Shown: positions 1-64,000 of the stretch, in pieces
Numbering within the stretch: the first letter of the stretch is position 1
Layout of the letters: each line of letters starts with the position of its first letter
Source of the DNA: Brachycybe producta
Taxonomy: Eukaryota > Arthropoda > Diplopoda > Playtdesmida > Andrognathidae
Direction of reading: 5' to 3'
DNA: 64,000 nt
Assembly (NCBI GenBank): GCA_036925085.1
Contig: JAUPFP010000019.1
Location: 254,001 to 318,000 of the forward strand
The notes under the pieces: model-generated
Seen by the model: the letters and a program-made list of their open reading frames with translations, nothing else
Databases searched by the model: none
Told to the model about the DNA's origin: nothing
Position numbers and translations under genes: made by a program

Positions 1-795
1 GGTCGCCATCCGTTCGAAACGCTTCAACGTTTCGATGGCATCATGTCAGTGCACGAATTTCTGCAATGCTTCGAAGACATCGCAGATATTCAAGAGTGGA
101 ACGATGTACATAGACTGTATTTCGCCAAGACCGCGTTTATAGGCTACGCCCAGGAGTGGTTAGCCGGTTTCTCGCGAGAACACAAGAAACCGACGTGGAC
201 AAAGCTGCGCCGAGCGCTAGTAGACGTGTTCGGAAAAGCAGACGACGCAGTTCGAATTCAAGGAGAATTCGAAAGGATGAGGCAACGAAAAAGTGAGAAC
301 TCAGCCGTTTATATGCGAAATTACTTGCACATGTCTTACCTGTTATGCCCTAACATCCCTGAGCCAGTTAGTGTCGAATTTGTGCAAAACCTTGCATCCT
401 ATCATTCGACAACACACGAAGACATGTCTAATCGCGGACACAAAAGAATTTGTCCAGTTTATAAATCGAGTCGAATCGATTTTAATTATGGATGAAAAGT
501 GGGAGATCGTGGAGCAAAGCGTGCTTCAAACCTTCCAACCCAAGCAACAATCTGGCCAGCAGAGTGAGAAAAAAAGCAAAAAGAATCAAGCGAAAGGAGC
601 TTACGACGACAGAGTATACGCCGTCGTTGCACAGAGCAACGCTCCAAATTCTGGCCAACAGCAATCGCAATCTCAGCACAGAGAAATAGACAAAGATCAC
701 CGAGAAATAGAGGGCAGAAGCCTAAAGTGCCTCTAGAGGAGGTCATGTGCTACAACTGCCGCCAAAAAGGACATTTTGGTAGAAATTGCCCACTG
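1..795 (+). pseudogene. E1 gag fragment (Ty3-like), frameshifted, with CCHC zinc knuckle
   Basis: The 3' part of a retrotransposon gag; its 5' end lies outside the window. The first frame (open from base 1; ORF from 43) starts with GRHP...RFDG and continues as a capsid-type helical region (W..V...YFA...GYAQEWL, then WTKLRRALVDVFG). The same GRHP...FDG start is seen in E4 gag at about 27740, which supports homology. The frame shifts near 400-430 into one ending at 736. The original frame resumes for a zinc knuckle at 748-789, CYNCRQKGHFGRNC (CX2CX4HX4C), which binds RNA during packaging. Gag would form the cytoplasmic capsid of the element. With at least two frame changes this copy is not functional as it stands. 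Assignment as Ty3-like gag is firm. Confidence 0.82.
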
Positions 796-1417
796 CCCGA
801 TAGACGACAGGCATCTACAGTCGGCAATATTACGAGTCAAGTCAGCTGTTTCCACAGGACATGATGGAAAACAGTATGTATCCGTTCTAGTCAACGGACA
901 GACGACTTATTTCCCCGTCGAAGCCCAACAACAACATTTAAACTAATTGGGGCGGCGGTGAAAAGGTGGCCCATCGCCCTTCACGAAGAAAATACCTTCG
1001 AAGAAGAGTAAGGTCGATTCCCCGGTCGAAAAAAATGTTCAGAAGACAGCATCTAAGAGCAACAAGAACGATGTTCAGAAGACAGCATCGAAGAGCTACA
1101 GCAGAGATGACCAGCCAAAGGCATCCACGCAAATCTTGCGAGATGTTCAGCAAGCAGCATCAACGAGTAACAAGAAAGATGTCCCTCACGAAGTATCCAC
1201 AAACATGAAGAAGAGACCAAAGACATCGAAGAGAGCTTGGGAGTATCAAAAATACTTACCTGACCTTCCAACAACAAAGGACAACTACTCGTTGTTCAAT
1301 AGAGGTATTACAGACGACGATGACATCATAGGATACATAAGTGAGGAGGAGATAGATGAAGTTTTAGAGGGTGTAGACGACGCCATTGAGAAACCTATCA
1401 AACCCGCTTATTTATAA
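796..1417 (+). pseudogene. E1 junction region with Lys/Asp-rich ORF; pol missing
   Basis: After the zinc knuckle the expected protease, reverse transcriptase, RNase H and integrase (more than 3 kb in E2, E3 and E5) are absent. Instead there is a basic stretch with a short repeated motif (VQKTASKS and VQQAASTS in one frame, 1030-1170) running into a charged ORF at 1136-1417 that ends in an acidic tail (DDDDIIGYISEEEIDEVLEG). I do not recognise this ORF. It could be a remnant of the pol C-terminal tail or the start of an element-specific protein. The loss of pol is seen directly; how it happened is inference. Confidence 0.5.
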
Positions 1418-2399
1418 GCAGAATTCTTTCATGAGTCATCGAGGTATCAATTTGCAAAAAAAATACAAACGCAGAATTGAAACAAGAGAAATGTTTTTAT
1501 TAAACAAAAAGTTTACAAAGCCGACCCACAAAGCAATAAAAACAACAATGTATACAGAAGTTATACACGACGAGGCTAGAGGTCAAGCAGACTCTGATTC
1601 CCAAGAAAGAGTAGCCATCACAACTTGTAGCGAAGGCAGAAAAAAGCCCCAAGAAAGGACGGGCAGGAGAATCAGAAATCAATTGACACCTTCTGACAAT
1701 AGGAACCAAGATTTAGGACGAAGTTCCATTAGAAAGGTCGGAGTTCAGATGACTGCCACCTTAGTAAAGATGGAGGAAAAACAATCCTTCGTCTCTGTTA
1801 AAATAAACAAACAGAAAAATGAAAACAAGACCCCCGAAAATGGTCATCTGACCACGACAGGGAGAGAGACGCATTTTTCCAATGAGTGGAGAAATTCAAT
1901 AAATATCGTCACCTTGGTTCTTATTCTTTTAATCGTACTTACCATTATCGGAGTAAAAGTCATGAAAGAATTAAGTCGACTTGTCAAAGGCGGTTTAACC
2001 AGCCTCGCGAAGAACATAACCGAGAAGAGTGGTAGTCCATCGGTCCATAGACTACCACCCGAAGAGCAAGCGATGGAACGAAAGGCCGTTCCATCCAAGA
2101 AAGAGCCTTCTTGTCCACCAGGAACTAGAGAAAGAGGACAAGAAGGGCAGGAGGGATGTGCCGCCGCCAGTGAACACACCCCTAGGGCTACTGAGGAAGA
2201 GGAGGAAGGAGGACAAAGAACAATGTTGGTGTCCTTGGCCAAGGAGCAGCAACCACAAGAGGGGGTAGACACCATCCAAGTGACCCCGAATCCTGGCCAC
2301 ACCTCCTTATCCCCGAACGAGCTGCCCCGAACAACCGCCAGTCCTGGCCAACCGGAGCAGGACATCGGAGAGGGCTACCATCATCGTCCCCAACATTAG
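1386..2399 (+). CDS. E1 accessory ORF with one predicted membrane segment, 337 aa
   Basis: An open frame of 337 codons between the gag remnant and ORF3. The N-terminal half is strongly basic (many K/R, Q and T). A hydrophobic stretch at about residues 171-190 (VTLVLILLIVLTIIGVKVM) is long enough to cross a membrane. The C-terminal half is rich in E, P, Q and G and looks disordered. There is no N-terminal signal peptide and no cysteine pattern, so it does not look like a typical envelope glycoprotein. It may be the N-terminal portion of the ORF3 protein separated from the conserved domain (2555-3304) by frame changes, because E2 and E3 also have long low-complexity regions before their ORF3 domain. 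No function is assigned. It overlaps the previous ORF by 32 bases in another frame. Confidence 0.5.
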   Translation: MRNLSNPLIYKQNSFMSHRGINLQKKYKRRIETREMFLLNKKFTKPTHKAIKTTMYTEVIHDEARGQADSDSQERVAITTCSEGRKKPQERTGRRIRNQLTPSDNRNQDLGRSSIRKVGVQMTATLVKMEEKQSFVSVKINKQKNENKTPENGHLTTTGRETHFSNEWRNSINIVTLVLILLIVLTIIGVKVMKELSRLVKGGLTSLAKNITEKSGSPSVHRLPPEEQAMERKAVPSKKEPSCPPGTRERGQEGQEGCAAASEHTPRATEEEEEGGQRTMLVSLAKEQQPQEGVDTIQVTPNPGHTSLSPNELPRTTASPGQPEQDIGEGYHHRPQH

Positions 2400-2554
2400 G
2401 AGGGACGACAGAGGGCAGAGAGAGCCGGGAGCCTCCCGAGACCAAGAGAGAGAGACCGAGGCATCCAGTCAGCAACGGGTGAGATTCAACCCAGTCGTGC
2501 AAATCCACAAGATCGGACTGCCACTCCCGCCACCGGAGAGTCTCCGGGCAGAAG

Positions 2555-3304
2555 TTGGAGCTCGTTCAAGAAAGAGAAGTAGCGAGCGGTTGGGAAGCGC
2601 AACCCATGCCATGCAGTGGGGAGCGGAGGAACCAGTGGTTGCAAGTAGCGACCACCGAGAAAGAGCGAGAGAGATTCGTCCGCCAGTTCCTCCAAGGCCG
2701 GCAGAAGTCCCGGACTACTGAGTCCGCCCCGCTGGAAGAGACGCAGAGGAGAGTAGACGGAGAAGTGCGAGATGACCCAGGAATCGAGATGGGTCCAGTC
2801 CTCCTGAACAACCTTATTGTGCGTTGGTACCGACACCAGGCACCCAGGTCAGTCCAGTACCTGGGGTGCTTCACACCACGCCTAGGGATGCTGCAAGTCG
2901 CCTTATCGACCACGTGCCGCCATTACCTCACAGTAAAGGCAAGAGGGGACATCGCCCTCGTCCTAATCAAGAGAACGACGCTAGAATGTCGAATCTACTA
3001 CTACAGGGGAGGGTGGAACGTGCCAAGAGAGAGAGGGAACGTGAGGTGCTTCCTGCATCAACTGCTACAGCCTGGACCGACCCACGAGATAGACATTAGC
3101 TACGGCGAGTTTCGGTTCACAGGTGGACGCACCGAAAAAGTGGTGCTACTGTATGATGCAGTGGTCCATGCGATTATGGGAGATATGCCCCAACAAGAGG
3201 TCGTCGGGAGGAACTGTCTAATTAAGACGATGCTCCGTATGATCACTCGGGCAGCAGAGGCGCCCCACCGTGGATGGGCCGACGTGCGCGATCCCTACCC
3301 ATAG
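2555..3304 (+). CDS. E1 ORF3: conserved retroelement accessory protein, 249 aa, intact
   Basis: The best preserved copy of an accessory gene shared by four elements here. Residues 1-75 are charged. The conserved domain starts at about residue 83 with VLLNNLIVRW, then VQYLGCF, a beta-strand-like block (RHYLTV, then DIALVLIKRTTLECRIYYY), a helical block (RCFLHQLLQPG), and a closing block (TEKVVLLYDAVVHAIMG to HRGWADV) just before the stop. The same order occurs in E2 (16750-17249), E3 (31990-32510, minus) and E5 (42086-42760, minus). The gene sits upstream of the AT-rich 3' region and LTR, the position env or ORF3 takes in other LTR elements, but it has no signal peptide or membrane anchor. I do not recognise the family. 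A weak resemblance to Ulp1/C48-type folds is discussed under findings. Confidence 0.75.
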   Translation: MELVQEREVASGWEAQPMPCSGERRNQWLQVATTEKERERFVRQFLQGRQKSRTTESAPLEETQRRVDGEVRDDPGIEMGPVLLNNLIVRWYRHQAPRSVQYLGCFTPRLGMLQVALSTTCRHYLTVKARGDIALVLIKRTTLECRIYYYRGGWNVPRERGNVRCFLHQLLQPGPTHEIDISYGEFRFTGGRTEKVVLLYDAVVHAIMGDMPQQEVVGRNCLIKTMLRMITRAAEAPHRGWADVRDPYP

Positions 3305-4431
3305 TCGAAGTGTGCTTCGCAGCAGGAAGTTCCTACGGGTTTACACCGTGTCTACCCGTAATAGTCGACGAGAGAAAAGAGAAAAAGAGCGAAGGGCACT
3401 AGACCAGCCAACTTGGCACGTCTAGTCCCGAGGTGCCAGAGTGTGTGAAGTGTTTTTTGCGTTCAGAAGCCCCTTCGGAACTACGTGTTTTTCCGGAGGT
3501 GAGACTCTTCTTTAATGGATTGTGAGATACACTGATCGCCAGCGAACACCAGTGAGTTCAAAGAGGACATTCTCATCACGAGAACATTTTAATTTTAAGT
3601 TCTTCTTAATTTTAAGTTCCTTTTTCGAGCATGCGTACTTAAAGAGAATCCTTTCGTGGATCCGTATGAAAAGAGGTAGAGTTCGTTACCTCTTAAGAGA
3701 TATTAAGAATTTAGTATTTTTATAAAGTGCCAAAGATTTTATGTAGTGAAAAATTTTGTTGAAGAGTCTTTTAATATTCTCATAATATTAATTCTCGAGT
3801 CTTGAGGACATCGGTCCCAAGAAATTTAGTCTTATAGAGTTCGTTTAGTACGTAGTTAATAATTTTAATAATATTTTCTTTAGAGATAAAGAGTCCTTCT
3901 TTCGAGAAGTATAGTTTTGTATTTTTATACATATGATAATATTTTTGTAATATTTTTATAAGTCGATATTTTAATAATACTCATAAAGAGTTTTTGTATT
4001 ATTTTTATATTTTCGTTTACAGCTTAAGCCAAAGAGGTGGCATATTCTAAGCTTGTCATAGCTTTCACCACATAGTAAGAACCAGTAGAGTTCTGTAGAA
4101 TCGTCAAAATTAAGTATTTTGTTTTCGTTTTATTTTCTTAAAAAAATATTACATTTTAGGCTTAAATCAAAGAAGCGGCGTTCAGCGAGCTCTGCGTAGC
4201 TCCGCCGCATAGTAAGAATCAGTCGTATTCTATGTAACGATCAAAATTAAGTATTTTGTTTTATTTTCGTTTTTAAAGAGTTTTGTTTCTGTCATTCACT
4301 GTAATGATTGGAAACACACAAGTCTCACGTGTTCGTTCCGAGGTCTCCTAGGCAGAGGAGGGCTAAGGGAAAGGGGATTAAAAGTCAAAATTTAGAGGGC
4401 CAGGGACGTGCCTCCTTCAAAGAAGGGGGTG
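3305..4431 (+). other. E1 3' untranslated region with tandem duplication and polypurine tract
   Basis: A strongly AT-rich stretch without a convincing gene. Two imperfect direct copies of about 110-120 bases occur at 4021-4137 and 4158-4262. Both carry CATAGTAAGAA and end in AAAATTAAGTATTTTGTTTT. Just before the LTR is a purine run (AAAGAAGGGGG, 4419-4429), the expected plus-strand primer for reverse transcription. Confidence 0.7.
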
Positions 4432-5123
4432 TGTGACACCCTGTAGAAACAGAAGGTGAAACACTCAGGTCAAAATTTAGTCTTGACAGTATGGCACCCC
4501 TTGGTGCACAGATGTTCAGACTTGGGCGGCCCGAATTCTAGAGAATTCGTGGAACCAAGTCCGACCATGGTCACTTGGACTTGGTTACACCTCGTAGGTG
4601 TACACAGGTCCAAGGTATAAAAGGACCATGTTCCTCTTTGTTCCTCGTCCTTGTCTTTGCTCTAATTTGTATTACGTTAATTCTATTCCATACCACATCA
4701 TGGGCATGAGGACGCACCTTTGAAATTCACAATTTGTTCTTGTAATCTGAGTTTCTCTACGAGAATGAATAAAGCGTTACAACAAGAAACTGCGTTGTCT
4801 TTTATGTCTGGAAACTACTAACTTCTCTACAGAGGCCGGAGACACCATAGGGCAGGAGACATACGATCGTTGGGCAGCTACAACATCTTCTATTGGTAAC
4901 CACCACAGGAGAAGATGTATATCAGCGTCGACGAGAGGAAAGATGGCCACCATCCTTCTGCACCGATTTCACCTCCATGCAGGAGGATGATTGCAATCGA
5001 TCTCCATCCGACTCTTTCTGTAGCTCGAATCTTCTCCGTGCGGGCACCAGGCGATGCAGAGAAGCAACGAGCTATAGAAAACAACATCTACAAGTTGGTA
5101 AAATATTAGAGTCGAGGCTCACA
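4432..5123 (+). mobile_element. E1 3' LTR, 692 bp, chimeric U3
   Basis: It starts TGTGACACCC directly after the polypurine tract and ends GGCTCACA, so it has TG...CA ends. It contains a TATA box (GGTATAAAAGG near 4615) and a poly(A) signal (GAATGAATAAAG near 4765). Bases 4432 to about 4563 match the LTR at 17530-18172. From about 4564 (CCATGGTCACTTGGAC) to the end it matches the E5-type LTRs. The junction lies within a short shared stretch near 4561-4570. Confidence 0.85.
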
Positions 5124-5600
5124 GTATCTTGCACTATAGGGATGTTTGCCCTGAAACCATTTGCAATAAAGAAACGTTCTGCCACAAAACCACTTGCCCT
5201 AAAGAAACATTTGCCCTAAAACTATGCCCAAAAGATAAACTTCTCTTTTTTATTTTCATATGAATTAGTGTCTTTTGGTGGAGTAGGTTAATTAGGTTGT
5301 TTAGGGGCACCTTTAGAACGAATTTTTTATGGCAAATATATTTAAGACAAGTGTACGTCTGTAGGGCAAGCATCATTAGAACAAAAGTAACACACCCATT
5401 TTGGCCAAACCTATTTTATTGCAGTTTTGTAAAAAGATTTTAGAACTGAGCCAATATCTGTATTTTTTTCGTAAGTGGAAAAAATCAAAAGAAAGCCACT
5501 CCCAATTCCGGTATTGTGCGTCACTTATTGTATTTGCCATTTGGATTACACCATACACGCTAAGTCACAATAAATGTTTTGACATTCATTTAGCACATGA
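5124..5600. other. AT-rich spacer with short degenerate tandem repeats
   Basis: A run of related units (TTGCCCTGAAACC, TTGCAATAAAGAAAC, TTGCCCTAAAGAAAC, TTGCCCTAAAAC) lies at about 5147-5225. The rest is AT-rich with no supported gene. From about 5515 the sequence matches 20280 onward, the upstream flank of the second peptide gene. Confidence 0.5.
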
Positions 5601-5635
5601 TTAATGTAGTATACGAAAAACTAGTCCCATTTTTG

Positions 5636-5706
5636 TATAAATACTGAAGTTTCTTAACCGAAATTTATAATTCACTTTGAAGCCCTATTTGCCATCACAC
5701 AGAAAG
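5636..5706 (+). promoter_or_regulatory. TATA box and 5' UTR exon of CS-alpha-beta peptide gene 1
   Basis: TATAAATA at 5636-5643 is conserved at 20383-20390 in the second copy, with almost the same downstream sequence (CTGAAGTTTCTTAACCGAAA). A likely noncoding first exon ends at 5706 before a GTAAAG donor. The matching acceptor is TTCTCCTTTAG, ending at 5988. The second copy keeps both sites (donor after 20452, acceptor ending 20778). The splice assignment is inferred from sequence. Confidence 0.6.
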
Positions 5707-6009
5707 GTAAAGTAAATTGCCAATATATATAGTAGCTTAAATAGAAATACGAACAACACGAAATATATGTTCCGTGCTGTCCATTAGTATATAGCATAAA
5801 TATTCTTACTTTTTAACATGAAAATCGAATATAAGGTAAAAATATTCTGTTTCCTTCACTGTATATGGTAATAGGTTACGATCCATAAATTTATTTTAAA
5901 AGGTTTCTAACTAATTAACCAAAAAACCAAACAATTTGGACTCAATTTGGACTTAACGAAAAATATTCATTTTTATTTTCTCCTTTAGAAACAATAATTT
6001 CTTCGAAGA

Positions 6010-7039
6010 ATGTTTGGACTTAAACTTTTTGTTATTTTTCTTGTAATGGGAGCATTGATTGTAGCTTCCGACGGTAAGTTCATTAATTTAAATAACAGAA
6101 AATGCAGATTTGTCTATTATTAACTAAATTTATAAAAAAAATATGTTTACATTTATTCATTTTCAACAAAGGATTAAATTTACATCTTAAATGAGAAAAT
6201 TTGACTTCAAAGTAACTTCAAATAATAGGATTTTTATTTTAATAATTAATAACAATTACAAAATGATAATTTAGAAAATAGGAATGCAAAATCAGTAATT
6301 TATTCCTTTTGGCTAATTACAACACACAATTTAAAAGAGTATGATTTAATCCCCTTTACACAAGTTTTTTGTTTCATAAAACTACAAGTTTATAGAATTC
6401 ATTTGTAATTTCAACCTGTTTTTCTATGAGTCAAAAATGACTTGTAGCATACTTTTCTTATATTATTTTGCTTCCTTTTATTCAAATATATAAATTGGTT
6501 CTGCAAATTAGATTCATTATGTATGGCATGCTGATAATAATTAAGGTGGCAGTTTTGTCCCATTGGACGGAGCCACTGCAGTGGCCAGTACTATACTCCA
6601 TATACGTTTTTTTGAATATTTGGCTGCAAAAACAGCAGGCTAATGTTTTTTTTAGAAAGAACATTATGAAAAATTTTAGTGTTTTCAAAACTAGAATGGT
6701 AGAAGATTGTGTTAAAAGCTTTTTTCCATGGCAGCAATACACGTAAGTTTGTACCAGAGCCTTATGCTAGTATACCGTCATAAATAAAAGGTGCCGACTT
6801 TTTTGTATCTGGAGAGTAACCACCTACCATGCTTTTAGAAGTAGAATCGGTTGTCACATTCTAAAGTGGGCTTGCTCTAATGTCTCCTAACAGTAATATT
6901 TTATGTACAAATAGGAGAACCCTGTCAACAGCAGAACCCTCACCAAGCTTGTAACGCTCACTGCTCGGTATCCAATAAAAAAGGCGAATGCAGGATGATA
7001 CTAGTTCATAACAAATTACAATGTCATTGTGTAAATTAG
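6010..7039 (+). CDS. CS-alpha-beta cysteine-rich secreted peptide, copy 1 (two coding exons)
   Basis: Coding exons are 6010-6073 and 6915-7039, with donor GTAAGT and acceptor AAATAG; the intron is 841 bp, phase 1. Exon one encodes a signal peptide of about 20 residues (MFGLKLFVIFLVMGALIVAS). Exon two encodes a mature peptide of about 40 residues starting GEPC, with six cysteines spaced C-x8-C-x3-C-x8-C-x10-C-x-C. The CxxxC, GEC and CxC elements are the CS-alpha-beta signature of invertebrate defensins and scorpion-type toxins. The product should be secreted and stabilised by three disulfides. Whether it is antimicrobial or acts on channels cannot be told from sequence. A phase-1 intron at the end of the signal peptide is common in these families. 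An AATAAA lies at 7182-7187. The intron is about 230 bp longer than in copy 2 owing to extra sequence around 6440-6740. Confidence 0.8.
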
Positions 7040-7299
7040 GAAACATCTACAGTCCACAAAAACGAACTAAGACATCTTGCCTCTCGACGACTAAAGCACC
7101 CCTTGAAAATGCAAATTTAACGTGAACCTAAATGTATTGTAACTGATTCATTTTTTGAAATCCTGTATTTTGCATACAAGAAATAAAATGTCAGTGTAAC
7201 CTAGTATTGTGACAAGTGTATTCATAGTAGTTGAGAATATTGCCATCGTTTGGGGTCAATTTGTGTCACATTTTCATCTTTTTAATATATTTTTATTCA

Positions 7300-7885
7300 T
7301 GGCTTAGATCAGCTTCACACGAGTCACTGTGTCAACATTCAGTATCGCTACTCTTGAGTCGCCAGTCTGTGTTGCCACACAGTGGTACTGTGGTAGACGC
7401 AGTATGCTTCGCATAGACGTTGAAAACAATAAATAATATCAGTGCACTCCAATGATATCATCTTCATAAGTATTGACAAACAGAATGTGTTCGCCACTTG
7501 TGCTTGAACACGAGCAGTCATCAACACTCATGTGGAACAAAAAAATTGGTGGTGTCTCGTTTGAACAATCATTTAGGAATCAACAGTCTGATAATAATGA
7601 ACACTTTTCTTCATATTTCATCTCTGCAAATTTTTATTACATACACATCTATGGTGGAACTTCTGAAGAAAAATGTCTGCTCACTTTGCAATAAATCATC
7701 TTATGCCCGAAAAGAATTAAAACAATCTTAAATGAAACCTAAATTGACATCACTCTCTCCATGCTTGAGAAAATACAAGCAAGTATCAAAAGACATCTCA
7801 TACTGAAATTTCACTTTTTAAGGCATTTAGCAGAAGTGCCAAATAATATTTCAGGTGGTTTTTAAGTGCATGAGTGATTCGACCC
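7300..7885. other. Spacer downstream of peptide gene 1, no gene recognised
   Basis: Sequence absent from the equivalent place in copy 2 (which passes from about 21850 to homology with 7600 and 8170). It contains several short open frames but none with a recognisable domain. It may be an old insertion. Nothing further can be supported. Confidence 0.4.
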
Positions 7886-8280
7886 TTAAGAGGCTACATC
7901 GCAAAGTTACGCATCGCTACGTCGCAAAGTCTCCATGCGGGCACCGCGCGATGCAGAGAAGCAACGAGTTACAGAAAATGTTATCTACAGGTTGGTAAAA
8001 CAAAATGGTCGATTGGTCGATTGGCTCACAAAAATATAACCGCACTTACAAATGTTTTGTCATTTTATCACTCAATCAGCATATATTTAAGGTGAACATT
8101 GCACTTTGAAAACTTAATATTGGACAACTTTAAATATGAAAAACAAACATAATGCCGCGACTGCGTATTTTAAAAACTAACGTTTCTTCTTTAACATCGG
8201 GTCTATGGGGTCAATAGAAAAACTATGGTAGCGCTGTTTGCGGAGCTTTTTCGAAGTAATTTTGCAATGTAGCCTCTTAA
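7886..8280. mobile_element. MITE with TTAA ends (piggyBac-like)
   Basis: TTAA at 7886-7889 and 8277-8280 flank terminal inverted repeats: GAGGCTACATCGCAAA on the left and the complement of TTTGCAATGTAGCCTC on the right. TTAA target duplication is typical of piggyBac-class elements. The element is about 395 bp with no transposase. Only the right end is preserved in the second unit (GTAGCCTCTTAAG near 22010). Confidence 0.55.
7931..8030 (+). mobile_element. LTR 3'-end (U5) fragment inside the MITE
   Basis: CTCCATGCGGGCACCGCGCG to GGCTCACA matches the U5 end of the E1/E4/E5-type LTRs (for example 5036-5123). Only about 100 bases remain. Confidence 0.6.
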
Positions 8281-8689
8281 GATTTCAAGGTAGTTAGATG
8301 TAAGAGGTATGCTCCCTATAAGAGAATGCCCGCCCTCTTTACCGTTGCTAGAAAGGTGTCGGCCACGATGCGGGTCACCACTGAATCGATCTATTTTTGA
8401 TACGACAGAGCACACTATTTAAAAAGACCTCTAAACATTAAAAACGTTAAATTGGCGTGTTTGCCAAATTTGCCAATGATCATATTTTCTATCAAGAATT
8501 AAAATCTTCATTTGTGTATAATATAAATAAATATATAAAGAACATTTTGTGTTTTTATGTAATCAAAGAATCATCCATATTTTCTATTAATTAATAAACA
8601 ATTGTGCATTATAATATTCAAAAATAATTAAGAATACATTCACGGGCACCTTATGTATAGTATTGTATATGTTACTGACAATCTGTAGA

Positions 8690-9230
8690 ATCAGTCAATT
8701 TGCAGATCGCCCAGGCAATCTGCAAAACCCCCAAACGGCTAGTTCATCTGGTTCAGGTATTTAATTTTGTAGAATCACTAGCAGGTTGATTGTTTTGAAG
8801 AAACCTAGGCAATTTGCAGAAGTTCTCAAATCCCTCAAATCCTTCATATAAGAATCCTATATTATTCATTAAGAAGATACAAATAAATGAAAATTTGAAA
8901 ACAGTGTGGCAGTCAGGGTCGCGACAAGGTGATATTGGTGAGCGGGGTACCACCGAATCTGATTTTAAAACTAATTTTACCAAAGTTTTCAATAGTATTT
9001 TTAGGTTAGGATTCGAAAGATCTGAAAGACCAAAAACGCGGGAAGATTCGAGTTTTCGAATCTCAAATATTTTTCAAGATTCACGGGATTTTAATGTCCC
9101 ATCCGTATAATAAATATAGTAAAACACACATTGTATACAGAATTTAAATTTTGTATAAATTACAAATAGGTCTCAAAACAATTTTGGGAGGGGTCCAGAC
9201 CCTATGGACCACCACCCCCAATGCTATGTG
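8690..9230. repeat. Interspersed repeat R, copy 1
   Basis: Related sequence occurs at 23280-23487 (ending GACCCTAT, where E4 is inserted) and, split by a 2.7-kb nested insertion, at 52440-52568 and 55340-55610. Shared landmarks are CCTTCATATAAGAATCC, AGTGTGGCAGTCAGGG, AGGTTAGGATTCGAAA and AAATATTTTTCAAGATTC. No coding capacity is evident. Confidence 0.6.
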
Positions 9231-9239
9231 CCTGTCTTA

Positions 9240-9861
9240 AATTAACAAAATTACTAAATAACAGGATGAATGATATGAATAAAATAGAATGAATATATTT
9301 CGTAAACTATTTTATTAAGAATTGGGTCACCTTTCCAGGAAAACCCACGTACAACCTGCGTATGTTTTTCCTTAAAGTTTGTTCAATTTTCATTGGCTAA
9401 TCGACTAGGGTATCGACTACTTGCCAAAATCGATTTCTTTGGAAAATTGTGAAGGCCAGACCCTAAAGTTAACGGGCTACTATGCCACCTGGTATTACAC
9501 GCTCGTATATGATGAAATACTGAAAACAGTAAAGCATTATGAAAGAAAACTTACACAAAACGAATAAAAATATGAATGTCTACCTACCCAGGTGTTTACA
9601 AGGGTTGTGAGATATACTGTACATCAACGGAAATATAGAACAATCCTGTATTAAACTGGTTACATCTTTAACATTTTTTTAAAACAAATTATTGTATTTT
9701 TGAATTCTAGTCAAGATCCCTAATTAATATTATATCTGAAAAATACTTTATAATGGAAAAGCAAAAATTTAGCAGAAATATTTATTAAATTTTTTTAAAA
9801 AAAAAAGTGATTTTGGTGTAGCCATCTTGTCAATTTCAAAATTTGTGAGAAGGGACAAATA
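9240..9861. repeat. Start of another peptide-gene unit, cut by LTR insertion
   Basis: It matches 18700-19270, which lies upstream of peptide gene 2 (shared: AGTAAAGCATTATGAAA, GGTTGTGAGATATACTGT). Since gene 1 lies before it, this is the left edge of an additional tandem unit. Homology stops where the LTR begins at 9862. The uninterrupted sequence is visible near 19270 (GCACAAATAAATGG). Confidence 0.55.
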
Positions 9862-10499
9862 TGTAACACCCAGTAACTTGTGATCCCACCAAAACCATAG
9901 CCCGGGAAGGGGGGGGGGGTAAACAACGCATACTTGTCCCTCCCTCTCTCTCTAATTAATACTCAAGTGACGGATTGATACTCTTAGAACCAAGGTCACT
10001 GGGACCTGGCAACACCTCGTAGGTGTACACAGGTATAAAAAGACCATGCTTCTCTTTTCTCTTTGTTCTTCGTCCACTCTTTCGCTCAACTTTTGTACTC
10101 TGCAAGATTCTTATATCCATATCACATCATGGGCCTGTGGACGCACCTTTAATAATCAAATATTCATTCTTGTAATGTTGATGTTTTTATGCAAGAATGA
10201 ATGTGTTTACAGTATGAAACTGCATTGTCTATTGTATCAAAACCAACCTTTCTCTAGACAAACCGGATACACCATAGGGCGAGAAAGCATATGGATCTCT
10301 AAGGAGCAGCAGATCTTCCAACCAAGAAAGAAGATGAACAACAATGGCGACCAGAAGCGGACGATCACCATCCTACTGATAGATTACACCCCTACACAGA
10401 AGGATGACTACAATCCGTCACCATCCGCCTACTTCTATAGCTCGAATGTTCTCCATGCGGTCACCACACAATCAAGAGAAGAAATGAGTTACAGAAAAG
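9862..10499 (+). mobile_element. LTR (E5 family), missing its last ~50 bp
   Basis: It begins TGTAACACCCAGTAACTTG. It has the inverted repeat before the TATA box (CAACACCTCGTAGGTGTACAC), TATAAAAAG near 10033, and a downstream body similar to other family members. It stops at ACAGAAAAG, short of the expected AGCTCACA end, where a second LTR copy begins. Confidence 0.75.
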
Positions 10500-10858
10500 T
10501 GTAACACTCAGTAAATCATGATCCCGCCAAAACTATAGCCTGGGGGTAAACAACTCATAGCTGTCCCTCCCTCCCTCTCTGACTCATACTTAAGTGGTGG
10601 ATTGATACTCTTAGGACCGTGGTCACTTGAACCTGGTTACACCTCGTAGGTGTACACAGGTCCAAGATATAGTATATAGAGACCATGTTCCTCTTTGTTC
10701 TTTGTCCACTCTTGCTCAACTTTTGTACTACGCTAATTAATATATCTGTATCACATCATGGGTCCGTGGATGCACCTTTGATAATTCATATTCAATCTTG
10801 TAACGTTTATGTTTATGTACAAGGATGAATAAAGTGTTTACAATATGAAACTGCAAAA
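10500..10858 (+). mobile_element. E2 5' LTR, truncated and fused to pol
   Basis: It begins TGTAACACTCAG and continues through the promoter palindrome (TTACACCTCGTAGGTGTACAC), a degenerate TATA region, and AATAAAG near 10825. It breaks off in GAAACTGC, where the neighbouring copy reads on into U5. The rest of U5, the primer site, the leader, gag and the start of protease are missing. Confidence 0.75.
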
Positions 10859-10860
10859 CC

Positions 10861-11592
10861 ATGAAGACCTCCAAGATTTACTTCGCTAACGAGATGTTCT
10901 ACGAAAGAACACATGATTTATTGAAGAAAGGAAGTGCTCATAACAGCCTTCCCTGGAATTTCTTCACAGAGATACAGGAGGGAGGAGGTACTCGTAACAG
11001 CTTTCCGGAAAACTCCTATGCCGTCAGAGCCAAAGCGGAGATCTGTGTAAGAGCTCAAGGCAGGATTATGTTAAATCCTGGCCAATCTTTGAACCTCAAG
11101 GTTGCTGCAGAGCGTATCATTGAGGAAAATGAAGTCCTGATGATCGAAACGAATGATAGTCTCTTTAACAGAAAAGGCGTCGTTGTGGCCAGCAGTGTGC
11201 TACAAGGGGATGGAACATCACAACTGGAAGTCCAACTCCTGAATACCACACTGGAGTCTGTGGGAATTGGAGACCACGAGACTATTGGACACTTTGAACT
11301 TCTGGAAGAAACAGAAGAGCATGCCTGCAAAGTCTCTGAGGAGGAAGACTTTAGAGACATTGGAGAAGCGCCCGTTGATTTTGAGAAAGAAATTCAACTT
11401 GGTCCTGAATTAACAGATAATCAAAGAGAAGAGTTGATGACCCTACTGAAGGAATTCGAACCGATCTTCGCCTTTTTATCTGAGGACCTGAGAGCGACAA
11501 ATTTGACTAAACACAAGATCGAAACTGGAGCTAATCTACCTGTTAGAGACATGTTACAAAAATGCGGACCAGGAGAATGCATCGTAAATTGA
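10861..11592 (+). pseudogene. E2 protease C-terminus and pre-RT region
   Basis: The frame starts within the last part of the aspartic protease domain: KIYFANEMFYER corresponds to KVYLEDDLFESAL in E5 and KVYFREDVWTAHPD in E3. The catalytic DTGA segment is absent. The remainder is the linker before RT, including the beta-rich region and the conserved LTKHKIETG stretch (compare LTEHRIDTG in E5). The frame closes at 11592 just before RT resumes in another frame at 11597. It belongs to the pol of a Ty3-like element and cannot supply a working protease. Confidence 0.8.
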
Positions 11593-11596
11593 TGAG

Positions 11597-12844
11597 ATGC
11601 TAGAGGAGATGAAGAAATCTGGGGTTGTATGGCCATTGAAATCACCATACGCATCACCCAGTGTCCTTGTGAAGAAAAAAAATGGATCCTACCGTTTCTG
11701 TGTGGATTATCGAAAGTTGAATGCGATTACGAAGGCAGACACTTATCCATTGCCAAGAATTGTTGACGCATTGGACACCATGAGAGGAGCATGCTACTTC
11801 GCAATGTTGGATATTAAGAGTGGATACTGGCAATTTGAGATGGAAGAAAGCGACATCGAGAAGGCCGCATTTACATCTCATCGAGTATTGTTCGAGTTCG
11901 TAAGAATGCCTTTCAGACTCCGAAACGCTCCTGCCATGATGCAACGTGCATTAGACATCCTACTCGCCGGGCACAAATGGGAAATGTGCCTTGTCTACCT
12001 TGATGACATCGTAGTGTTTGGAGGAACTTTTGAATTTTTTTTGGAAAGATTGAGAACTATCTTGGATCTGCTGAGGACAGCAAACCTAAAGTTGCATCCA
12101 GTAAAATGCTTCTTTGGGTTTCAAGAAGTGAAGTATTTGGGACACATGATTTCGCCTGACGGAATTCGGCTAGATCCAGATAAGGTTGTCGTCATTAAGA
12201 ACTTCCCAGTTCCTGACAACGTAGCCGCAATCTGGAGTTTCTTAGGATTGGCAGGTTATTATCGAAAGCATGCACCTGGAATTGCCAACATAGCGAAGCC
12301 AATGTCAGACCTTACGGGCAAAGATATACTGTTTGAATGGTCAGTGGATTGCAAGAATGCGTTCCGCACATTGAAGAATATGTTGTCAAAAGCTTCATTA
12401 GTTGCCGTATATGATCCCAAGGCTGCAATATTTATGCATACTGATGCCTGTGGATACGGAATTAGAGCCATGCTGTACCAAAAGTCAGAAGACAAACGAA
12501 GAAAGATCATTGGAAGTTTCTCCAGAGTCTTAAGGGATGCTGAAAAGAATTATAGTACGACGGCTAAAGAATGCTTAGCAGTGATCTATGGAGTCACCGA
12601 GTTCCGGCCGTACCTGTTCCAGAAACCCTTTACAATTGTAACTGATCATCATGCATTATGCTACATGAAGACTGCAGCTCGTCTGGAAGAAAGACTTGGA
12701 TGCTGGCAGCTGTTAATGCAAGAGTATGACTACAAAATCATCTACAAAGAGGGGAAACTTCACATCGAAGCTGATTGCCTCTCAAGATATCCACCAGGAG
12801 TGCCTGTCAATTGGAAGGCCATCCCAGAAGCTGAAGCTAGATGA
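11597..12844 (+). pseudogene. E2 reverse transcriptase and RNase H (Ty3-like), 415 codons
   Basis: Open frame with RT motifs in order: SPYASPSVLVKKKNG, RFCVDYRKLN, FAMLDIKSGYWQ (catalytic Asp), MPFRLRNAP and LVYLDDIVVF (YLDD catalytic pair), then the connection domain and RNase H with HTDACGYG, TAKECLAV, TDHHALCY and HIEADCLSR. The usual MPFGLRNAP is MPFRLRNAP, a Gly-to-Arg change at a conserved position. RT and RNase H would copy element RNA into DNA in the cytoplasmic particle. The domain is otherwise complete but is separated from the pre-RT frame by a frame break. Closest relative in the window is E5. Confidence 0.9.
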
Positions 12845-14294
12845 TAGCGTGATCTTTAGTGTAACCTTACAATGGGATTGGAGGGTAGAGCAAAAATTGG
12901 ACCAAGAGATTATGAAGATCCTTGAAGAGCTACGTACACAGCCGGAGTCACCACTTCATAAGTTGTTCTGCGATTACGACAACATTTGGTTCGCTTGTGT
13001 GTTCCACGGAAGTTCCGTGCCCACATCCGTGAACGTGGTTCCAAAACACCTGATTCCTGAAGTAATGAGACTATGCCATGATGAGCCTGATGCTGGTCAT
13101 GAAGGACAAACCAAGACCTGGGATTGAACCAGACAAAGATTTTATTGGAACAACATGAAACACAACATTTTCAAATATGTCAGATCATGTGAGATTTGTC
13201 AGCTACACAAATTGGGTACGGAGAAACGTGAAGGTTTCCTTCAAGAAATGCCCATTGGAAAACCTTGTGAATGCTGGGGAATGGATTTCATTGGACCATT
13301 AGTATCATCGGTTGGAGGAAATAAGCACATCTTGTTGGCGGTCTACTATGCCACCAGATATTGTGTTGCGAAAGCAGTCAAAAGCACCACTGCACTAATT
13401 GTAATGAACTTCCTAGCAAAAGATGTAAGGAGAACCTTTGGGAGACCCAAGAAAATCATTTCTGATAGAGGAATGCCGTTCGTTGCCAAGAACACTCAAG
13501 AATTCTTAGAAGTAAATGAGATGGAGCACGAAACAACGACTGCGTATCATCCTCAAAGTAATGGTCTCGCCAAAAGAAAGAATAAGAGCATTATTCAGAC
13601 TATGAAAAAGTATCTGACTCCTACAAAGAACCAGACTGATTGGGTAACAAAACTGGATGAAGTGTTAGAATCCTACAATGTGTCGGTACACTAATCTACA
13701 AAGTTTACACATCATAGACTCATGTTTGGATGGGAGCCTAGAACCAAAGTTTACACCTTAGTTCCAGAACAACCAGTTATTGTAGATAACGAGGCAGGAA
13801 ACCTCGTGGACATTCGACAACAGGCGGAAGAACTAAGATGAAACTAAGAACAGCCAGATCAAACCTGAAAGCAGCAAATGATCGTCGAAAGAAATACTAT
13901 GACCACATGCACAAGAAGCATTGAGTATCAAATTGGTCAAAAAGTACTTGTACGAGACATGCGAATCAGGCCTGGCCAGAATAAGTTCTTAACGAAATGT
14001 AGACAGGGATATACGATTGTCACGAAGGTATCGGACACCGTATACCGATTATCGTATGAAAATCGAGCTGGGAGATTAGTGTAACACTCTGTGAATGTTG
14101 TTAACATGAGACCACTATATGAGACTTACCAACAAGACAGACCCAATGTTCCAACGACTGGAGACACCCTGGAGTCCATGGGTAACTCATCGCCAGAAGA
14201 ATCCGAATCGGAACCTGTAAAAGAAAAAAAAATGACAGCGTTTGTCAAAAAGAAGAACCTACCTTCCCGTAAGAAGAGATGTTGTGGACACTAG
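12845..14294 (+). pseudogene. E2 integrase, broken frames, catalytic Glu lost
   Basis: Integrase follows RNase H across several frames. The zinc-binding end reads HDEPDAGHEG before a stop near 13125, then SCEICQLHK. The catalytic core in the 13155-13694 frame has WGMDFIGPL and IISDRGMPF, giving the first two Asp. The position of the third acidic residue, GLAERTNK in E5 and GLTERTNK in E3, is GLAKRKNK here, so the catalytic Glu is Lys. A C-terminal domain follows in another frame at 13878-14084 (IGQKVLVRDMRI), with the pol tail at 14091-14294. Integrase would insert the DNA copy; this copy should be inactive. Confidence 0.85.
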
Positions 14295-15830
14295 ATGCCA
14301 AAATGCTGGGATCGAATCATCTGAGTATGAAGAAGACATTGAGATATTCACGAAAGCAATCCAAAAGCATTCCGACCGTAACGTCGAAATTAGAAGAAAA
14401 AGGGCAGCAGACGATACCCAACAGCAATTATCATACTTACTTGGCGAAGATGCGATGAAATTCACCAGAGAATATGGTAACAAGCCAAATTTTACCATGA
14501 AACCATTGGATTTATTGAAGAAATCAGCGAAATTCCTAAAGAAGCGATGGAAATCGACGAAAAAGACATGAAATCAGCGACGGAATTTCAAATGGAAATG
14601 AAGAAGATACACAACAGGAGATGACGTCCCAAATGAGGAAATAAACAAGGAGCGGTCAATGATGCTAATTTGCATAAGAGAAACACGTGGGTGGAGGAAT
14701 ACAATTAGTGAGATGACCACTAGCCTCGCATGACTCTGGATCCGGGTCCTATTGTTTATCTTCTTCACGAGTGACAACCTAGCCCATGTGCTGTGCACAT
14801 GTACCGGCACTATTTTTTCGCATCTCTATCACTTTGGCAGTTATTTGGTTGTTTTCGGCCACATTTTGGAAAAGATCGTTTTCATTGCTCAAAATTGTGA
14901 AAGTTTTGCTAATTTTATTGTAGAATCATCCAAAAAGTTCTTATTATTTGTAAAAAGGCGGATTACCATCATGTGGAATTATGATTGGACTATGGAAAAG
15001 AACCTAAGGCAAAGAAATGGATCGAAAAGAGTAAGAAAGAGTCAAAAGAAAAATTCACATTTCGGACTCCGAAAATCAAACTTTTTCTTTGTCCTTTCTT
15101 TTAAAAAGGAGCTGTGTAATGAAATCACCTTTGGAGAATTTGAATCGGAGTGTGACCACTACCAGGCAGGGTGGGGGTCATGGTGTCCATGGACCCACCT
15201 TGTCAGGTCGTAGTCACGAAGAAAAAGGGTTCAAGAGAGCCAGAACTGAGCCCTGCTCTATTGTACCGATTCCAGGGGGGTCAAAATTAATATTTGAGAC
15301 AGCAGCAGTCGGGCTGGAAAAGAAGATTGCAGATGGCCTTTGGGACTATGCAATTGTCCCAAATATCTTCAAGGCGGCCAAGAAACGTCAGGCCAAGAAA
15401 ATTCTTCCAGGGTTCGTCGGGGCTGGGCAGCCTAAGTTTTATAAGATGATCAAACCTGGAGAGTTCGCTCCCAGGAAATCCGAGCCGCGGAATTGGGGCA
15501 AAAGCAACACCAAGGATGACACCAGTGACACCAGATTGAGAGCGCCACAGTCGTCAAAACCGACCTCCAGTGCCGCATCGAAGCCTGGACGAAATTTGGG
15601 ACAAGGAGGGACAATATGTACCCAAGAGTAAAGAACTCCGGGATGCAGAAAGAGCCTACAAGGAGTTGGTAGAGCTAGAAGCCACAAGAGTCAAAAGCCG
15701 CATCCCTACCCTCAAGAGACCCGCTCCAGAAAACTGCCCGGCAGCAGCTGTCATCAACACTATTGATGGTCCTAAACAGTTGAAGAAGACTAAGCCGAGC
15801 AAGCGACATCGGGAGGCCAAGAAGCGATGA
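14295..15830 (+). pseudogene. E2 region between pol and ORF3 domain: low-complexity, coil-like reading frames
   Basis: Several overlapping frames without a recognised domain. 14752-15213 encodes a hydrophobic-rich stretch followed by a basic one. 15089-15631 encodes a basic, Ser/Pro-rich segment with AVGLEKKIADGLWDYAIVP. 15570-15830 has a likely helical, charged stretch (KELRDAERAYKELVELEATR) and a basic end. A comparable coil-like, charged region precedes ORF3 in E3 (33690-34400). I read this as the eroded N-terminal part of the ORF3 protein, which is inference from position and composition. Confidence 0.45.
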
Positions 15831-15881
15831 GAGGCAGGACTCGCGGAGTCCAGCGCTGTCCACCTCCCTGGTCAAAAAGTC

Positions 15882-17249
15882 GTGGAGGATCCAAAAATGG
15901 GGCCCCTCATCACCATTCAAAGCCAGCAGAGCAACGAGGAGGGCAACGATGTTCTCCTCATCAACACTGATGATGATGAGCTGCCCAGAGCCAAAACTAC
16001 ACAAGCTTCAAAAGAAGCAAGCACCACTGCAACCTCTCCCACCAAACTTTACGTAAAGCTCGCAACTTTGAATCAAAAGGAGACCACAGTACCGGAGGAC
16101 CCAAGAGACGACTACAATGCGCAACTGAGACTACTGGTCGACATCGCCGTCGAGTACCACCTCCGAGGGTTGGCATTGGTGGATCAAGTCTACGAGACCT
16201 TCGATGGAGAGCGTGTCGTGCTATACGACGGTCACATTATGGACTACAAGAGGACTGTCCTTCCGATTGAGATGGGTAACTCGGGCCCCACAGAAAACCT
16301 GTTGGTTCATGGAGTTCGACGCTGGAGGCAGCCAAGGCATCTCGTCGAGCGAAACCGGCACAGCAGGGGCCTGCGAAACCAATTGAGGTCGGAAGTAAAG
16401 AGCTTCTTCCACCATGCGCCGAAGAACACCGTCGTACTGAAGGATGTCCGCCCTCATGAGTCAGGGCTATACCGAGATGACATCACGATGATGGAGCCAA
16501 AAAACTGCCACCAGGAGCGATATGGAAGCTCCTGGGAGTCCTAGGGCTTCCATAACATCTCCTGTAACCATCGAAGCAGGACCGAAAAGTGAAACAAGGG
16601 ATGAACCGAAGGAAGAGACTGGAGCTGTACCGAAACGAAGACCGGTGAAGGGGGTGCTGGGGTGGCCATCGCGGATCCCCACGAAGTCCTTGGAGGTCCC
16701 TGATGGTAAGCCTATCACGAAGCCGCATCGTAGTACCCGAGAAAATGAGACTGTGCTGAACAATTTATTTGTTCAGTGGCAGCGTAAACGAACGCCATGC
16801 CGCCATCTGTATCTGGGGCTCTTCGAGAGCAACGAAACTCCACCGAAGAACTCTCTTCCTGCAGACAGAGGTTTTTATCATCGCTCTCATCGTCCAGGCT
16901 TTATCGCTCATCTTGGTATTCAACAATCGGCTGAACAAGACAACAGAGCATTACTACGACGATGTCTTCCACCTGGAACAAAACCGATGACGAGATTCAC
17001 CGGTGGATGCGACAGTTCTTTCAATGGGACAAAAATCGTCCCATTCGCATCGTCAGGAACCCGATTCGCAGGCCATCTCTCCACAATGACCATCCTTATC
17101 TCATGTTCGATGAGGCCCACAGTCAAGCAGAGGGTCGCCGGAGTCATCGTTACTACAAGGGATCAGCTGGAACTGCCAAGTTCCTCAAAATGGAGCTTCG
17201 TCGAGGACCTGAGAGCCCTGGGATTGGATGGGCCGACCAGACATATTAA
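15882..17249 (+). pseudogene. E2 ORF3, broken into at least three frames
   Basis: The frame 15882-16544 (220 codons) has a charged N-terminus and a block RVVLYDGHIMDYKRTVLPI, resembling GGFLVGDRRYFIGEILTVQ in E3. The conserved domain begins in the 16522-17361 frame with TVLNNLFVQWQRKR and LYLGLF. It continues in the 16769-16990 frame with SLILVFNNRLNKTTEHYYDD, and ends in the 16962-17249 frame with RWMRQFFQW, HPYLMFDEAHS and GIGWADQTY directly before the stop. The order matches E1 ORF3 (VLLNNLIVRW, LGCF, ALVLIKR, TEKVVLLYDAVV, HRGWADV). Function unknown. The copy is not translatable as one protein. Confidence 0.65.
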
Positions 17250-17529
17250 CAGAATTGTAATATTGTTTTGTTTTCGTATTTTTGTAGTATTTTATACTTG
17301 TATTTATCTTTTTGAGATTTGTTCGTTTTACATTATTTTCAGACCGTTGCTTGTTTCATAGTATTTTTATAGGGAATTTGCCCCTTATTTTTGAGTTGAT
17401 GGGCATTCGCCTGTTGGTCGAGTTTTAAATCTTTTTGTAGATGTCATTTTTTTTTAGATTTGTTTAATTCCAAGCGGGAATTTTTAAATAGCGAGAAACT
17501 CTAATCCTTTTCGTTGAGTTGCTGGAGGC
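17250..17529 (+). other. E2 AT-rich 3' region
   Basis: T-rich sequence following the ORF3 stop, comparable in position to the AT-rich 3' region of E1. No gene is seen. No E2 3' LTR was found; an LTR of another family in the opposite direction follows. Confidence 0.5.
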
Positions 17530-18172
17530 TCCTGGCAGAGGGACTCAGGCTGTGTCTGAGTACCTTCTGCTGGATACTCATCTATTTTGGGAGTACAGAA
17601 ACCCAATAGTCCAAAATACACAATGATCACACTGGTTCAAGTATTTTGGATATAACTCTTTACTTGCTCTTGATTACATAATTGTTATTACTTTTACATA
17701 ACATTATTCTCTAAGTCAGATCTTTACTCTCTTCTAGAACTACTGTCTAGAACAAGACTTACTTGTCTTTTTCTCTAGAACTCTGTTACAAGTTCACTCT
17801 TGGAACTCTGAAGACTGACTGTCCTACTCAGTGTCTAAACTCTGACTGTCTAGTTTGAACTCTCTATTCTGACTGTCCTCACACTCAAGTCTCAGGCTCA
17901 CTTGTCCGGTCTCCTGGGAGGGGCCACTGTCACCTCAGGGCGTAATGATTGACCAACTGGGCCAATCATTGCCCTGGACTGGGGATATTAAATCATAACC
18001 AGAAATATTCTTGGAACTTATTTCCAATTTTCTCACGGTTGGACTTGGTTCCACGAATTCTCTAGAATTCGACCCACCCATGTCCGAACATCTGTGCACC
18101 AAGGGGTGCCTTACTGTCAAAACTGAATTTTTGACTTAAGTGTTTCACCTTCTGTTTCTACAGGGTGTCACA
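17530..18172 (-). mobile_element. LTR of a second family (minus strand), left boundary uncertain
   Basis: On the minus strand it begins TGTGACACCCTGTAGAAACA at 18172. About 130 bases match the start of the E1 LTR, including CACCCCTTGGTGCACAGATG and GAATTCTAGAGAATTCG. The remainder is unlike E5-type LTRs and has many short CTGACTGTC/CTAGAAC motifs. The inner boundary near 17530 is not defined by a clear CA end or primer site. Confidence 0.55.
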
Positions 18173-20280
18173 TTTAATAATTAACTTATTTCTATAAACT
18201 CTAAATCATCAACTTACCTACAATTAAAATATGTTGCATTTAGAGTGTGTTCAATGAAGACTCATGCAATTCAGTTTTATTAGTTAGTATGGACAATATC
18301 AGCCATTTTCCCTCCAATTATCTATATATTATGCAGGCTATACACAACACAATGTCAACACATAATGGCCAGTGCCAAATTTGTAAAAATGAAATAAATA
18401 TGCTGTAGTGATCGCCACCTTTAGGCAGGTCACGAAGCCCATATGTAGCTGCTCACATGTGAACACAGTCATTTATCCAAGGCTATTTTAGCCCGAGCTA
18501 CAAGAAGGTTGTGAGAACTAGGCATTATTGTTTGATAAGCCAGTCCACCCCGTCTAACAGGGCTAATGTGTAAGTTTACAGAAGCGTGCTTTACTAAACT
18601 ATTGACTGAAATGTAGTAGATTACTTCATTAAAACAAAAATGTTTTGAGTTGTGTTAGTACTGCAAGCCATTTTAAGATGCATAGCTCACAAATTAAGGA
18701 ATTTGCTAAATAACAGGACATCTGAATAATAACAAATAATACAGAATGATCATATTTCGTTGACTATTTTATTCAAAATTAGGTCACCTTCACCAAAAAC
18801 ACGCGCGTCCAACCTGCATACATTTCCCCTTACTGGCTTGCCAAGTTTCATCAGCTGTTTAGTAGGGTTGTATTTTATGCTCATGTCACATCATGTGTGA
18901 CGAAATACTGAAGACAGTAAAGCATTATGAAAAAAAAAAAAACACACAAAACGAATAAAATAATAAATTTCTACCAGGTGTTAAATAGGGTTGTGAGATA
19001 TACTGTATATCAAGGGAAATACTGTATACACTTAATAAAATATTACAATATACATGTGTATATCCGGCATTAAATTTGATATTATAAAGAGTATTTTTAA
19101 TATTTTGTTACACAAATTACTGCATTTTTGACTTATAATCAAGATCCATAATTTAATTAGTTTGCAAAATTGTGACTAACGGAAAAGCTAAAATGTAGAA
19201 GAAATATTCATTACTTTTTTAAAAAAATGAATTTGGCACAGAATTCATGTTAATTTCTAAATTTGTGTGAGAATGCACAAATAAATGGAAAAAAATATTA
19301 TCAATTAAAATTAATTTGCTCTTTCTGTGGCACTAACGACATTAGGACATAATCTAATAAAATTATCAAACGCAAGTAAATTGAAAACAAATTAAAGAAT
19401 CATGAGTCAATTAATCAGTTTATGGATTTTGTTCCTCAGATTCGAGAATTCTAAAATTAAGCGATTTTCCAAGAAATCGTTCCCAAAAAACCATTGGGAA
19501 TTACCCACTAGTTTACATGTAGTGGCAGCATAAATGCAGTTGTTGAAACAAATGAAAAGTGCTTCTGTACAGTGTTTTTTTATGAACTTCTTAGTTGAAA
19601 TCTTAATCTTACGAACTTTTTCCTTGATATCTTAGTATTATGAACTTTATAATAGGAAGATTTCATGAGTAAAGTTTCTGCTTATTTACAAACTATTTTA
19701 TCTGTGCTTATAATTGTCATCAGAACACTTGTGCAGTTCCAAAACACTGTTGCAGACTGCAGTGCTGCCCCTGAAACCCAGCTCCATGGCTTGTTATTAA
19801 AGTATTATCATCATTACATTTATTATTTTAATGTATATCCAATCCATGTGATGTAATGACTTGTGATATACAACAAGAAAAGTTGTCTTATGCTTACCTT
19901 TCCTTTCTTACTTTTCCTTAAACAAGGTCTAAGTTTATGTGAACCACAAAAATAAAAACTTCAATATTTATAGAAAAATAGGTTTATTTCGAAAATTACA
20001 GTAAAAAAGAACAAAGACAATAGACTTTTGAAATGTAATAACCGCAGCACAAAATGAGAATTATATAATATTTAAAAGGTGAGAAGAAGTAGTTTTAAAA
20101 TTAAGCTACGAAATTTTTATTAAAACTTTTGTTCCATGGGCCGCAAAAATATTCGTTGTGGGCCGCGAGTTTGACATGCTTGCAAGTTTACTACCTACCT
20201 GACCTGCCTAAAGAGATTCGCTTTTTTGCGTTTCATTGTTGCTAAGAGAAAAAACTATCAAGGTTAATTGTCGCCCCTCT
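18173..20280. repeat. Upstream flank of peptide gene 2; noncoding
   Basis: AT-rich sequence with no supported gene. 18700-19270 matches 9240-9861. The stretch 19300-20280 has no counterpart identified in the window. Confidence 0.5.
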
Positions 20281-20382
20281 TATTGTATTCGCCATTTGGC
20301 GAAGTAAATTCACAATACATGTTTTGACGTTCATTTAGCACATGATTAATGTAGCTTACGACAAACTATAGTACAATTTTTG

Positions 20383-20452
20383 TATAAATACTGAAGTTTC
20401 TTAACCGAAATTTATACTTCACTTCAAAGCATATTTGCCATTACACAAAAAG
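20383..20452 (+). promoter_or_regulatory. TATA box and 5' UTR exon of CS-alpha-beta peptide gene 2
   Basis: TATAAATA at 20383-20390, then a likely noncoding exon ending at 20452 before GTAAAG. The acceptor TTCCTATAG ends at 20778. The arrangement is the same as in gene 1. Confidence 0.6.
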
Positions 20453-20798
20453 GTAAAGTAGATTGCAAATACGATTTAACTAGAAATACAAACACCATGA
20501 AATATATGTTCTGTGCTGTCCATTAGTATGTAGTATAAATATTCTTACTTTTTAACACGAAAATCGCATATAATGTAAAAATATTCTGGTTCCTTCCATT
20601 TCATATTAAACAGTTTCCACTGTCTATTATATGGTAATAGGTTACGATCCATAAATTTATTTTTAATTGGTTTATAACCATAATCACCTAAAAACCACAA
20701 AAATTTATTTTTTTAAACTCCAACTCCTATTCTAACGGGAACACAATGAAAAGCATTCATTTTTATTTTTTCCTATAGAAACATAATTTCTTTGAAGA

Positions 20799-21604
20799 AT
20801 GTTTGGACTTAAACTTGTCGTCGTTTTTCTGGTGATGGGGGCATTGATTGGATTTGTAGCTTCCAACAGTAAGTTCATTAACTCCAATCACTAAAAATGA
20901 AGGTTCATGTCTGATTAACTAATTTTTTTTAAAAAAATATTTGTTTACAATTAATCTTTTTCATAAAATAATTAAATTTACTTTAAAAATGACAACATAC
21001 TAAAAGTAACTTCAAGTAATTGGAATTTTTAATTTAATAATGAATAACAATTACAAAATGACAACTTGGAAAAATAACGTGGTGAATTAATTTACAATTA
21101 CTTGTAAAAGTAATGCAAATTCGGTAATTTATTATGTTTGGCAAATTACATCACAGCAAAGGGCCAAATTGAACAAATGCTGAATTGAAAAAACAAAATA
21201 TTAACACACTTTGTCAAACTCAAAGTAATTTTTTGCTTTTATTCAGTTCAGCCATTGTTATTAGAACGCCTAAAATCACTATTATGTATATATATATAGA
21301 CATAAGTTTGTAACCAGAGCCATATGCTAGTATACCATCATTATAAAAGGTGCTGACTTTTTTGTATATGGAGAGATTAACCACCTACCATGCTTCTACA
21401 AGTAGAATCGGTTGTCACTTTCTAAGCTGACCTCCATCTAATGTCTCCTAACAATAATGTTTTATGTATAATTATTCAGATCCCTGTTTGCATCCAAACC
21501 CTAGAAAAGCGTGTCAAAATTACTGCAGTGAAAGAGGACATTCATTCGGGGAGTGCATTACGACCGGCGACAAAATATTAAAATGTGCGTGCAGCAATCA
21601 CTAA
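20799..21604 (+). CDS. CS-alpha-beta cysteine-rich secreted peptide, copy 2 (two coding exons)
   Basis: Coding exons are 20799-20868 and 21480-21604; the intron is 611 bp, phase 1, donor GTAAGT and acceptor ATTCAG. The signal peptide starts MFGLKLVVVFLVMGALIG, nearly the same as copy 1, with two extra residues before the cleavage area. The mature peptide of about 41 residues has cysteine spacing C-x8-C-x3-C-x9-C-x9-C-x-C and keeps PC, NP, AC, CS, GEC and CxC, but few other positions agree with copy 1. It should be a secreted, three-disulfide peptide of defensin or toxin-like fold. Activity cannot be inferred. AATAAA is at 21748-21753. Introns and 3' UTR are much more similar to copy 1 than the mature exon is. 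Confidence 0.8.
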
Positions 21605-21879
21605 ACACCTACCAAGTCTACAACAACCAACGAATGACATCTTGTCTCTCCACCGACTAAAACAGCACATGAAAATGCAAATTTAACATGAACCTAAATG
21701 TATGGAAATTGACTCATTTTTTGAAATCCTGTATTTTACATATAAGAAATAAAATAGTGTTAGTGTAATCTATTATTGTGGCGAATGTGTCCATAGTAGC
21801 TGATAATATTACCGTCATTTGGGGTGAATTTGTGTCATTATTATCTTTTTGTCGTTCATATCTACAATTTTCCAAAGGA

Positions 21880-22387
21880 ATCTGTTTTCTTCGTATTTCA
21901 TCTTCACAAATTTTTATTAAATACTAACGTTTCTTTAACTTCCGGTCTGTGGGCTCAATAGAAAAACGATGCTACTGCTCTTTGTGGAGATTTTCGAAGT
22001 AATTTTGCGACGTAGCCTCTTAAGATGTCAAGGTAGCTAGATGTAGGAGGTATGCTCCTTATAAGGGGATGCCCCGCCCTCTTTACCGTTGCTAGGAAGG
22101 TGTCGGCCATGTTGCGCGTCACCACTGAGTCTATCTATTTTTGATACAGCAGAGCACACTATTTAAAAAGTCCTCTAAACATTAAAAACGTTAAATTGGC
22201 TTGTTTGCCAATGATCATATTTTCTATCAAGAATTAAAATCTTCATTTGTGTATAATATAAATAAATAAATAAAGAACATTTTGCGTTTTTATGTAATCA
22301 ATGAATCATCCATATTTTCTATTCATAAACAATTGTGTATTAGAATATTCAACAAAAATTAAAAATACATTCACGGGCACATTATGT
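21880..22387. repeat. Downstream flank of peptide gene 2, duplicate of 8170-8655
   Basis: ACGTTTCTTTAACTTCCGG to GGGCACATTATGT follows 8180-8655 closely, including the right end of the TTAA MITE. It has no coding content. The homology is interrupted at 22388 by a solo LTR and resumes after it. Confidence 0.7.
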
Positions 22388-22951
22388 TGTAACACCCTGT
22401 ATTTTACCCTTCCGTTCCTCCCCTAGCCTGGGGGTCTCTGGGGATGTAAGGGGCGAATTTCCGCCCCTTCCTTCCCTCATGGAGACCCCAAAGCTACAAG
22501 ACACATTCAGCTTCCGGTATCAGCGGATGGATACCCGTGGATGCATGGTCCCTAGGGCATGGGTACACCTAAAAAGGTGCACACAGGCCCTGGGTATAAA
22601 AGACCATGTTTTCGTATACTCTGGGTCCATTCTCTGATTAACGAAACTATGAAACTACTCATACAATGGTCCAGTGGCGAAAGCACGCCACACCCGTAAC
22701 TATTCTCTGCTTTATTATGGTTTAATGGTTGAACATAATAAAATAAGTAAAACGTCGAACCTGCATCCGTCTCGCCTGTCTTAAACATTCTTTCCTTAGC
22801 AGCTAAGAATCCAGAAATATCTGAGAGAACGACCCCGGCACCAGCAGGACTCAGGTAATATATCCTAAACTCTCCCTGCGAAAAGCGGTATCCGCTCTAG
22901 CTAAAAGAGTCTATCACCTGAGCCCCGTAACAAGAGCTCTACATTGTTACA
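22388..22951 (+). mobile_element. Solo LTR, third family, with ATGT target duplication
   Basis: It starts TGTAACACCCTG and ends GTTACA, flanked by ATGT at 22384-22387 and 22952-22955. It contains TATAAAAGACC near 22595 and AATAAAATAAG near 22737. Immediately upstream of the TATA box is an inverted repeat (GGGTACACCT-AAAA-AGGTGCACAC). The uninterrupted paralogous site is at about 8652-8660, with a single ATGT. No internal region is present. Confidence 0.85.
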
Positions 22952-22968
22952 ATGTATAGTATTGTATA

Positions 22969-23228
22969 CTAGTGGGGTAACCCGTCATAAATGACGGGAG
23001 CAAAATTCACAGGCAATTGTGCGAATGCGCGTCGTTTTTTCCTTTTTTACTCTTTTCATTTCAATTTCCGTCACCCCTCTTTTCTCTCCCCTTCTACACT
23101 TTCCAACCTTTCCCCCTCTCCAATTTAATATCATGGGGTTCTTGGATGGGGAGTGAGCAACATATAGTTGACCTTGAGAAAAAAGCGGTTCATTTATTCA
23201 TCAAGGTTTGTACAGCGTTAACCACACA

Positions 23229-23260
<32 letters not shown>

Positions 23261-23272
23261 CACACAGACACA
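22969..23272 (-). mobile_element. Helitron-like nonautonomous element A, truncated
   Basis: Read on the minus strand it ends with the hairpin CCCGTCATTTATGACGGG, a seven-base TTACCCC, then ACTAG, and is followed by T. The body matches elements B, C and D (GGTCAACTATATG, CCAAGAACCCCATGATATT). The other end runs into a CA/CG simple repeat at 23223-23272. Confidence 0.6.
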
Positions 23273-23487
23273 GTTTTTAAGTTTTTCAGGTTAGGATTCG
23301 AAAAATCTGAAAGTCGAAAAATGCGAGAAGATTCGAGTTTTCGAATCTCGAATATTTTTCAAGATTCAGGGGATTTGAATGTCCCATTGTTAGAATAAAT
23401 ATAGTAAAATACACATTGTATACAGAATTTAAATTTTGTATAGATCACAGGTCTTAAAAACAATTTTGGGAGGGGTCCAGACCCTAT

Positions 23488-23953
23488 TGTAACACCCAGT
23501 AACTCCCGTTCCCGCCAAATCCATAGCCTGGGGGGTAAACAACTCCCACTTGTCCCTCCCTCCTATCTGACACACACTTCTGAATCATATCGAAGTGGCG
23601 GAGTGATACACTTAGGACCATGGTGACTTGAACCTGGTTACACCTCGCAGGTGCCTCGCAGGCCGGAGACACCATAGGGCAAGGAAGCATACAATCCTGG
23701 AGTAGCTATAGCATCTTCAATTTGGTAACAACAATGGAGGATGCATATCAGCATCGACTGAGAGCGGGATAGCCACTATCCTTCTGCATAGGTCTAACCC
23801 CATGCAGGAGGATGATCATAATCTAATTCCATCCGACTCTTTCTGTAGCTTGAATCTTCTTCGTGCGGCCACCGCGCGATACAGAGAAGTAACGAGCTGT
23901 AGAAATCATCATCTACAAGTTGGTAAAATAATAGTCAACGTCAAAAGCTCACA
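23488..23953 (+). mobile_element. E4 5' LTR with internal deletion
   Basis: It begins TGTAACACCCAGTAACTCC and ends AAAAGCTCACA. At 466 bp it is about 220 bp shorter than its relatives. The loss falls between ACACCTCGCAGGTG and GGCCGGAGACACC, removing the TATA box and the poly(A) region. It is inserted in repeat R after GACCCTAT; the uninterrupted sequence is near 9203. Confidence 0.8.
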
Positions 23954-23955
23954 TT

Positions 23956-23974
23956 TGGTGGAGGTGCGGGGTAT
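23956..23974 (+). other. E4 primer binding site
   Basis: TGGTGGAGGTGCGGGGTAT lies two bases after the LTR end and is complementary to a tRNA 3' end closing in CCA (plausibly tRNA-Ala type). The same sequence stands next to the E5 5' LTR at 50410-50428. Confidence 0.75.
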
Positions 23975-24867
23975 GCCTCCATTTGCCTTTTCCGACCTGT
24001 CTACAGAAGCCGTCCTTTGTGTAAAGTTTCGTGATTGTGCCTCACGATCCTTCATCTGTCCTTTTTGTGTAGGAGCCACGTGTTGAGAGAGACCAGCGAT
24101 TGTATCAATGGTCGACTGCGTGGCGCCGAATCTGCGGAACCGTGTGTTGAAAGAGACTGTGAATACACATCACAGGTCGACCACGCAATTCTGTGTCCTG
24201 TCCAGAGAGACACGTGGAGAAAGAACTTTTGTCTACCATCCGCTTAGCACTCGGGGGAACACAGAGGCAACTGTTGTGGACACACGTGTTTCCGTCCATG
24301 TTTTTGTATTCTATGTTTTATGTTTTCATCGTCATCCCTGTTTTCTACACTTTTCTTTATATTTCTAGGTTAAACCCACTTGACCCTCCTCCTTATCATT
24401 GGTTGGTAGGTGGGCAACACTTCAAACAAATTGTTTTTACTCTCCGAGGAGTTTGCTTAGCCGAAACTACGTATCATTGTGAGGTAAGCCAACGAATCTC
24501 AGCTACTTGTCTTTCCATCTATTACTAGGCCTTTAAAAGATGTCTTTTAAATGTGCCTATTACCTTCACTCTTTATTTTAATTTTCCAAGTAAGTTTTTG
24601 TCCTAACTCTGTATCATTGTTAGGGGCCAACAAGCTTAAAACACACTTATCTTGCCACATGGGACTCTCTTGTCCCCCTTTTCTTTGTTCTTTTGTGCTT
24701 CCATTGTGCTTCCCTTGGGACCCTCTATGTCCCAAGTCATCATCTTCAAAACTCACCATCATCACCTCAATGTATCTTCACATAAACTATCTCCATTGAA
24801 CACCATTGAAGCACCGGCCGCCATCTTGGTTCGACCAGACACTCTTCAAAGAGCGCCAACGGAGTGG
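23975..24867 (+). other. E4 leader, first part
   Basis: Untranslated leader matching the E5 leader (compare 49300-50409, minus): GAAGCCGTCCTTTGT, GATTGTGCCTCACGA, GTCGACCACGC and the CAAAGAGCGCCAACGGAGTGG block. No gene is supported. Confidence 0.7.
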
Positions 24868-25842
24868 TTTTTTGACCTCCATTGCTCTTTAGAGCAATGG
24901 AGGTATATAGGATCGTGCAAGAAAAGGGGAAAAAAAGGATGTCTGTGTGTGTGTGTGTGTATGTGTGTGTCCGGAACCCGATTTAGTTCCTCGAACAACT
25001 CAAGAACGGAATGAGATAAAGACATGCAGTATTTTTTATTTGATTCCGTGGGTCAATATGAAGCTCCTGACAAAAAAACACAAGGGTTATTTTTTTATGA
25101 ATTTTTTAGAAACAAATTTTGAGTTTTTGGTCATAATTTTTAGTGGGTCGAACAACTCGAAAACGGGGCCACCTACAATAAAATGTCATCAGACCTAAAA
25201 TGATGTAAACATTCTAATGATGAAACTGGACAAAAATTGGAATTTTAGAGCGATTCGATATATAAAATTTCGATTTTTCAAAATCGTAATTTTTTTTAAA
25301 AAAAATCTCGATTCTTCCTCTTTCCAGTTGTAGCATTCGAAAGGGGGACTTTTCTATTATTTAGGAGGGGTGTTCCTTTCTATGTTCTGTTATTATTTTT
25401 GTATATTAGAATACATGTGACGTATTTTCATTTTAAACCATATTATTACAAATGAATGACGCATGCGCATCACATGTAACTATGTCATGTACATGAGTAC
25501 ATACATGTGTGATTATCTATATACACATGCGCACACGTGTGTACATGTGCGTACACATGCGCACACGTGTTTACATGTGCGTACACATGCGCACACGTGT
25601 TTACATGTGCGTACACATGCGCACACGTGTTTACATGTGCGTACACATGCGCACAAGTGTGTATATGTGCGTACACATGCACACAAGTGTGTATATGTGC
25701 GTACACATGCGCACAAGTGTGTACATGTGCGTACACATGCGCATAAGTGTGTACATGTGCGTACACATGCACACAATGAAAAAAAGTTGGTTATTTGATA
25801 TATGAAAGCATATATTAAAGCAATTGAGGTCTATAGGGTTCC
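24868..25842. mobile_element. Insertion in E4 leader with inverted-repeat-like ends
   Basis: E5 lacks this stretch: its leader passes directly from GGAGTGGTTTTTCGCTCCATGTGA. The left border has AGAGCAATGGAGGTATATAGG and the right AAAGCAATTGAGGTCTATAGGG as repeated border motifs; near the left border ACCTCCATTGC also occurs inverted. It contains a TG run (24943-24970), AT-rich sequence and a minisatellite. No transposase is seen; the type is uncertain. Confidence 0.5.
25510..25775. repeat. 30-bp minisatellite of alternating purine-pyrimidine sequence
   Basis: About nine copies of a 30-bp unit made of TGTGCGTACACATGCGCACA and CGTGTGTACA. Variants carry GTGTTTA or CAAGTGTG. Because the period is a multiple of three, all frames stay open on both strands, giving decapeptide-repeat ORFs that I do not regard as genes. 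Confidence 0.9.
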
Positions 25843-26928
25843 TTGAATCCCTTGTTGCTCCATGTGAACATGTTGTTGTATCTTCTCTTCTCTTTTTTTT
25901 CTCTTTCTTCTCTTTCAAAGGGCTTGCACTTGCGCACCCCTGGTGGAGTTTCTCTTTTTGGAGAAAATTTCTCTTTTGCTTTTTGAATTTTCTTTTTTTG
26001 TGTTTTTCCTCCTGGTGGCTCCAAAGTGCCACCTGGTGGATTTCATCAATTTGAACATTTTTGAACAATACAATAAATTCTACAACCGGAAGTGGCCACA
26101 ACAGCACCATCTATGAACTTCTATTCTTCACTCAACATAGTTCCTCACTGCCACTGACTGCCCTTTTCTCCAGAGCCATCCATCAGTGAGGATTACTAAA
26201 TTCATAAATCTGAACATTTCTTCTTGTTTAAAAAGAACTTTTCTTTTTAAAAAATCATCAATCTTCCACTTCTACACTGATTTGCTCTCTTCAATAAATT
26301 AGATTCTGGGACGTGTGTTCACCACACCAGAATCCACTACACTTGAGAGCAATCCAGCTTTCTTCCTTACTCTTTCTATAAAAGCCCAGCCATCTTGGAC
26401 TTTTATTGTTGCTGTCCTCTTCTGAAAGTTCAGCCATCTTGAACTTTCATTGCTTTGTGCATCCTCTATGCACATACTCTTACTCCTTCTTTCCAGTGAA
26501 TCTAAGTGTGCAGGCACCACGTTTTAGGTTCACTTTTCTCTTTAATTTTCAATTTCTTGCAGTATAATGTTTGATTGGGTGGTGTACCATGCTTAAAGTT
26601 GTTTTGTACATCTGCTGTTTCTTGTTGAGACTTTTTTAACTCTCATATCCTACACGTGGTCGCCATATACCACGTGCAAAAGGAGACACTTCCAAAATCT
26701 GACACTCAAGTCCTCAGTTGGGCATGTGTTGACTGATGGTTCCCACCTGGTGTGAATTTTTTATTATCACGACCAACACGTCACTCAACTGCAAAAACAA
26801 CGCCAATACACATGCTAAGCATAGGTAAACCATTGTTACTCGGTGTATAAGGGTATGAAAGTGTCGGTTACCGACAGAAAGACCAATTTACCAACGCACA
26901 CACACATACACCGACTTACAAATCCATA
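25843..26928 (+). other. E4 leader, second part, with CACGTG inverted repeat
   Basis: It matches the E5 leader at 48200-49250 (minus): CCGGAAGTGGCCAC, CTCAACATAGT, GAGCCATCCA. At 26653-26676 the block CACGTGGTCGCCATATACCACGTG forms an inverted repeat that E5 keeps as CACGTGGTCACCAAATACCACGTG near 48399-48422. No gene is supported. Confidence 0.65.
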
Positions 26929-28997
26929 ATGCTACTACGGCCGCGTGTTGAACAAGTCACCTCATACTGGACCCCAATCCGGAACCAACAAGCATCGCTC
27001 AGAGTTTACTCGAGAACCCTCGGAGCTCGTTTGTCACTTCAGATACACACCGCATACACCATACATGCCGCATCACCAATCATGGCTGCCGCACATGAAT
27101 CCACTGATACCCTGTCAGATCACCAGGGCTCTCACGAGAATTAGTGGGACAACCCCACCATTCATGATGCAATGCCATTGCCGCAACAGGTCGGACCCTA
27201 TCTCCATGAGATTTCACAACGTCTGGACACGTTAACACCAAACCGACTAACGACACCATGGCGGACAACACATACACACCAACGTCATGATGATGACTCA
27301 GATGCCTCTTCAACTTCCTATTATGGCTATGACAGGCGCCACAGACCGCATCGAGATCGACACAACAGACACTATACACCACGTCATCTACCATGCCACC
27401 CTGACTGGCAGTACACTCCACAAATGTGTCGAGAACAGTCAGATGGCTCAAACAGTAGAGACGAGCGTGCGAAGCAACCGCACGCACTACCGACCATGAC
27501 ATGTGCTGATTCTCCACACTATCCTGTCAGGGGTGCATGCAGTGGCCGTCACTTGGCCCCTCCGGGACAGCAGCAGGGTCGGGCTCAGAACCAAGAATCG
27601 ACACAAGACACTTCAGTCTATGCACCACGTTTTCCACTGCAAGGGGCAGCACTGATGCCTGCTGGAATGTCCAAGATGGCGTCTACAGACCGGCCCCAGA
27701 GAGAACTCAGTTGAAGACTTCAACAAGAAGTACAGTGGTCGCCACCCAGCCAACTCAATCAAAAAATTTGATGGATTGACAGGTTTTTGTCCCTTCCTGG
27801 AAGAATTTGAGGAAGTGGCCCACCTGGACCGCCCATCACAAAAAGTAACTCACTGGATGCTTCACTGGTACATGGTTAAGCAAACTGAAGTATGAATGTC
27901 GGGGCATTTCTCGGGCTCAGCTAAGAGTACAGATGGTGGACACGTTCGGGAAACCGAACGAACTATCCATCTTGGAGAAGCAGTATAGAGATGCTTCAAG
28001 CGAAAGGTGAGAGCACACAGGCTTTCATCTGGAAGTTTATGGCATTCGGCGACCATGTTTACCCACACACGGCCAATCAGCTGCGTATAAGTCAGTTGTG
28101 TCGCACTCTACACCCAACCATTCAGAGTGCCGTCCATCATGCACCAACTACGTCGTTCAAGGACTTTGCAAACGCCATCGTCAACATGGAGGTGGTCTTG
28201 CTCTCCTTGAATAAAATTGCCAATAGGACCAAAAACAGCATTTGATCCACATGCTGGTAAAGGGGCATCGAAGACCATCAAAAAGCAGGCGGCAACAGCC
28301 AGCTCTAAAGACAGTACACATCGTTCTAGGCATAATAAAAAGCCACACCAAACTGCTACCACCAACTCGGGACAACACTCTACGGACCCCCAACCAGAAG
28401 CCACTCGCACGTTTGACAAGAGCAAGTCAACATGTTATAACTGTGTGAAGGTGGGGCATTTTCTCCGTGATTGCCGCCAGCCGAAGAAAAACATCACCAT
28501 CAACCAGTTTAGAGAATCGATTACCGATTACGACACTGAGAAGGAGGTGCCTGAAGCGGACGTAATTACTGAAAACAGAGCTGAATTTCCATTAATCAGA
28601 CCAGGAGAACAAATCCATCAGATCCCTCTTCTAGCTCCAGTTTCAACCGCCAAGGCACCGCCACCTGAAAAACCCGACACTGACAGTTACGACAACCCCG
28701 AGCACGTACAGATTCATGTAATCGACCGAGCCCCCGCACGTGTGTGGACCTCGGATGATCTGATCACCTGGCAAGACACGCTCTATGTCCTTTCAACATC
28801 TGTGGAAGTCGAAGGGTACCGTGAAAACAGAATGGTAGCTGTCATGGCTCCAGGCACTCAACCACCAACGAAAGGCCACTCCTGCTGCCGGAACCTCATG
28901 AAGACGGTATAAAACCAGCTGGTAGAAAGCTGTATGTATCAGGAATTTGGAGATTACGATGCTAGTGACAGAAACCTGCGCAAGATACTGAACGTGA
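26929..28997 (+). pseudogene. E4 gag (Ty3-like), frameshifted and truncated before protease
   Basis: The N-terminal part (frames 26929-27144 and 27172-27714) is rich in H, P, Y and R and resembles the first part of the E5 gag ORF. The core follows from about 27735 (GRHPANSIKKFDGL, a stop near 27890, then ISRAQLRVQMVDTFGKP and FIWKFMAFGDHVYP), split over several frames. The 28217-28912 frame contains a zinc knuckle at about 28433-28474, CYNCVKVGHFLRDC. It then runs into WTSDDLITWQDTL and VMAPGTQ, matching WGMDDLTTWHGTL and ILAPGGG in E5. Homology ends at about 28997 just ahead of the protease, so pr and pol are missing. Gag would build the particle. This copy shows what E5 has lost from its gag. 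Confidence 0.8.
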
Positions 28998-30384
28998 CAA
29001 AGTAAACAATAATCTATTAGTGTTTAATCTATGGCCATAGATATAAACACTACAAATCATAAAATATCAACAATAGAAAAACGAGAGAAATTTAAGAGAA
29101 CTGAGGACAGTTGTCAAGATTTGGGGGAGGAGGTAAAAAGAACCCCCCCAATGAATAAACAGCCCACAACATTAACAACTCTTCTAAACACTCTCAAATA
29201 TCACCCTAAAACTCAACTAAACTTTATAAAAATCTACCCAACTTTAATTTTTGGAACTTTAAAACTTTTCAACATGGCCACCAATATTTACATATTGGCA
29301 ACCACTGCAATAACTTCACCAAGACCACGTGGCCTTCAAAATAATTGTCAACCATGCGGTACATCTGAAACAACATCACAACGATTCAAGGACGTCCAAA
29401 AAATAAGTACCATAAAAGAGACGTGTAAAAATATACCATGTCCCCTTATCATGGATGGACATCAGTGACCCCAACAGTTAATATAGAAAAATAAACTTCA
29501 AAGAGAATACTATGTCTGGGGGCCAAATCAATGCACACCTCATACATTTCAAAGGAAAACACACAAGAAAAAATAGAAAAAAACAGAAGAATGAAAAAAA
29601 GAACTGAAAATAATTCTGAAGGATCAATTAAAACATAAAAAAATTCGGAACCTGCCACTTTCAATTAAGTAATAAAGTTCTTGGGATATCAACCCCTCCG
29701 AAAAATCATAACAAACAATGAGGTACACTAGTGACCTTATTGACCAGTATTTGTCTTACAAAAAAAGAGACATTAAAAAGAGGGAGAGAGTTAATGGGCA
29801 ACATCACACCTCGGTGTGAAAGAAAATAATGGCCCTCCTCCCTCAGGACTCTTTTGTTTGCTTAAAATAACAAACAGGGATCTGCCTAATAAGAATTGGA
29901 TCGGCACCTCTCGATATTTAATATTGGTGGGACAATCCCCACCCTCAATAAATAAAAACACAAAAAAAAACCAATTAGAGTAAGGTATTCCATTCCAAAA
30001 GGGGCCAGCCCTTCTAAACTTCCAAAATTCGAAAAAATAAATAGGACCAAAACATGGTCAATCACCACTTCATTTGTTCCTCATTCGAGAGCAACTGTAA
30101 TTTCCATGACAGTCTTCATATTTTCGAATTCTTCAATTTTTGGTTAAGTTCTACAAGTGTCTAAAGTTTTATTTTTGCGAGTTTGTGTGTTTACACCATG
30201 TGCCACCTGCAAGCCATCGAACATTTCAAGTATGTTTATGTCTCACTGTGTGCACCGAGCCTTCAAGACTTTCGTCATCTCTTTTAATCAATAGCGGAGT
30301 GATCGGTCACCGATTTCTGCTATTGTTAAGAAGTAACCAGCAGCGGGACATTTTTTTAAAGAACAATTTTTAAGAACTATTCGA
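28998..30384. other. A-rich region without recognised gene
   Basis: A-rich on the plus strand, with scattered short open frames on both strands and none with recognisable motifs. It may be degraded retroelement sequence. Nothing more is supported. Confidence 0.4.
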
Positions 30385-31064
30385 GTATGTCGGGCCGCGG
30401 ATCCTGGAGAGGAAGTAGACGACAACATTGAGTGGAACGGCGGGAACCACCAAACCTTTCTCCAGCTCCGACATACAAACCACAAATGGCGGGCACCGCC
30501 AGCACACCTATGACAAAGAGTCACCTGACATATCCTCTAAGTGCCGTACTTTCTCCGAGCCTGAGAACTTTTACTGGTGCGGAGAAAAGCGCCTACGACC
30601 GAACATTAAGTGTCCAACAAATGTCGGGCATGAAGGGAAACCTGATGCTCCTAGTAGCATCGTTCTCTTCAACGTTACATCAAAACACTATTGGGAGAAA
30701 TGCGAAGACAAAATAGACATCAAGACCATGGCACGGGGAGTTAATCAGGCTTTCCGCGATAGCATCGCCCCTCAACAACCCCTCCTGGTGGGGCGGCCGC
30801 AAGAAAATGTGGGGGTGGTGGGTTGATACCCACCCCCTCGAGAATCTTCGACTTGAGATGCAGAGAGAGGCCGCCATACGTCAGGCAAAAAAGAACCAGA
30901 TTCAAAGAGAGGAAAGCTTGACATACCTCCATGCGGTTTGCTCCCGCCTCGCCGAGCTGGGCTCCCCTGCACAGCGCAACTCCCGAAAGAGGAGCTTGTG
31001 CAGATCGAGGCCCGTCTCCAAAAGGATAAACAAACTGCACCGTTAGCTACTCTATTGCTGCCGC
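30385..31064 (+). pseudogene. Unrecognised degraded reading frames next to E3
   Basis: A start MSGRGSWRGSRRQH at 30387 closes after 14 codons. Frames 30428-30826 and 30432-30716 then continue without a recognisable motif. A helical, charged segment follows (LRLEMQREAAIRQAKKNQIQ, 30843-30900). The basic start and coil-like end would suit a gag N-terminus, and E3 lacks its own gag N-terminus, but orientation is opposite to E3 and I cannot show homology. Confidence 0.3.
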
Positions 31065-31844
31065 TGTAACGTCCCGCCGGACCGTTACAATACGCAGTAA
31101 ACGAAACTTCGAAAACATTCACACTTACAGGTACCAGAGCTCCGACGACAGGGACGGGACCGTACCCGCAGCCGCCTCTCCACACGGTGCACCCCTGGGG
31201 TGGTGTCGACGCGGAGCTTCCCTCGACGGTGACATGACGGTGACCCGCCGCGTCGCCGAGAATATCGCGGTAAAACTCCTGTTTCACTGCGAGCCGACAC
31301 GATTTACCGGCCGTAAGAGGTCGGAAAGACGGTGGAGTTGACCCCAAACCGGCAACCCACCCTCCCACGGTCAACGCCCAAGAAAATACACGACACAAAG
31401 TAAGATGAAGAATTAAGTGTTTTAATTTACACTTACAATGTATGAAGACAATGTTGATTATATACAAATAAGGGCTGGTCCGATTGGCCAGCCCAAAGGC
31501 ACTTTATATAAACAAGCCAACAAGCTAAAAGGCAACCAAAGGTGATGAAGAGCTGGACAGTGGAGGTCACTCAGACCTCCACCCACAGGTCTAGTCCATG
31601 GAGCTGCCAACAACACACTGCCCAGATCCTGTGGTTGACTAGGCCACAGGAAACCTCCAGGCAACTCCACCTGGAGGGGACAGAGGTCACATCTGACCTC
31701 TCACCCATAGACTTCATGGGGAGAGGTCTGCTGGCACCAAAATGGCGTCCGTCCCAACAGCCTACTGTAGCTGTCAGGCAGACTACCATAGAGAAATTCG
31801 TCTGCTCAAGCAAAAATTAAAATTGAGCAGACCAGGTTGCCACA
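31065..31844 (-). mobile_element. E3 3' LTR, 780 bp
   Basis: On the minus strand it runs from TGTGGCAACCTGG to GGGACGTTACA, with TG...CA ends. It follows a purine-rich tract (GGGAAGTTGAGAGGAT, complement of 31845-31860). A TATA-like TTATATAAAG lies near 31504. The inner part (31250-31440) matches 40583-40800, the remnant of the 5' LTR. Its last 28 bases hold a near-palindrome (TGTAACGTCCC...GGACCGTTACA, plus strand). Confidence 0.75.
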
Positions 31845-31922
31845 ATCCTCTCAACTTCCCTGTTCCGTCTCGGGAACAAGGTCAGACAAGCCGGCCAGGA
31901 TTGCTCCCCGAACCTGACCTTC

Positions 31923-33689
31923 TTAGGTACCGAACGGCTTCTCTGGCGGTGTCGTGAAAGTGGAGCCCATCCACTCCGCAGCCCACCGACGTGCCCACCA
32001 CAAGCACATCTGGGTGTTATGCCACCCAAAACCAGTATCGAAGACCGTCCCCCTAAGACGGCTTTCCTCCAGGGCTCGGAATTCCTCGAAAGGAATATCC
32101 TGGAGTTGCGGACGCGTGCGAAGCGTACGACTTATCAGGAGGTCCACCAGGGCAACCGCGGGCTCGGTCTCACACCCTGGTAGAGGCTCAGTTATAAACT
32201 GTCCAGCCATACCTCCTAAGTCGCATCCCAGCAAACGTTGGATGAATGGGGCTGCACGCCGGGCTAGACGAACTATCCCGGCATCTAGCCCCACCACATC
32301 CAGAATTGCAAACGTTTGCTGGACCGGGTTTACGACCATCACAACTGGAAAACCTCCACAACCAAATGCCACCACATGGCGCATGTTGTATGGCGGTAGC
32401 CTTGCTACCCACGGCTCCAGAAGTGGCTCATCCAGACGGTAGTAGCCGTGGTATTATCAACCCTCCATTCCCGGCTGGTCCTGCCAGAGACCAAGCCGGT
32501 TATTCAGATACACCTCTGCATCTGAATACGGGGGCAATGCGCCAATACGCCGTCTCTCGGCCTCAGGCCTAGGGGAGGTTGATGTTTCTGGTCCTAGGGT
32601 ATCAAATACCTCGCCGCCATGGACCGGAGAAAAGGGTGTACCCCCACTGGGGGTGACTCCTGCAACCGAGGTTCCTTCGCCCTTAGGTGAGGGCAAAGTC
32701 ACACGGTGCAGGGTTCCCACTGCTCGAACCCGCAGGCTCGAGACCGCATCCACCTTAGAGGAGGATGGAGGCGTGCCGACCAAAACGTCGCGCATCGACC
32801 TACCATCCATCCGCGCCGCCTCAACGGGACGGGTATGGACCGGCTGACTCCCGGCCGGCGTGCTAACCTGAGCACGCCGGGACTCCTCCTTTTCCGCCAC
32901 GACGCCTCCAGTTTCGGCTCCCTGGCGCCTACTACTGGAGGGTGTCGGACTCCCCTTCCTCTCACGCTTGGACTTTTTACGGTCCTTTTTCTTTTTCTTT
33001 TTCTTCCCGTGAGAGGAAGGTTGACCATGCGTCGTGTCAGACTTAACTGACCCCGACGACTTACTGGGCCGATCAGGCTTAGGCGGGTGGTTAGCCCCCT
33101 TCGCCTTCTCGGGCTCCTTCGAATGTTTTCCGGCCGGAGCCGTACTCTTCTTCGCAGAAGTGCCCTTAGCCGAGGTGACAGCCGAGGATGACTGTCCGGA
33201 GACAAATCTTCCTCGACCATCCCGAAGGAGAGGCTTCTCCTTCGGTGCAAGAGTCGGCTGACTCTTGCCACCAGTAGCTTTGGCTTCCGCACCATGGGCT
33301 GGTACACTGGAAGATTGCATCGCCTTCCTCTCGGCGATTCGCTTCTGGCCAGCGATGGTCGTGGCACTCGCAATAGGCGGGACACCACGACCGACAGGAG
33401 GTTCCCCTGTTTTGAGCGGGCTCCGGGCGGGCATTCCCTGCAGGAGGGAATTCCGCAGCCTGGCGCTCAAACTCCTGCCGCTCTCCTGCACCGACCGCAC
33501 GAGCGATCTGTCAGTGCAGGCTCGCTGCTTGAGCCTGAAGCCGTTTGAGCTTGTCCTCCAAGCTCTCGGGCTTCCGAGGTTCGAAGGCCTTTCCTCGACC
33601 GGAGGACCTGGCCTTCTTGCCCCGTGAGCTTTTAGCCACTGGTGGGGTGCGAGGGCGGGACCTTTTTTGTCCCTTGCTACCACCACCAC
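31923..33689 (-). pseudogene. E3 ORF3: Lys/Ser-rich N-terminus plus conserved domain, two in-frame stops
   Basis: The upstream frame (33689-32457) encodes about 400 residues rich in K, S, P and R, with a lysine run (KKKKKKKDRKKSKRERK) suggesting RNA/DNA binding or nuclear targeting, then LPPYSDAEVYLNNRLGLWQD. Two adjacent stop codons interrupt the frame at about 32455-32460. The same frame then continues with YHGYYRLDEP, RHVVAFGCGGFPVVMVVN, TFAILDVVG, PFIQRLLG, TEPAVALVDLLISRTL and a final FGW. Order and spacing parallel ORF3 of E1, E2 and E5. Because both sides stay in one frame, the stops look like point changes, though a readthrough design cannot be excluded. Function unknown. Confidence 0.65.
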
Positions 33690-34400
33690 TCACAGATTTC
33701 CCCGTTTTACCTTGAGCGGGTACTGGAGGCTGGGTAGCCTTCTTCTCCGCTCGCCGGTCCCTCTTCGGGTTGTCCGACTGCCAGCCGGAGTGGCCAGCTA
33801 CTGCCTCGGGCGGACCCGATTCAGCAGCCTGTTTCTCTGGCCAAGCAGCCCCTGAACAACCGTCAGGGCGGGCGAGTCTCTGCTCGAAGCCTCACAGCAG
33901 GCGTGAACTTCTTCAACGCCTCCTCCTTAGCTTTGAGCTTTGCCTCTCTCTGCGAGAGCCTTGGCTCTGGCAGTGATCCGTGCGGCTCCGGACTTCTTCT
34001 TGCACTTCCTTGCACCGTCCTTCTTCACCTGCACGGTCAGAATCTCCCCGATGAAGTATCGACGGTCCCCGACCAGGAAGCCACCTTCCTGGACCATGTC
34101 CCGTCTAGCTTCATCTAACTGATCCTAGCGGCCTTCTTCCTCGGCCAAGGACACAGCCACGGCCTCCAAAGACATTGGATCGGCGGGAAGAATTCCGGAG
34201 AATCCCGTCCCAGACGGTTTACCCTCGGAGGCTGAACTACTCCCGTCAGACTCCGAAGAGCCCTCTGAAGAGGCATTATGGCTCTGCCACCGCCTGAAGG
34301 CGTCAGCCACCGAATCAACGGTGGTTTCGACCTCCATCTCCGTGTCTATGACAAAGGACGCTCCCAAGAAGACGTCCTCACTGTCGTCGACCACCCTAGA
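33690..34400 (-). pseudogene. E3 region ahead of ORF3: charged, coil-like frames
   Basis: 34394-34125 encodes an acidic, Ser-rich segment (FVIDTEMEVETTVDS). A neighbouring frame has GGFLVGDRRYFIGEILTVQ followed by a basic, helix-prone stretch (ARITARAKALAE). The first block resembles RVVLYDGHIMDYKRTVLPI in E2. These are probably the broken N-terminal part of the ORF3 protein. No catalytic motif is visible. Confidence 0.4.
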
Positions 34401-35416
34401 TCAATCTAGGAGGTCTCGAACAGACGGAAACCCGGGTTCCGGGGTACTAGCGGTTACCACACCGGTAGCCGCTTTCCCACCATCAACACCCGCTTCTGCA
34501 GGCTCTCCGACCGGAGAAACTACCGCCGCCACCGACTGAACGGTGGTAGCAGCCGTATCCCTGGAGGGAGACTGCAGGTATCTGCCCCAGAAAGCTCCGA
34601 CACCGGTCGGAGTCGACGGGGCAGACCCCAGACCTTCCACGGCTTCTGCCGCCGGGGAATCAACAGATTCCACGGTGGCGTCAGCCGTTTCCGGTCCGCC
34701 AGATGATGGGGAGCCCTCCGATCCCGTCTCCAACAGCCTTGCATCCCCCGGATGCAGCGGGCTGAGGGAGGGGGACCGTCGGCCACTCCCGTCACCTTCC
34801 TCCTTCTTCTCTGTGGTGAGCCTGTGAAAAAAGGAAGAAACCGTCAAAAACAAGTTTTTACCGTGGAAAAGTGAATTCCACGGGCTTTCACCGTGAGAAT
34901 TCCCGTTTTCACCGTCCAAAGTCGGTAAACCACGGTAAAAACCATGGATAACCACCTTCGGACGGTGAAAACACCCTTTCACCGAGTTCTGACGGTTGGA
35001 AAGGGCATTGCACGGACTTCTAAAGTGCAAAATGCCGTTATCACCGTCCAAAGTCGGCAATTCACGGTCGAAACCGTGTTTTACCGCCTTCGATCGGTGA
35101 AAACCACTCCCTGGCGGGCTTCTACCATCCAAACACCGTCGAACTTGGGCCTTCCCAAGCGAAACGGCGCTCGGACGGGCTGAACCCGCCGGAAAAGTGC
35201 TTTTCATAGTGGCTTGGCCACCATGACAACAGTCATGGCGGCGAAACCACTCCCACCACGTGTGTATACGGTCATTGACCGTAAAACACACCGTTAACAA
35301 ATAAAAGAGAACTGCCAACAGGCAGGAGAAGGAAATTCCCTTAGAGGGACTTACTTTTTCAATGTTGCCCTCTTTTCCAGTTCTTGGTGGCCTCTTTGGC
35401 GGTGAATTTTGGTTTT
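34401..35416 (-). other. E3 pol-ORF3 interval with ACCGT/ACGGT cluster and tandem repeats
   Basis: The open frame 35318-34401 (305 codons) contains repeated blocks (VKHGFDRELPTLDGDNG and VIHGFYRGLPTLDGENG) that reflect about 120-bp DNA repeats, and an acidic Ser/Pro/Ala-rich end. The DNA from 34840 to 35310 is crowded with ACCGT/ACGGT motifs (about 14 by eye). I think the DNA repeats, rather than a protein, may be the conserved feature, but the frame is open and could be expressed. Confidence 0.45.
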
Positions 35417-38400
35417 TTAACCCACGTGTGGCCGGCGTTTTTTGTTGTTAAATTTGCAAACAATATGGCACCTAGCCGCCAAATTCACCGTCTTAGCGGC
35501 TAATGGCCGTGCAGTAGCGGCTAAAACACGATCAGCCGCCTCATGCATGGTCACCATAGAGATTTCACCGTCGTCTGCCTTTTTAGGGGCAGACACACGG
35601 TGAATTCTCCTACACCAAGACTGGAACTGGTGGGTAGAGACATTTACCGTCAATTCTCTTATATTGATGGTAACTGGAGATTTCATGGAGGTTTTTACGG
35701 ACGGATTTCTCCGTCCACGGACCGATTTTGTCGGACCTTTGGCTGGACACCTGGTGATGGGCCGCCCTTGGTATCCACCGAAACCGTGGTGGGCCCCAAA
35801 CACCGCAATGTCCGGCCGCCTCCTCTCCCAGCCGTCCGCCCACAGTAGCGGACTGCCAGATCTCTCCCACCACGGTAGGGATACCCAAAGAGTACCCCAT
35901 ACCGTCCAACTTCCTATTCGAGGCTCGAACAAACTCACCTCGAACACCCTCGGTCTCCGCGGACGGAGATGATACCGAGAAGGAGGGGGGGGGTCGTCTG
36001 CCTCGGAGTCGGTAGACTCCTGCGAAGAAACAGACGGTGGCTTTAGCGCCGGAGTCATTCCACTCCGTGCCGAAGCCTCCGTGGCATCGCTGTCTGCACC
36101 GGAGGAGGTGTCAGAGACACCAAGTCCATCTTCCTCTCTCACAGTGCAGGTGGGTACATACGGCTTCAGGTTATCTACGTGAAACCGGTCGCGCACCTTC
36201 CGACCATAACCGTCAACAAATTCTATCTCGTAGACTAGGTCAGAATACCGTGCGACCACCGTACCCCTCTCAGCTTTATACGCCAAGTTCCATTTCTTCG
36301 CCTGACCGAGCTTCCCAGCCTGATCTCTTATCCACACCTGATCTCCAGGCTGATAAAGAGGAGGCTCCACACGGCCAGCGTCATACCGCTCTTTTTGCCT
36401 TCTTTGAGCAGCCGTCAAACGTTGACGAGCCTGCTCCTCCACGGCTTGCTGGTCAGGCAAGTCGCGGACTGGACCGTTCGGAAGGAGGTTATCAATCTCC
36501 AACCGAGGCTCACGGCCAAACAACAACTGATATGGAGAGACCTGTGTACTCTCCTGGACAGCTGTGTTATAAGCCCACACGGCGGGCCGTAATTTATCCC
36601 ACCAGTCACGCTGTTCCTTGAGGGGATCAAGGTACCGCTTGATGGTTTCCATTACGGTTTTATTCGTACGCTCCGTAAGCCCATTAGCTTGTGGATGGTA
36701 TGCCGTAGTGAAGTAATGCGCTATGCTATAGCGCTCCCAGAACTTCAGCAGGACTTTGCTGGAGAACTGGGACCCACGATCTGAGACAAGAGCTTTCGGT
36801 GTACCATACACCGAAAGGATCTCGTCCTTCAGAAATTTCACAACACAGGCGGCCGTGGCCCTTCGTACCTCCCTTGCCACACTGTAACGGGTGAAATAGT
36901 CAACCATGATTAGTACATAGGTGACTCCACCCACGGAGGCAGGAAACGGTCCAACGAAGTCCATTTCCCAGGTATCAACTGGGTACTCCGGCACAATCGG
37001 TTGGAGAAATCCCTGACGTCGAGCGAACTGTCGCGCTCTCTGACACACCAAACATGACTTAACATATTCGGCAGTGTCCCGCTTCATACCGATCCAGTAG
37101 AAGCGTGAGCGCAGTCTTTGGTAGGTCTTAAACATCCTGAAGTGACTAGCTTTGGGAACGTCATGTAGCTTCCTTAGACAGAAAGCCCTGCATGACTTCG
37201 GCACTACCAGAACAGTTCTCAACTGATCCTGGATGGACCTGATGGCAAGCAACAAGTCATCTGCCACCACGAACTTGAACCGGAGGTTCGAGTTGGGGTC
37301 ACGGAAGATTTCACTCTTCACTCTGGAGCACCAGCCATCGGCCTCTTGCTCCTTGACCCAATCCACCTCGGAACGGATGTGGTAAATAACCTCACCTACG
37401 TCGGCTTCGATGTATTCAGGTAAGGAAAGGTCCGCCACATCACGAACAGGATACCGACTCAAAGCGTCGGCATCCACGTGCAGTGTCCCCTTCCTATACT
37501 GAACCTTAAACCGGTACTCTTGAAGCTGCATCTGCCAACACCCCAACCTGCCTTGCAGGTTTTTGGCTGTCTGCAGATAGCAAAGAGCATGGTGATCAGT
37601 TACGATCACGAACTCCCGGTTAAAGAGGTAAGGACGGAATTTACCCACGGCAAACATGACCGCCAAGCACTCCTGCTCGGTGACCAAATACCGTGTTTCC
37701 GCTCCTTTCATGAGCCGGCTTGCGTAGGCCAGAACACGGGGGACACTGTCCTCCGGTAACTTCTGGTAAACTACGACTCCCAAGCCGTACCCACTAGCGT
37801 CGGTATGTATTATTATTTCACCACGAGAATTGTACATGGTGAGCACCGGCGCTACGGTTAAAAACGCCTTTAACCGAGCAAATGCTACTTTGCACTGATC
37901 CGACCACTCGAAGGACGCATCCTTCTTCGTCAGATCATGCAAAGGCCTTGCCACTTTGGCGAAGTCCTTGATGAACCTTCGATAGTAACCGGCAAGTCCG
38001 AGAAAACTACGGATGCCTGTCACCGTCGTCGGGACATCAAACTCCTGGACTGCTCTTACGAGATCCGGGTCCGGAGCAACTCCCTTGGCACTTACTACGT
38101 GACCGAGATAACGCACTTTGTTAAAGCCAAAGAAACACTTCTTCGGCTGGAGTTTTAGCTCTGCCCCTCGTAACAGTCCAAGGACAGTGGAGAGTCTCTC
38201 GAGAAACTGCTCGAAAGTGTTCCCAAAGACGATAATATCGTCCAGGTACACCAGACAAGTCTCCCACTTATGTCCTGCCAATAAGAGGTCTAGCGCTCTG
38301 TGCATGGTGGCTGGAGCATTATAGAGTCCGAAAGGCATTTTCCGGAACTCAAACAGACCTTGAGAGCAAATAAATGCCGTTTTCTCAACATCTGGCTCAG

Positions 38401-38917
38401 CCATCTGAACCTGCCAGTAACCACTAGCCAGGTCCAAGGTAGCGAAGAACTTCGCACCGGCCAACGAGTCGAGCGCATTATTGATGTGAGGCAACGGATA
38501 CTGATCCAGCTTTGTCTGGGCATTCAATTTCCGGTAGTCCACGCAAAAACGAAAGCCACCATCCTTCTTGCGAAGCAAGATAGGGCTCGCATAGGGACTA
38601 CGTGAAGGTTGGATAACCCCTGCATCCAACATCTTCACCACCTCTTCTTTCTCAACTGCCCTGGCCGCTGGAGCGGTTCGACGCAATCCTTCTCGCACTG
38701 GAGGTTGCCCATCGGTGTCAATCGTACGTTCGACCAGAGAGGTTTCACCCAACTCTGTAAAGTCGAACGCGAAATGATCCCGGGGTGACAGCAGGAACTC
38801 CCGAAGCTGTCTCGCCTCTTCAGGCTTCAGATTGGGACCAATCTTAAGACACTCTTCAAGAGTAGGAGCCATCACCACATTGAGCACGTGGCGTCCGTTT
38901 CTGGACGCTCCTCTCAA
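35417..38917 (-). CDS. pol: E3 pol polyprotein: reverse transcriptase, RNase H, integrase (Ty3-like), 1166 aa, intact
   Basis: A single open frame with every expected catalytic residue. RT: RFCVDYRKLN (about 124-132), FFATLDLASGYWQ (D162), MPFGLYNAP, LVYLDDIIVF (YLDD 224-227). RNase H: HTDASGYG (D373), TEQECLAV (E416), TDHHALCY (D441), HVDADALSR (D484). Integrase: zinc finger H585, H592, C622, C625; core WEMDFVGPF (D653), LVSDRGSQF (D713), GLTERTNKT (E749); C-terminal domain with YQPGDQVWIRDQ and RFHVDNLKPY. It would copy the element RNA to DNA and insert it into the genome. The last 200 residues are low-complexity and may not be functional. Start: ORF from 38917; protease is encoded just upstream in a separate frame (38970-40301). 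The best preserved pol in the window; GC content is clearly higher than the flanks. Confidence 0.93.
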   Translation of the reverse strand: MRGASRNGRHVLNVVMAPTLEECLKIGPNLKPEEARQLREFLLSPRDHFAFDFTELGETSLVERTIDTDGQPPVREGLRRTAPAARAVEKEEVVKMLDAGVIQPSRSPYASPILLRKKDGGFRFCVDYRKLNAQTKLDQYPLPHINNALDSLAGAKFFATLDLASGYWQVQMAEPDVEKTAFICSQGLFEFRKMPFGLYNAPATMHRALDLLLAGHKWETCLVYLDDIIVFGNTFEQFLERLSTVLGLLRGAELKLQPKKCFFGFNKVRYLGHVVSAKGVAPDPDLVRAVQEFDVPTTVTGIRSFLGLAGYYRRFIKDFAKVARPLHDLTKKDASFEWSDQCKVAFARLKAFLTVAPVLTMYNSRGEIIIHTDASGYGLGVVVYQKLPEDSVPRVLAYASRLMKGAETRYLVTEQECLAVMFAVGKFRPYLFNREFVIVTDHHALCYLQTAKNLQGRLGCWQMQLQEYRFKVQYRKGTLHVDADALSRYPVRDVADLSLPEYIEADVGEVIYHIRSEVDWVKEQEADGWCSRVKSEIFRDPNSNLRFKFVVADDLLLAIRSIQDQLRTVLVVPKSCRAFCLRKLHDVPKASHFRMFKTYQRLRSRFYWIGMKRDTAEYVKSCLVCQRARQFARRQGFLQPIVPEYPVDTWEMDFVGPFPASVGGVTYVLIMVDYFTRYSVAREVRRATAACVVKFLKDEILSVYGTPKALVSDRGSQFSSKVLLKFWERYSIAHYFTTAYHPQANGLTERTNKTVMETIKRYLDPLKEQRDWWDKLRPAVWAYNTAVQESTQVSPYQLLFGREPRLEIDNLLPNGPVRDLPDQQAVEEQARQRLTAAQRRQKERYDAGRVEPPLYQPGDQVWIRDQAGKLGQAKKWNLAYKAERGTVVARYSDLVYEIEFVDGYGRKVRDRFHVDNLKPYVPTCTVREEDGLGVSDTSSGADSDATEASARSGMTPALKPPSVSSQESTDSEADDPPPPSRYHLRPRRPRVFEVSLFEPRIGSWTVWGTLWVSLPWWERSGSPLLWADGWERRRPDIAVFGAHHGFGGYQGRPITRCPAKGPTKSVRGRRNPSVKTSMKSPVTINIRELTVNVSTHQFQSWCRRIHRVSAPKKADDGEISMVTMHEAADRVLAATARPLAAKTVNLAARCHIVCKFNNKKRRPHVG

Positions 38918-38969
38918 CTTAGACGAGGCCCCCCTGGTCGAACCGTCCTCTGAGTGGGGTCTCCCCCTC

Positions 38970-40301
38970 TCAACTCAAACGGCTCGGCTCTTCCAGTCCC
39001 ACCACAATGGCAGCCTCCACAGCTTGAGCCGTGGCTACATCCTCTCCTGTTTCCAGGGCAACAGGTGCATTACCCACGTTCTCAAGCCAGATATCGTACG
39101 TGCCAAGCCGGTTAGCTGCAGCGATACCTGCTACTGCGAACACACCACGTCCACCTAAGGCTTTCCGGTGCGGCTCCACGAGAAGCAGCTGGCCAGGGCC
39201 GGCATGCTCTACCAACGTAACCGATACGACACGTCGTACGTGGGCTGGCAGCCAGACATTCTCCCTCAGTCGCAGAGAACAAACTTCTTCGCGCCCGATA
39301 GAGGTTCTGGTCTCGGGCAGCTCTGGTGAAACAATGTTCACCCACCCGTCAACCTTCTCGAGTGCAGGTGGATCCACTGGGAGTTGCCGTCCCGGAGGCA
39401 AAGCCCCTGGTATCGGCGATGGAATTGCTTCCACCTCCCTAGGTTCTGCAAGCGCTCGATCGGTGAATTCAGCTTGGAGGGCGTCTGGATGTGCAGTCCA
39501 GACATCCTCCCGGAAGTAGACCTTCCGGTGCACGATATCTACCATCAAGCCGAAGCATGAGGCATGATCAACGCCCAACAACGCTTCACCCTCTCCTTTC
39601 ACCAGAAAGAGAGGCACCTTGATGGTTTTCTTGTGGATGGTCAATTCCACATTTGTGACCCCTACCACCTCGATGGAGTGCCCACCCATTCCAAGAAGGA
39701 ATGAAGGAACCGCCAGTTCCTCTATAAGCAACTCAATCACTCGTGCCACCGTTATGCTTAGGACCGACACGTCGGCCCCGGTGTCTACGATCATCTCCAA
39801 GAGACGATCGCCTATCGACACCCACACCCTTGGTGAACCTACGTCGTAGGCCCGGCTCTGAAGCTCAGGAATGGGAACCCGCGGGTTCCCACCATCGACC
39901 TTCTGCCTCCCGTCCACCTTACCGTCCACACCGGACGGTAATTCCAGACGTGCAGAAGACTGGGGCACAGTCTCAGAAACCAGAGACTCCCCAGGCACAA
40001 CAGGAGGTATGGGCGCACCAACTCCTCCCACCTGCTCGATGAGCGCACGATCCAGCACCTCACCACTAGGCATGTAGGGTGAGGGGGCAAACCAGCGATC
40101 CAGCTGGCTGCACGCGGCCTCTAATGTGGAGCATAGCGATGGAAATACCCACTGGGTAATTTCTGGGTCTGCAGACCTCGCCAGAGGCACCCCTGCCTTA
40201 CGCAGGACATCCACATACTTGGAGACCGCCCGGAGGTACGTCCCTCGCTCAGAACCCAGGCCCTGACAGGCACCTGAGTTTTGAAGCTTTACCGGTCGCA
40301 C
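38970..40301 (-). CDS. pro: E3 retroviral-type aspartic protease ORF, about 443 aa
   Basis: The protease core has MIVDTGADVSVLS with DTGAD at about residues 173-177, a flap-like GMGGHSIEVVG, and ALLGVDHASCFGLMVDI, the conserved hydrophobic-Gly segment near the domain end, followed by KVYFREDVW. N-terminal to it is a gag-tail-like region. C-terminal is a pre-RT region with a beta-rich repeat-like segment (VTLVEHAGPGQLLLVEP) also seen in E2 and E5. The first codon here is GTG and the frame is open further upstream. It lies in the -1 frame relative to the zinc-knuckle frame (40594-40307), so it is probably reached by -1 frameshifting rather than independent initiation. It would cleave gag and pol in the particle. 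Confidence 0.85.
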   Translation of the reverse strand: MRPVKLQNSGACQGLGSERGTYLRAVSKYVDVLRKAGVPLARSADPEITQWVFPSLCSTLEAACSQLDRWFAPSPYMPSGEVLDRALIEQVGGVGAPIPPVVPGESLVSETVPQSSARLELPSGVDGKVDGRQKVDGGNPRVPIPELQSRAYDVGSPRVWVSIGDRLLEMIVDTGADVSVLSITVARVIELLIEELAVPSFLLGMGGHSIEVVGVTNVELTIHKKTIKVPLFLVKGEGEALLGVDHASCFGLMVDIVHRKVYFREDVWTAHPDALQAEFTDRALAEPREVEAIPSPIPGALPPGRQLPVDPPALEKVDGWVNIVSPELPETRTSIGREEVCSLRLRENVWLPAHVRRVVSVTLVEHAGPGQLLLVEPHRKALGGRGVFAVAGIAAANRLGTYDIWLENVGNAPVALETGEDVATAQAVEAAIVVGLEEPSRLS

Positions 40302-40306
40302 ACCAC

Positions 40307-40594
40307 TCAGTTCGGTGGCGACCGGCGGCGGTTTAACGAAGATTTCTCCTCGTCCTCCATGAGTCGATAGTAGAACTGGCCATCATGAACGGTGGCCAGG
40401 TACTTACGACCCTCCAGCCAAACTGGCGCAACGCCGGCGGTTGGCTGGAGGTTCTGACTCTCGTCAGGCACCACTCTGGCAACCAGCCCTTTGGCCGCAG
40501 CCTTCGGACAATCCTTCCTCAGGTGACCCATCTTGGGATGTGTCGGCTCCAGGAGCCACCCATGACGGACACGAAGAAAACCACGCCGCCACAC
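40307..40594 (-). pseudogene. E3 gag C-terminus with partial zinc knuckle
   Basis: The frame contains MGHLRKDCPK, the last part of a CCHC knuckle; the leading CxxC half is replaced by sequence continuing from the LTR remnant. Capsid sequence is entirely missing. A basic tail (SLNRRRSPP) precedes the stop, where the protease frame overlaps. A deletion joined the 5' LTR remnant directly to this point, so E3 cannot make its own particle protein. Confidence 0.65.
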
Positions 40595-40821
40595 CGAGAA
40601 TATCGCGGTAGAACAATGGTTCTACCACGAGCCGACACAAGTACCGGCCGAAAAAGGACGGTAGCAGGACGATGGAGATCCCCAAGCAGAAATCCCACCC
40701 CCCTCGCGGTACTCCCCAAATAAAGAGACACGACACACAAAGTAAGATGATAAAAGTGTATTTAATTGACACTTATGATGTATGATGCTAAAAATGATGA
40801 AGGCAGTGATATTTACACAAC
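40583..40821 (-). mobile_element. E3 5' LTR remnant
   Basis: It matches 31250-31440 of the 3' LTR (GAGAATATCGCGGTA, GAGCCGACAC, CACAAAGTAAGATGA). Its outer half, including the TATA region, is missing and is replaced at about 40822 by the TA-rich microsatellite. Confidence 0.65.
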
Positions 40822-40856
40822 TTGGCTGGATACATATATATATACATATATACATA

Positions 40857-40904
<48 letters not shown>

Positions 40905-41077
40905 CATATATATATATATATACATATATACATATATATATATACATATACATATATACATATATATATATACATATATATATACATATACATATATACA
41001 TATATACAATTATACATATATATATACATATACATGTATACATATATATATATACAGATACACATATATATATATAT
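40822..41077. repeat. TA/TACA microsatellite, left part
   Basis: Runs of TATATA and ACATATACAT units. The same simple sequence continues at 51117-51196 and 51883-52057, so it was split by E5 and a solo LTR. Tyr/Ile-rich open frames across it are artefacts. Confidence 0.9.
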
Positions 41078-41750
41078 TGTGAGCTTTTGACATCAACCAA
41101 TATTTTATTACCAACCTTTAGATGACATCTTCTACTTTTCGTTTCTTCTCTGAGCAGTATGACACCTGCACAGAGAAGATCCGAGCTGTAGAGAGAGCTG
41201 GATGGAGATAGATTGTAGTCACTCTTCTGCATGGGGGTGAAATCGATGCAGGAGAGTGGCGGCCATCTCTCTCTCTTCCGGTTGATGCTGATATACATCT
41301 TCTCCATCGGTATCCCGACCAGAGAAGATGTTGTAGCTGCTGAGAATCGTATAGCTCCTGCCCTATGAAACCTCCGGCCTCTGAAGAGAAGTTATTTACA
41401 TAGACATAAAGACAACGCTACTTCTTGTTACAACACTTTTATTCATTCCTTGTAAGAAGTACAGATACAAGGGTGAATAGTAAAATACTAACTGTGAATC
41501 CTCAGGCCCATGATTTGGAATGTATCTCAAAAACAGGCAAAGGAAAGAACTTAGGAACAAAGAGGAACACGGTCCTTTTATACCTTGGACCTGTGTACAC
41601 CTGCGAGGTGTAACCAGGTCCAAGTGACCATGGTCCTTTATGTATCAATCCGCCGCTTGGGCATGAGTCAGAGAGGAGGGAGGGACGGTTGAGAGTTGTT
41701 TACCCCCCAGGCTATGGTTTTGGCGGGATCACGATTTACAGGGTGTTACA
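41078..41750 (-). mobile_element. E5 3' LTR, 673 bp
   Basis: On the minus strand TGTAACACCCTGTAAATCG to AAAGCTCACA. It contains the promoter inverted repeat, TATAAAAGG and GAATGAATAAAAG. By eye it is identical to the 5' LTR (50431-51116) except for 13 bp missing at about 41670, between two GAGTCAGA repeats. The purine-rich GTTGGAGGGTA precedes it. The outer flank is ATAT, as at the other end. Confidence 0.93.
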
Positions 41751-42085
41751 TACCCTCCAACTTTGCTTGGAGTACGTCCTCGTACTCCAGCCAAGGGTGG
41801 AAGGTTTTCAAGTTACGCAGCGGGGAGACATGGGTGGCTGAGGACTTACCGTGTACAGAGGTGGTTATGGAAAGGCACTGGCACCGAAGTGTCAGCGCCC
41901 TTTGAAAATGCAAATTCTGAAAAAAGGCAAACACAATTAATACTCGCTGAGTGGCGAGTTCCTATGGAAATTTACAAGAAATACTTATTTATACATAAAG
42001 CAGTTATAACAGAATTCTTTTCTTTTTTTTTTATATTTTTCGAGCTCACCACCCCAATGGGCGGTGACCACACGGTTTTTCTAAT
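41751..42085 (-). other. E5 3' untranslated region
   Basis: Short noncoding stretch between ORF3 and the 3' LTR, A-rich on the minus strand, ending in the probable polypurine tract. No gene is seen. Confidence 0.6.
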
Positions 42086-43106
42086 CTATACCCACGTCGG
42101 TTGATTGCATGCACATGTACATGCAGAGACATATCCGTGAAGTGCTTGTAGGGGGTCTGACGGTGAGTGGAGGAGGTGGCTCCGCAGCCAGGGATGATAG
42201 GATTCCCAGGCGGCGACGATCCATCCGTTGTCGAAGCCCCGGAGAATCTCCATGTAACTTCGGTGGACGGTGGCGTCGGCGGCGATCAGTCGGGCCGGTG
42301 GTTGCCCGGTGAGGACACCGTAAACGGCGTCCCACAGGATGGCGGCCTGGTAAGTGGCGCGGGTCCTCCAAACGATCATTCGGGCAATGCTGTATGCTCC
42401 GTTAAGTGGGACTCCCAGGAGACTTAAAGAAAGCCTGCTGAAGGGCGCCCAATGCTGGAGTGATGGGCTGCTCGGCAAACTGGTATATTTCGATGTACCG
42501 GGTGGACGGAGTTAAGACGGCCATAGAGAGTTGCAGGTAGTATGACATTCCTACAACGTAGCGCCCTTCCTCCGGTATGTAGAGGCGCGGAAATCCCTCC
42601 ATCAGGTCATAGTGACCGATGTAATAGGTGTTCGCGGGCCGCACCTGTCGTTGCCAGAGTGCCCAGCAATTATTTAGCAGTCTTTCACATCGTGCTTCCT
42701 GACGAAGCGGTCGATATACCGGTAGTCTCCTGGTAGTGACTGTTGGTATGCGAAAAGGTTGTGTCACTTGCGGCAAAGTTAGTACGGGGGTTGCTGAGGC
42801 TGCGGCGATATGGCGAGACGAGGCAGTTGACGTCGTTAGGTCGACGGCGCGCGCAGTGTCGTCCCCGACTTCCTCGATGCCGAGTTGCTGCGTTGTCGTG
42901 TCATCCGAGTCCATCCTAGTAGATGGGTCAGGGATGGCATCGTCCTGGCTTCCCGTTGTTTCGTTGCACTGTGACATCCTTGTTCTTCCAGAATTGTTTC
43001 CGAAGTGCTGGTGACCAGCCTGGCGTTGGCTATATACTTGTGTGTTTCCCGACTTCCCCATCGAGGTGTGAAATTCCAGGGTCCCATGGAAATCGTATAA
43101 TTCCAC
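42086..43106 (-). pseudogene. E5 ORF3, one frameshift in the conserved domain
   Basis: The frame 43106-42402 encodes a low-complexity N-terminal half (D, T, Q, S rich), then the conserved domain: RLLNNCWALWQRQV, YYIGHYDLMEG, RYVVGMSYYLQLSMAVL, RYIEIYQF and LGALQQAFFKSPG. A frame change near 42405, in a GGG run, ends this frame; the domain continues in the 42478-42086 frame with AAILWDAVYGVLTG and FDNGW. The order is the same as in E1-E3. It lies about 330 bp downstream of the pol tail on the same strand. No signal peptide or membrane anchor is evident, so it is not a conventional env. Function unknown. Confidence 0.7.
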
Positions 43107-43431
43107 GAAGCTGGCTGGAACTCCAATAAGCCACCCAATTTGTTTGTTATTGGAGGCTCGCGGGGTGTCGGTTTCTGAGTATTAAACGCCGTTCTTCCAC
43201 TATTGTTTGTTATTGTTGTCAGATGACCTGGTCCCCAAACGCAGTGTACGAAAGTTTCCCCATTGGAATCAGATTCGAGTGGTGAAATGTGAGCAGGGGT
43301 GTGTGAATGTTTGTGGTCACACACGTTGTTGTTTGTTTATATTGGTGTGTGTCAGCAAGTGACCAATGTGATGATATAAACAACCAAAAGAAAAAATTTA
43401 GGTTGTATGGGTTGTTGATAGGGTTATTGGT

Positions 43432-43735
43432 TTATTGTGGTGAGGAGGTAGGTTCCTCTTGTTGTGGGGAGCTGGATTTGTCTTCCCCCTCCAACCCTTG
43501 AACAACTGTCCTCAGTTGTTTTGGCTTGATATGTACAATGTTCACCGTGTCTCGAATCAATCTTCCAAACGTATCTTCGTGCTCCAGCTCGAGCACCGTG
43601 TCGCTGATGATTTTGGTTACCGTGTAACCATCCCTGTACGAGTAACGTAGTTTCTTGGTCTCATCAGGCACGATGCGTTGATCTCGAACGAGTACTGGGT
43701 CTCCGATTTTATACGTGTGGAGTTTTTCGTCTTGC
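43432..43735 (-). pseudogene. E5 integrase C-terminal domain and pol tail, displaced frame
   Basis: The frame 43896-43432 becomes pol-like after about 43735: YKIGDPVLVRDQRI, TVTKIISDTVLELEHE, GRLIRDTVNIVHIKP, ending in an acidic/Ser tail. It corresponds to IGQKVLVRDMRI and NVVNMRPL in E2. The main pol frame stops at 43709 (RRKTPHV), so an indel near an A run at 43720-43735 separates the two. Confidence 0.8.
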
Positions 43736-45940
43736 GTCATAGTACTTCTTCTGTCGCAAATGGGCCTTGTGCAGGTTGGCCCTTGCGATTTCGACCTCTT
43801 CCGTGGCAACCACAGAAGGTGCTGCAGGGTTTGAATCCATAACCTTCGGTAGGAGAGGTGCCCGATTGTCGATTCGTAGTCGGGCCTCTCTTCCAAACAT
43901 TAAGCGGTATGGCGAGAACTTCGTCGACGTGTGGGTCGCAGTGTTGTACGCGAAGGTGGCGGCTTGGAGATGGAAATACCAATCCCGCTGTCCTTTTTCA
44001 GGTGTCAGGAGTCTCTTGACGGTCATCATTATAGTTTTGTTGGTCCTTTCCGCAAGACCGTCTCCTTGCGGAAAGTATGCTGTCGTGGTGGCGTGCTTTA
44101 TTCCCAGCTCGTCACACAGCGCCTGTGTGTCTTTAGCTGTAAAAGGTGTCCCCCGGTCGGTGATTATCCTCCTGGGCATCCCGATAAGATACACGATCGT
44201 ATCTTGGAGGAAATTCTTAGTTGTTTTGGCCGACTGGCTGTGCACAGCTCGTGTGAAACAGAATCTGGTGGCGTAATCCACTGCCAGGATGATGTGCTTG
44301 ACACCACCCAGTGATTTTGGCAGGGGACCGATGTAATCGATCCCCCAGCATTCACCTGGGTCTCCAACTTCCATTTCATGGAGGAACCCGGGCAGCTTGG
44401 ACTGTGGTGTCTTGCACTTTTGGCATATCTCGCACGTGCGCACATATTCGATGGTATCCTGCTTCCAGGTTGGCCAAAAGAACCGTTGGCACACCTTTTC
44501 CAATGTCTTATCCTGGCCGAAATGTCCGGCTTCAGGACTATCGTGTAAAAGTCTCAGAACTTCGGGTACCAGATGTTTGGGTACCACCGTCACGAGCTTG
44601 GGTGTTATGCTGCCCTGGTAGACAAGGGCACACAAAACCTCGTCTATGATGACATAGGTATGGTGAAGCTCGGTACTTGGATTGTTGCGAAGTTCGGTCT
44701 TAATCTGTGTCACGTTCGGGTCTCTTGTTTGTTCAACCGACCAATCCCAACGCAAAGTGACTGCGTAAACCACGCTGTCGTCGAGGTCATCTGGGGTAGC
44801 CTGCAGCTTCCAGTCCTCAGGAACGTCCACCGGACTCCGTGAAATGCAATCTGCATCCACGTGAGTGATGCCGGCTTTGTAGACTACGGTGTAGTCGTAT
44901 TCCTGGAGCAGCAGCTGCCAGCGGCCCAGGCGTCCTTGGAGTCGCTGTGCGGTTTTTAAGTAGCACAGTGCATGATGGTCGGTGACGATGACAAAGGCTT
45001 TGTTAAAGAGATAAGGTCTAAACTTGACGATGCCATACACCACTGCGAGGCACTCTTTATCTGTTGTTGAATAGTTTAATTCGGCGTCTCGGAGCACTCG
45101 AGAGACACCACCCAGGATCTGCAGTTCCTTAGATGGTGATTGTTGGTAGAGGATAGCTCCGATGCCGTAAGCAGAGGCGTCGGTGTGCATTTTGATTTCG
45201 GCATCTGGGTCGTAAATGGCCAATATTGGCGCGGTGACAAGTTTAGTCTTTAACAGAGTAAATGCTGCCTCTCTGTCGATCGTCCATAAAAAGGGCAGCC
45301 CCTTTTTGGTCATATCCGTGAGTGGTTTAGCGATGTGGGCAAAGTTAACAATAAATCGCCGGTAGAAACCGGCCATGCCCAGAAATCGCTTCACCTCCTT
45401 GACATTAGTAGGCGCCGCTAAGTCGGAGATGGCAACCACTTTCCTCGGGTCTGGACGCACTCCTTCTTTGGAGATGATGTGTCCCAGGTAGAGGACTTCG
45501 TCGTAGCCGAAGAAGCTCTTTTCGGGGTGAAGCTTCAACCCCGCCTCTCTTAGGAGTCCTAGGACGCAGTCCAACCTTTCCATAAACTGTTCAAAAGTCG
45601 CGCCGAATACGATGATGTCGTCTAGGTAGACTAGACAAGTCTCCCATTTGTGGCCAGCCAAAAGGATATCCAGGGCACGCTGCATAGTAGCAGGAGCGTT
45701 ACGCAGACCAAAGGGCATCCGATTGAATTCGAACAGCCCACCGGGTGTGATGAACGCGGTCTTCTCCCTATCCTCTTTGGCGACCTCAAATTGCCAATAG
45801 CCGGAGATCATGTCGAGGGTCGCGAAGATTCTCGACCCACGAAGCGAGTCTAAAGCATCATCGATTCGGGGTAGTGGGAAATTGTCTGGTTTGGTGATAT
45901 CGTTCAGGCGTCTAGTCAACGCAGAAACGCCATTGTCCAT
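43709..45940 (-). pseudogene. E5 reverse transcriptase, RNase H and integrase core, 743 codons
   Basis: A long open frame holding most of pol: FATLDMISGYWQ, MPFGLRNAP, LVYLDDIIVF; RNase H with HTDASAYG, TDKECLAV, TDHHALCY, HVDADCISR; integrase zinc finger HDSPEAGHFG with CEICQKCK; core WGIDYIGPL, IITDRGTPF, GLAERTNKT, so D, D and E are all present. The frame begins just after the RFCVD motif of RT: the preceding frame ends there because two bases are missing between VD and the expected YR. Apart from that break and the displaced C-terminus, the catalytic regions look intact. The role is reverse transcription and insertion of the element. Confidence 0.88.
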
Positions 45941-46691
45941 CCTTCTTCTTCACCAGGACTACTGCTGAAGCATAAGGAGACTTGGATTCGCTGGCTACTC
46001 CGGATTTGAGCATTTCCTCAACTGTCTTCCAGATGATCTCCCGCTGCTCGGGGCCACTCCTTCGGAGGGGTTCCCGCACGGGTGCATGATCGCCAGTATC
46101 GATTCGATGTTCCGTGAGGTTGGTACATCCAAGTTCCGACGTTTCTAGCGCGAAGACATCTCGATAGGATCTCAAAAGATCCATTAGAATGCGCCTCTGG
46201 CCATTACGTAATCGAGGCCCGAGTTGCATTGCTTCATCGAATTTAGCGCCTGACTCTTTTGTCATGATCGGGTCAGCGTTTGAAGTGGTCTTTACTTCAA
46301 CCGTTTCGAAGCAGTAGTCTTTTTGTACATGGGCTATCACTTCGCCGGAGGCCAGGGTCAATGGCCCCATAGTGGTGTTCAGGACCTTGACTAGGAAGCT
46401 GTTGCTGTTACAGCCTCGCATAATGCCGGGGGCCACCCAGACCCCCCTCGAGGCGCGTAGCTTCTCGTCAGGAGAGACCACGAAAAGATCCTGATCTGTG
46501 AGGATCCCAGAGGCCTCTACCTCCACTAGTGTTGTCCCATGGCCAGTGAGCTGCGTTAGCCCTTTGACTACTAGGTATTCGTCCGGTTGCTGCATAAGCT
46601 TGACTTCAATGGGAGCGGTGTCCGACTCCCCAAGAGTGGCTGGCGTGATTTCTTCCAGAGCACTCTTGACGTACGCCTGAATACTCTGCCT
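45912..46691 (-). pseudogene. E5 pre-RT region and first RT motifs
   Basis: The frame runs from the stop of the protease ORF (46694-46692) without further interruption to RFCVD at 45914. It includes LVVKGLTQLTGHGTTLVEVEASG, LTEHRIDTG and SPYASAVVLVKKKDG. It is in the same frame as the gag-protease ORF upstream, from which one TGA codon separates it. The first ATG (46595) may not be used; the region is normally part of one polyprotein, as in E2 and E3 where no stop occurs at this place. Confidence 0.8.
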
Positions 46692-48113
46692 TCAGAGTGC
46701 TGATTCAAAAAGGTCGTCTTCTAAGTAGACTTTATTGGTCTGCATAGACACAAGGAGCTTCAGTGCCCTACCCAGGTCTCGGCCTAAGATGGCGTCGGGT
46801 GGGCCAGTGATAACCAGCAGGCGGCCCGTGGCAGATTGTTTGGCAATTTCCACAGTAGCGGAGACTTGCCCTGCCACGGCGATGGTGTTTCCTCCAACTC
46901 CCTCAATCCTTGGCGGATGAGCCATAGGCTTGATGTTGAGTTGGAGCTGCTTTGCAAGTGCCTTGGATATTACGCTACCATGAGCCCCGGTGTCTACGAG
47001 CATGCGGACCTCTTTGCCATTGATAGTGACAGTGATTTTCGGACTGTCATCACTGACACTATGATCTCCGATCTCTTGAGGCATGCAAGTATTCTTCAGT
47101 TGTCTATATAGGTCTTTCAGCATCCGGCGGCAACAAGGGCGCCCTTGGAGTGAAGTCCCACCACCTGGAGCCAAGATGGCGACCACCTCATTGGCGGTGC
47201 AACCCAAGGCGGCGGTGGCGAGGTTAATGACCTCAAGGGTACCATGCCAGGTAGTTAGGTCATCCATTCCCCAAGTTAACTCCGGGATGTAGTTGACCAT
47301 CATTATTGGCATGCCGGCCGGTGCTCTGTCATAATTGGTTGTCTCAGGAGGCATGTCCGGTACCATGACCACACTACGGTGGTCCGTATCGGAGGTCTCC
47401 CTTGTGAAATCGTAGGTCGGGTGCGCGTACTGATGTTCTGTACGCTCATAGTTTGTATAGCGCGGTACATAGTACGCGCGCTCTTCAGGTATCGTATATG
47501 GACCTGGTACATGTCGTCTGTAGTATGAATCGTAGCAGGGCTCGTACGGCTCTCGGTGCCCGACAGCGTACGGCGGAGAGTTGTCTGATTCGCTACGATA
47601 TTGGCGATATTGTGGTGTTGTAGTACATGTAGTCGGTAGTGGTGGCGCAGGCGGCGGTTGGGTGTCATTATGAATAATCATCATGTGAGTGATCTGTATT
47701 TTTAGTTCATTAAGTTGATGCATGATGGTGTTGAGTTTGCAACCATCACACGACTGTGTGGGAAGTGGATCTGGTAGTAGCGGAGGTCGCTCCTGTTGAT
47801 ATCTGGAGTAACATGTGGACGACATTAGGCGTCGAAATGTACTATTGTTTGTGGACCGAGCCGTGCGCCGCGACTGTTGATGCACATCATTACTTTGGGT
47901 GCCGCCACTTCGTGGCACCCACCAGGTCCCAGGTTGAATAACTGGATCCATGGTGGGTTCGAGTGGGACAGCCACACGTGATGATGCGGCGTATTGTGGA
48001 TCGTATGTCTGTGATGTTGCATAGGCCCTCCACAATGCTGATGGATATATGCTTCCCCTGGAGTGCAGAAGAGCCCTCCGGGCGGTCCCAGTTAATCGTG
48101 GGTGAGCATCCAT
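46692..48113 (-). CDS. E5 gag-protease ORF lacking the gag core and zinc knuckle
   Basis: An open frame with its first ATG at 48113 (MDAHPRLTG; the frame is open to 48212). The N-terminal 300 residues are rich in P, Y, T and R and resemble the start of E4 gag (both have YY/RRH/YTP-type composition). The capsid core and CCHC knuckle present in E1 and E4 are absent. The frame goes directly to ELTWGMDDLTTWHGTL, which in E4 lies after the knuckle. Protease follows: RMLVDTGAHGSVIS, EGVGGNTIAVAG, AILGRDLGRALKLLVS, KVYLEDDLF. The ORF ends with TGA in frame with the next segment. The deletion relative to E4 is about 1.2 kb and leaves the frame open. The protease looks intact; particle assembly from this copy should not be possible. 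Confidence 0.8.
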   Translation of the reverse strand: MDAHPRLTGTARRALLHSRGSIYPSALWRAYATSQTYDPQYAASSRVAVPLEPTMDPVIQPGTWWVPRSGGTQSNDVHQQSRRTARSTNNSTFRRLMSSTCYSRYQQERPPLLPDPLPTQSCDGCKLNTIMHQLNELKIQITHMMIIHNDTQPPPAPPLPTTCTTTPQYRQYRSESDNSPPYAVGHREPYEPCYDSYYRRHVPGPYTIPEERAYYVPRYTNYERTEHQYAHPTYDFTRETSDTDHRSVVMVPDMPPETTNYDRAPAGMPIMMVNYIPELTWGMDDLTTWHGTLEVINLATAALGCTANEVVAILAPGGGTSLQGRPCCRRMLKDLYRQLKNTCMPQEIGDHSVSDDSPKITVTINGKEVRMLVDTGAHGSVISKALAKQLQLNIKPMAHPPRIEGVGGNTIAVAGQVSATVEIAKQSATGRLLVITGPPDAILGRDLGRALKLLVSMQTNKVYLEDDLFESAL

Positions 48114-50409
48114 TGTATTAAGGCTTGTGCAACACGTAGTGGTCAATGTAAGTCGGTGTTTTGTAGGTTTGGCCGTTGATCCCGCTGTAGATCGCGGTCT
48201 TTTCGTCGGCAACCGACACTATCGTACCCTTATACACTGAGTGACGATAGTTTACCTACGTTTAATAAAGATGGTATAGTTGTTTAAGTGGCTGTGTTGG
48301 TGTTGGCGTTGTTCTTCAGTTGGGTGTGACGATCCCAACTGGTACAGTGTGTTTGTAAATTCTTTATTGAGTATCAATTTTGGTAAGATCTCTCTCTACA
48401 CGTGGTATTTGGTGACCACGTGGAGGTTATACGAATCCCCAAAAGTCTCGATGAAGAAACAACAGATGTACAATGCAATTGCGAGCGTGGTACACCACCC
48501 AATCGAAATTGCACTGCGGAAAGTGAATTAGAAATGAAAGTGTATTGCAGTTGCCTGAAGAAGAGGCAAGCAATACGAAGAGTAAAGCTAGAGCGCGGTG
48601 CCCGCACTTTTAGTTTTACTTGGAAACTAGAATCAAGAGTGTGTGTGTAAAGAACACACAAAGAACAAAAAGTTCAAGATGGCTGAACTTTTTAAATGCA
48701 CAAACAAAGGAGAAGTTCAAGATGGCTGAACTTTCCTGAAAGCAAGAGAAGAAAGCTGTTTTACTTGGAAAGTTTAAAACTTAGGTGCGGTGCCCGCACA
48801 TCAAAAGTTTTAATTTAGTTTTATTAAAACAGTAAAACAGTGTAGAAATTTAAGTGTGTTCAACAAGCTAAGTGCTTGGTGAACCAGAAGAAATGTTTAG
48901 ACTGTAGAAATTTTGAGTCCTCACTGCTGGATGGCTCTAGATGAAAAAGACAGAGTCAGTGCCCAGTGAGGGACTATGTTGAGTAGAATGAAGAAGTCCG
49001 TAGGTGGCGCTGTGGTGGCCACTTCCGGTCAGTTTATTGCAATGTCCAAAAATTGATGATTGAAAAGTTCCTCCGGGGCACGTTTTTATGGTGGCCAGGA
49101 GAAAGACACAAAAAGAGAGAAAATTCAAAGAAAAAGAGAAGTTTTCTCTAACAAGAGGAACTCCGCCAGGGGGCGCGTGAGTGCAACCCTCTGGAAGAGA
49201 AGAGAAGAGAAGAGGACACAAAAAGATGAGAGAAGGTACAACAATGAGTCACATGGAGCGAAAAACCACTCCGTTGGCGCTTTTTGAAGAGTGTCCGGTC
49301 GATCCAAGATGGCGGCCGGGCTTCAGTGCTGTCCAATGGAGAAAGTTCATGTGATGATGCATTGAGGTGATGATGATGAAGAAACTGAAGAACATGACTT
49401 GGGACATAGAGGGTCCCAAGGGAAACACAAGTGTAAAAACAAAGAACAAAGAAAAGGGGGGACAAGAAAGTCCCACGTGGCTAGGAAAAGTGTGTTTTAA
49501 GCTTGTAAGCCCCCTAACAATGAAATAGAGTTAGGGAGAATCTTGCTTGAAAATTAAAGATGAAGAGTGAAGATAATAGGACATTTTAAAAGACACACAC
49601 GTCCTTTAAAAGCCTATTAATAGGTGAATAGATTAGTAGATGAGATTTGTTTGCTCATCTCTTAATGAGACTGCAAACTCCTCTCGGAGAGTAAAAAGAA
49701 TTTGTTTAAAGTGTTGCCCACGTGGTGTGGGTTTCACTTTGAAAATTAAAGAAGAGTGAAGGTGACAGTGGGTGATTGTAATGGAAACATGAAATACAAA
49801 AACACGGACGGAAACACGTGTGTCCAAACGGTTGTCCACTTTCCGAGTGCTAAGCGGTCAGCAGACAAAAGTTCGTTCCCACGTGTCTCTAAGGACAGGA
49901 CACAGAATCGCGCGGTCGACACGTGGTGTGTGTAGCCACAAGTCTCTTTCGCGATTCCACAAAAACGGTACCATGCGGTTGGCTTTGACGTGATCGAGGG
50001 CCTCCATACATGGTCCCAACATAAAAAGGCGCCACGCGGTTGGCTTTGACGCTATCGAGGGCCTCCATACGTGGTTCCAACACAAAGGACGCCGCGCGGT
50101 TGGCTTTGACGTGATCGAGGGCCTCCATACGCGGTTTTACAAAGGCGCCACGTGGTCGACTTTGACGCTATCGAGGGTCTCCACACGTGGTTCCAACACA
50201 AAGGACGCCGCGCGGTTGACTTTGACGTGATCGAGGGTCTCCATACGCGGTTTTACAGACAGGCGCCACGCGGTTGACTTTGACGCTATCGAGGGTCTCC
50301 ATACGTGGTTCCAACATAGAAAGGACGGACGAAGCCTCGTGAGGCACAATCACGAGACTTAGGACAAAGGACGGCTTCTGTTTACAGGTCGGAGAAGGCA
50401 GATGGAGCT
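48114..50409 (-). other. E5 leader (5' untranslated region), 2.3 kb
   Basis: A long noncoding leader homologous to the two leader parts of E4. It includes the CACGTG inverted repeat (48399-48422), a CCGGAAGTGGCCACC block (49011-49027) and tandem repeats at 49975-50330. Short open frames across it are repeats or chance. Confidence 0.7.
49975..50330 (-). repeat. E5 leader tandem repeats, ~58-bp units in a dimeric pattern
   Basis: Six units sharing TTTGACG, TATCGAGGG or GATCGAGGG, TCTCCATACG and CGCGCGGTTG. Units alternate between a form with GACGCTATCGAGGG...GTGGTTCCAACA and a form with GACGTGATCGAGGG...GCGGTTTTACA, giving a period of about 115 bp. E4 has only one or two diverged units here. 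Confidence 0.8.
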
Positions 50410-50428
50410 ATACCCCGCACCTCCACCA
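50410..50428 (-). other. E5 primer binding site
   Basis: On the minus strand TGGTGGAGGTGCGGGGTAT, two bases after the 5' LTR; same sequence as at E4. It should pair with a tRNA 3' end. Confidence 0.8.
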
Positions 50429-50430
50429 AA

Positions 50431-51116
50431 TGTGAGCTTTTGACATCAACCAATATTTTATTACCAACCTTTAGATGACATCTTCTACTTTTCGTTTCTT
50501 CTCTGAGCAGTATGACACCTGCACAGAGAAGATCCGAGCTGTAGAGAGAGCTGGATGGAGATAGATTGTAGTCACTCTTCTGCATGGGGGTGAAATCGAT
50601 GCAGGAGAGTGGCGGCCATCTCTCTCTCTTCCGGTTGATGCTGATATACATCTTCTCCATCGGTATCCCGACCAGAGAAGATGTTGTAGCTGCTGAGAAT
50701 CGTATAGCTCCTGCCCTATGAAACCTCCGGCCTCTGAAGAGAAGTTATTTACATAGACATAAAGACAACGCTACTTCTTGTTACAACACTTTTATTCATT
50801 CCTTGTAAGAAGTACAGATACAAGGGTGAATAGTAAAATACTAACTGTGAATCCTCAGGCCCATGATTTGGAATGTATCTCAAAAACAGGCAAAGGAAAG
50901 AACTTAGGAACAAAGAGGAACACGGTCCTTTTATACCTTGGACCTGTGTACACCTGCGAGGTGTAACCAGGTCCAAGTGACCATGGTCCTTTATGTATCA
51001 ATCCGCCGCTTGGGCATGAGTCAGAAAGGTGAGTCAGAGAGGAGGGAGGGACGGTTGAGAGTTGTTTACCCCCCAGGCTATGGTTTTGGCGGGATCACGA
51101 TTTACAGGGTGTTACA
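50431..51116 (-). mobile_element. E5 5' LTR, 686 bp
   Basis: TG...CA ends on the minus strand; promoter inverted repeat, TATA box and poly(A) signal as in the 3' LTR. The outer flank is ATAT (51117-51120), matching ATAT at 41074-41077, consistent with a 4-bp target duplication although the target is itself a TA repeat. Confidence 0.93.
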
Positions 51117-51196
51117 ATATATATATATACATATACACATATATATATACATATACACATATATATATATACATATACATGTATACATATATATAT
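51117..51196. repeat. TA/TACA microsatellite, middle part
   Basis: Simple sequence between the two LTR insertions, continuous in type with 40822-41077 and 51883-52057. Confidence 0.9.
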
Positions 51197-51882
51197 TGTA
51201 ACACCCTGTAAATCGTGATCCCGCCAAAACCATAGCCTGGGGGGTAAACAACTCTCAACCGTCCCTCCCTCCTCTCTGACTCACCTTTCTGACTCATGCC
51301 CAAGTGGCGGATTGATACATAAAGGACCATGGTCACTTGGACCTGGTTACACCTCGCAGGTGTACACAGGTCCAAGGTATAAAAGGACCATGTTCCTCTT
51401 TGTTCCTCAGTTCTTTCCTTTGCCTGTTTTTGCGATACATTCCAAATCATGGGCCTGAGGATTTCCAGTTAGTATATTACTATTCACCCTTGTATCTGTA
51501 CTTCTTACAAGGAATGAATAAAAGTGTTGTAACAAGAAGTAGCGTTGTCTCTATGTTTATGTAAATAACTTCTCTTCAGAGGCCGGAGGTTTCATAGGGC
51601 AGGAGCTATACGATTCTCAGCAGCTACAACATCTTCTCTAGTCGGAATACCGATGGAGAAGATGTATATCAGCATCAACCGGAAGAGAGAGAGATGGCCG
51701 CCACTCTCCTGCATCGATTTCACCCCCATGCAGAAGAGTGACTACAATCTATCTCCATCCAGCTCTCTCTACAGCTCGGATCTTCTCTGTGCAGGTGTCG
51801 TACTGCTCAGAGAAGAAACGAAAAGTAGAAAATGTCATCTAAAGGTTGGTAATAAAATATTGGTTGATGTCAAAAGCTCACA
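51197..51882 (+). mobile_element. Solo LTR of the E5 family, plus strand
   Basis: TGTAACACCCTGTAAATCG to AAAGCTCACA, 686 bp, flanked by ATAT on both sides. Only a few differences from the E5 5' LTR are visible, and it has the 13 bp absent from the E5 3' LTR. It contains TTACACCTCGCAGGTGTACAC, TATAAAAGG and GAATGAATAAAAG. No internal sequence adjoins it. Confidence 0.92.
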
Positions 51883-51987
51883 ATATATACATATACATGT
51901 ATACATATATATATATACATATACATGTATACATATATATATATACATATATATATATATACATATACACATATACACATATATATA

Positions 51988-52036
<49 letters not shown>

Positions 52037-52057
52037 TAATATATATATATATAATTT
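51883..52057. repeat. TA/TACA microsatellite, right part
   Basis: Continuation of the simple-sequence tract after the solo LTR. Confidence 0.9.
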
Positions 52058-52568
52058 AGTAATTTTTGTAGTCCAAATTTTAAAAAAAATATCTCAGGAA
52101 CAAAACATTAGACTGCAGTGGCGCCGTAAGGGGAGAAAAGCAAATAATAGGGATGCGTAACTTTTTAAAGAATTTGAATACCAATGATGTATTTTGAACA
52201 ATTTAAGACTTGTGACAATTTTACACTAATTGCACAGATTAGAGATGTCAACGGTTTAGAACCAGTTTGCCAATTACTGGAACTAATAAAATCAGTTCGC
52301 CTCTGTTCCAAAAAATTGCGAACCGCAAACTGGTGCAAAACAAGTCCAAACCAAGTAGAAACCATTCGGTTCAACCCGTTGCCACCTCTAGCACAGATTT
52401 CTAGATAAATCTTGAGCATAATAAATATTTTAACTGGAGGTGAGACGAATACTAACTTTTCTCGAATCCGAATCCTAAAATCTTCTGAATCCCTCAAATC
52501 CTTCATATACGAATCCTATATTATTCATTAAGATACAAATAAATGAAATAATTTTTATATATATAATA
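52058..52568. repeat. AT-rich spacer ending in left part of repeat R
   Basis: 52470-52550 matches 8830-8890 (AATCCCTCAAATCCTTCATA, TATTATTCATTAAG). The right part of repeat R resumes at about 55340. No gene is seen. Confidence 0.55.
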
Positions 52569-53130
52569 TCCCAGCTCTGTGTGTGTGTGTGTGTGGAGTA
52601 ACGCTTTACAAAACCCTTGAAGCACATCGAAATTTATATAAATTTAAATAAATGAAGAAATGAACAGCTTTTTTTTTTCTCAAGGTCAACTATATGTTGC
52701 ACCCTTCCCATCCAAGAACCCCATGATATTAAATTGGAGAGGGGAAAAGGTTGGAAAGTGTAGAAGGGGAGAGAGAGAAACGTGGATTGTTGAAAAAAGT
52801 AGGAGGGGGTGGCTGAAATTGAAATGAAAAGAGTAAAAAGGAACAAACGACGCGCATGAGCACACCAGAGAAAATGAAAAGCTCATTTTCTCTTTCAAAT
52901 ATAAAAAAGGTGAAGAGATAATAGTAGCAAAATTAAACTAGAATTTATCACAGGCAACTGTGCCCAGCATTAGAATTTATTTTGCTCAGCTGTTTTATGA
53001 ACGTCATCAATTTCTAATTGGTTTGTTACTTGGTCTGACGTCATAAAAGGGCGGAGGAAAAGAAATTCTAAGGCAGGACACATTGCCTGTTAATTTTGCT
53101 CCCGTCATTTATAATGAGTTACCCCACTAG
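52569..53130 (+). mobile_element. Helitron-like nonautonomous element B, 562 bp
   Basis: It starts TCCCAGCTCTGTGTG after A and ends ACCCCACTAG before T. An internal inverted repeat pairs CCCAGCATTAGAATTT with GAAATTCTAAGGCAGG (seen more perfectly in C and D). The end hairpin CCCGTCATTTATAATGAG is degenerate. It matches A, C and D over most of its length. No Rep-helicase gene is present. Confidence 0.6.
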
Positions 53131-53137
53131 TTATATA

Positions 53138-54742
53138 TACAGTGCGTTTCATACAGTGTATATATAGACGCACCCCAAAAATGGGTTATATCTCGAGTTA
53201 AACTTGATGGATTCGCCTGAAATTTTCATCATAAACAGACCATCTTTTATTACAAACTTTCTGCTAAACAGAATTTTTTTTCTTAAAAAGGTAAAAATTA
53301 AAAAAATTAAAAACCGGAAAATGGCCGTTTCATAATTATAGACGCACTAGACGCACCTTTTCACTTTAATTAATTATTGTGACAAAATAACATTTGGAAC
53401 ACAACAGTAACATTAAAATTTATAAGGTATATGACTTTCCTGATGTTTTAGACCTTAAAACGTTGTTTTCTACATACTTTAAACTAGATTTATAAACATA
53501 TATACAAAAATTCTGTCCCGAAGCAGCTAAAATGGCACTTTTCAGCTTTGATATTGTAGTATAATAATGGCCATCTGCTTAATAATCATGTACAATGATG
53601 TCCCAAAAGTTTTCTACAAGATTTAAGTCCGGGGACACGCCGGCCATTCGAGAGTTGTGATATTTTGGTTCCGTAACCATTCCTTCATTAGGTTATTGGA
53701 GGAAATTGGGCATTTTCTTGCTGGGATACTAAGCTAATGCTATGGAATTCATGTTTTATGGCAGTACATATTCTCGTAACAATGTCTGATAATCGCTGAT
53801 ATTTCTTTTGGTTGAAATAAAGGCTGAGCCTGCTTTTCAAATACTAAGCTGCTCGTACCAAAGGCACTAAATCTTCCCCATATTATTAGGCTCCCCACTG
53901 CCAAAATTTTGTTTAGAAAAATATTGTGGTTTTCTCCTCACATCTTTATAATATGAATAAAATAATAAAAACCATCAGAACCATCTTGGATGAATTTTTT
54001 CCAATGGTGGTGGGGGACTGACAATATGTGAAGTATTTAGCACCTTTGGAATGAGGAGCTTTGCCTTTATTTCAACCAAAACAAATATCAGCGATTATCA
54101 GACATTGTTACGAGAGTATGTACTGCCATAAAACATCGATTCCATAGTATTAGCTTAGTATTCCAGCAAGAAAATTCCCCAGTTTCCTCCAATAACCTAA
54201 TGAAGGAATGGTTACAGAACCAAAATATCACCACCATAGAAAGGTCGGCGTGTCCCCCAGACTTAAATCTTGTAGAAAACTTTTGGGACATCATCCTACG
54301 TGATTATTAAGCAGATTGCCATAATTATACTGCAATATCAAAGCTGAAAAGTGCCATTTTAGCTGCTTCGGGACAGAATTTCTGTATATGTGTTTATAAA
54401 TCTAGTTTAAAGTATGTAGAAAACAACGTTTTAAGTTCTAAAATATCAGGACAGTCATAAACGTTATAAATTTTAATGTTAGTGTTGTGTTCCGAATGTT
54501 ATTTTGTCACAATAATTAATTAAAGTGAAAAGTTCATTAGTGCGTCTATAATTATGAAACGACCATTTTCCAGTTATTAATTTTTTTAATTTTTACCTTT
54601 TTAAGAAAAAGAATTCTGTTTAGCAGAACATTTGTAATAAAAGATGAACTGTTTATGGTGAAAGTTTCAGGCGACTCCATCAAGTTTAACTCGAGATATA
54701 ACCCATTTTTGGGGTGTGTCTATCTATATGAAACGCACTGTA
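53138..54742. mobile_element. Tc1/mariner-derived foldback element with ~685-bp inverted arms
   Basis: It is flanked by TA at both ends. Both ends begin CAGTGCGTTTCATA and continue with ACCCCAAAAATGGGTTATAT. The arms 53140-53825 and 54055-54740 are inverted copies of the 3' part of a Tc1-type transposase gene. The right arm reads WLQNQN and then PPDLNLVENFWD on the plus strand, the classic Tc1 DDE-domain segment near the third acidic residue. The left arm and spacer carry the same gene on the minus strand (SAFGTSSL, KAGSAFISTK). Stops and frame changes are frequent and the N-terminal DNA-binding half is missing, so no transposase is made. Confidence 0.8.
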
Positions 54743-54751
54743 TACATTAAG

Positions 54752-55322
54752 CCCCGTCTTTCTGTCTGTCTGACCTAACGCTGTACAAACAAAGACAAAA
54801 ACCTTGAAGCACGTCGGAATTTATATAAATTTAAATTTAAATGAATAAATGAACCGCTTTTTTTCTCAAGGTCAACTATATGTTGCCCACTCCCCATCCA
54901 AGAACCCGATGATATTAAATTGGAGAGGGGGGAAAAGGTTGGAAAGGGTAGAGGGGGGGGGGAGAGAGAAAAACGCGGAAGGGGAAAAAAGGGGTGGAGA
55001 AACTGAAATTGAAATGAAAAGAGTAAAAAAGGAACAAACGACGCGCATGCGCACACCAGAGAAAATGAAAATCTCATTTTCTCTTTCAAATATAAAAAGG
55101 GGAGGGGATAATAGTAGCAAAAATTAAACCACAGTTTATCACAAGCAATTGTGCCCAGCATTAGAATTTCTTTTGCTCAACCGTTTTATGAACGTCATCA
55201 ATTTCTAATTGGTTTGTTACTTGGTCTGACTACATAAAAGGGCGGAGGAAAAGAAATTCTAATGCTGGGCACAATTGCCTGTGAATTTTGCTCCCGTAAT
55301 TTATGACGGGTTACCCCACTAG
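54752..55322 (+). mobile_element. Helitron-like nonautonomous element C
   Basis: The 3' end is canonical: an inverted repeat (CAATTGTGCCCAGCATTAG / CTAATGCTGGGCACAATTG), a short hairpin CCCGTAATTTATGACGGG, then TTACCCCACTAG and a following T. The 5' boundary near 54752 is uncertain (CTGTCTGTCTGACC instead of TCCCAG). Confidence 0.6.
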
Positions 55323-55339
55323 TATTAAATATTAAATTA

Positions 55340-55610
55340 GTAATAATGAAAACACAGTGTGGCACTCGGGGTCGCCACAAGGTGATATTGGTGACCCGGG
55401 TACCAGCGAATTTGCAACAATCACCGTTTTTTTTGTTAGTGAACGATTCTATTGGACGTCACAATGGAGTTAAAACTAATTTTACCAAAGTTTTTAACAG
55501 TTTTGTTTTTAGTTTAGGATTCGAAAGATGAAAAAAAAAAGCGCGAAAATTAGAGTTTTCTGATTCTCGAATATTTTTCAAGATTCGCGGAATTCGAATG
55601 GTCCATCGTT
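55340..55610. repeat. Repeat R, right part
   Basis: ACAGTGTGGCACTCGGGG, GGTGATATTGGTGA, ACTAATTTTACCAAAG and AATATTTTTCAAGATTC follow 8905-9090 in order. The left part is at 52440-52568. Confidence 0.6.
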
Positions 55611-56832
55611 AATTCTAACCATGCCATATGTTTTGCAAATGTTAAACAGAGATATAAACTGATGGTCATAAATAAAAGACAGACTCAACAGGGGGTACAC
55701 ATATTATACAACCATAAACTTACAACAAACTGTCAACATAGCCCTCTAGCCATATAACCCTACAAAATGAGCATACACACACCCACTTATATAATAATGG
55801 GGACATCAATTCAACACCTTTCAGAATCAACCCAAGTTTTCATGAGCAGATTGATCAAATGCCTCAAATTTATCAAGTCTCAAAATATATAGGCACCACA
55901 ATTATAAAGACAGAAGAAAGAGGTCTCTTTTTAATCTTTTTTTTCTGCTTTCTATACTTCCCCCCCCCCCCCCGTTTTCATCTTTTTATTCCCCCTAAAC
56001 ATGAAACCCCTCCATATGTACACAAACACAGCTGACAGATTCTAACCAAAATCTTGATATATATTTAGGTAGACCCCTACATTTATTTACAAGAAGCACC
56101 CCTAAAAAAAAGATGCAACAACAAAATAAAAGGCATTAGAGCCCCTATACTTGATCATCATGTGAGGGTCAGTGGCGAAAAAAAAACGAAGGGGGAATTG
56201 GGACGGATTACTGAAACTTAGTCCACCAAAATATGAGCACATTTGACACGCTCAATCATCCAAAACAATGGTTATTGTAATCCAATCAACAGCTTGTGAG
56301 TGATGGATTGCTCACCATTTCACCATTTACAATTATATGTACATACAGTATATTGTCTTCATAGGAAGCCATATATGCATAGGAATACAATTAAGGCCCA
56401 CATTCAAGAAGGAAACATGTCATGTGAATATCAACTTATTAAACCATATCAGCAGAGTTTCAACATAAAAACTCTTGCTCAAATGTACTAAATATTTGTA
56501 AAAGGTTTTTCTCTGTATTGAAACCCAGTTTAGAGAGTGCAGTTGTAATTTAAGTACTAAGTTTCATTTTTTTGAAGTTGTGCCTTCATGTTTCTGATTA
56601 TTTTATTAGACCCACCAAAAATTTAAAGCCCTTCTTATCATTTTCCTACTCCTTCTCCATCTTCTTCTGTTAAAATATTAAGCTGCCTTACTTTTATCTC
56701 ATTTCTTCTTAGCTAAAAAAAAACTGGTACACCTCTACAACCTTTTAGTTTACTTCCTGTTCACTGTTAATACAGATATTTCTGTATATTAGAATACTTT
56801 TAAGTCAAATTTAGAATATTATATATATAATA
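55611..56832. other. Intergenic AT-rich region, no gene recognised
   Basis: Includes a C run near 55960-55974 and an AT-rich stretch. The longest open frame (56300-56491, 63 codons) has no motif and is not called. Confidence 0.5.
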
Positions 56833-57332
56833 TCCCAGGTCTATGTGTGTGTAACGTAGGAGTTTATATAAATTTGAATAAATGAACTGCTTTTTTTTTT
56901 CTCAAGGTCAACTGTATGTTTCACCCTTCCCATCCAAGAACCCCATGATATTAAATTGGAGAGGGGAAAAGGTTGGAAAGGGTAGAAGGGGGAGAGAGAA
57001 ACGTGGAGGGAGGAAAAGTGGAAGGGGGTGACTGAAATTGAAATGAAAGAAGAAAAAAAAAACGACGCGCATGCGCACACCAGAGAAAATGAAAAACTCA
57101 TTTTCTCTTTCAAATATAAAAAGGGGAGGGGATAATAGTAGCAAAATTAAACTACAGTTTATCTTAGGCAATTGTGCCCAGCATTAGAATTTCTTTTATG
57201 AACGTCATCAATTTCTAATTGGTTTGTTACTTGGTGTGACGTCATAAAAGGGCGGAGGAAAAGAAATTCTAATGCTGGGCACAAGTGCCTGTGAATTTTG
57301 ATCCCGTCATTTATGACAGGTTACCCCACTAG
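56833..57332 (+). mobile_element. Helitron-like nonautonomous element D, 500 bp
   Basis: It starts TCCCAGGTCTATGTGTG after A. The end inverted repeat CAATTGTGCCCAGCATTAG / CTAATGCTGGGCACAAGTG is followed by CCCGTCATTTATGACAGG, then TTACCCCACTAG and T. Same body as A-C, including TTCTAATTGGTTTGTTAC and TGACGTCA. Confidence 0.65.
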
Positions 57333-57610
57333 TATTTTAATAATAATGTTGTTACGAGATTTGGAGGGAAGAAGTTGACTCAGGGTGCATTCGAGAACAT
57401 CTGTTGCATAGATGACAGCACTAGAAAGACTGACACAGCTTCAAATACGAGCAGCACTTTACAGAACAAATGAACGCATTTCTGGGTTCTTGACCTCAAT
57501 TCCAATGACTCTTAAACGCAGACCACAAATCTGCGATCTCACGCGTGCGACCACTGCGTCGTGGAGGCGAATGTCTGCTACCTCAAGCTTATTTCTACCA
57601 CACTCCGAAC

Positions 57611-57747
57611 AGGCAATTAGAAATCGGGACATACAGAAGTTGGCTCCGCCCTTTTTATGACGACTGGCAACTTCTAATTGGTTGGTTATGTAGTCTGACG
57701 TCACATGTTCCGCCCTTTTCAACTTATCTATTTCTAATTGCCTGTCA
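57611..57747. mobile_element. Short MITE with 16-bp terminal inverted repeats
   Basis: ACAGGCAATTAGAAAT at the left and ATTTCTAATTGCCTGT at the right. The interior has CTCCGCCCTTTTTATGACG, TTCTAATTGGTTGGTTA and TGACGTCACA. A related left half is near 61413-61475. Confidence 0.55.
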
Positions 57748-58772
57748 TTCCGACAATGTGAAATACTTTAGTCACTGTCTGAACTCTCGAGGCAAATTTG
57801 CCATCTGAAGGCAATTTTCGCAGTTTTCTATTGTTTTGCAAACTGTTCTTTTTTTTTTGACAAGAAATCGAGAGTCTACAGGCCGTTGTTGAAGACGTTG
57901 ATGGAAAATGGAATAAAACAAGCACAGCGACCAGAGGAGCCCACTTGGTCCATATTATTTTTTAGACATTGACAACAAAAAATATGAAGACTAAATAAAA
58001 ACGTTTATCCATTGTTTTTTAAAAATTATTTTCAAAATTACAATCACACCAAATCAGATGATGACGTTCCCCACACCTTGACACCCTGTACATCCCAGTT
58101 TTGATACATTTAGTGACAAGGTTAAAGACATCAAGCAATCTGTCATGTCAACACATGTACAGTATGTGTCACACGTCATATTAAAACATGCAATTATGTC
58201 ATGTGCAACATATACCACTGAGTATGACTCAATTGAAAAATAAATGCGTTTTATTTTCTCTTACATTTTTTTAAAAGAATTGTTATTCCAATTTTTCTAA
58301 CTTATTTCTTTGTCACCAATAGTACAATGAGGATTAACTGGTATTACACATCCTGATATATATTAGTACATAGGACCGATTTATTGTATGTGGAATCTGA
58401 CGGATGATACCACAGGGAATATAAGCTCGGGTTTCAAACCCCTCCATCCCTCCCCCCCCCTTTCTTCTCATTTGACAGTAAGGGGATAAAATGTGATGGC
58501 AATAACAGTAATAATAGGTGGTTTCGACATCCCTATAGCAAAGTTATTCTAATTAGCTCAGTTATAAAGCTCGAAAATGAGCAACATTAATTTTAGTCAT
58601 TTATAAATAAATGAATGACTTTCAATAGATATTTGCAGTTTTTAGTCTGAGGCACATGCAAAATCTATACGATTGACGTCAATAAGATTGACTCATGTGG
58701 TTTTATATAGTTGAAAATCTTTTCTAATAATTGACGGGTTGTAAAAAAATTAAAAAAGCAGGTACTAAATGG
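57748..58772. other. Intergenic region, no gene recognised
   Basis: AT-rich with short chance open frames only. Nothing is supported. Confidence 0.5.
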
Positions 58773-59040
58773 GCAGTGCCGGATTAAACCCTGTGGAGGC
58801 CCCTAGGCAGTCGAAACCTTGGGGACCCCCAACAAAATATAAAAATTCCCTTTTCTCAATTTTTTTTTTGTAGTTTCTTTGAGTTGATTCATTTATTTTT
58901 CTATCTTCTGGAAACAATTTAAGAAAGCTTGATTGTAATTTTCTTTCAATATCAAATCAATATTATTTAGATCCTTTGTCGCAGGGCCCCTAAAAGGTGT
59001 GGGGTCCATAATAGGCTGGTGCCTACTCGGCCTTTTTGGT
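58773..59040. mobile_element. Possible DNA-transposon relic
   Basis: GCAGTGCCGGATTAAACC with GGAGGCCCCTAGGCAG at the left and GGGCCCCTAAAAGGTG with TAATAGGCTGGTGCC at the right could be degenerate terminal inverted repeats. The interior is AT-rich without coding capacity. Confidence 0.35.
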
Positions 59041-59273
59041 AATGGGTGTATCAAGTGTTTTGCACCATTATAGAGCACTGATCTATTTCAAAGTAAACAC
59101 CAGCAAGGGCCAGCATGTGCTTCGTTATTTTTGTCTTTATCTCTGTCATGCACAGTAGGTTTTTTACTGTTATACAAACATACAGGGGAAGTTGTTATTT
59201 TACGTTTTTAATGACTTTTGTGATTTTTCCAGGGCTTGTGCATTATTAAATTTATTATATTTTCGAGTTGAAA

Positions 59274-60105
59274 GGGTAGGTTTATACTCCAAACTTTGCT
59301 AAGATTTGCAAGCTGCAAGGGAGTATAAACCAACCCTTAGGGTAGGTTTATACTCCAAACTTTGCTAAGATTTGCAAGCTTTGAAGTTCTGTAAAATTAG
59401 CTCCCCAAAGCTTAGCTTGTTCACACATACATGTGGTCTTGCAAAGTTTACCCTATTTTATGACCTTTATATCCTATAAAACAGATACACAAAACAATAG
59501 AACCCTTCCCCTTCTGGAAGAAAAAAAGTGTGACTTATTCACCCCTTTTGTCTATGCGGTTCCTGATTGGTGCTTTGAGTTGCTAAGCTTTGAAAAGTTG
59601 AACAATTTCAAAGCTAGCTTCATGCTCTGGCGAAGGCAAAAACCTGAAGCTCTGACGTCATTTTTGAAGCTTCGCAGGCTGCTTTGCCGCTTAGCAAGGG
59701 AGTATAAACCAACCCTTAGGCTTGGTTTATACCCCATAGCTAAGCGGCAAAGCAGCCTCGTGCGAAGCTTCAAAAATGACGTCAGAGCTTCAGATTTTTG
59801 CCTTCGCCAGAGCATGAAGCTAGCTTTGAAATTGTTCAACTTTTCAAAGCTTAGCAACTCAAAGAACCAATCATATAACGAATACACAAATGGGGTGAAC
59901 AACTCACCTTTTTTTTTTCTTCCAGGAGGGGAAGGGTTCTATTGTTTCGTATACCTATTTTACAACGTATAACGAAAGGTTATAAAATAACATAAACCTT
60001 GCAAAACCACATGTTTGTGTATGAACTAGGTTAGCTTTCGGGAGCTAATATTTATTAGCTTCAAAGCTGACAAATTTTAGCAAAGTTTGGAGTATAAACC
60101 GAGCC
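59274..60105. mobile_element. Cluster of three PIF/Harbinger-like MITEs; two form a ~770-bp palindrome
   Basis: A short copy at 59274-59336, then copies at 59340-59715 and 59719-60105 in opposite orientation. Each has ends of the type GGGTAGGTTTATACTCC / GGGAGTATAAACCAACCC and they are separated by TTA, the target typical of PIF/Harbinger elements. The two long copies mirror each other almost completely (GCTCTGGCGAAGGCAAAAA, TTTTTGAAGCTTCG), so the plus and minus strands give nearly the same open frames. No transposase is seen. Confidence 0.65.
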
Positions 60106-61160
60106 TAGATATTAAACCTATTATAAAAGAGGCCTACTAACTGAGGTTAACCTATTTTCAAAATACTAATGAGATCAAAATATTTTTAAAACATTACAAT
60201 CATCAAAACCCAAATGAAAATGCTGCAATTTTCCCTTTTTTTTAAGAAGTAAAATTACAAATTTGACAAATAAATACATTTTGACGAATTGGACAACATT
60301 CTATTTTTTAGCTTTTTTTTTTTACTAAAAATTATTATTATGCAACATTTTATAAGAAATTTTAGTATGTTTTAGAGGTTGGAACATAACACATATTTTG
60401 TAATATATTTAAATATGATTCAACATATTTAGCTACTTTTTTTAAACCACATAACTAAGAAGCGTTGCAATGATATTGTATATAACTTAATTGCAGAAAA
60501 TTGTTTCCGGTTTTAACAAAACATGTACTACTGGAAGCATAATAAATGTGTTAAAAACCTAAAAATCCTTGCTCGACTAATGATTATCAGCATTGAAATA
60601 GAAGATAAAATACATCACAGGTATTGGAGCATAATTGAGTCATAACCTTGACATGTACATTGTACACTGTATGATTACTTGTGTCTGGTGACGTTTTCCT
60701 TCTGCTACTTAATAGCCAACCTTCTAGTGAGATTCTACTGGTTCAATTATTACAGATATATAGCACTTCCAAATGTAGCCATACATATGTCATCCTTCAC
60801 AATATCAAGAATTCATGACGTCATTACAAAGCATAACACAAGCCATAATTCAAAGATTAGGGAATTTAGTGTCAAACTAAAATGTGTTAGTCTGCCTTTT
60901 TTCCAAATGCGTCAAAACTGCATTCAATGTGACAATTTCTCCTTATTGAATCATTATTTCATGTTTGCACTTTTCTTGCAAACTCTCAACAGATTAAAAG
61001 AGATCATCACAGCATTTCGTTTAAAATTGTCAGTGAAACAGGGAGGGAGAAAAATGTACAGTATGTACCAGAACCAACACCCCAGTCAAAGTACAGCATA
61101 TTAGAGTGGTACAGTCCTTTGTTTAAAATTGAATATCTAAGATACAATTCAACAATTAAT
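60106..61160. other. Intergenic region, no gene recognised
   Basis: The longest frame (60679-61104, 141 codons) has no ATG context, motif or homologue in the window and is not called as a gene. Confidence 0.5.
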
Positions 61161-61164
61161 AAGC

Positions 61165-61400
61165 TATGTCCACACTCGTACGCTTTTGCTTGCGTTTAGC
61201 GCACTGGTATGTCGCATGCGTTTGACGAAAGTGACGTATATGCTACAGCGCATATGCCTTAAATATGCTGAACGATGTCGAAAACAGTAATGCATGCACT
61301 AGTGCTCGTGAATCCGAAGTGGATTTTCGTCCATTCACCATCTACACTTATTAAACGTTAAAGGACTGACTACTGACGTGCAAGTGAGGACAGGTTGAGG
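61165..61400. mobile_element. Possible MITE
   Basis: TATGTCCACACTCGTACGC at the left and, inverted, CTGTCCTCACTTGCACGTC at the right look like diverged terminal inverted repeats. The interior has GCGTTTAGCGCACTGG and no coding capacity. Confidence 0.3.
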
Positions 61401-61475
61401 CATGTATATAGACAGGCAGTTAGAAAAGGGGGAGAACTTCAGTTGGCTCCGCCTTTGTTATGACGGCAAGTTCTT

Positions 61476-62250
61476 TGAAAAATTGTCACTTCTACACCTG
61501 TAAAATGTCATCTATGGTTTTTACATCACTGGATAGGAAATGTAATGAACTTTCACATAGCATAATTACTTTTCTTGTAGGTGGACCACCACAAGGTGAA
61601 AATCGGGGTCAAAAGTCACCCAAATTGTTTTTTTCAAAGTTTTGGCTAATTTTTTTGTTATGTTGCAGTCATAGTTCAATCAAAGTAATAGTGGAACACA
61701 CTAGAGTAGACCCAAGTGCATAACTGCAAAAAAAAATGAACCCTACCTTTGAGCTCAACATGACCTAAAGCGGGTTCAAATTTGACCAAAATGCTAAAAA
61801 TTGAACGTGTAATTTGACACCTTAAATTTTAAAATAATGAAAAGATGATTAAGTACTCTTTTCTTCCCACTGTTAAGACGTTTATTTTGAGCTATCAACC
61901 ATCGTTCGATCTTTAGTAGTTTTGGAGTTAGCATTTTTTTAATTTGCATCATTTTCAGCAAAACAGTGAAACTTCGAAGGGCCAATTCTCCAAAAATTAT
62001 GGCCGGATTATGTTCTAGTTGTGTTATGATTTTTTACATTAACACATCTGTGATGATCAAGCAACAAAATTTGAAATTTTCGGTGAATTAGTGAGTAATA
62101 GCTCATGATTATTATAAATTATTGACAAAATATTGATTTAGTATTTCAATTTAAAATAATTAAAGTCATTTTTTATTTGGTGTTCATGTCCTTAACTGGC
62201 TTCCGTATAATTCACCTAAACACATTTAACTCATGTGTGTACAAGGTATT
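61476..62250. other. Intergenic AT-rich region, no gene recognised
   Basis: Only short frames without motifs. Nothing is supported. Confidence 0.5.
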
Positions 62251-62357
62251 AGTGTCCCTTGGTACTTAAGTAGCAACAAAGCTGCCAATAGAGAGAAAGA
62301 CTCAAGTATCAACATTCTATTGGCAGCTGTGTTGCGACTCAAGTACCAGGAAACACT
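62251..62357. repeat. Hairpin element, two 41-bp inverted arms
   Basis: Arms 62251-62291 and 62317-62357 pair with about six mismatches (GCTGCCAATAG / CTATTGGCAGC at the inner end, AGTGTCCCTTGG / CCAGGAAACACT at the outer end) around a 25-base loop. Probably a very short foldback transposon. Confidence 0.6.
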
Positions 62358-63240
62358 ATTTATTCTGATATGTTCAAAACTATCAAGTTTAAAAATGTAA
62401 CACAAATTCTGAGATACTTAATTTTAATTGAATTAGCTGCGCCGCTCGTTACATTTTTGTTGTTGTAATGAATTGGAATCGTTGATTCTGGAACATACTG
62501 TACATAATATTATGATAGATAGAAGCAGTTTCCATGCTAGAAATGATCTGTGCCTTAGCAAACGACCCTCTTTAAATCACATCCATTAAGAGGTGTTAAA
62601 AAAATCTTTAAAAACAATTCCATTTTAACAAGGGATCGATGATTCTCTAAGCGCCTATAAAGTATTCTTTGTGAGAACTATTACTTTCTTCAAATAGAAA
62701 GCTAGCTATAATTGGAAGAAGAAAAAGTAAAAATTCAATGAGTGTGAGAAATAGAATTTGCTCTGAACCTGGATAAGTGGGATGCAGGAAGAAAAACTGA
62801 TAAGCTTTTAAAAAGTTTTAGGCTGGGTGTACACAAGGATGACAAAAAATGTTTCAAAACATGATGAAACCAAACATCTTGAAACAAAAAACGTTTCAAT
62901 TAATTTTTTTTCAAATGAAACATGACAAAGCAAAAACATTATCAAAAACAAATTTCTGTGATAAGCATCACGTGGACAGAGTGCGTGGCTTTGGGCATGC
63001 ACAGTGGCGTGTTTTTCACTCAGCAAGTGTAACAAACTGGATGAAACATGAATGCAGTGAAACCAGCTGCTTTGTTTCAACGTGTTATCGCTATGGTTCC
63101 GCCTTGTGTCAGCCAATGTGCAGCAACTCATTTGAAAGCATGCAGTCATAGTGGAATAACACAATGATGCAACACACATACTGCCAAGAATTTATGCAAG
63201 ACAAACACAACCACCATGCTCCAACTGGGATTCAAACCCA
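62358..63240. other. Intergenic region, no gene recognised
   Basis: AT-rich. A segment starting AGGCTGGGTGTACACAAGG at 62820 could be a transposon end but no partner was found. Confidence 0.45.
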
Positions 63241-63249
63241 GGACCCCAC

Positions 63250-64000
63250 ACATTGTTTAGACAATGGTAAACAGGTTGACATGGTGTTTCTTGACTTTTG
63301 TAAGGCATTTGACACTGTTTCACATTCAAAACTTCTTGCAAAAGTTGCAGCATATGGGTTGGGGCAGGGAACCAAATGAGTAAGGGTAGTTGTAAATGGG
63401 TCTCACTCAGAGTGGTTGGCTGTTCAATCTGGTGTACCCCAGGGTAGTGTGCTGGGTCCTCTTTTGTTCCTGATATTTATTAATGACCTCAGCAGCACAG
63501 TTAACAGCAACTGTAGACTATTTGCTGATGATACTCTAATTTTCAAAGAGGTTGATGGTATCCAAGACTGTGAAACATTAGCTCTAGACTTGAAGGCAAT
63601 TGAGAGATGGTGTAATACATGGCAACTTCAGTTGAATGAGGGGCAGTGTAGTGTTATGAGGCTAACTCGGGGTAGAAATCCAATTATGTTCAATTATAGT
63701 ATGAATGACACTATTCTTCGGAGTGTCCAGTGTTGTAAGTACTTGGGGGTTACAATGACTGATGACCTTTCTTGGAAAAAACACATTGATGGTGTTACTG
63801 GGAAAGCTCTACAAATGCTTCGTTTTAGTCAAAGAACATTGGGCACCTGCTCAGCACAAGTTAAAACTATTGCCTATCAAGCATTGGTTTGGCCTCATCT
63901 TGAGTATTGCTGCAGTGTATGGAATCTTCACTCTGTCACACTCACTCAGTTAAAGTAGTTCAGCGTAAGGCAGCTAGGTTTGTTTGTGGCAGGCACAAAT
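63250..64000 (+). pseudogene. LINE (CR1/L2/Jockey-type) reverse transcriptase fragment, runs off the window
   Basis: Non-LTR RT motifs in order: VFLDFCKAFDTVSHSKLL, SGVPQGSVLGPLLFLIFIND, CRLFADDTLIF (FADD catalytic pair), CKYLGVTMTDDLSW, then the thumb-like YQALVWPHLEYCCSVW. The two open frames (to 63376 and 63416-63958) are in the same frame and are separated by one TGA at 63377-63379. The frame closes again at 63956, after which related sequence appears to continue in another frame to the window edge. The endonuclease domain would lie upstream but is absent, so this is a 5'-truncated or rearranged copy. The enzyme would reverse-transcribe its own RNA at a nicked target. Confidence 0.88.

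Follow-up and report, generated by a model that had tools for sequence, protein, structure and literature searches.

The window analysed here, a stretch of 64,000 nucleotides from Brachycybe producta (contig JAUPFP010000019.1), contains four LTR elements, E1, E2, E3 and E5, which according to a preliminary description share an unrecognised domain encoded by ORF3. The locus thus raises the question of whether the four copies represent one conserved domain, which protein family this domain belongs to, and what it would do for the elements that carry it.

Carrier elements and position of the domain

The domain copies and the accompanying features of the elements are located in the window as follows.

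1899..1955, plus strand: E1 transmembrane-like segment with a mean hydropathy of 3.03 over 19 residues; the broken window copy has it on a separate ORF
2768..3301, plus strand: E1 domain, open in the window copy, predicted to be CE-clan-like (putative pseudoprotease) from an AlphaFold2 model
11588..12844, plus strand: E2 RT and RNase H (Pfam)
16750..17249, plus strand: E2 domain, with at least two frameshifts in the window copy
31990..32510, minus strand: E3 domain, with two stops in the window copy
32955..33005, minus strand: E3 stretch rich in lysine and arginine, NLS-like by eye, within the low-complexity linker that precedes the domain
35277..35330, minus strand: E3 hydrophobic segment shortly after pol, sharing its frame with the domain
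35417..38974, minus strand: E3 ORF with RT, RNase H and integrase (Pfam)
38970..40382, minus strand: E3 ORF with retroviral-type aspartic protease (Pfam PF13650)
41078..41750, minus strand: E5 LTR, 98% identical to 50431-51116
42086..42760, minus strand: E5 domain, with one frameshift in the window copy
43709..45949, minus strand: E5 ORF with RT, RNase H and integrase (Pfam)
46692..48218, minus strand: E5 ORF with retroviral-type aspartic protease (Pfam PF13650/PF00077)
50431..51116, minus strand: the other E5 LTR (686-column repeat, 98% identity)

The same ordered blocks that had been described for the four elements were found again. In E1 they lie in a single frame, from LLNN..W (2801-2827) to the final HRGW (3266-3277). 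In E2, LNN..W (16756-16779) is followed by ALSLILVF (16898), which is in a second frame, and by WMRQFFQW and PYLMFDEA (within 17004-17117) and GWADQTY (17226-17246), which are in a third. On the minus strand, the first and last blocks are LNN..W (32484-32510) and GFGW (32022-32033) in E3, and LLNN..W (42654-42680) and NGW (42221-42229) in E5. Of the four window copies of the domain, those of E2, E3 and E5 are broken, and the readings across the breaks are borne out by open copies of the E2, E3 and E5 types elsewhere in the genome.

The Ty3-type order of protease, RT, RNase H and integrase was recognised by Pfam in E3 and E5. For E2, Pfam matched RT, RNase H and integrase, with no protease match in the ORFs given to the search; the ORFs given for E1 had no pol match, and the pol of E1 may lie outside the window. 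Direct LTRs flank E5, and a candidate pair with 72% identity (31195-31445 and 40532-40785) was found for E3.

The E1 domain ORF has 273 aa in the window, and the longest ones in open copies have 797-823 aa. Among open copies, the E2-type domain ends an ORF that in many is mostly about 2,560-2,580 aa long, the E3-type domain lies in an ORF that reaches 2,921 aa, and the E5-type domain usually has a separate ORF, 365-416 aa long. The domain is the last domain of a long polyprotein in the E2, E3, L079 and L099 lineages and occupies its own downstream ORF in E1 and E5. In one E5-type copy (G000:C47:355041-355589), unlike most, the open frame that contains the domain is 2,113 aa long.

Several other structures were observed in the window. 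An inverted LTR-like copy (51159-51882, 724 nt, 97%) lies 4 nt beyond the E5 LTR, taken there as 50431-51154, and the interval between this LTR and the protease ORF contains six tandem copies of an approximately 60-bp unit (49962-50317). Within 52608-57346, a sequence of about 0.5 kb occurs three times (85-88% identity, spacing about 2.0-2.2 kb), and a 192-aa open frame at 63380-63958 resembles, by eye, a non-LTR retrotransposon reverse transcriptase. Upstream of ORF3 in E1, at 962-1417, Pfam returned a weak hit to the ubiquitin hydrolase family UCH_1 (E 0.0063; 16.6 bits, cut-off 22.2), which is likely due to chance, yet notable beside a domain of predicted Ulp1-type fold.

Homology, divergence and selection

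To find further copies, the source genome (295 Mb, 442 contigs) was searched. Residues 1-259 of the E5 ORF gave at least 148 matches (147 scored of 1,642 candidates), the E3 query at least 150 (150 scored of 1,348) and the E1 domain at least 150 (150 scored of 269). With the E1 query, lineages beyond the window were found, namely L079 (1.4e-20, 2,709-aa ORF), L080 (6e-20), L095/L096 (about 1e-15) and L081 (4e-12), and E2-type loci were matched at E values from 5.9e-8 down to about 1e-3. The L079 domain in turn matched E1 (1.4e-19), the L099 lineage (1.0e-6, 2,089-aa ORF), E5 (4.2e-6) and E2 (1.7e-5), and L099 is 45-48% identical to most of the E5-type copies listed.

In profile-profile comparisons, E1-E2 scored 100.6 (best of 30 shuffles 18.7), E2-E5 48.1 (20.9) and E1-E5 32.9 (22.2), the last with a probability of only 44%; L081-E5 was weak (22.6 against 18.7). 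Chance resemblance of the copies was rejected by these shuffle controls, and the regions aligned above chance for E1-E2, E2-E5, E5-E3 and E1-E5. By sequence comparison, E1, E2, E5 and the further families are homologous. The proposal of one domain common to four elements was upheld and extended to more elements, with E3 less sure than the rest.

For E3, single-sequence searches gave only its own family among the matches listed. The profile comparison E5-E3 scored 41.5 (E 8.6e-6), against 19.8 for the best of 30 shuffles, and the pooled non-E3 families scored 39.0 against E3 (best of 100 shuffles 22.4); E2-E3 was weak (23.8, shuffles 17.5), and the scores of E1-E3, L079-E3 and L081-E3 fell inside the shuffle range. 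E3 is accepted as a member on the basis of E5, the pooled profile and the structural model, with less certainty than the others. It had also been called distant in its pol, which holds more for the integrase part (E3-E2 37%, E5-E2 48%) than for RT-RNase H, where E3 is 57-58% identical to E2 and E5 and E2-E5 reaches 62%; over the longer pol, E3-E5 identity is 49%.

Outside this genome, neither the E5 ORF nor the domain alignment gave a match at E up to 1 in protein-database searches, in which candidates were limited by length. PDB sequence searches gave a single match at E 1.2 for one query and none for the other, and a scan of viral contigs with two single proteins found no relative. The best 120 of 4,920 pol relatives are 38-51% identical to E5 (the named ones mostly from arachnids, with one apple record), and the A4 profile had no credible match among them (best E 0.37); these relatives were at most about 1,300 aa long, so that a domain on a longer polyprotein or on an ORF of its own would have escaped the search.

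Domain identity is 13-29% between the main lineages and 16-22% among E2, E3 and E5, rising to 46-51% for L099 versus E5 and among E2 subfamilies. Compared with 57-62% for RT-RNase H of E2, E3 and E5, this indicates that the domain diverges faster than RT.

Selection was estimated from copies picked for open frames. The E1 sample (28 in all) comprised 25 of the 30 best matches, L093, L094 and the window copy; L067 (truncated) and L065, L066 and L078 (stops) were left out, and L049, being the window copy, was entered from the window. For E2 and E5, 10 and 8 open copies were picked by hand. For E3, 18 of the 20 best-scoring copies were used. The linker test used 23 of the 25 E1 matches (L054 and L061, with short linkers, were left out) and 17 E3 copies; neither test included the E3 window copy or L021, and L011, with a short linker, was dropped from the linker test.

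At pairwise dS of 0.02-0.3, pooled pN/pS was 0.14-0.21 for E1, 0.20-0.24 for E2, 0.20-0.30 for E5 and 0.09-0.10 for E3. Choosing copies by open frame and, in E3, also by domain score biases pN downwards. A single L081-type pair gave 0.12. Pairs with dS <0.02 (two for E1, two for E2, five for E5 and four for E3) gave 0.47, 1.80, 0.37 and 0.42, respectively, and pairs with dS >0.3 gave pooled ratios of 0.27-0.49, which are saturated. Within the same ORFs, the linker preceding the domain is under less constraint than the domain, with pN/pS of 0.32 versus 0.09 in E3 (17 copies), 0.60 versus 0.19 in the first E1 subfamily (13 copies) and 0.60 versus 0.09 in the second (10 copies). The expected ratio below 1 was thus observed in most comparisons, and the domain is very probably under selection.

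Predicted fold and catalytic residues

None of the 16 aligned domain members was matched by PF02902 in a Pfam search (E up to 10, weak ones filtered), and with no Pfam match at all the domain is unrecognised, as first described. Structure prediction gave a CE-clan-type model. The E1 and E3 models are alpha/beta and show a near full-length CE-clan fold in structural matches, and the PDB matches listed are, judging by their titles, CE-clan proteins. For E1, E values up to 0.001 were reached by only 2 of 924 PDB and 1 of 676 viral structural matches. SENP and Ulp1 rows had TM-scores of about 0.3-0.5 and Foldseek rmsds mostly of 4-6 Å, sequence identity in the structural matches was 4-14%, and the mean pLDDT of E3 was 54-56 in three of five models. 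The E1 and E3 models were drawn from largely the same sequences and so are not independent. From these models, a CE-clan (Ulp1/SENP/NEDP1/adenain-like) cysteine-protease fold is predicted with high confidence. In the preliminary description no gag, pol, env or chromodomain with its pattern had been recognised; given the predicted fold, a place outside every known fold was not supported, and an ORF3 product without any Pfam match can still be identified by its fold.

Among the 23 PF02902 places in the genome, none overlaps, by eye, the ORF3 places among the matches listed. The domain profile scored 11.8 against L100, a C48 domain of the same genome (shuffles up to 17.4), so the kinship with C48 is read solely from the fold. 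L100 is a canonical C48 domain in a 1,049-aa open frame found with equal score at two places (G000:C12:3728210-3728509 and G000:C27:1094205-1094504), and this frame is perhaps a mobile element. Equating LNN with the LND motif of Ulp1 was considered and rejected: in the model LNN is part of the first helix (residues 8-23), and the structural match starts at residue 7, suggesting that the two may not correspond.

Since structure tools give no residue-by-residue correspondence, the catalytic places were assigned by secondary-structure order. Residues at the third-strand start (expected His), at the fourth-strand end (expected Asp) and at the start of the Cys helix vary by family, and an Asp near its expected place is kept by some members (E3 and some E2-type). 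Cys occurs in at most 6 and His in at most 4 of the 16 members in any column, and no conserved Cys or His of the C48 catalytic His-Asp-(Gln)-Cys was found across them, whereas L100 keeps HW, DS, QQ and DCG. Judged from this alignment, the domain is very probably catalytically dead, and an active cysteine protease was rejected. A cysteine protease that still works through a non-standard active site would agree with the near full-length CE-clan fold of the models, but it is very improbable in view of the lack of a conserved Cys or His and of the aspartic proteases that Pfam already recognises in E3 and E5; since these are ordinary aspartic proteases, the domain is not needed as a polyprotein protease.

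Hydrophobic segments raise the alternative of an envelope or membrane protein remnant, considered together with that of an unrelated new fold. In all four E1-type open copies looked at, the transmembrane-like segment and the domain share one ORF, with the segment about 286 residues ahead of LNN. In the E3 window copy, pol is in another frame than the hydrophobic segment after it and the domain; judging from ORF lengths, this segment would be part of the ORF that has 2,901 aa in open copies. Of three E2-type copies, two have a hydrophobic stretch within the domain itself that passes the hydropathy threshold. Against this, the hydropathy scan upstream of the domain found no segment above threshold in E2, of which the window copy is broken, or in E5 ORF3, no Pfam envelope family was matched, and the model is alpha/beta with CE-clan proteins as its listed PDB matches. 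Neither envelope nor chromodomain families were among the structural matches listed, and no chromodomain was matched by Pfam in the 16 members. An envelope remnant or a new fold is quite unlikely.

Possible function and comparison with known systems

ORF3 is probably best explained as a domain of CE-clan fold without conserved catalytic residues, held by purifying selection in several Ty3/Gypsy families as a non-catalytic protein-binding module. Such a domain would have descended from an active Ulp1-type protease and would bind rather than cut. A purely structural or scaffolding pseudoenzyme of the same fold, acting in polyprotein folding or as a capsid or integrase partner without a ubiquitin-like ligand, is a realistic possibility, and a structural role is about as likely as a SUMO-type ligand. 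The only invariant positions of the 16-member alignment (W20, Y31, D130 and G169) look like core positions, and the faster divergence of the domain than of RT-RNase H would be expected of a scaffold or of adaptation to host partners, but strong purifying selection within families cannot tell a scaffold from a binder.

If the domain is a binding module, its likeliest ligand, tentatively, would be SUMO, NEDD8 or ubiquitin, or else a protein bearing such a ubiquitin-like modifier. Enzymes of clan CE target ubiquitin-like proteins. In yeast, Ulp1 located at nuclear pores is reported to keep Ty1 transcription in check (PMC8585004), and these two points make a SUMO-type ligand the first guess. Much like the chromodomain of chromoviruses, the domain could bring the complex of the element to chromatin or nuclear-pore proteins that carry the modifier; alternatively, it could shield modified host proteins from SUMO-dependent silencing. 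The full scenario, in which a Ty3/Gypsy radiation captured a deSUMOylase-type protease that lost its active site and was kept as a reader of SUMO or ubiquitin-like proteins, serving as a targeting module at the Gag-Pol end or as a silencing decoy, is speculative and rather unlikely as a whole; if true, the transmembrane-like segment of the E1 lineage would put the domain at a membrane, e.g., the nuclear envelope. Extra domains point to host pathways that an element must deal with, and a degenerate deSUMOylase-fold domain selected across families would tie the success of LTR retrotransposons to ubiquitin-like signalling in this genome. Additional conserved domains are regarded as only rarely becoming fixed in LTR retrotransposons (PMC9289625).

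The ORF3 domain shares its predicted fold with the Ulp1/SENP/NEDP1 deSUMOylases (clan CE, C48, PF02902), but differs from them in having no Pfam C48 match, only 4-14% identity in structural matches and no conserved catalytic His or Cys. Chromoviral Ty3/Gypsy integrases carry an extra C-terminal chromodomain after the integrase; this is likewise a C-terminal module, with a targeting role analogous to that proposed here, and its fold differs from the CE-clan fold. Searches of the open-licence literature, mostly at the level of titles and abstract openings, turned up no Ty3/Gypsy LTR element described as carrying a Ulp1-type domain. Ulp1 domains recognised by pfam02902 are described for Ginger1 and Mutator DNA transposons (PMC2836005), and in Ginger1 the domain is likewise C-terminal to a Gypsy-like integrase; these are DNA transposons with a recognised domain, whereas the present carriers are LTR retrotransposons with an unrecognised, degenerate one. 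The NeSL and Utopia elements (PMC4640811) are also retroelements carrying a Ulp1-type domain, but they are non-LTR retrotransposons, and their domain is N-terminal and recognised as a Ulp1-like cysteine protease. Within these sources, Ulp1 domains were already known from DNA transposons and non-LTR elements, and a degenerate domain of predicted Ulp1-type fold in Ty3/Gypsy LTR carriers would be new.
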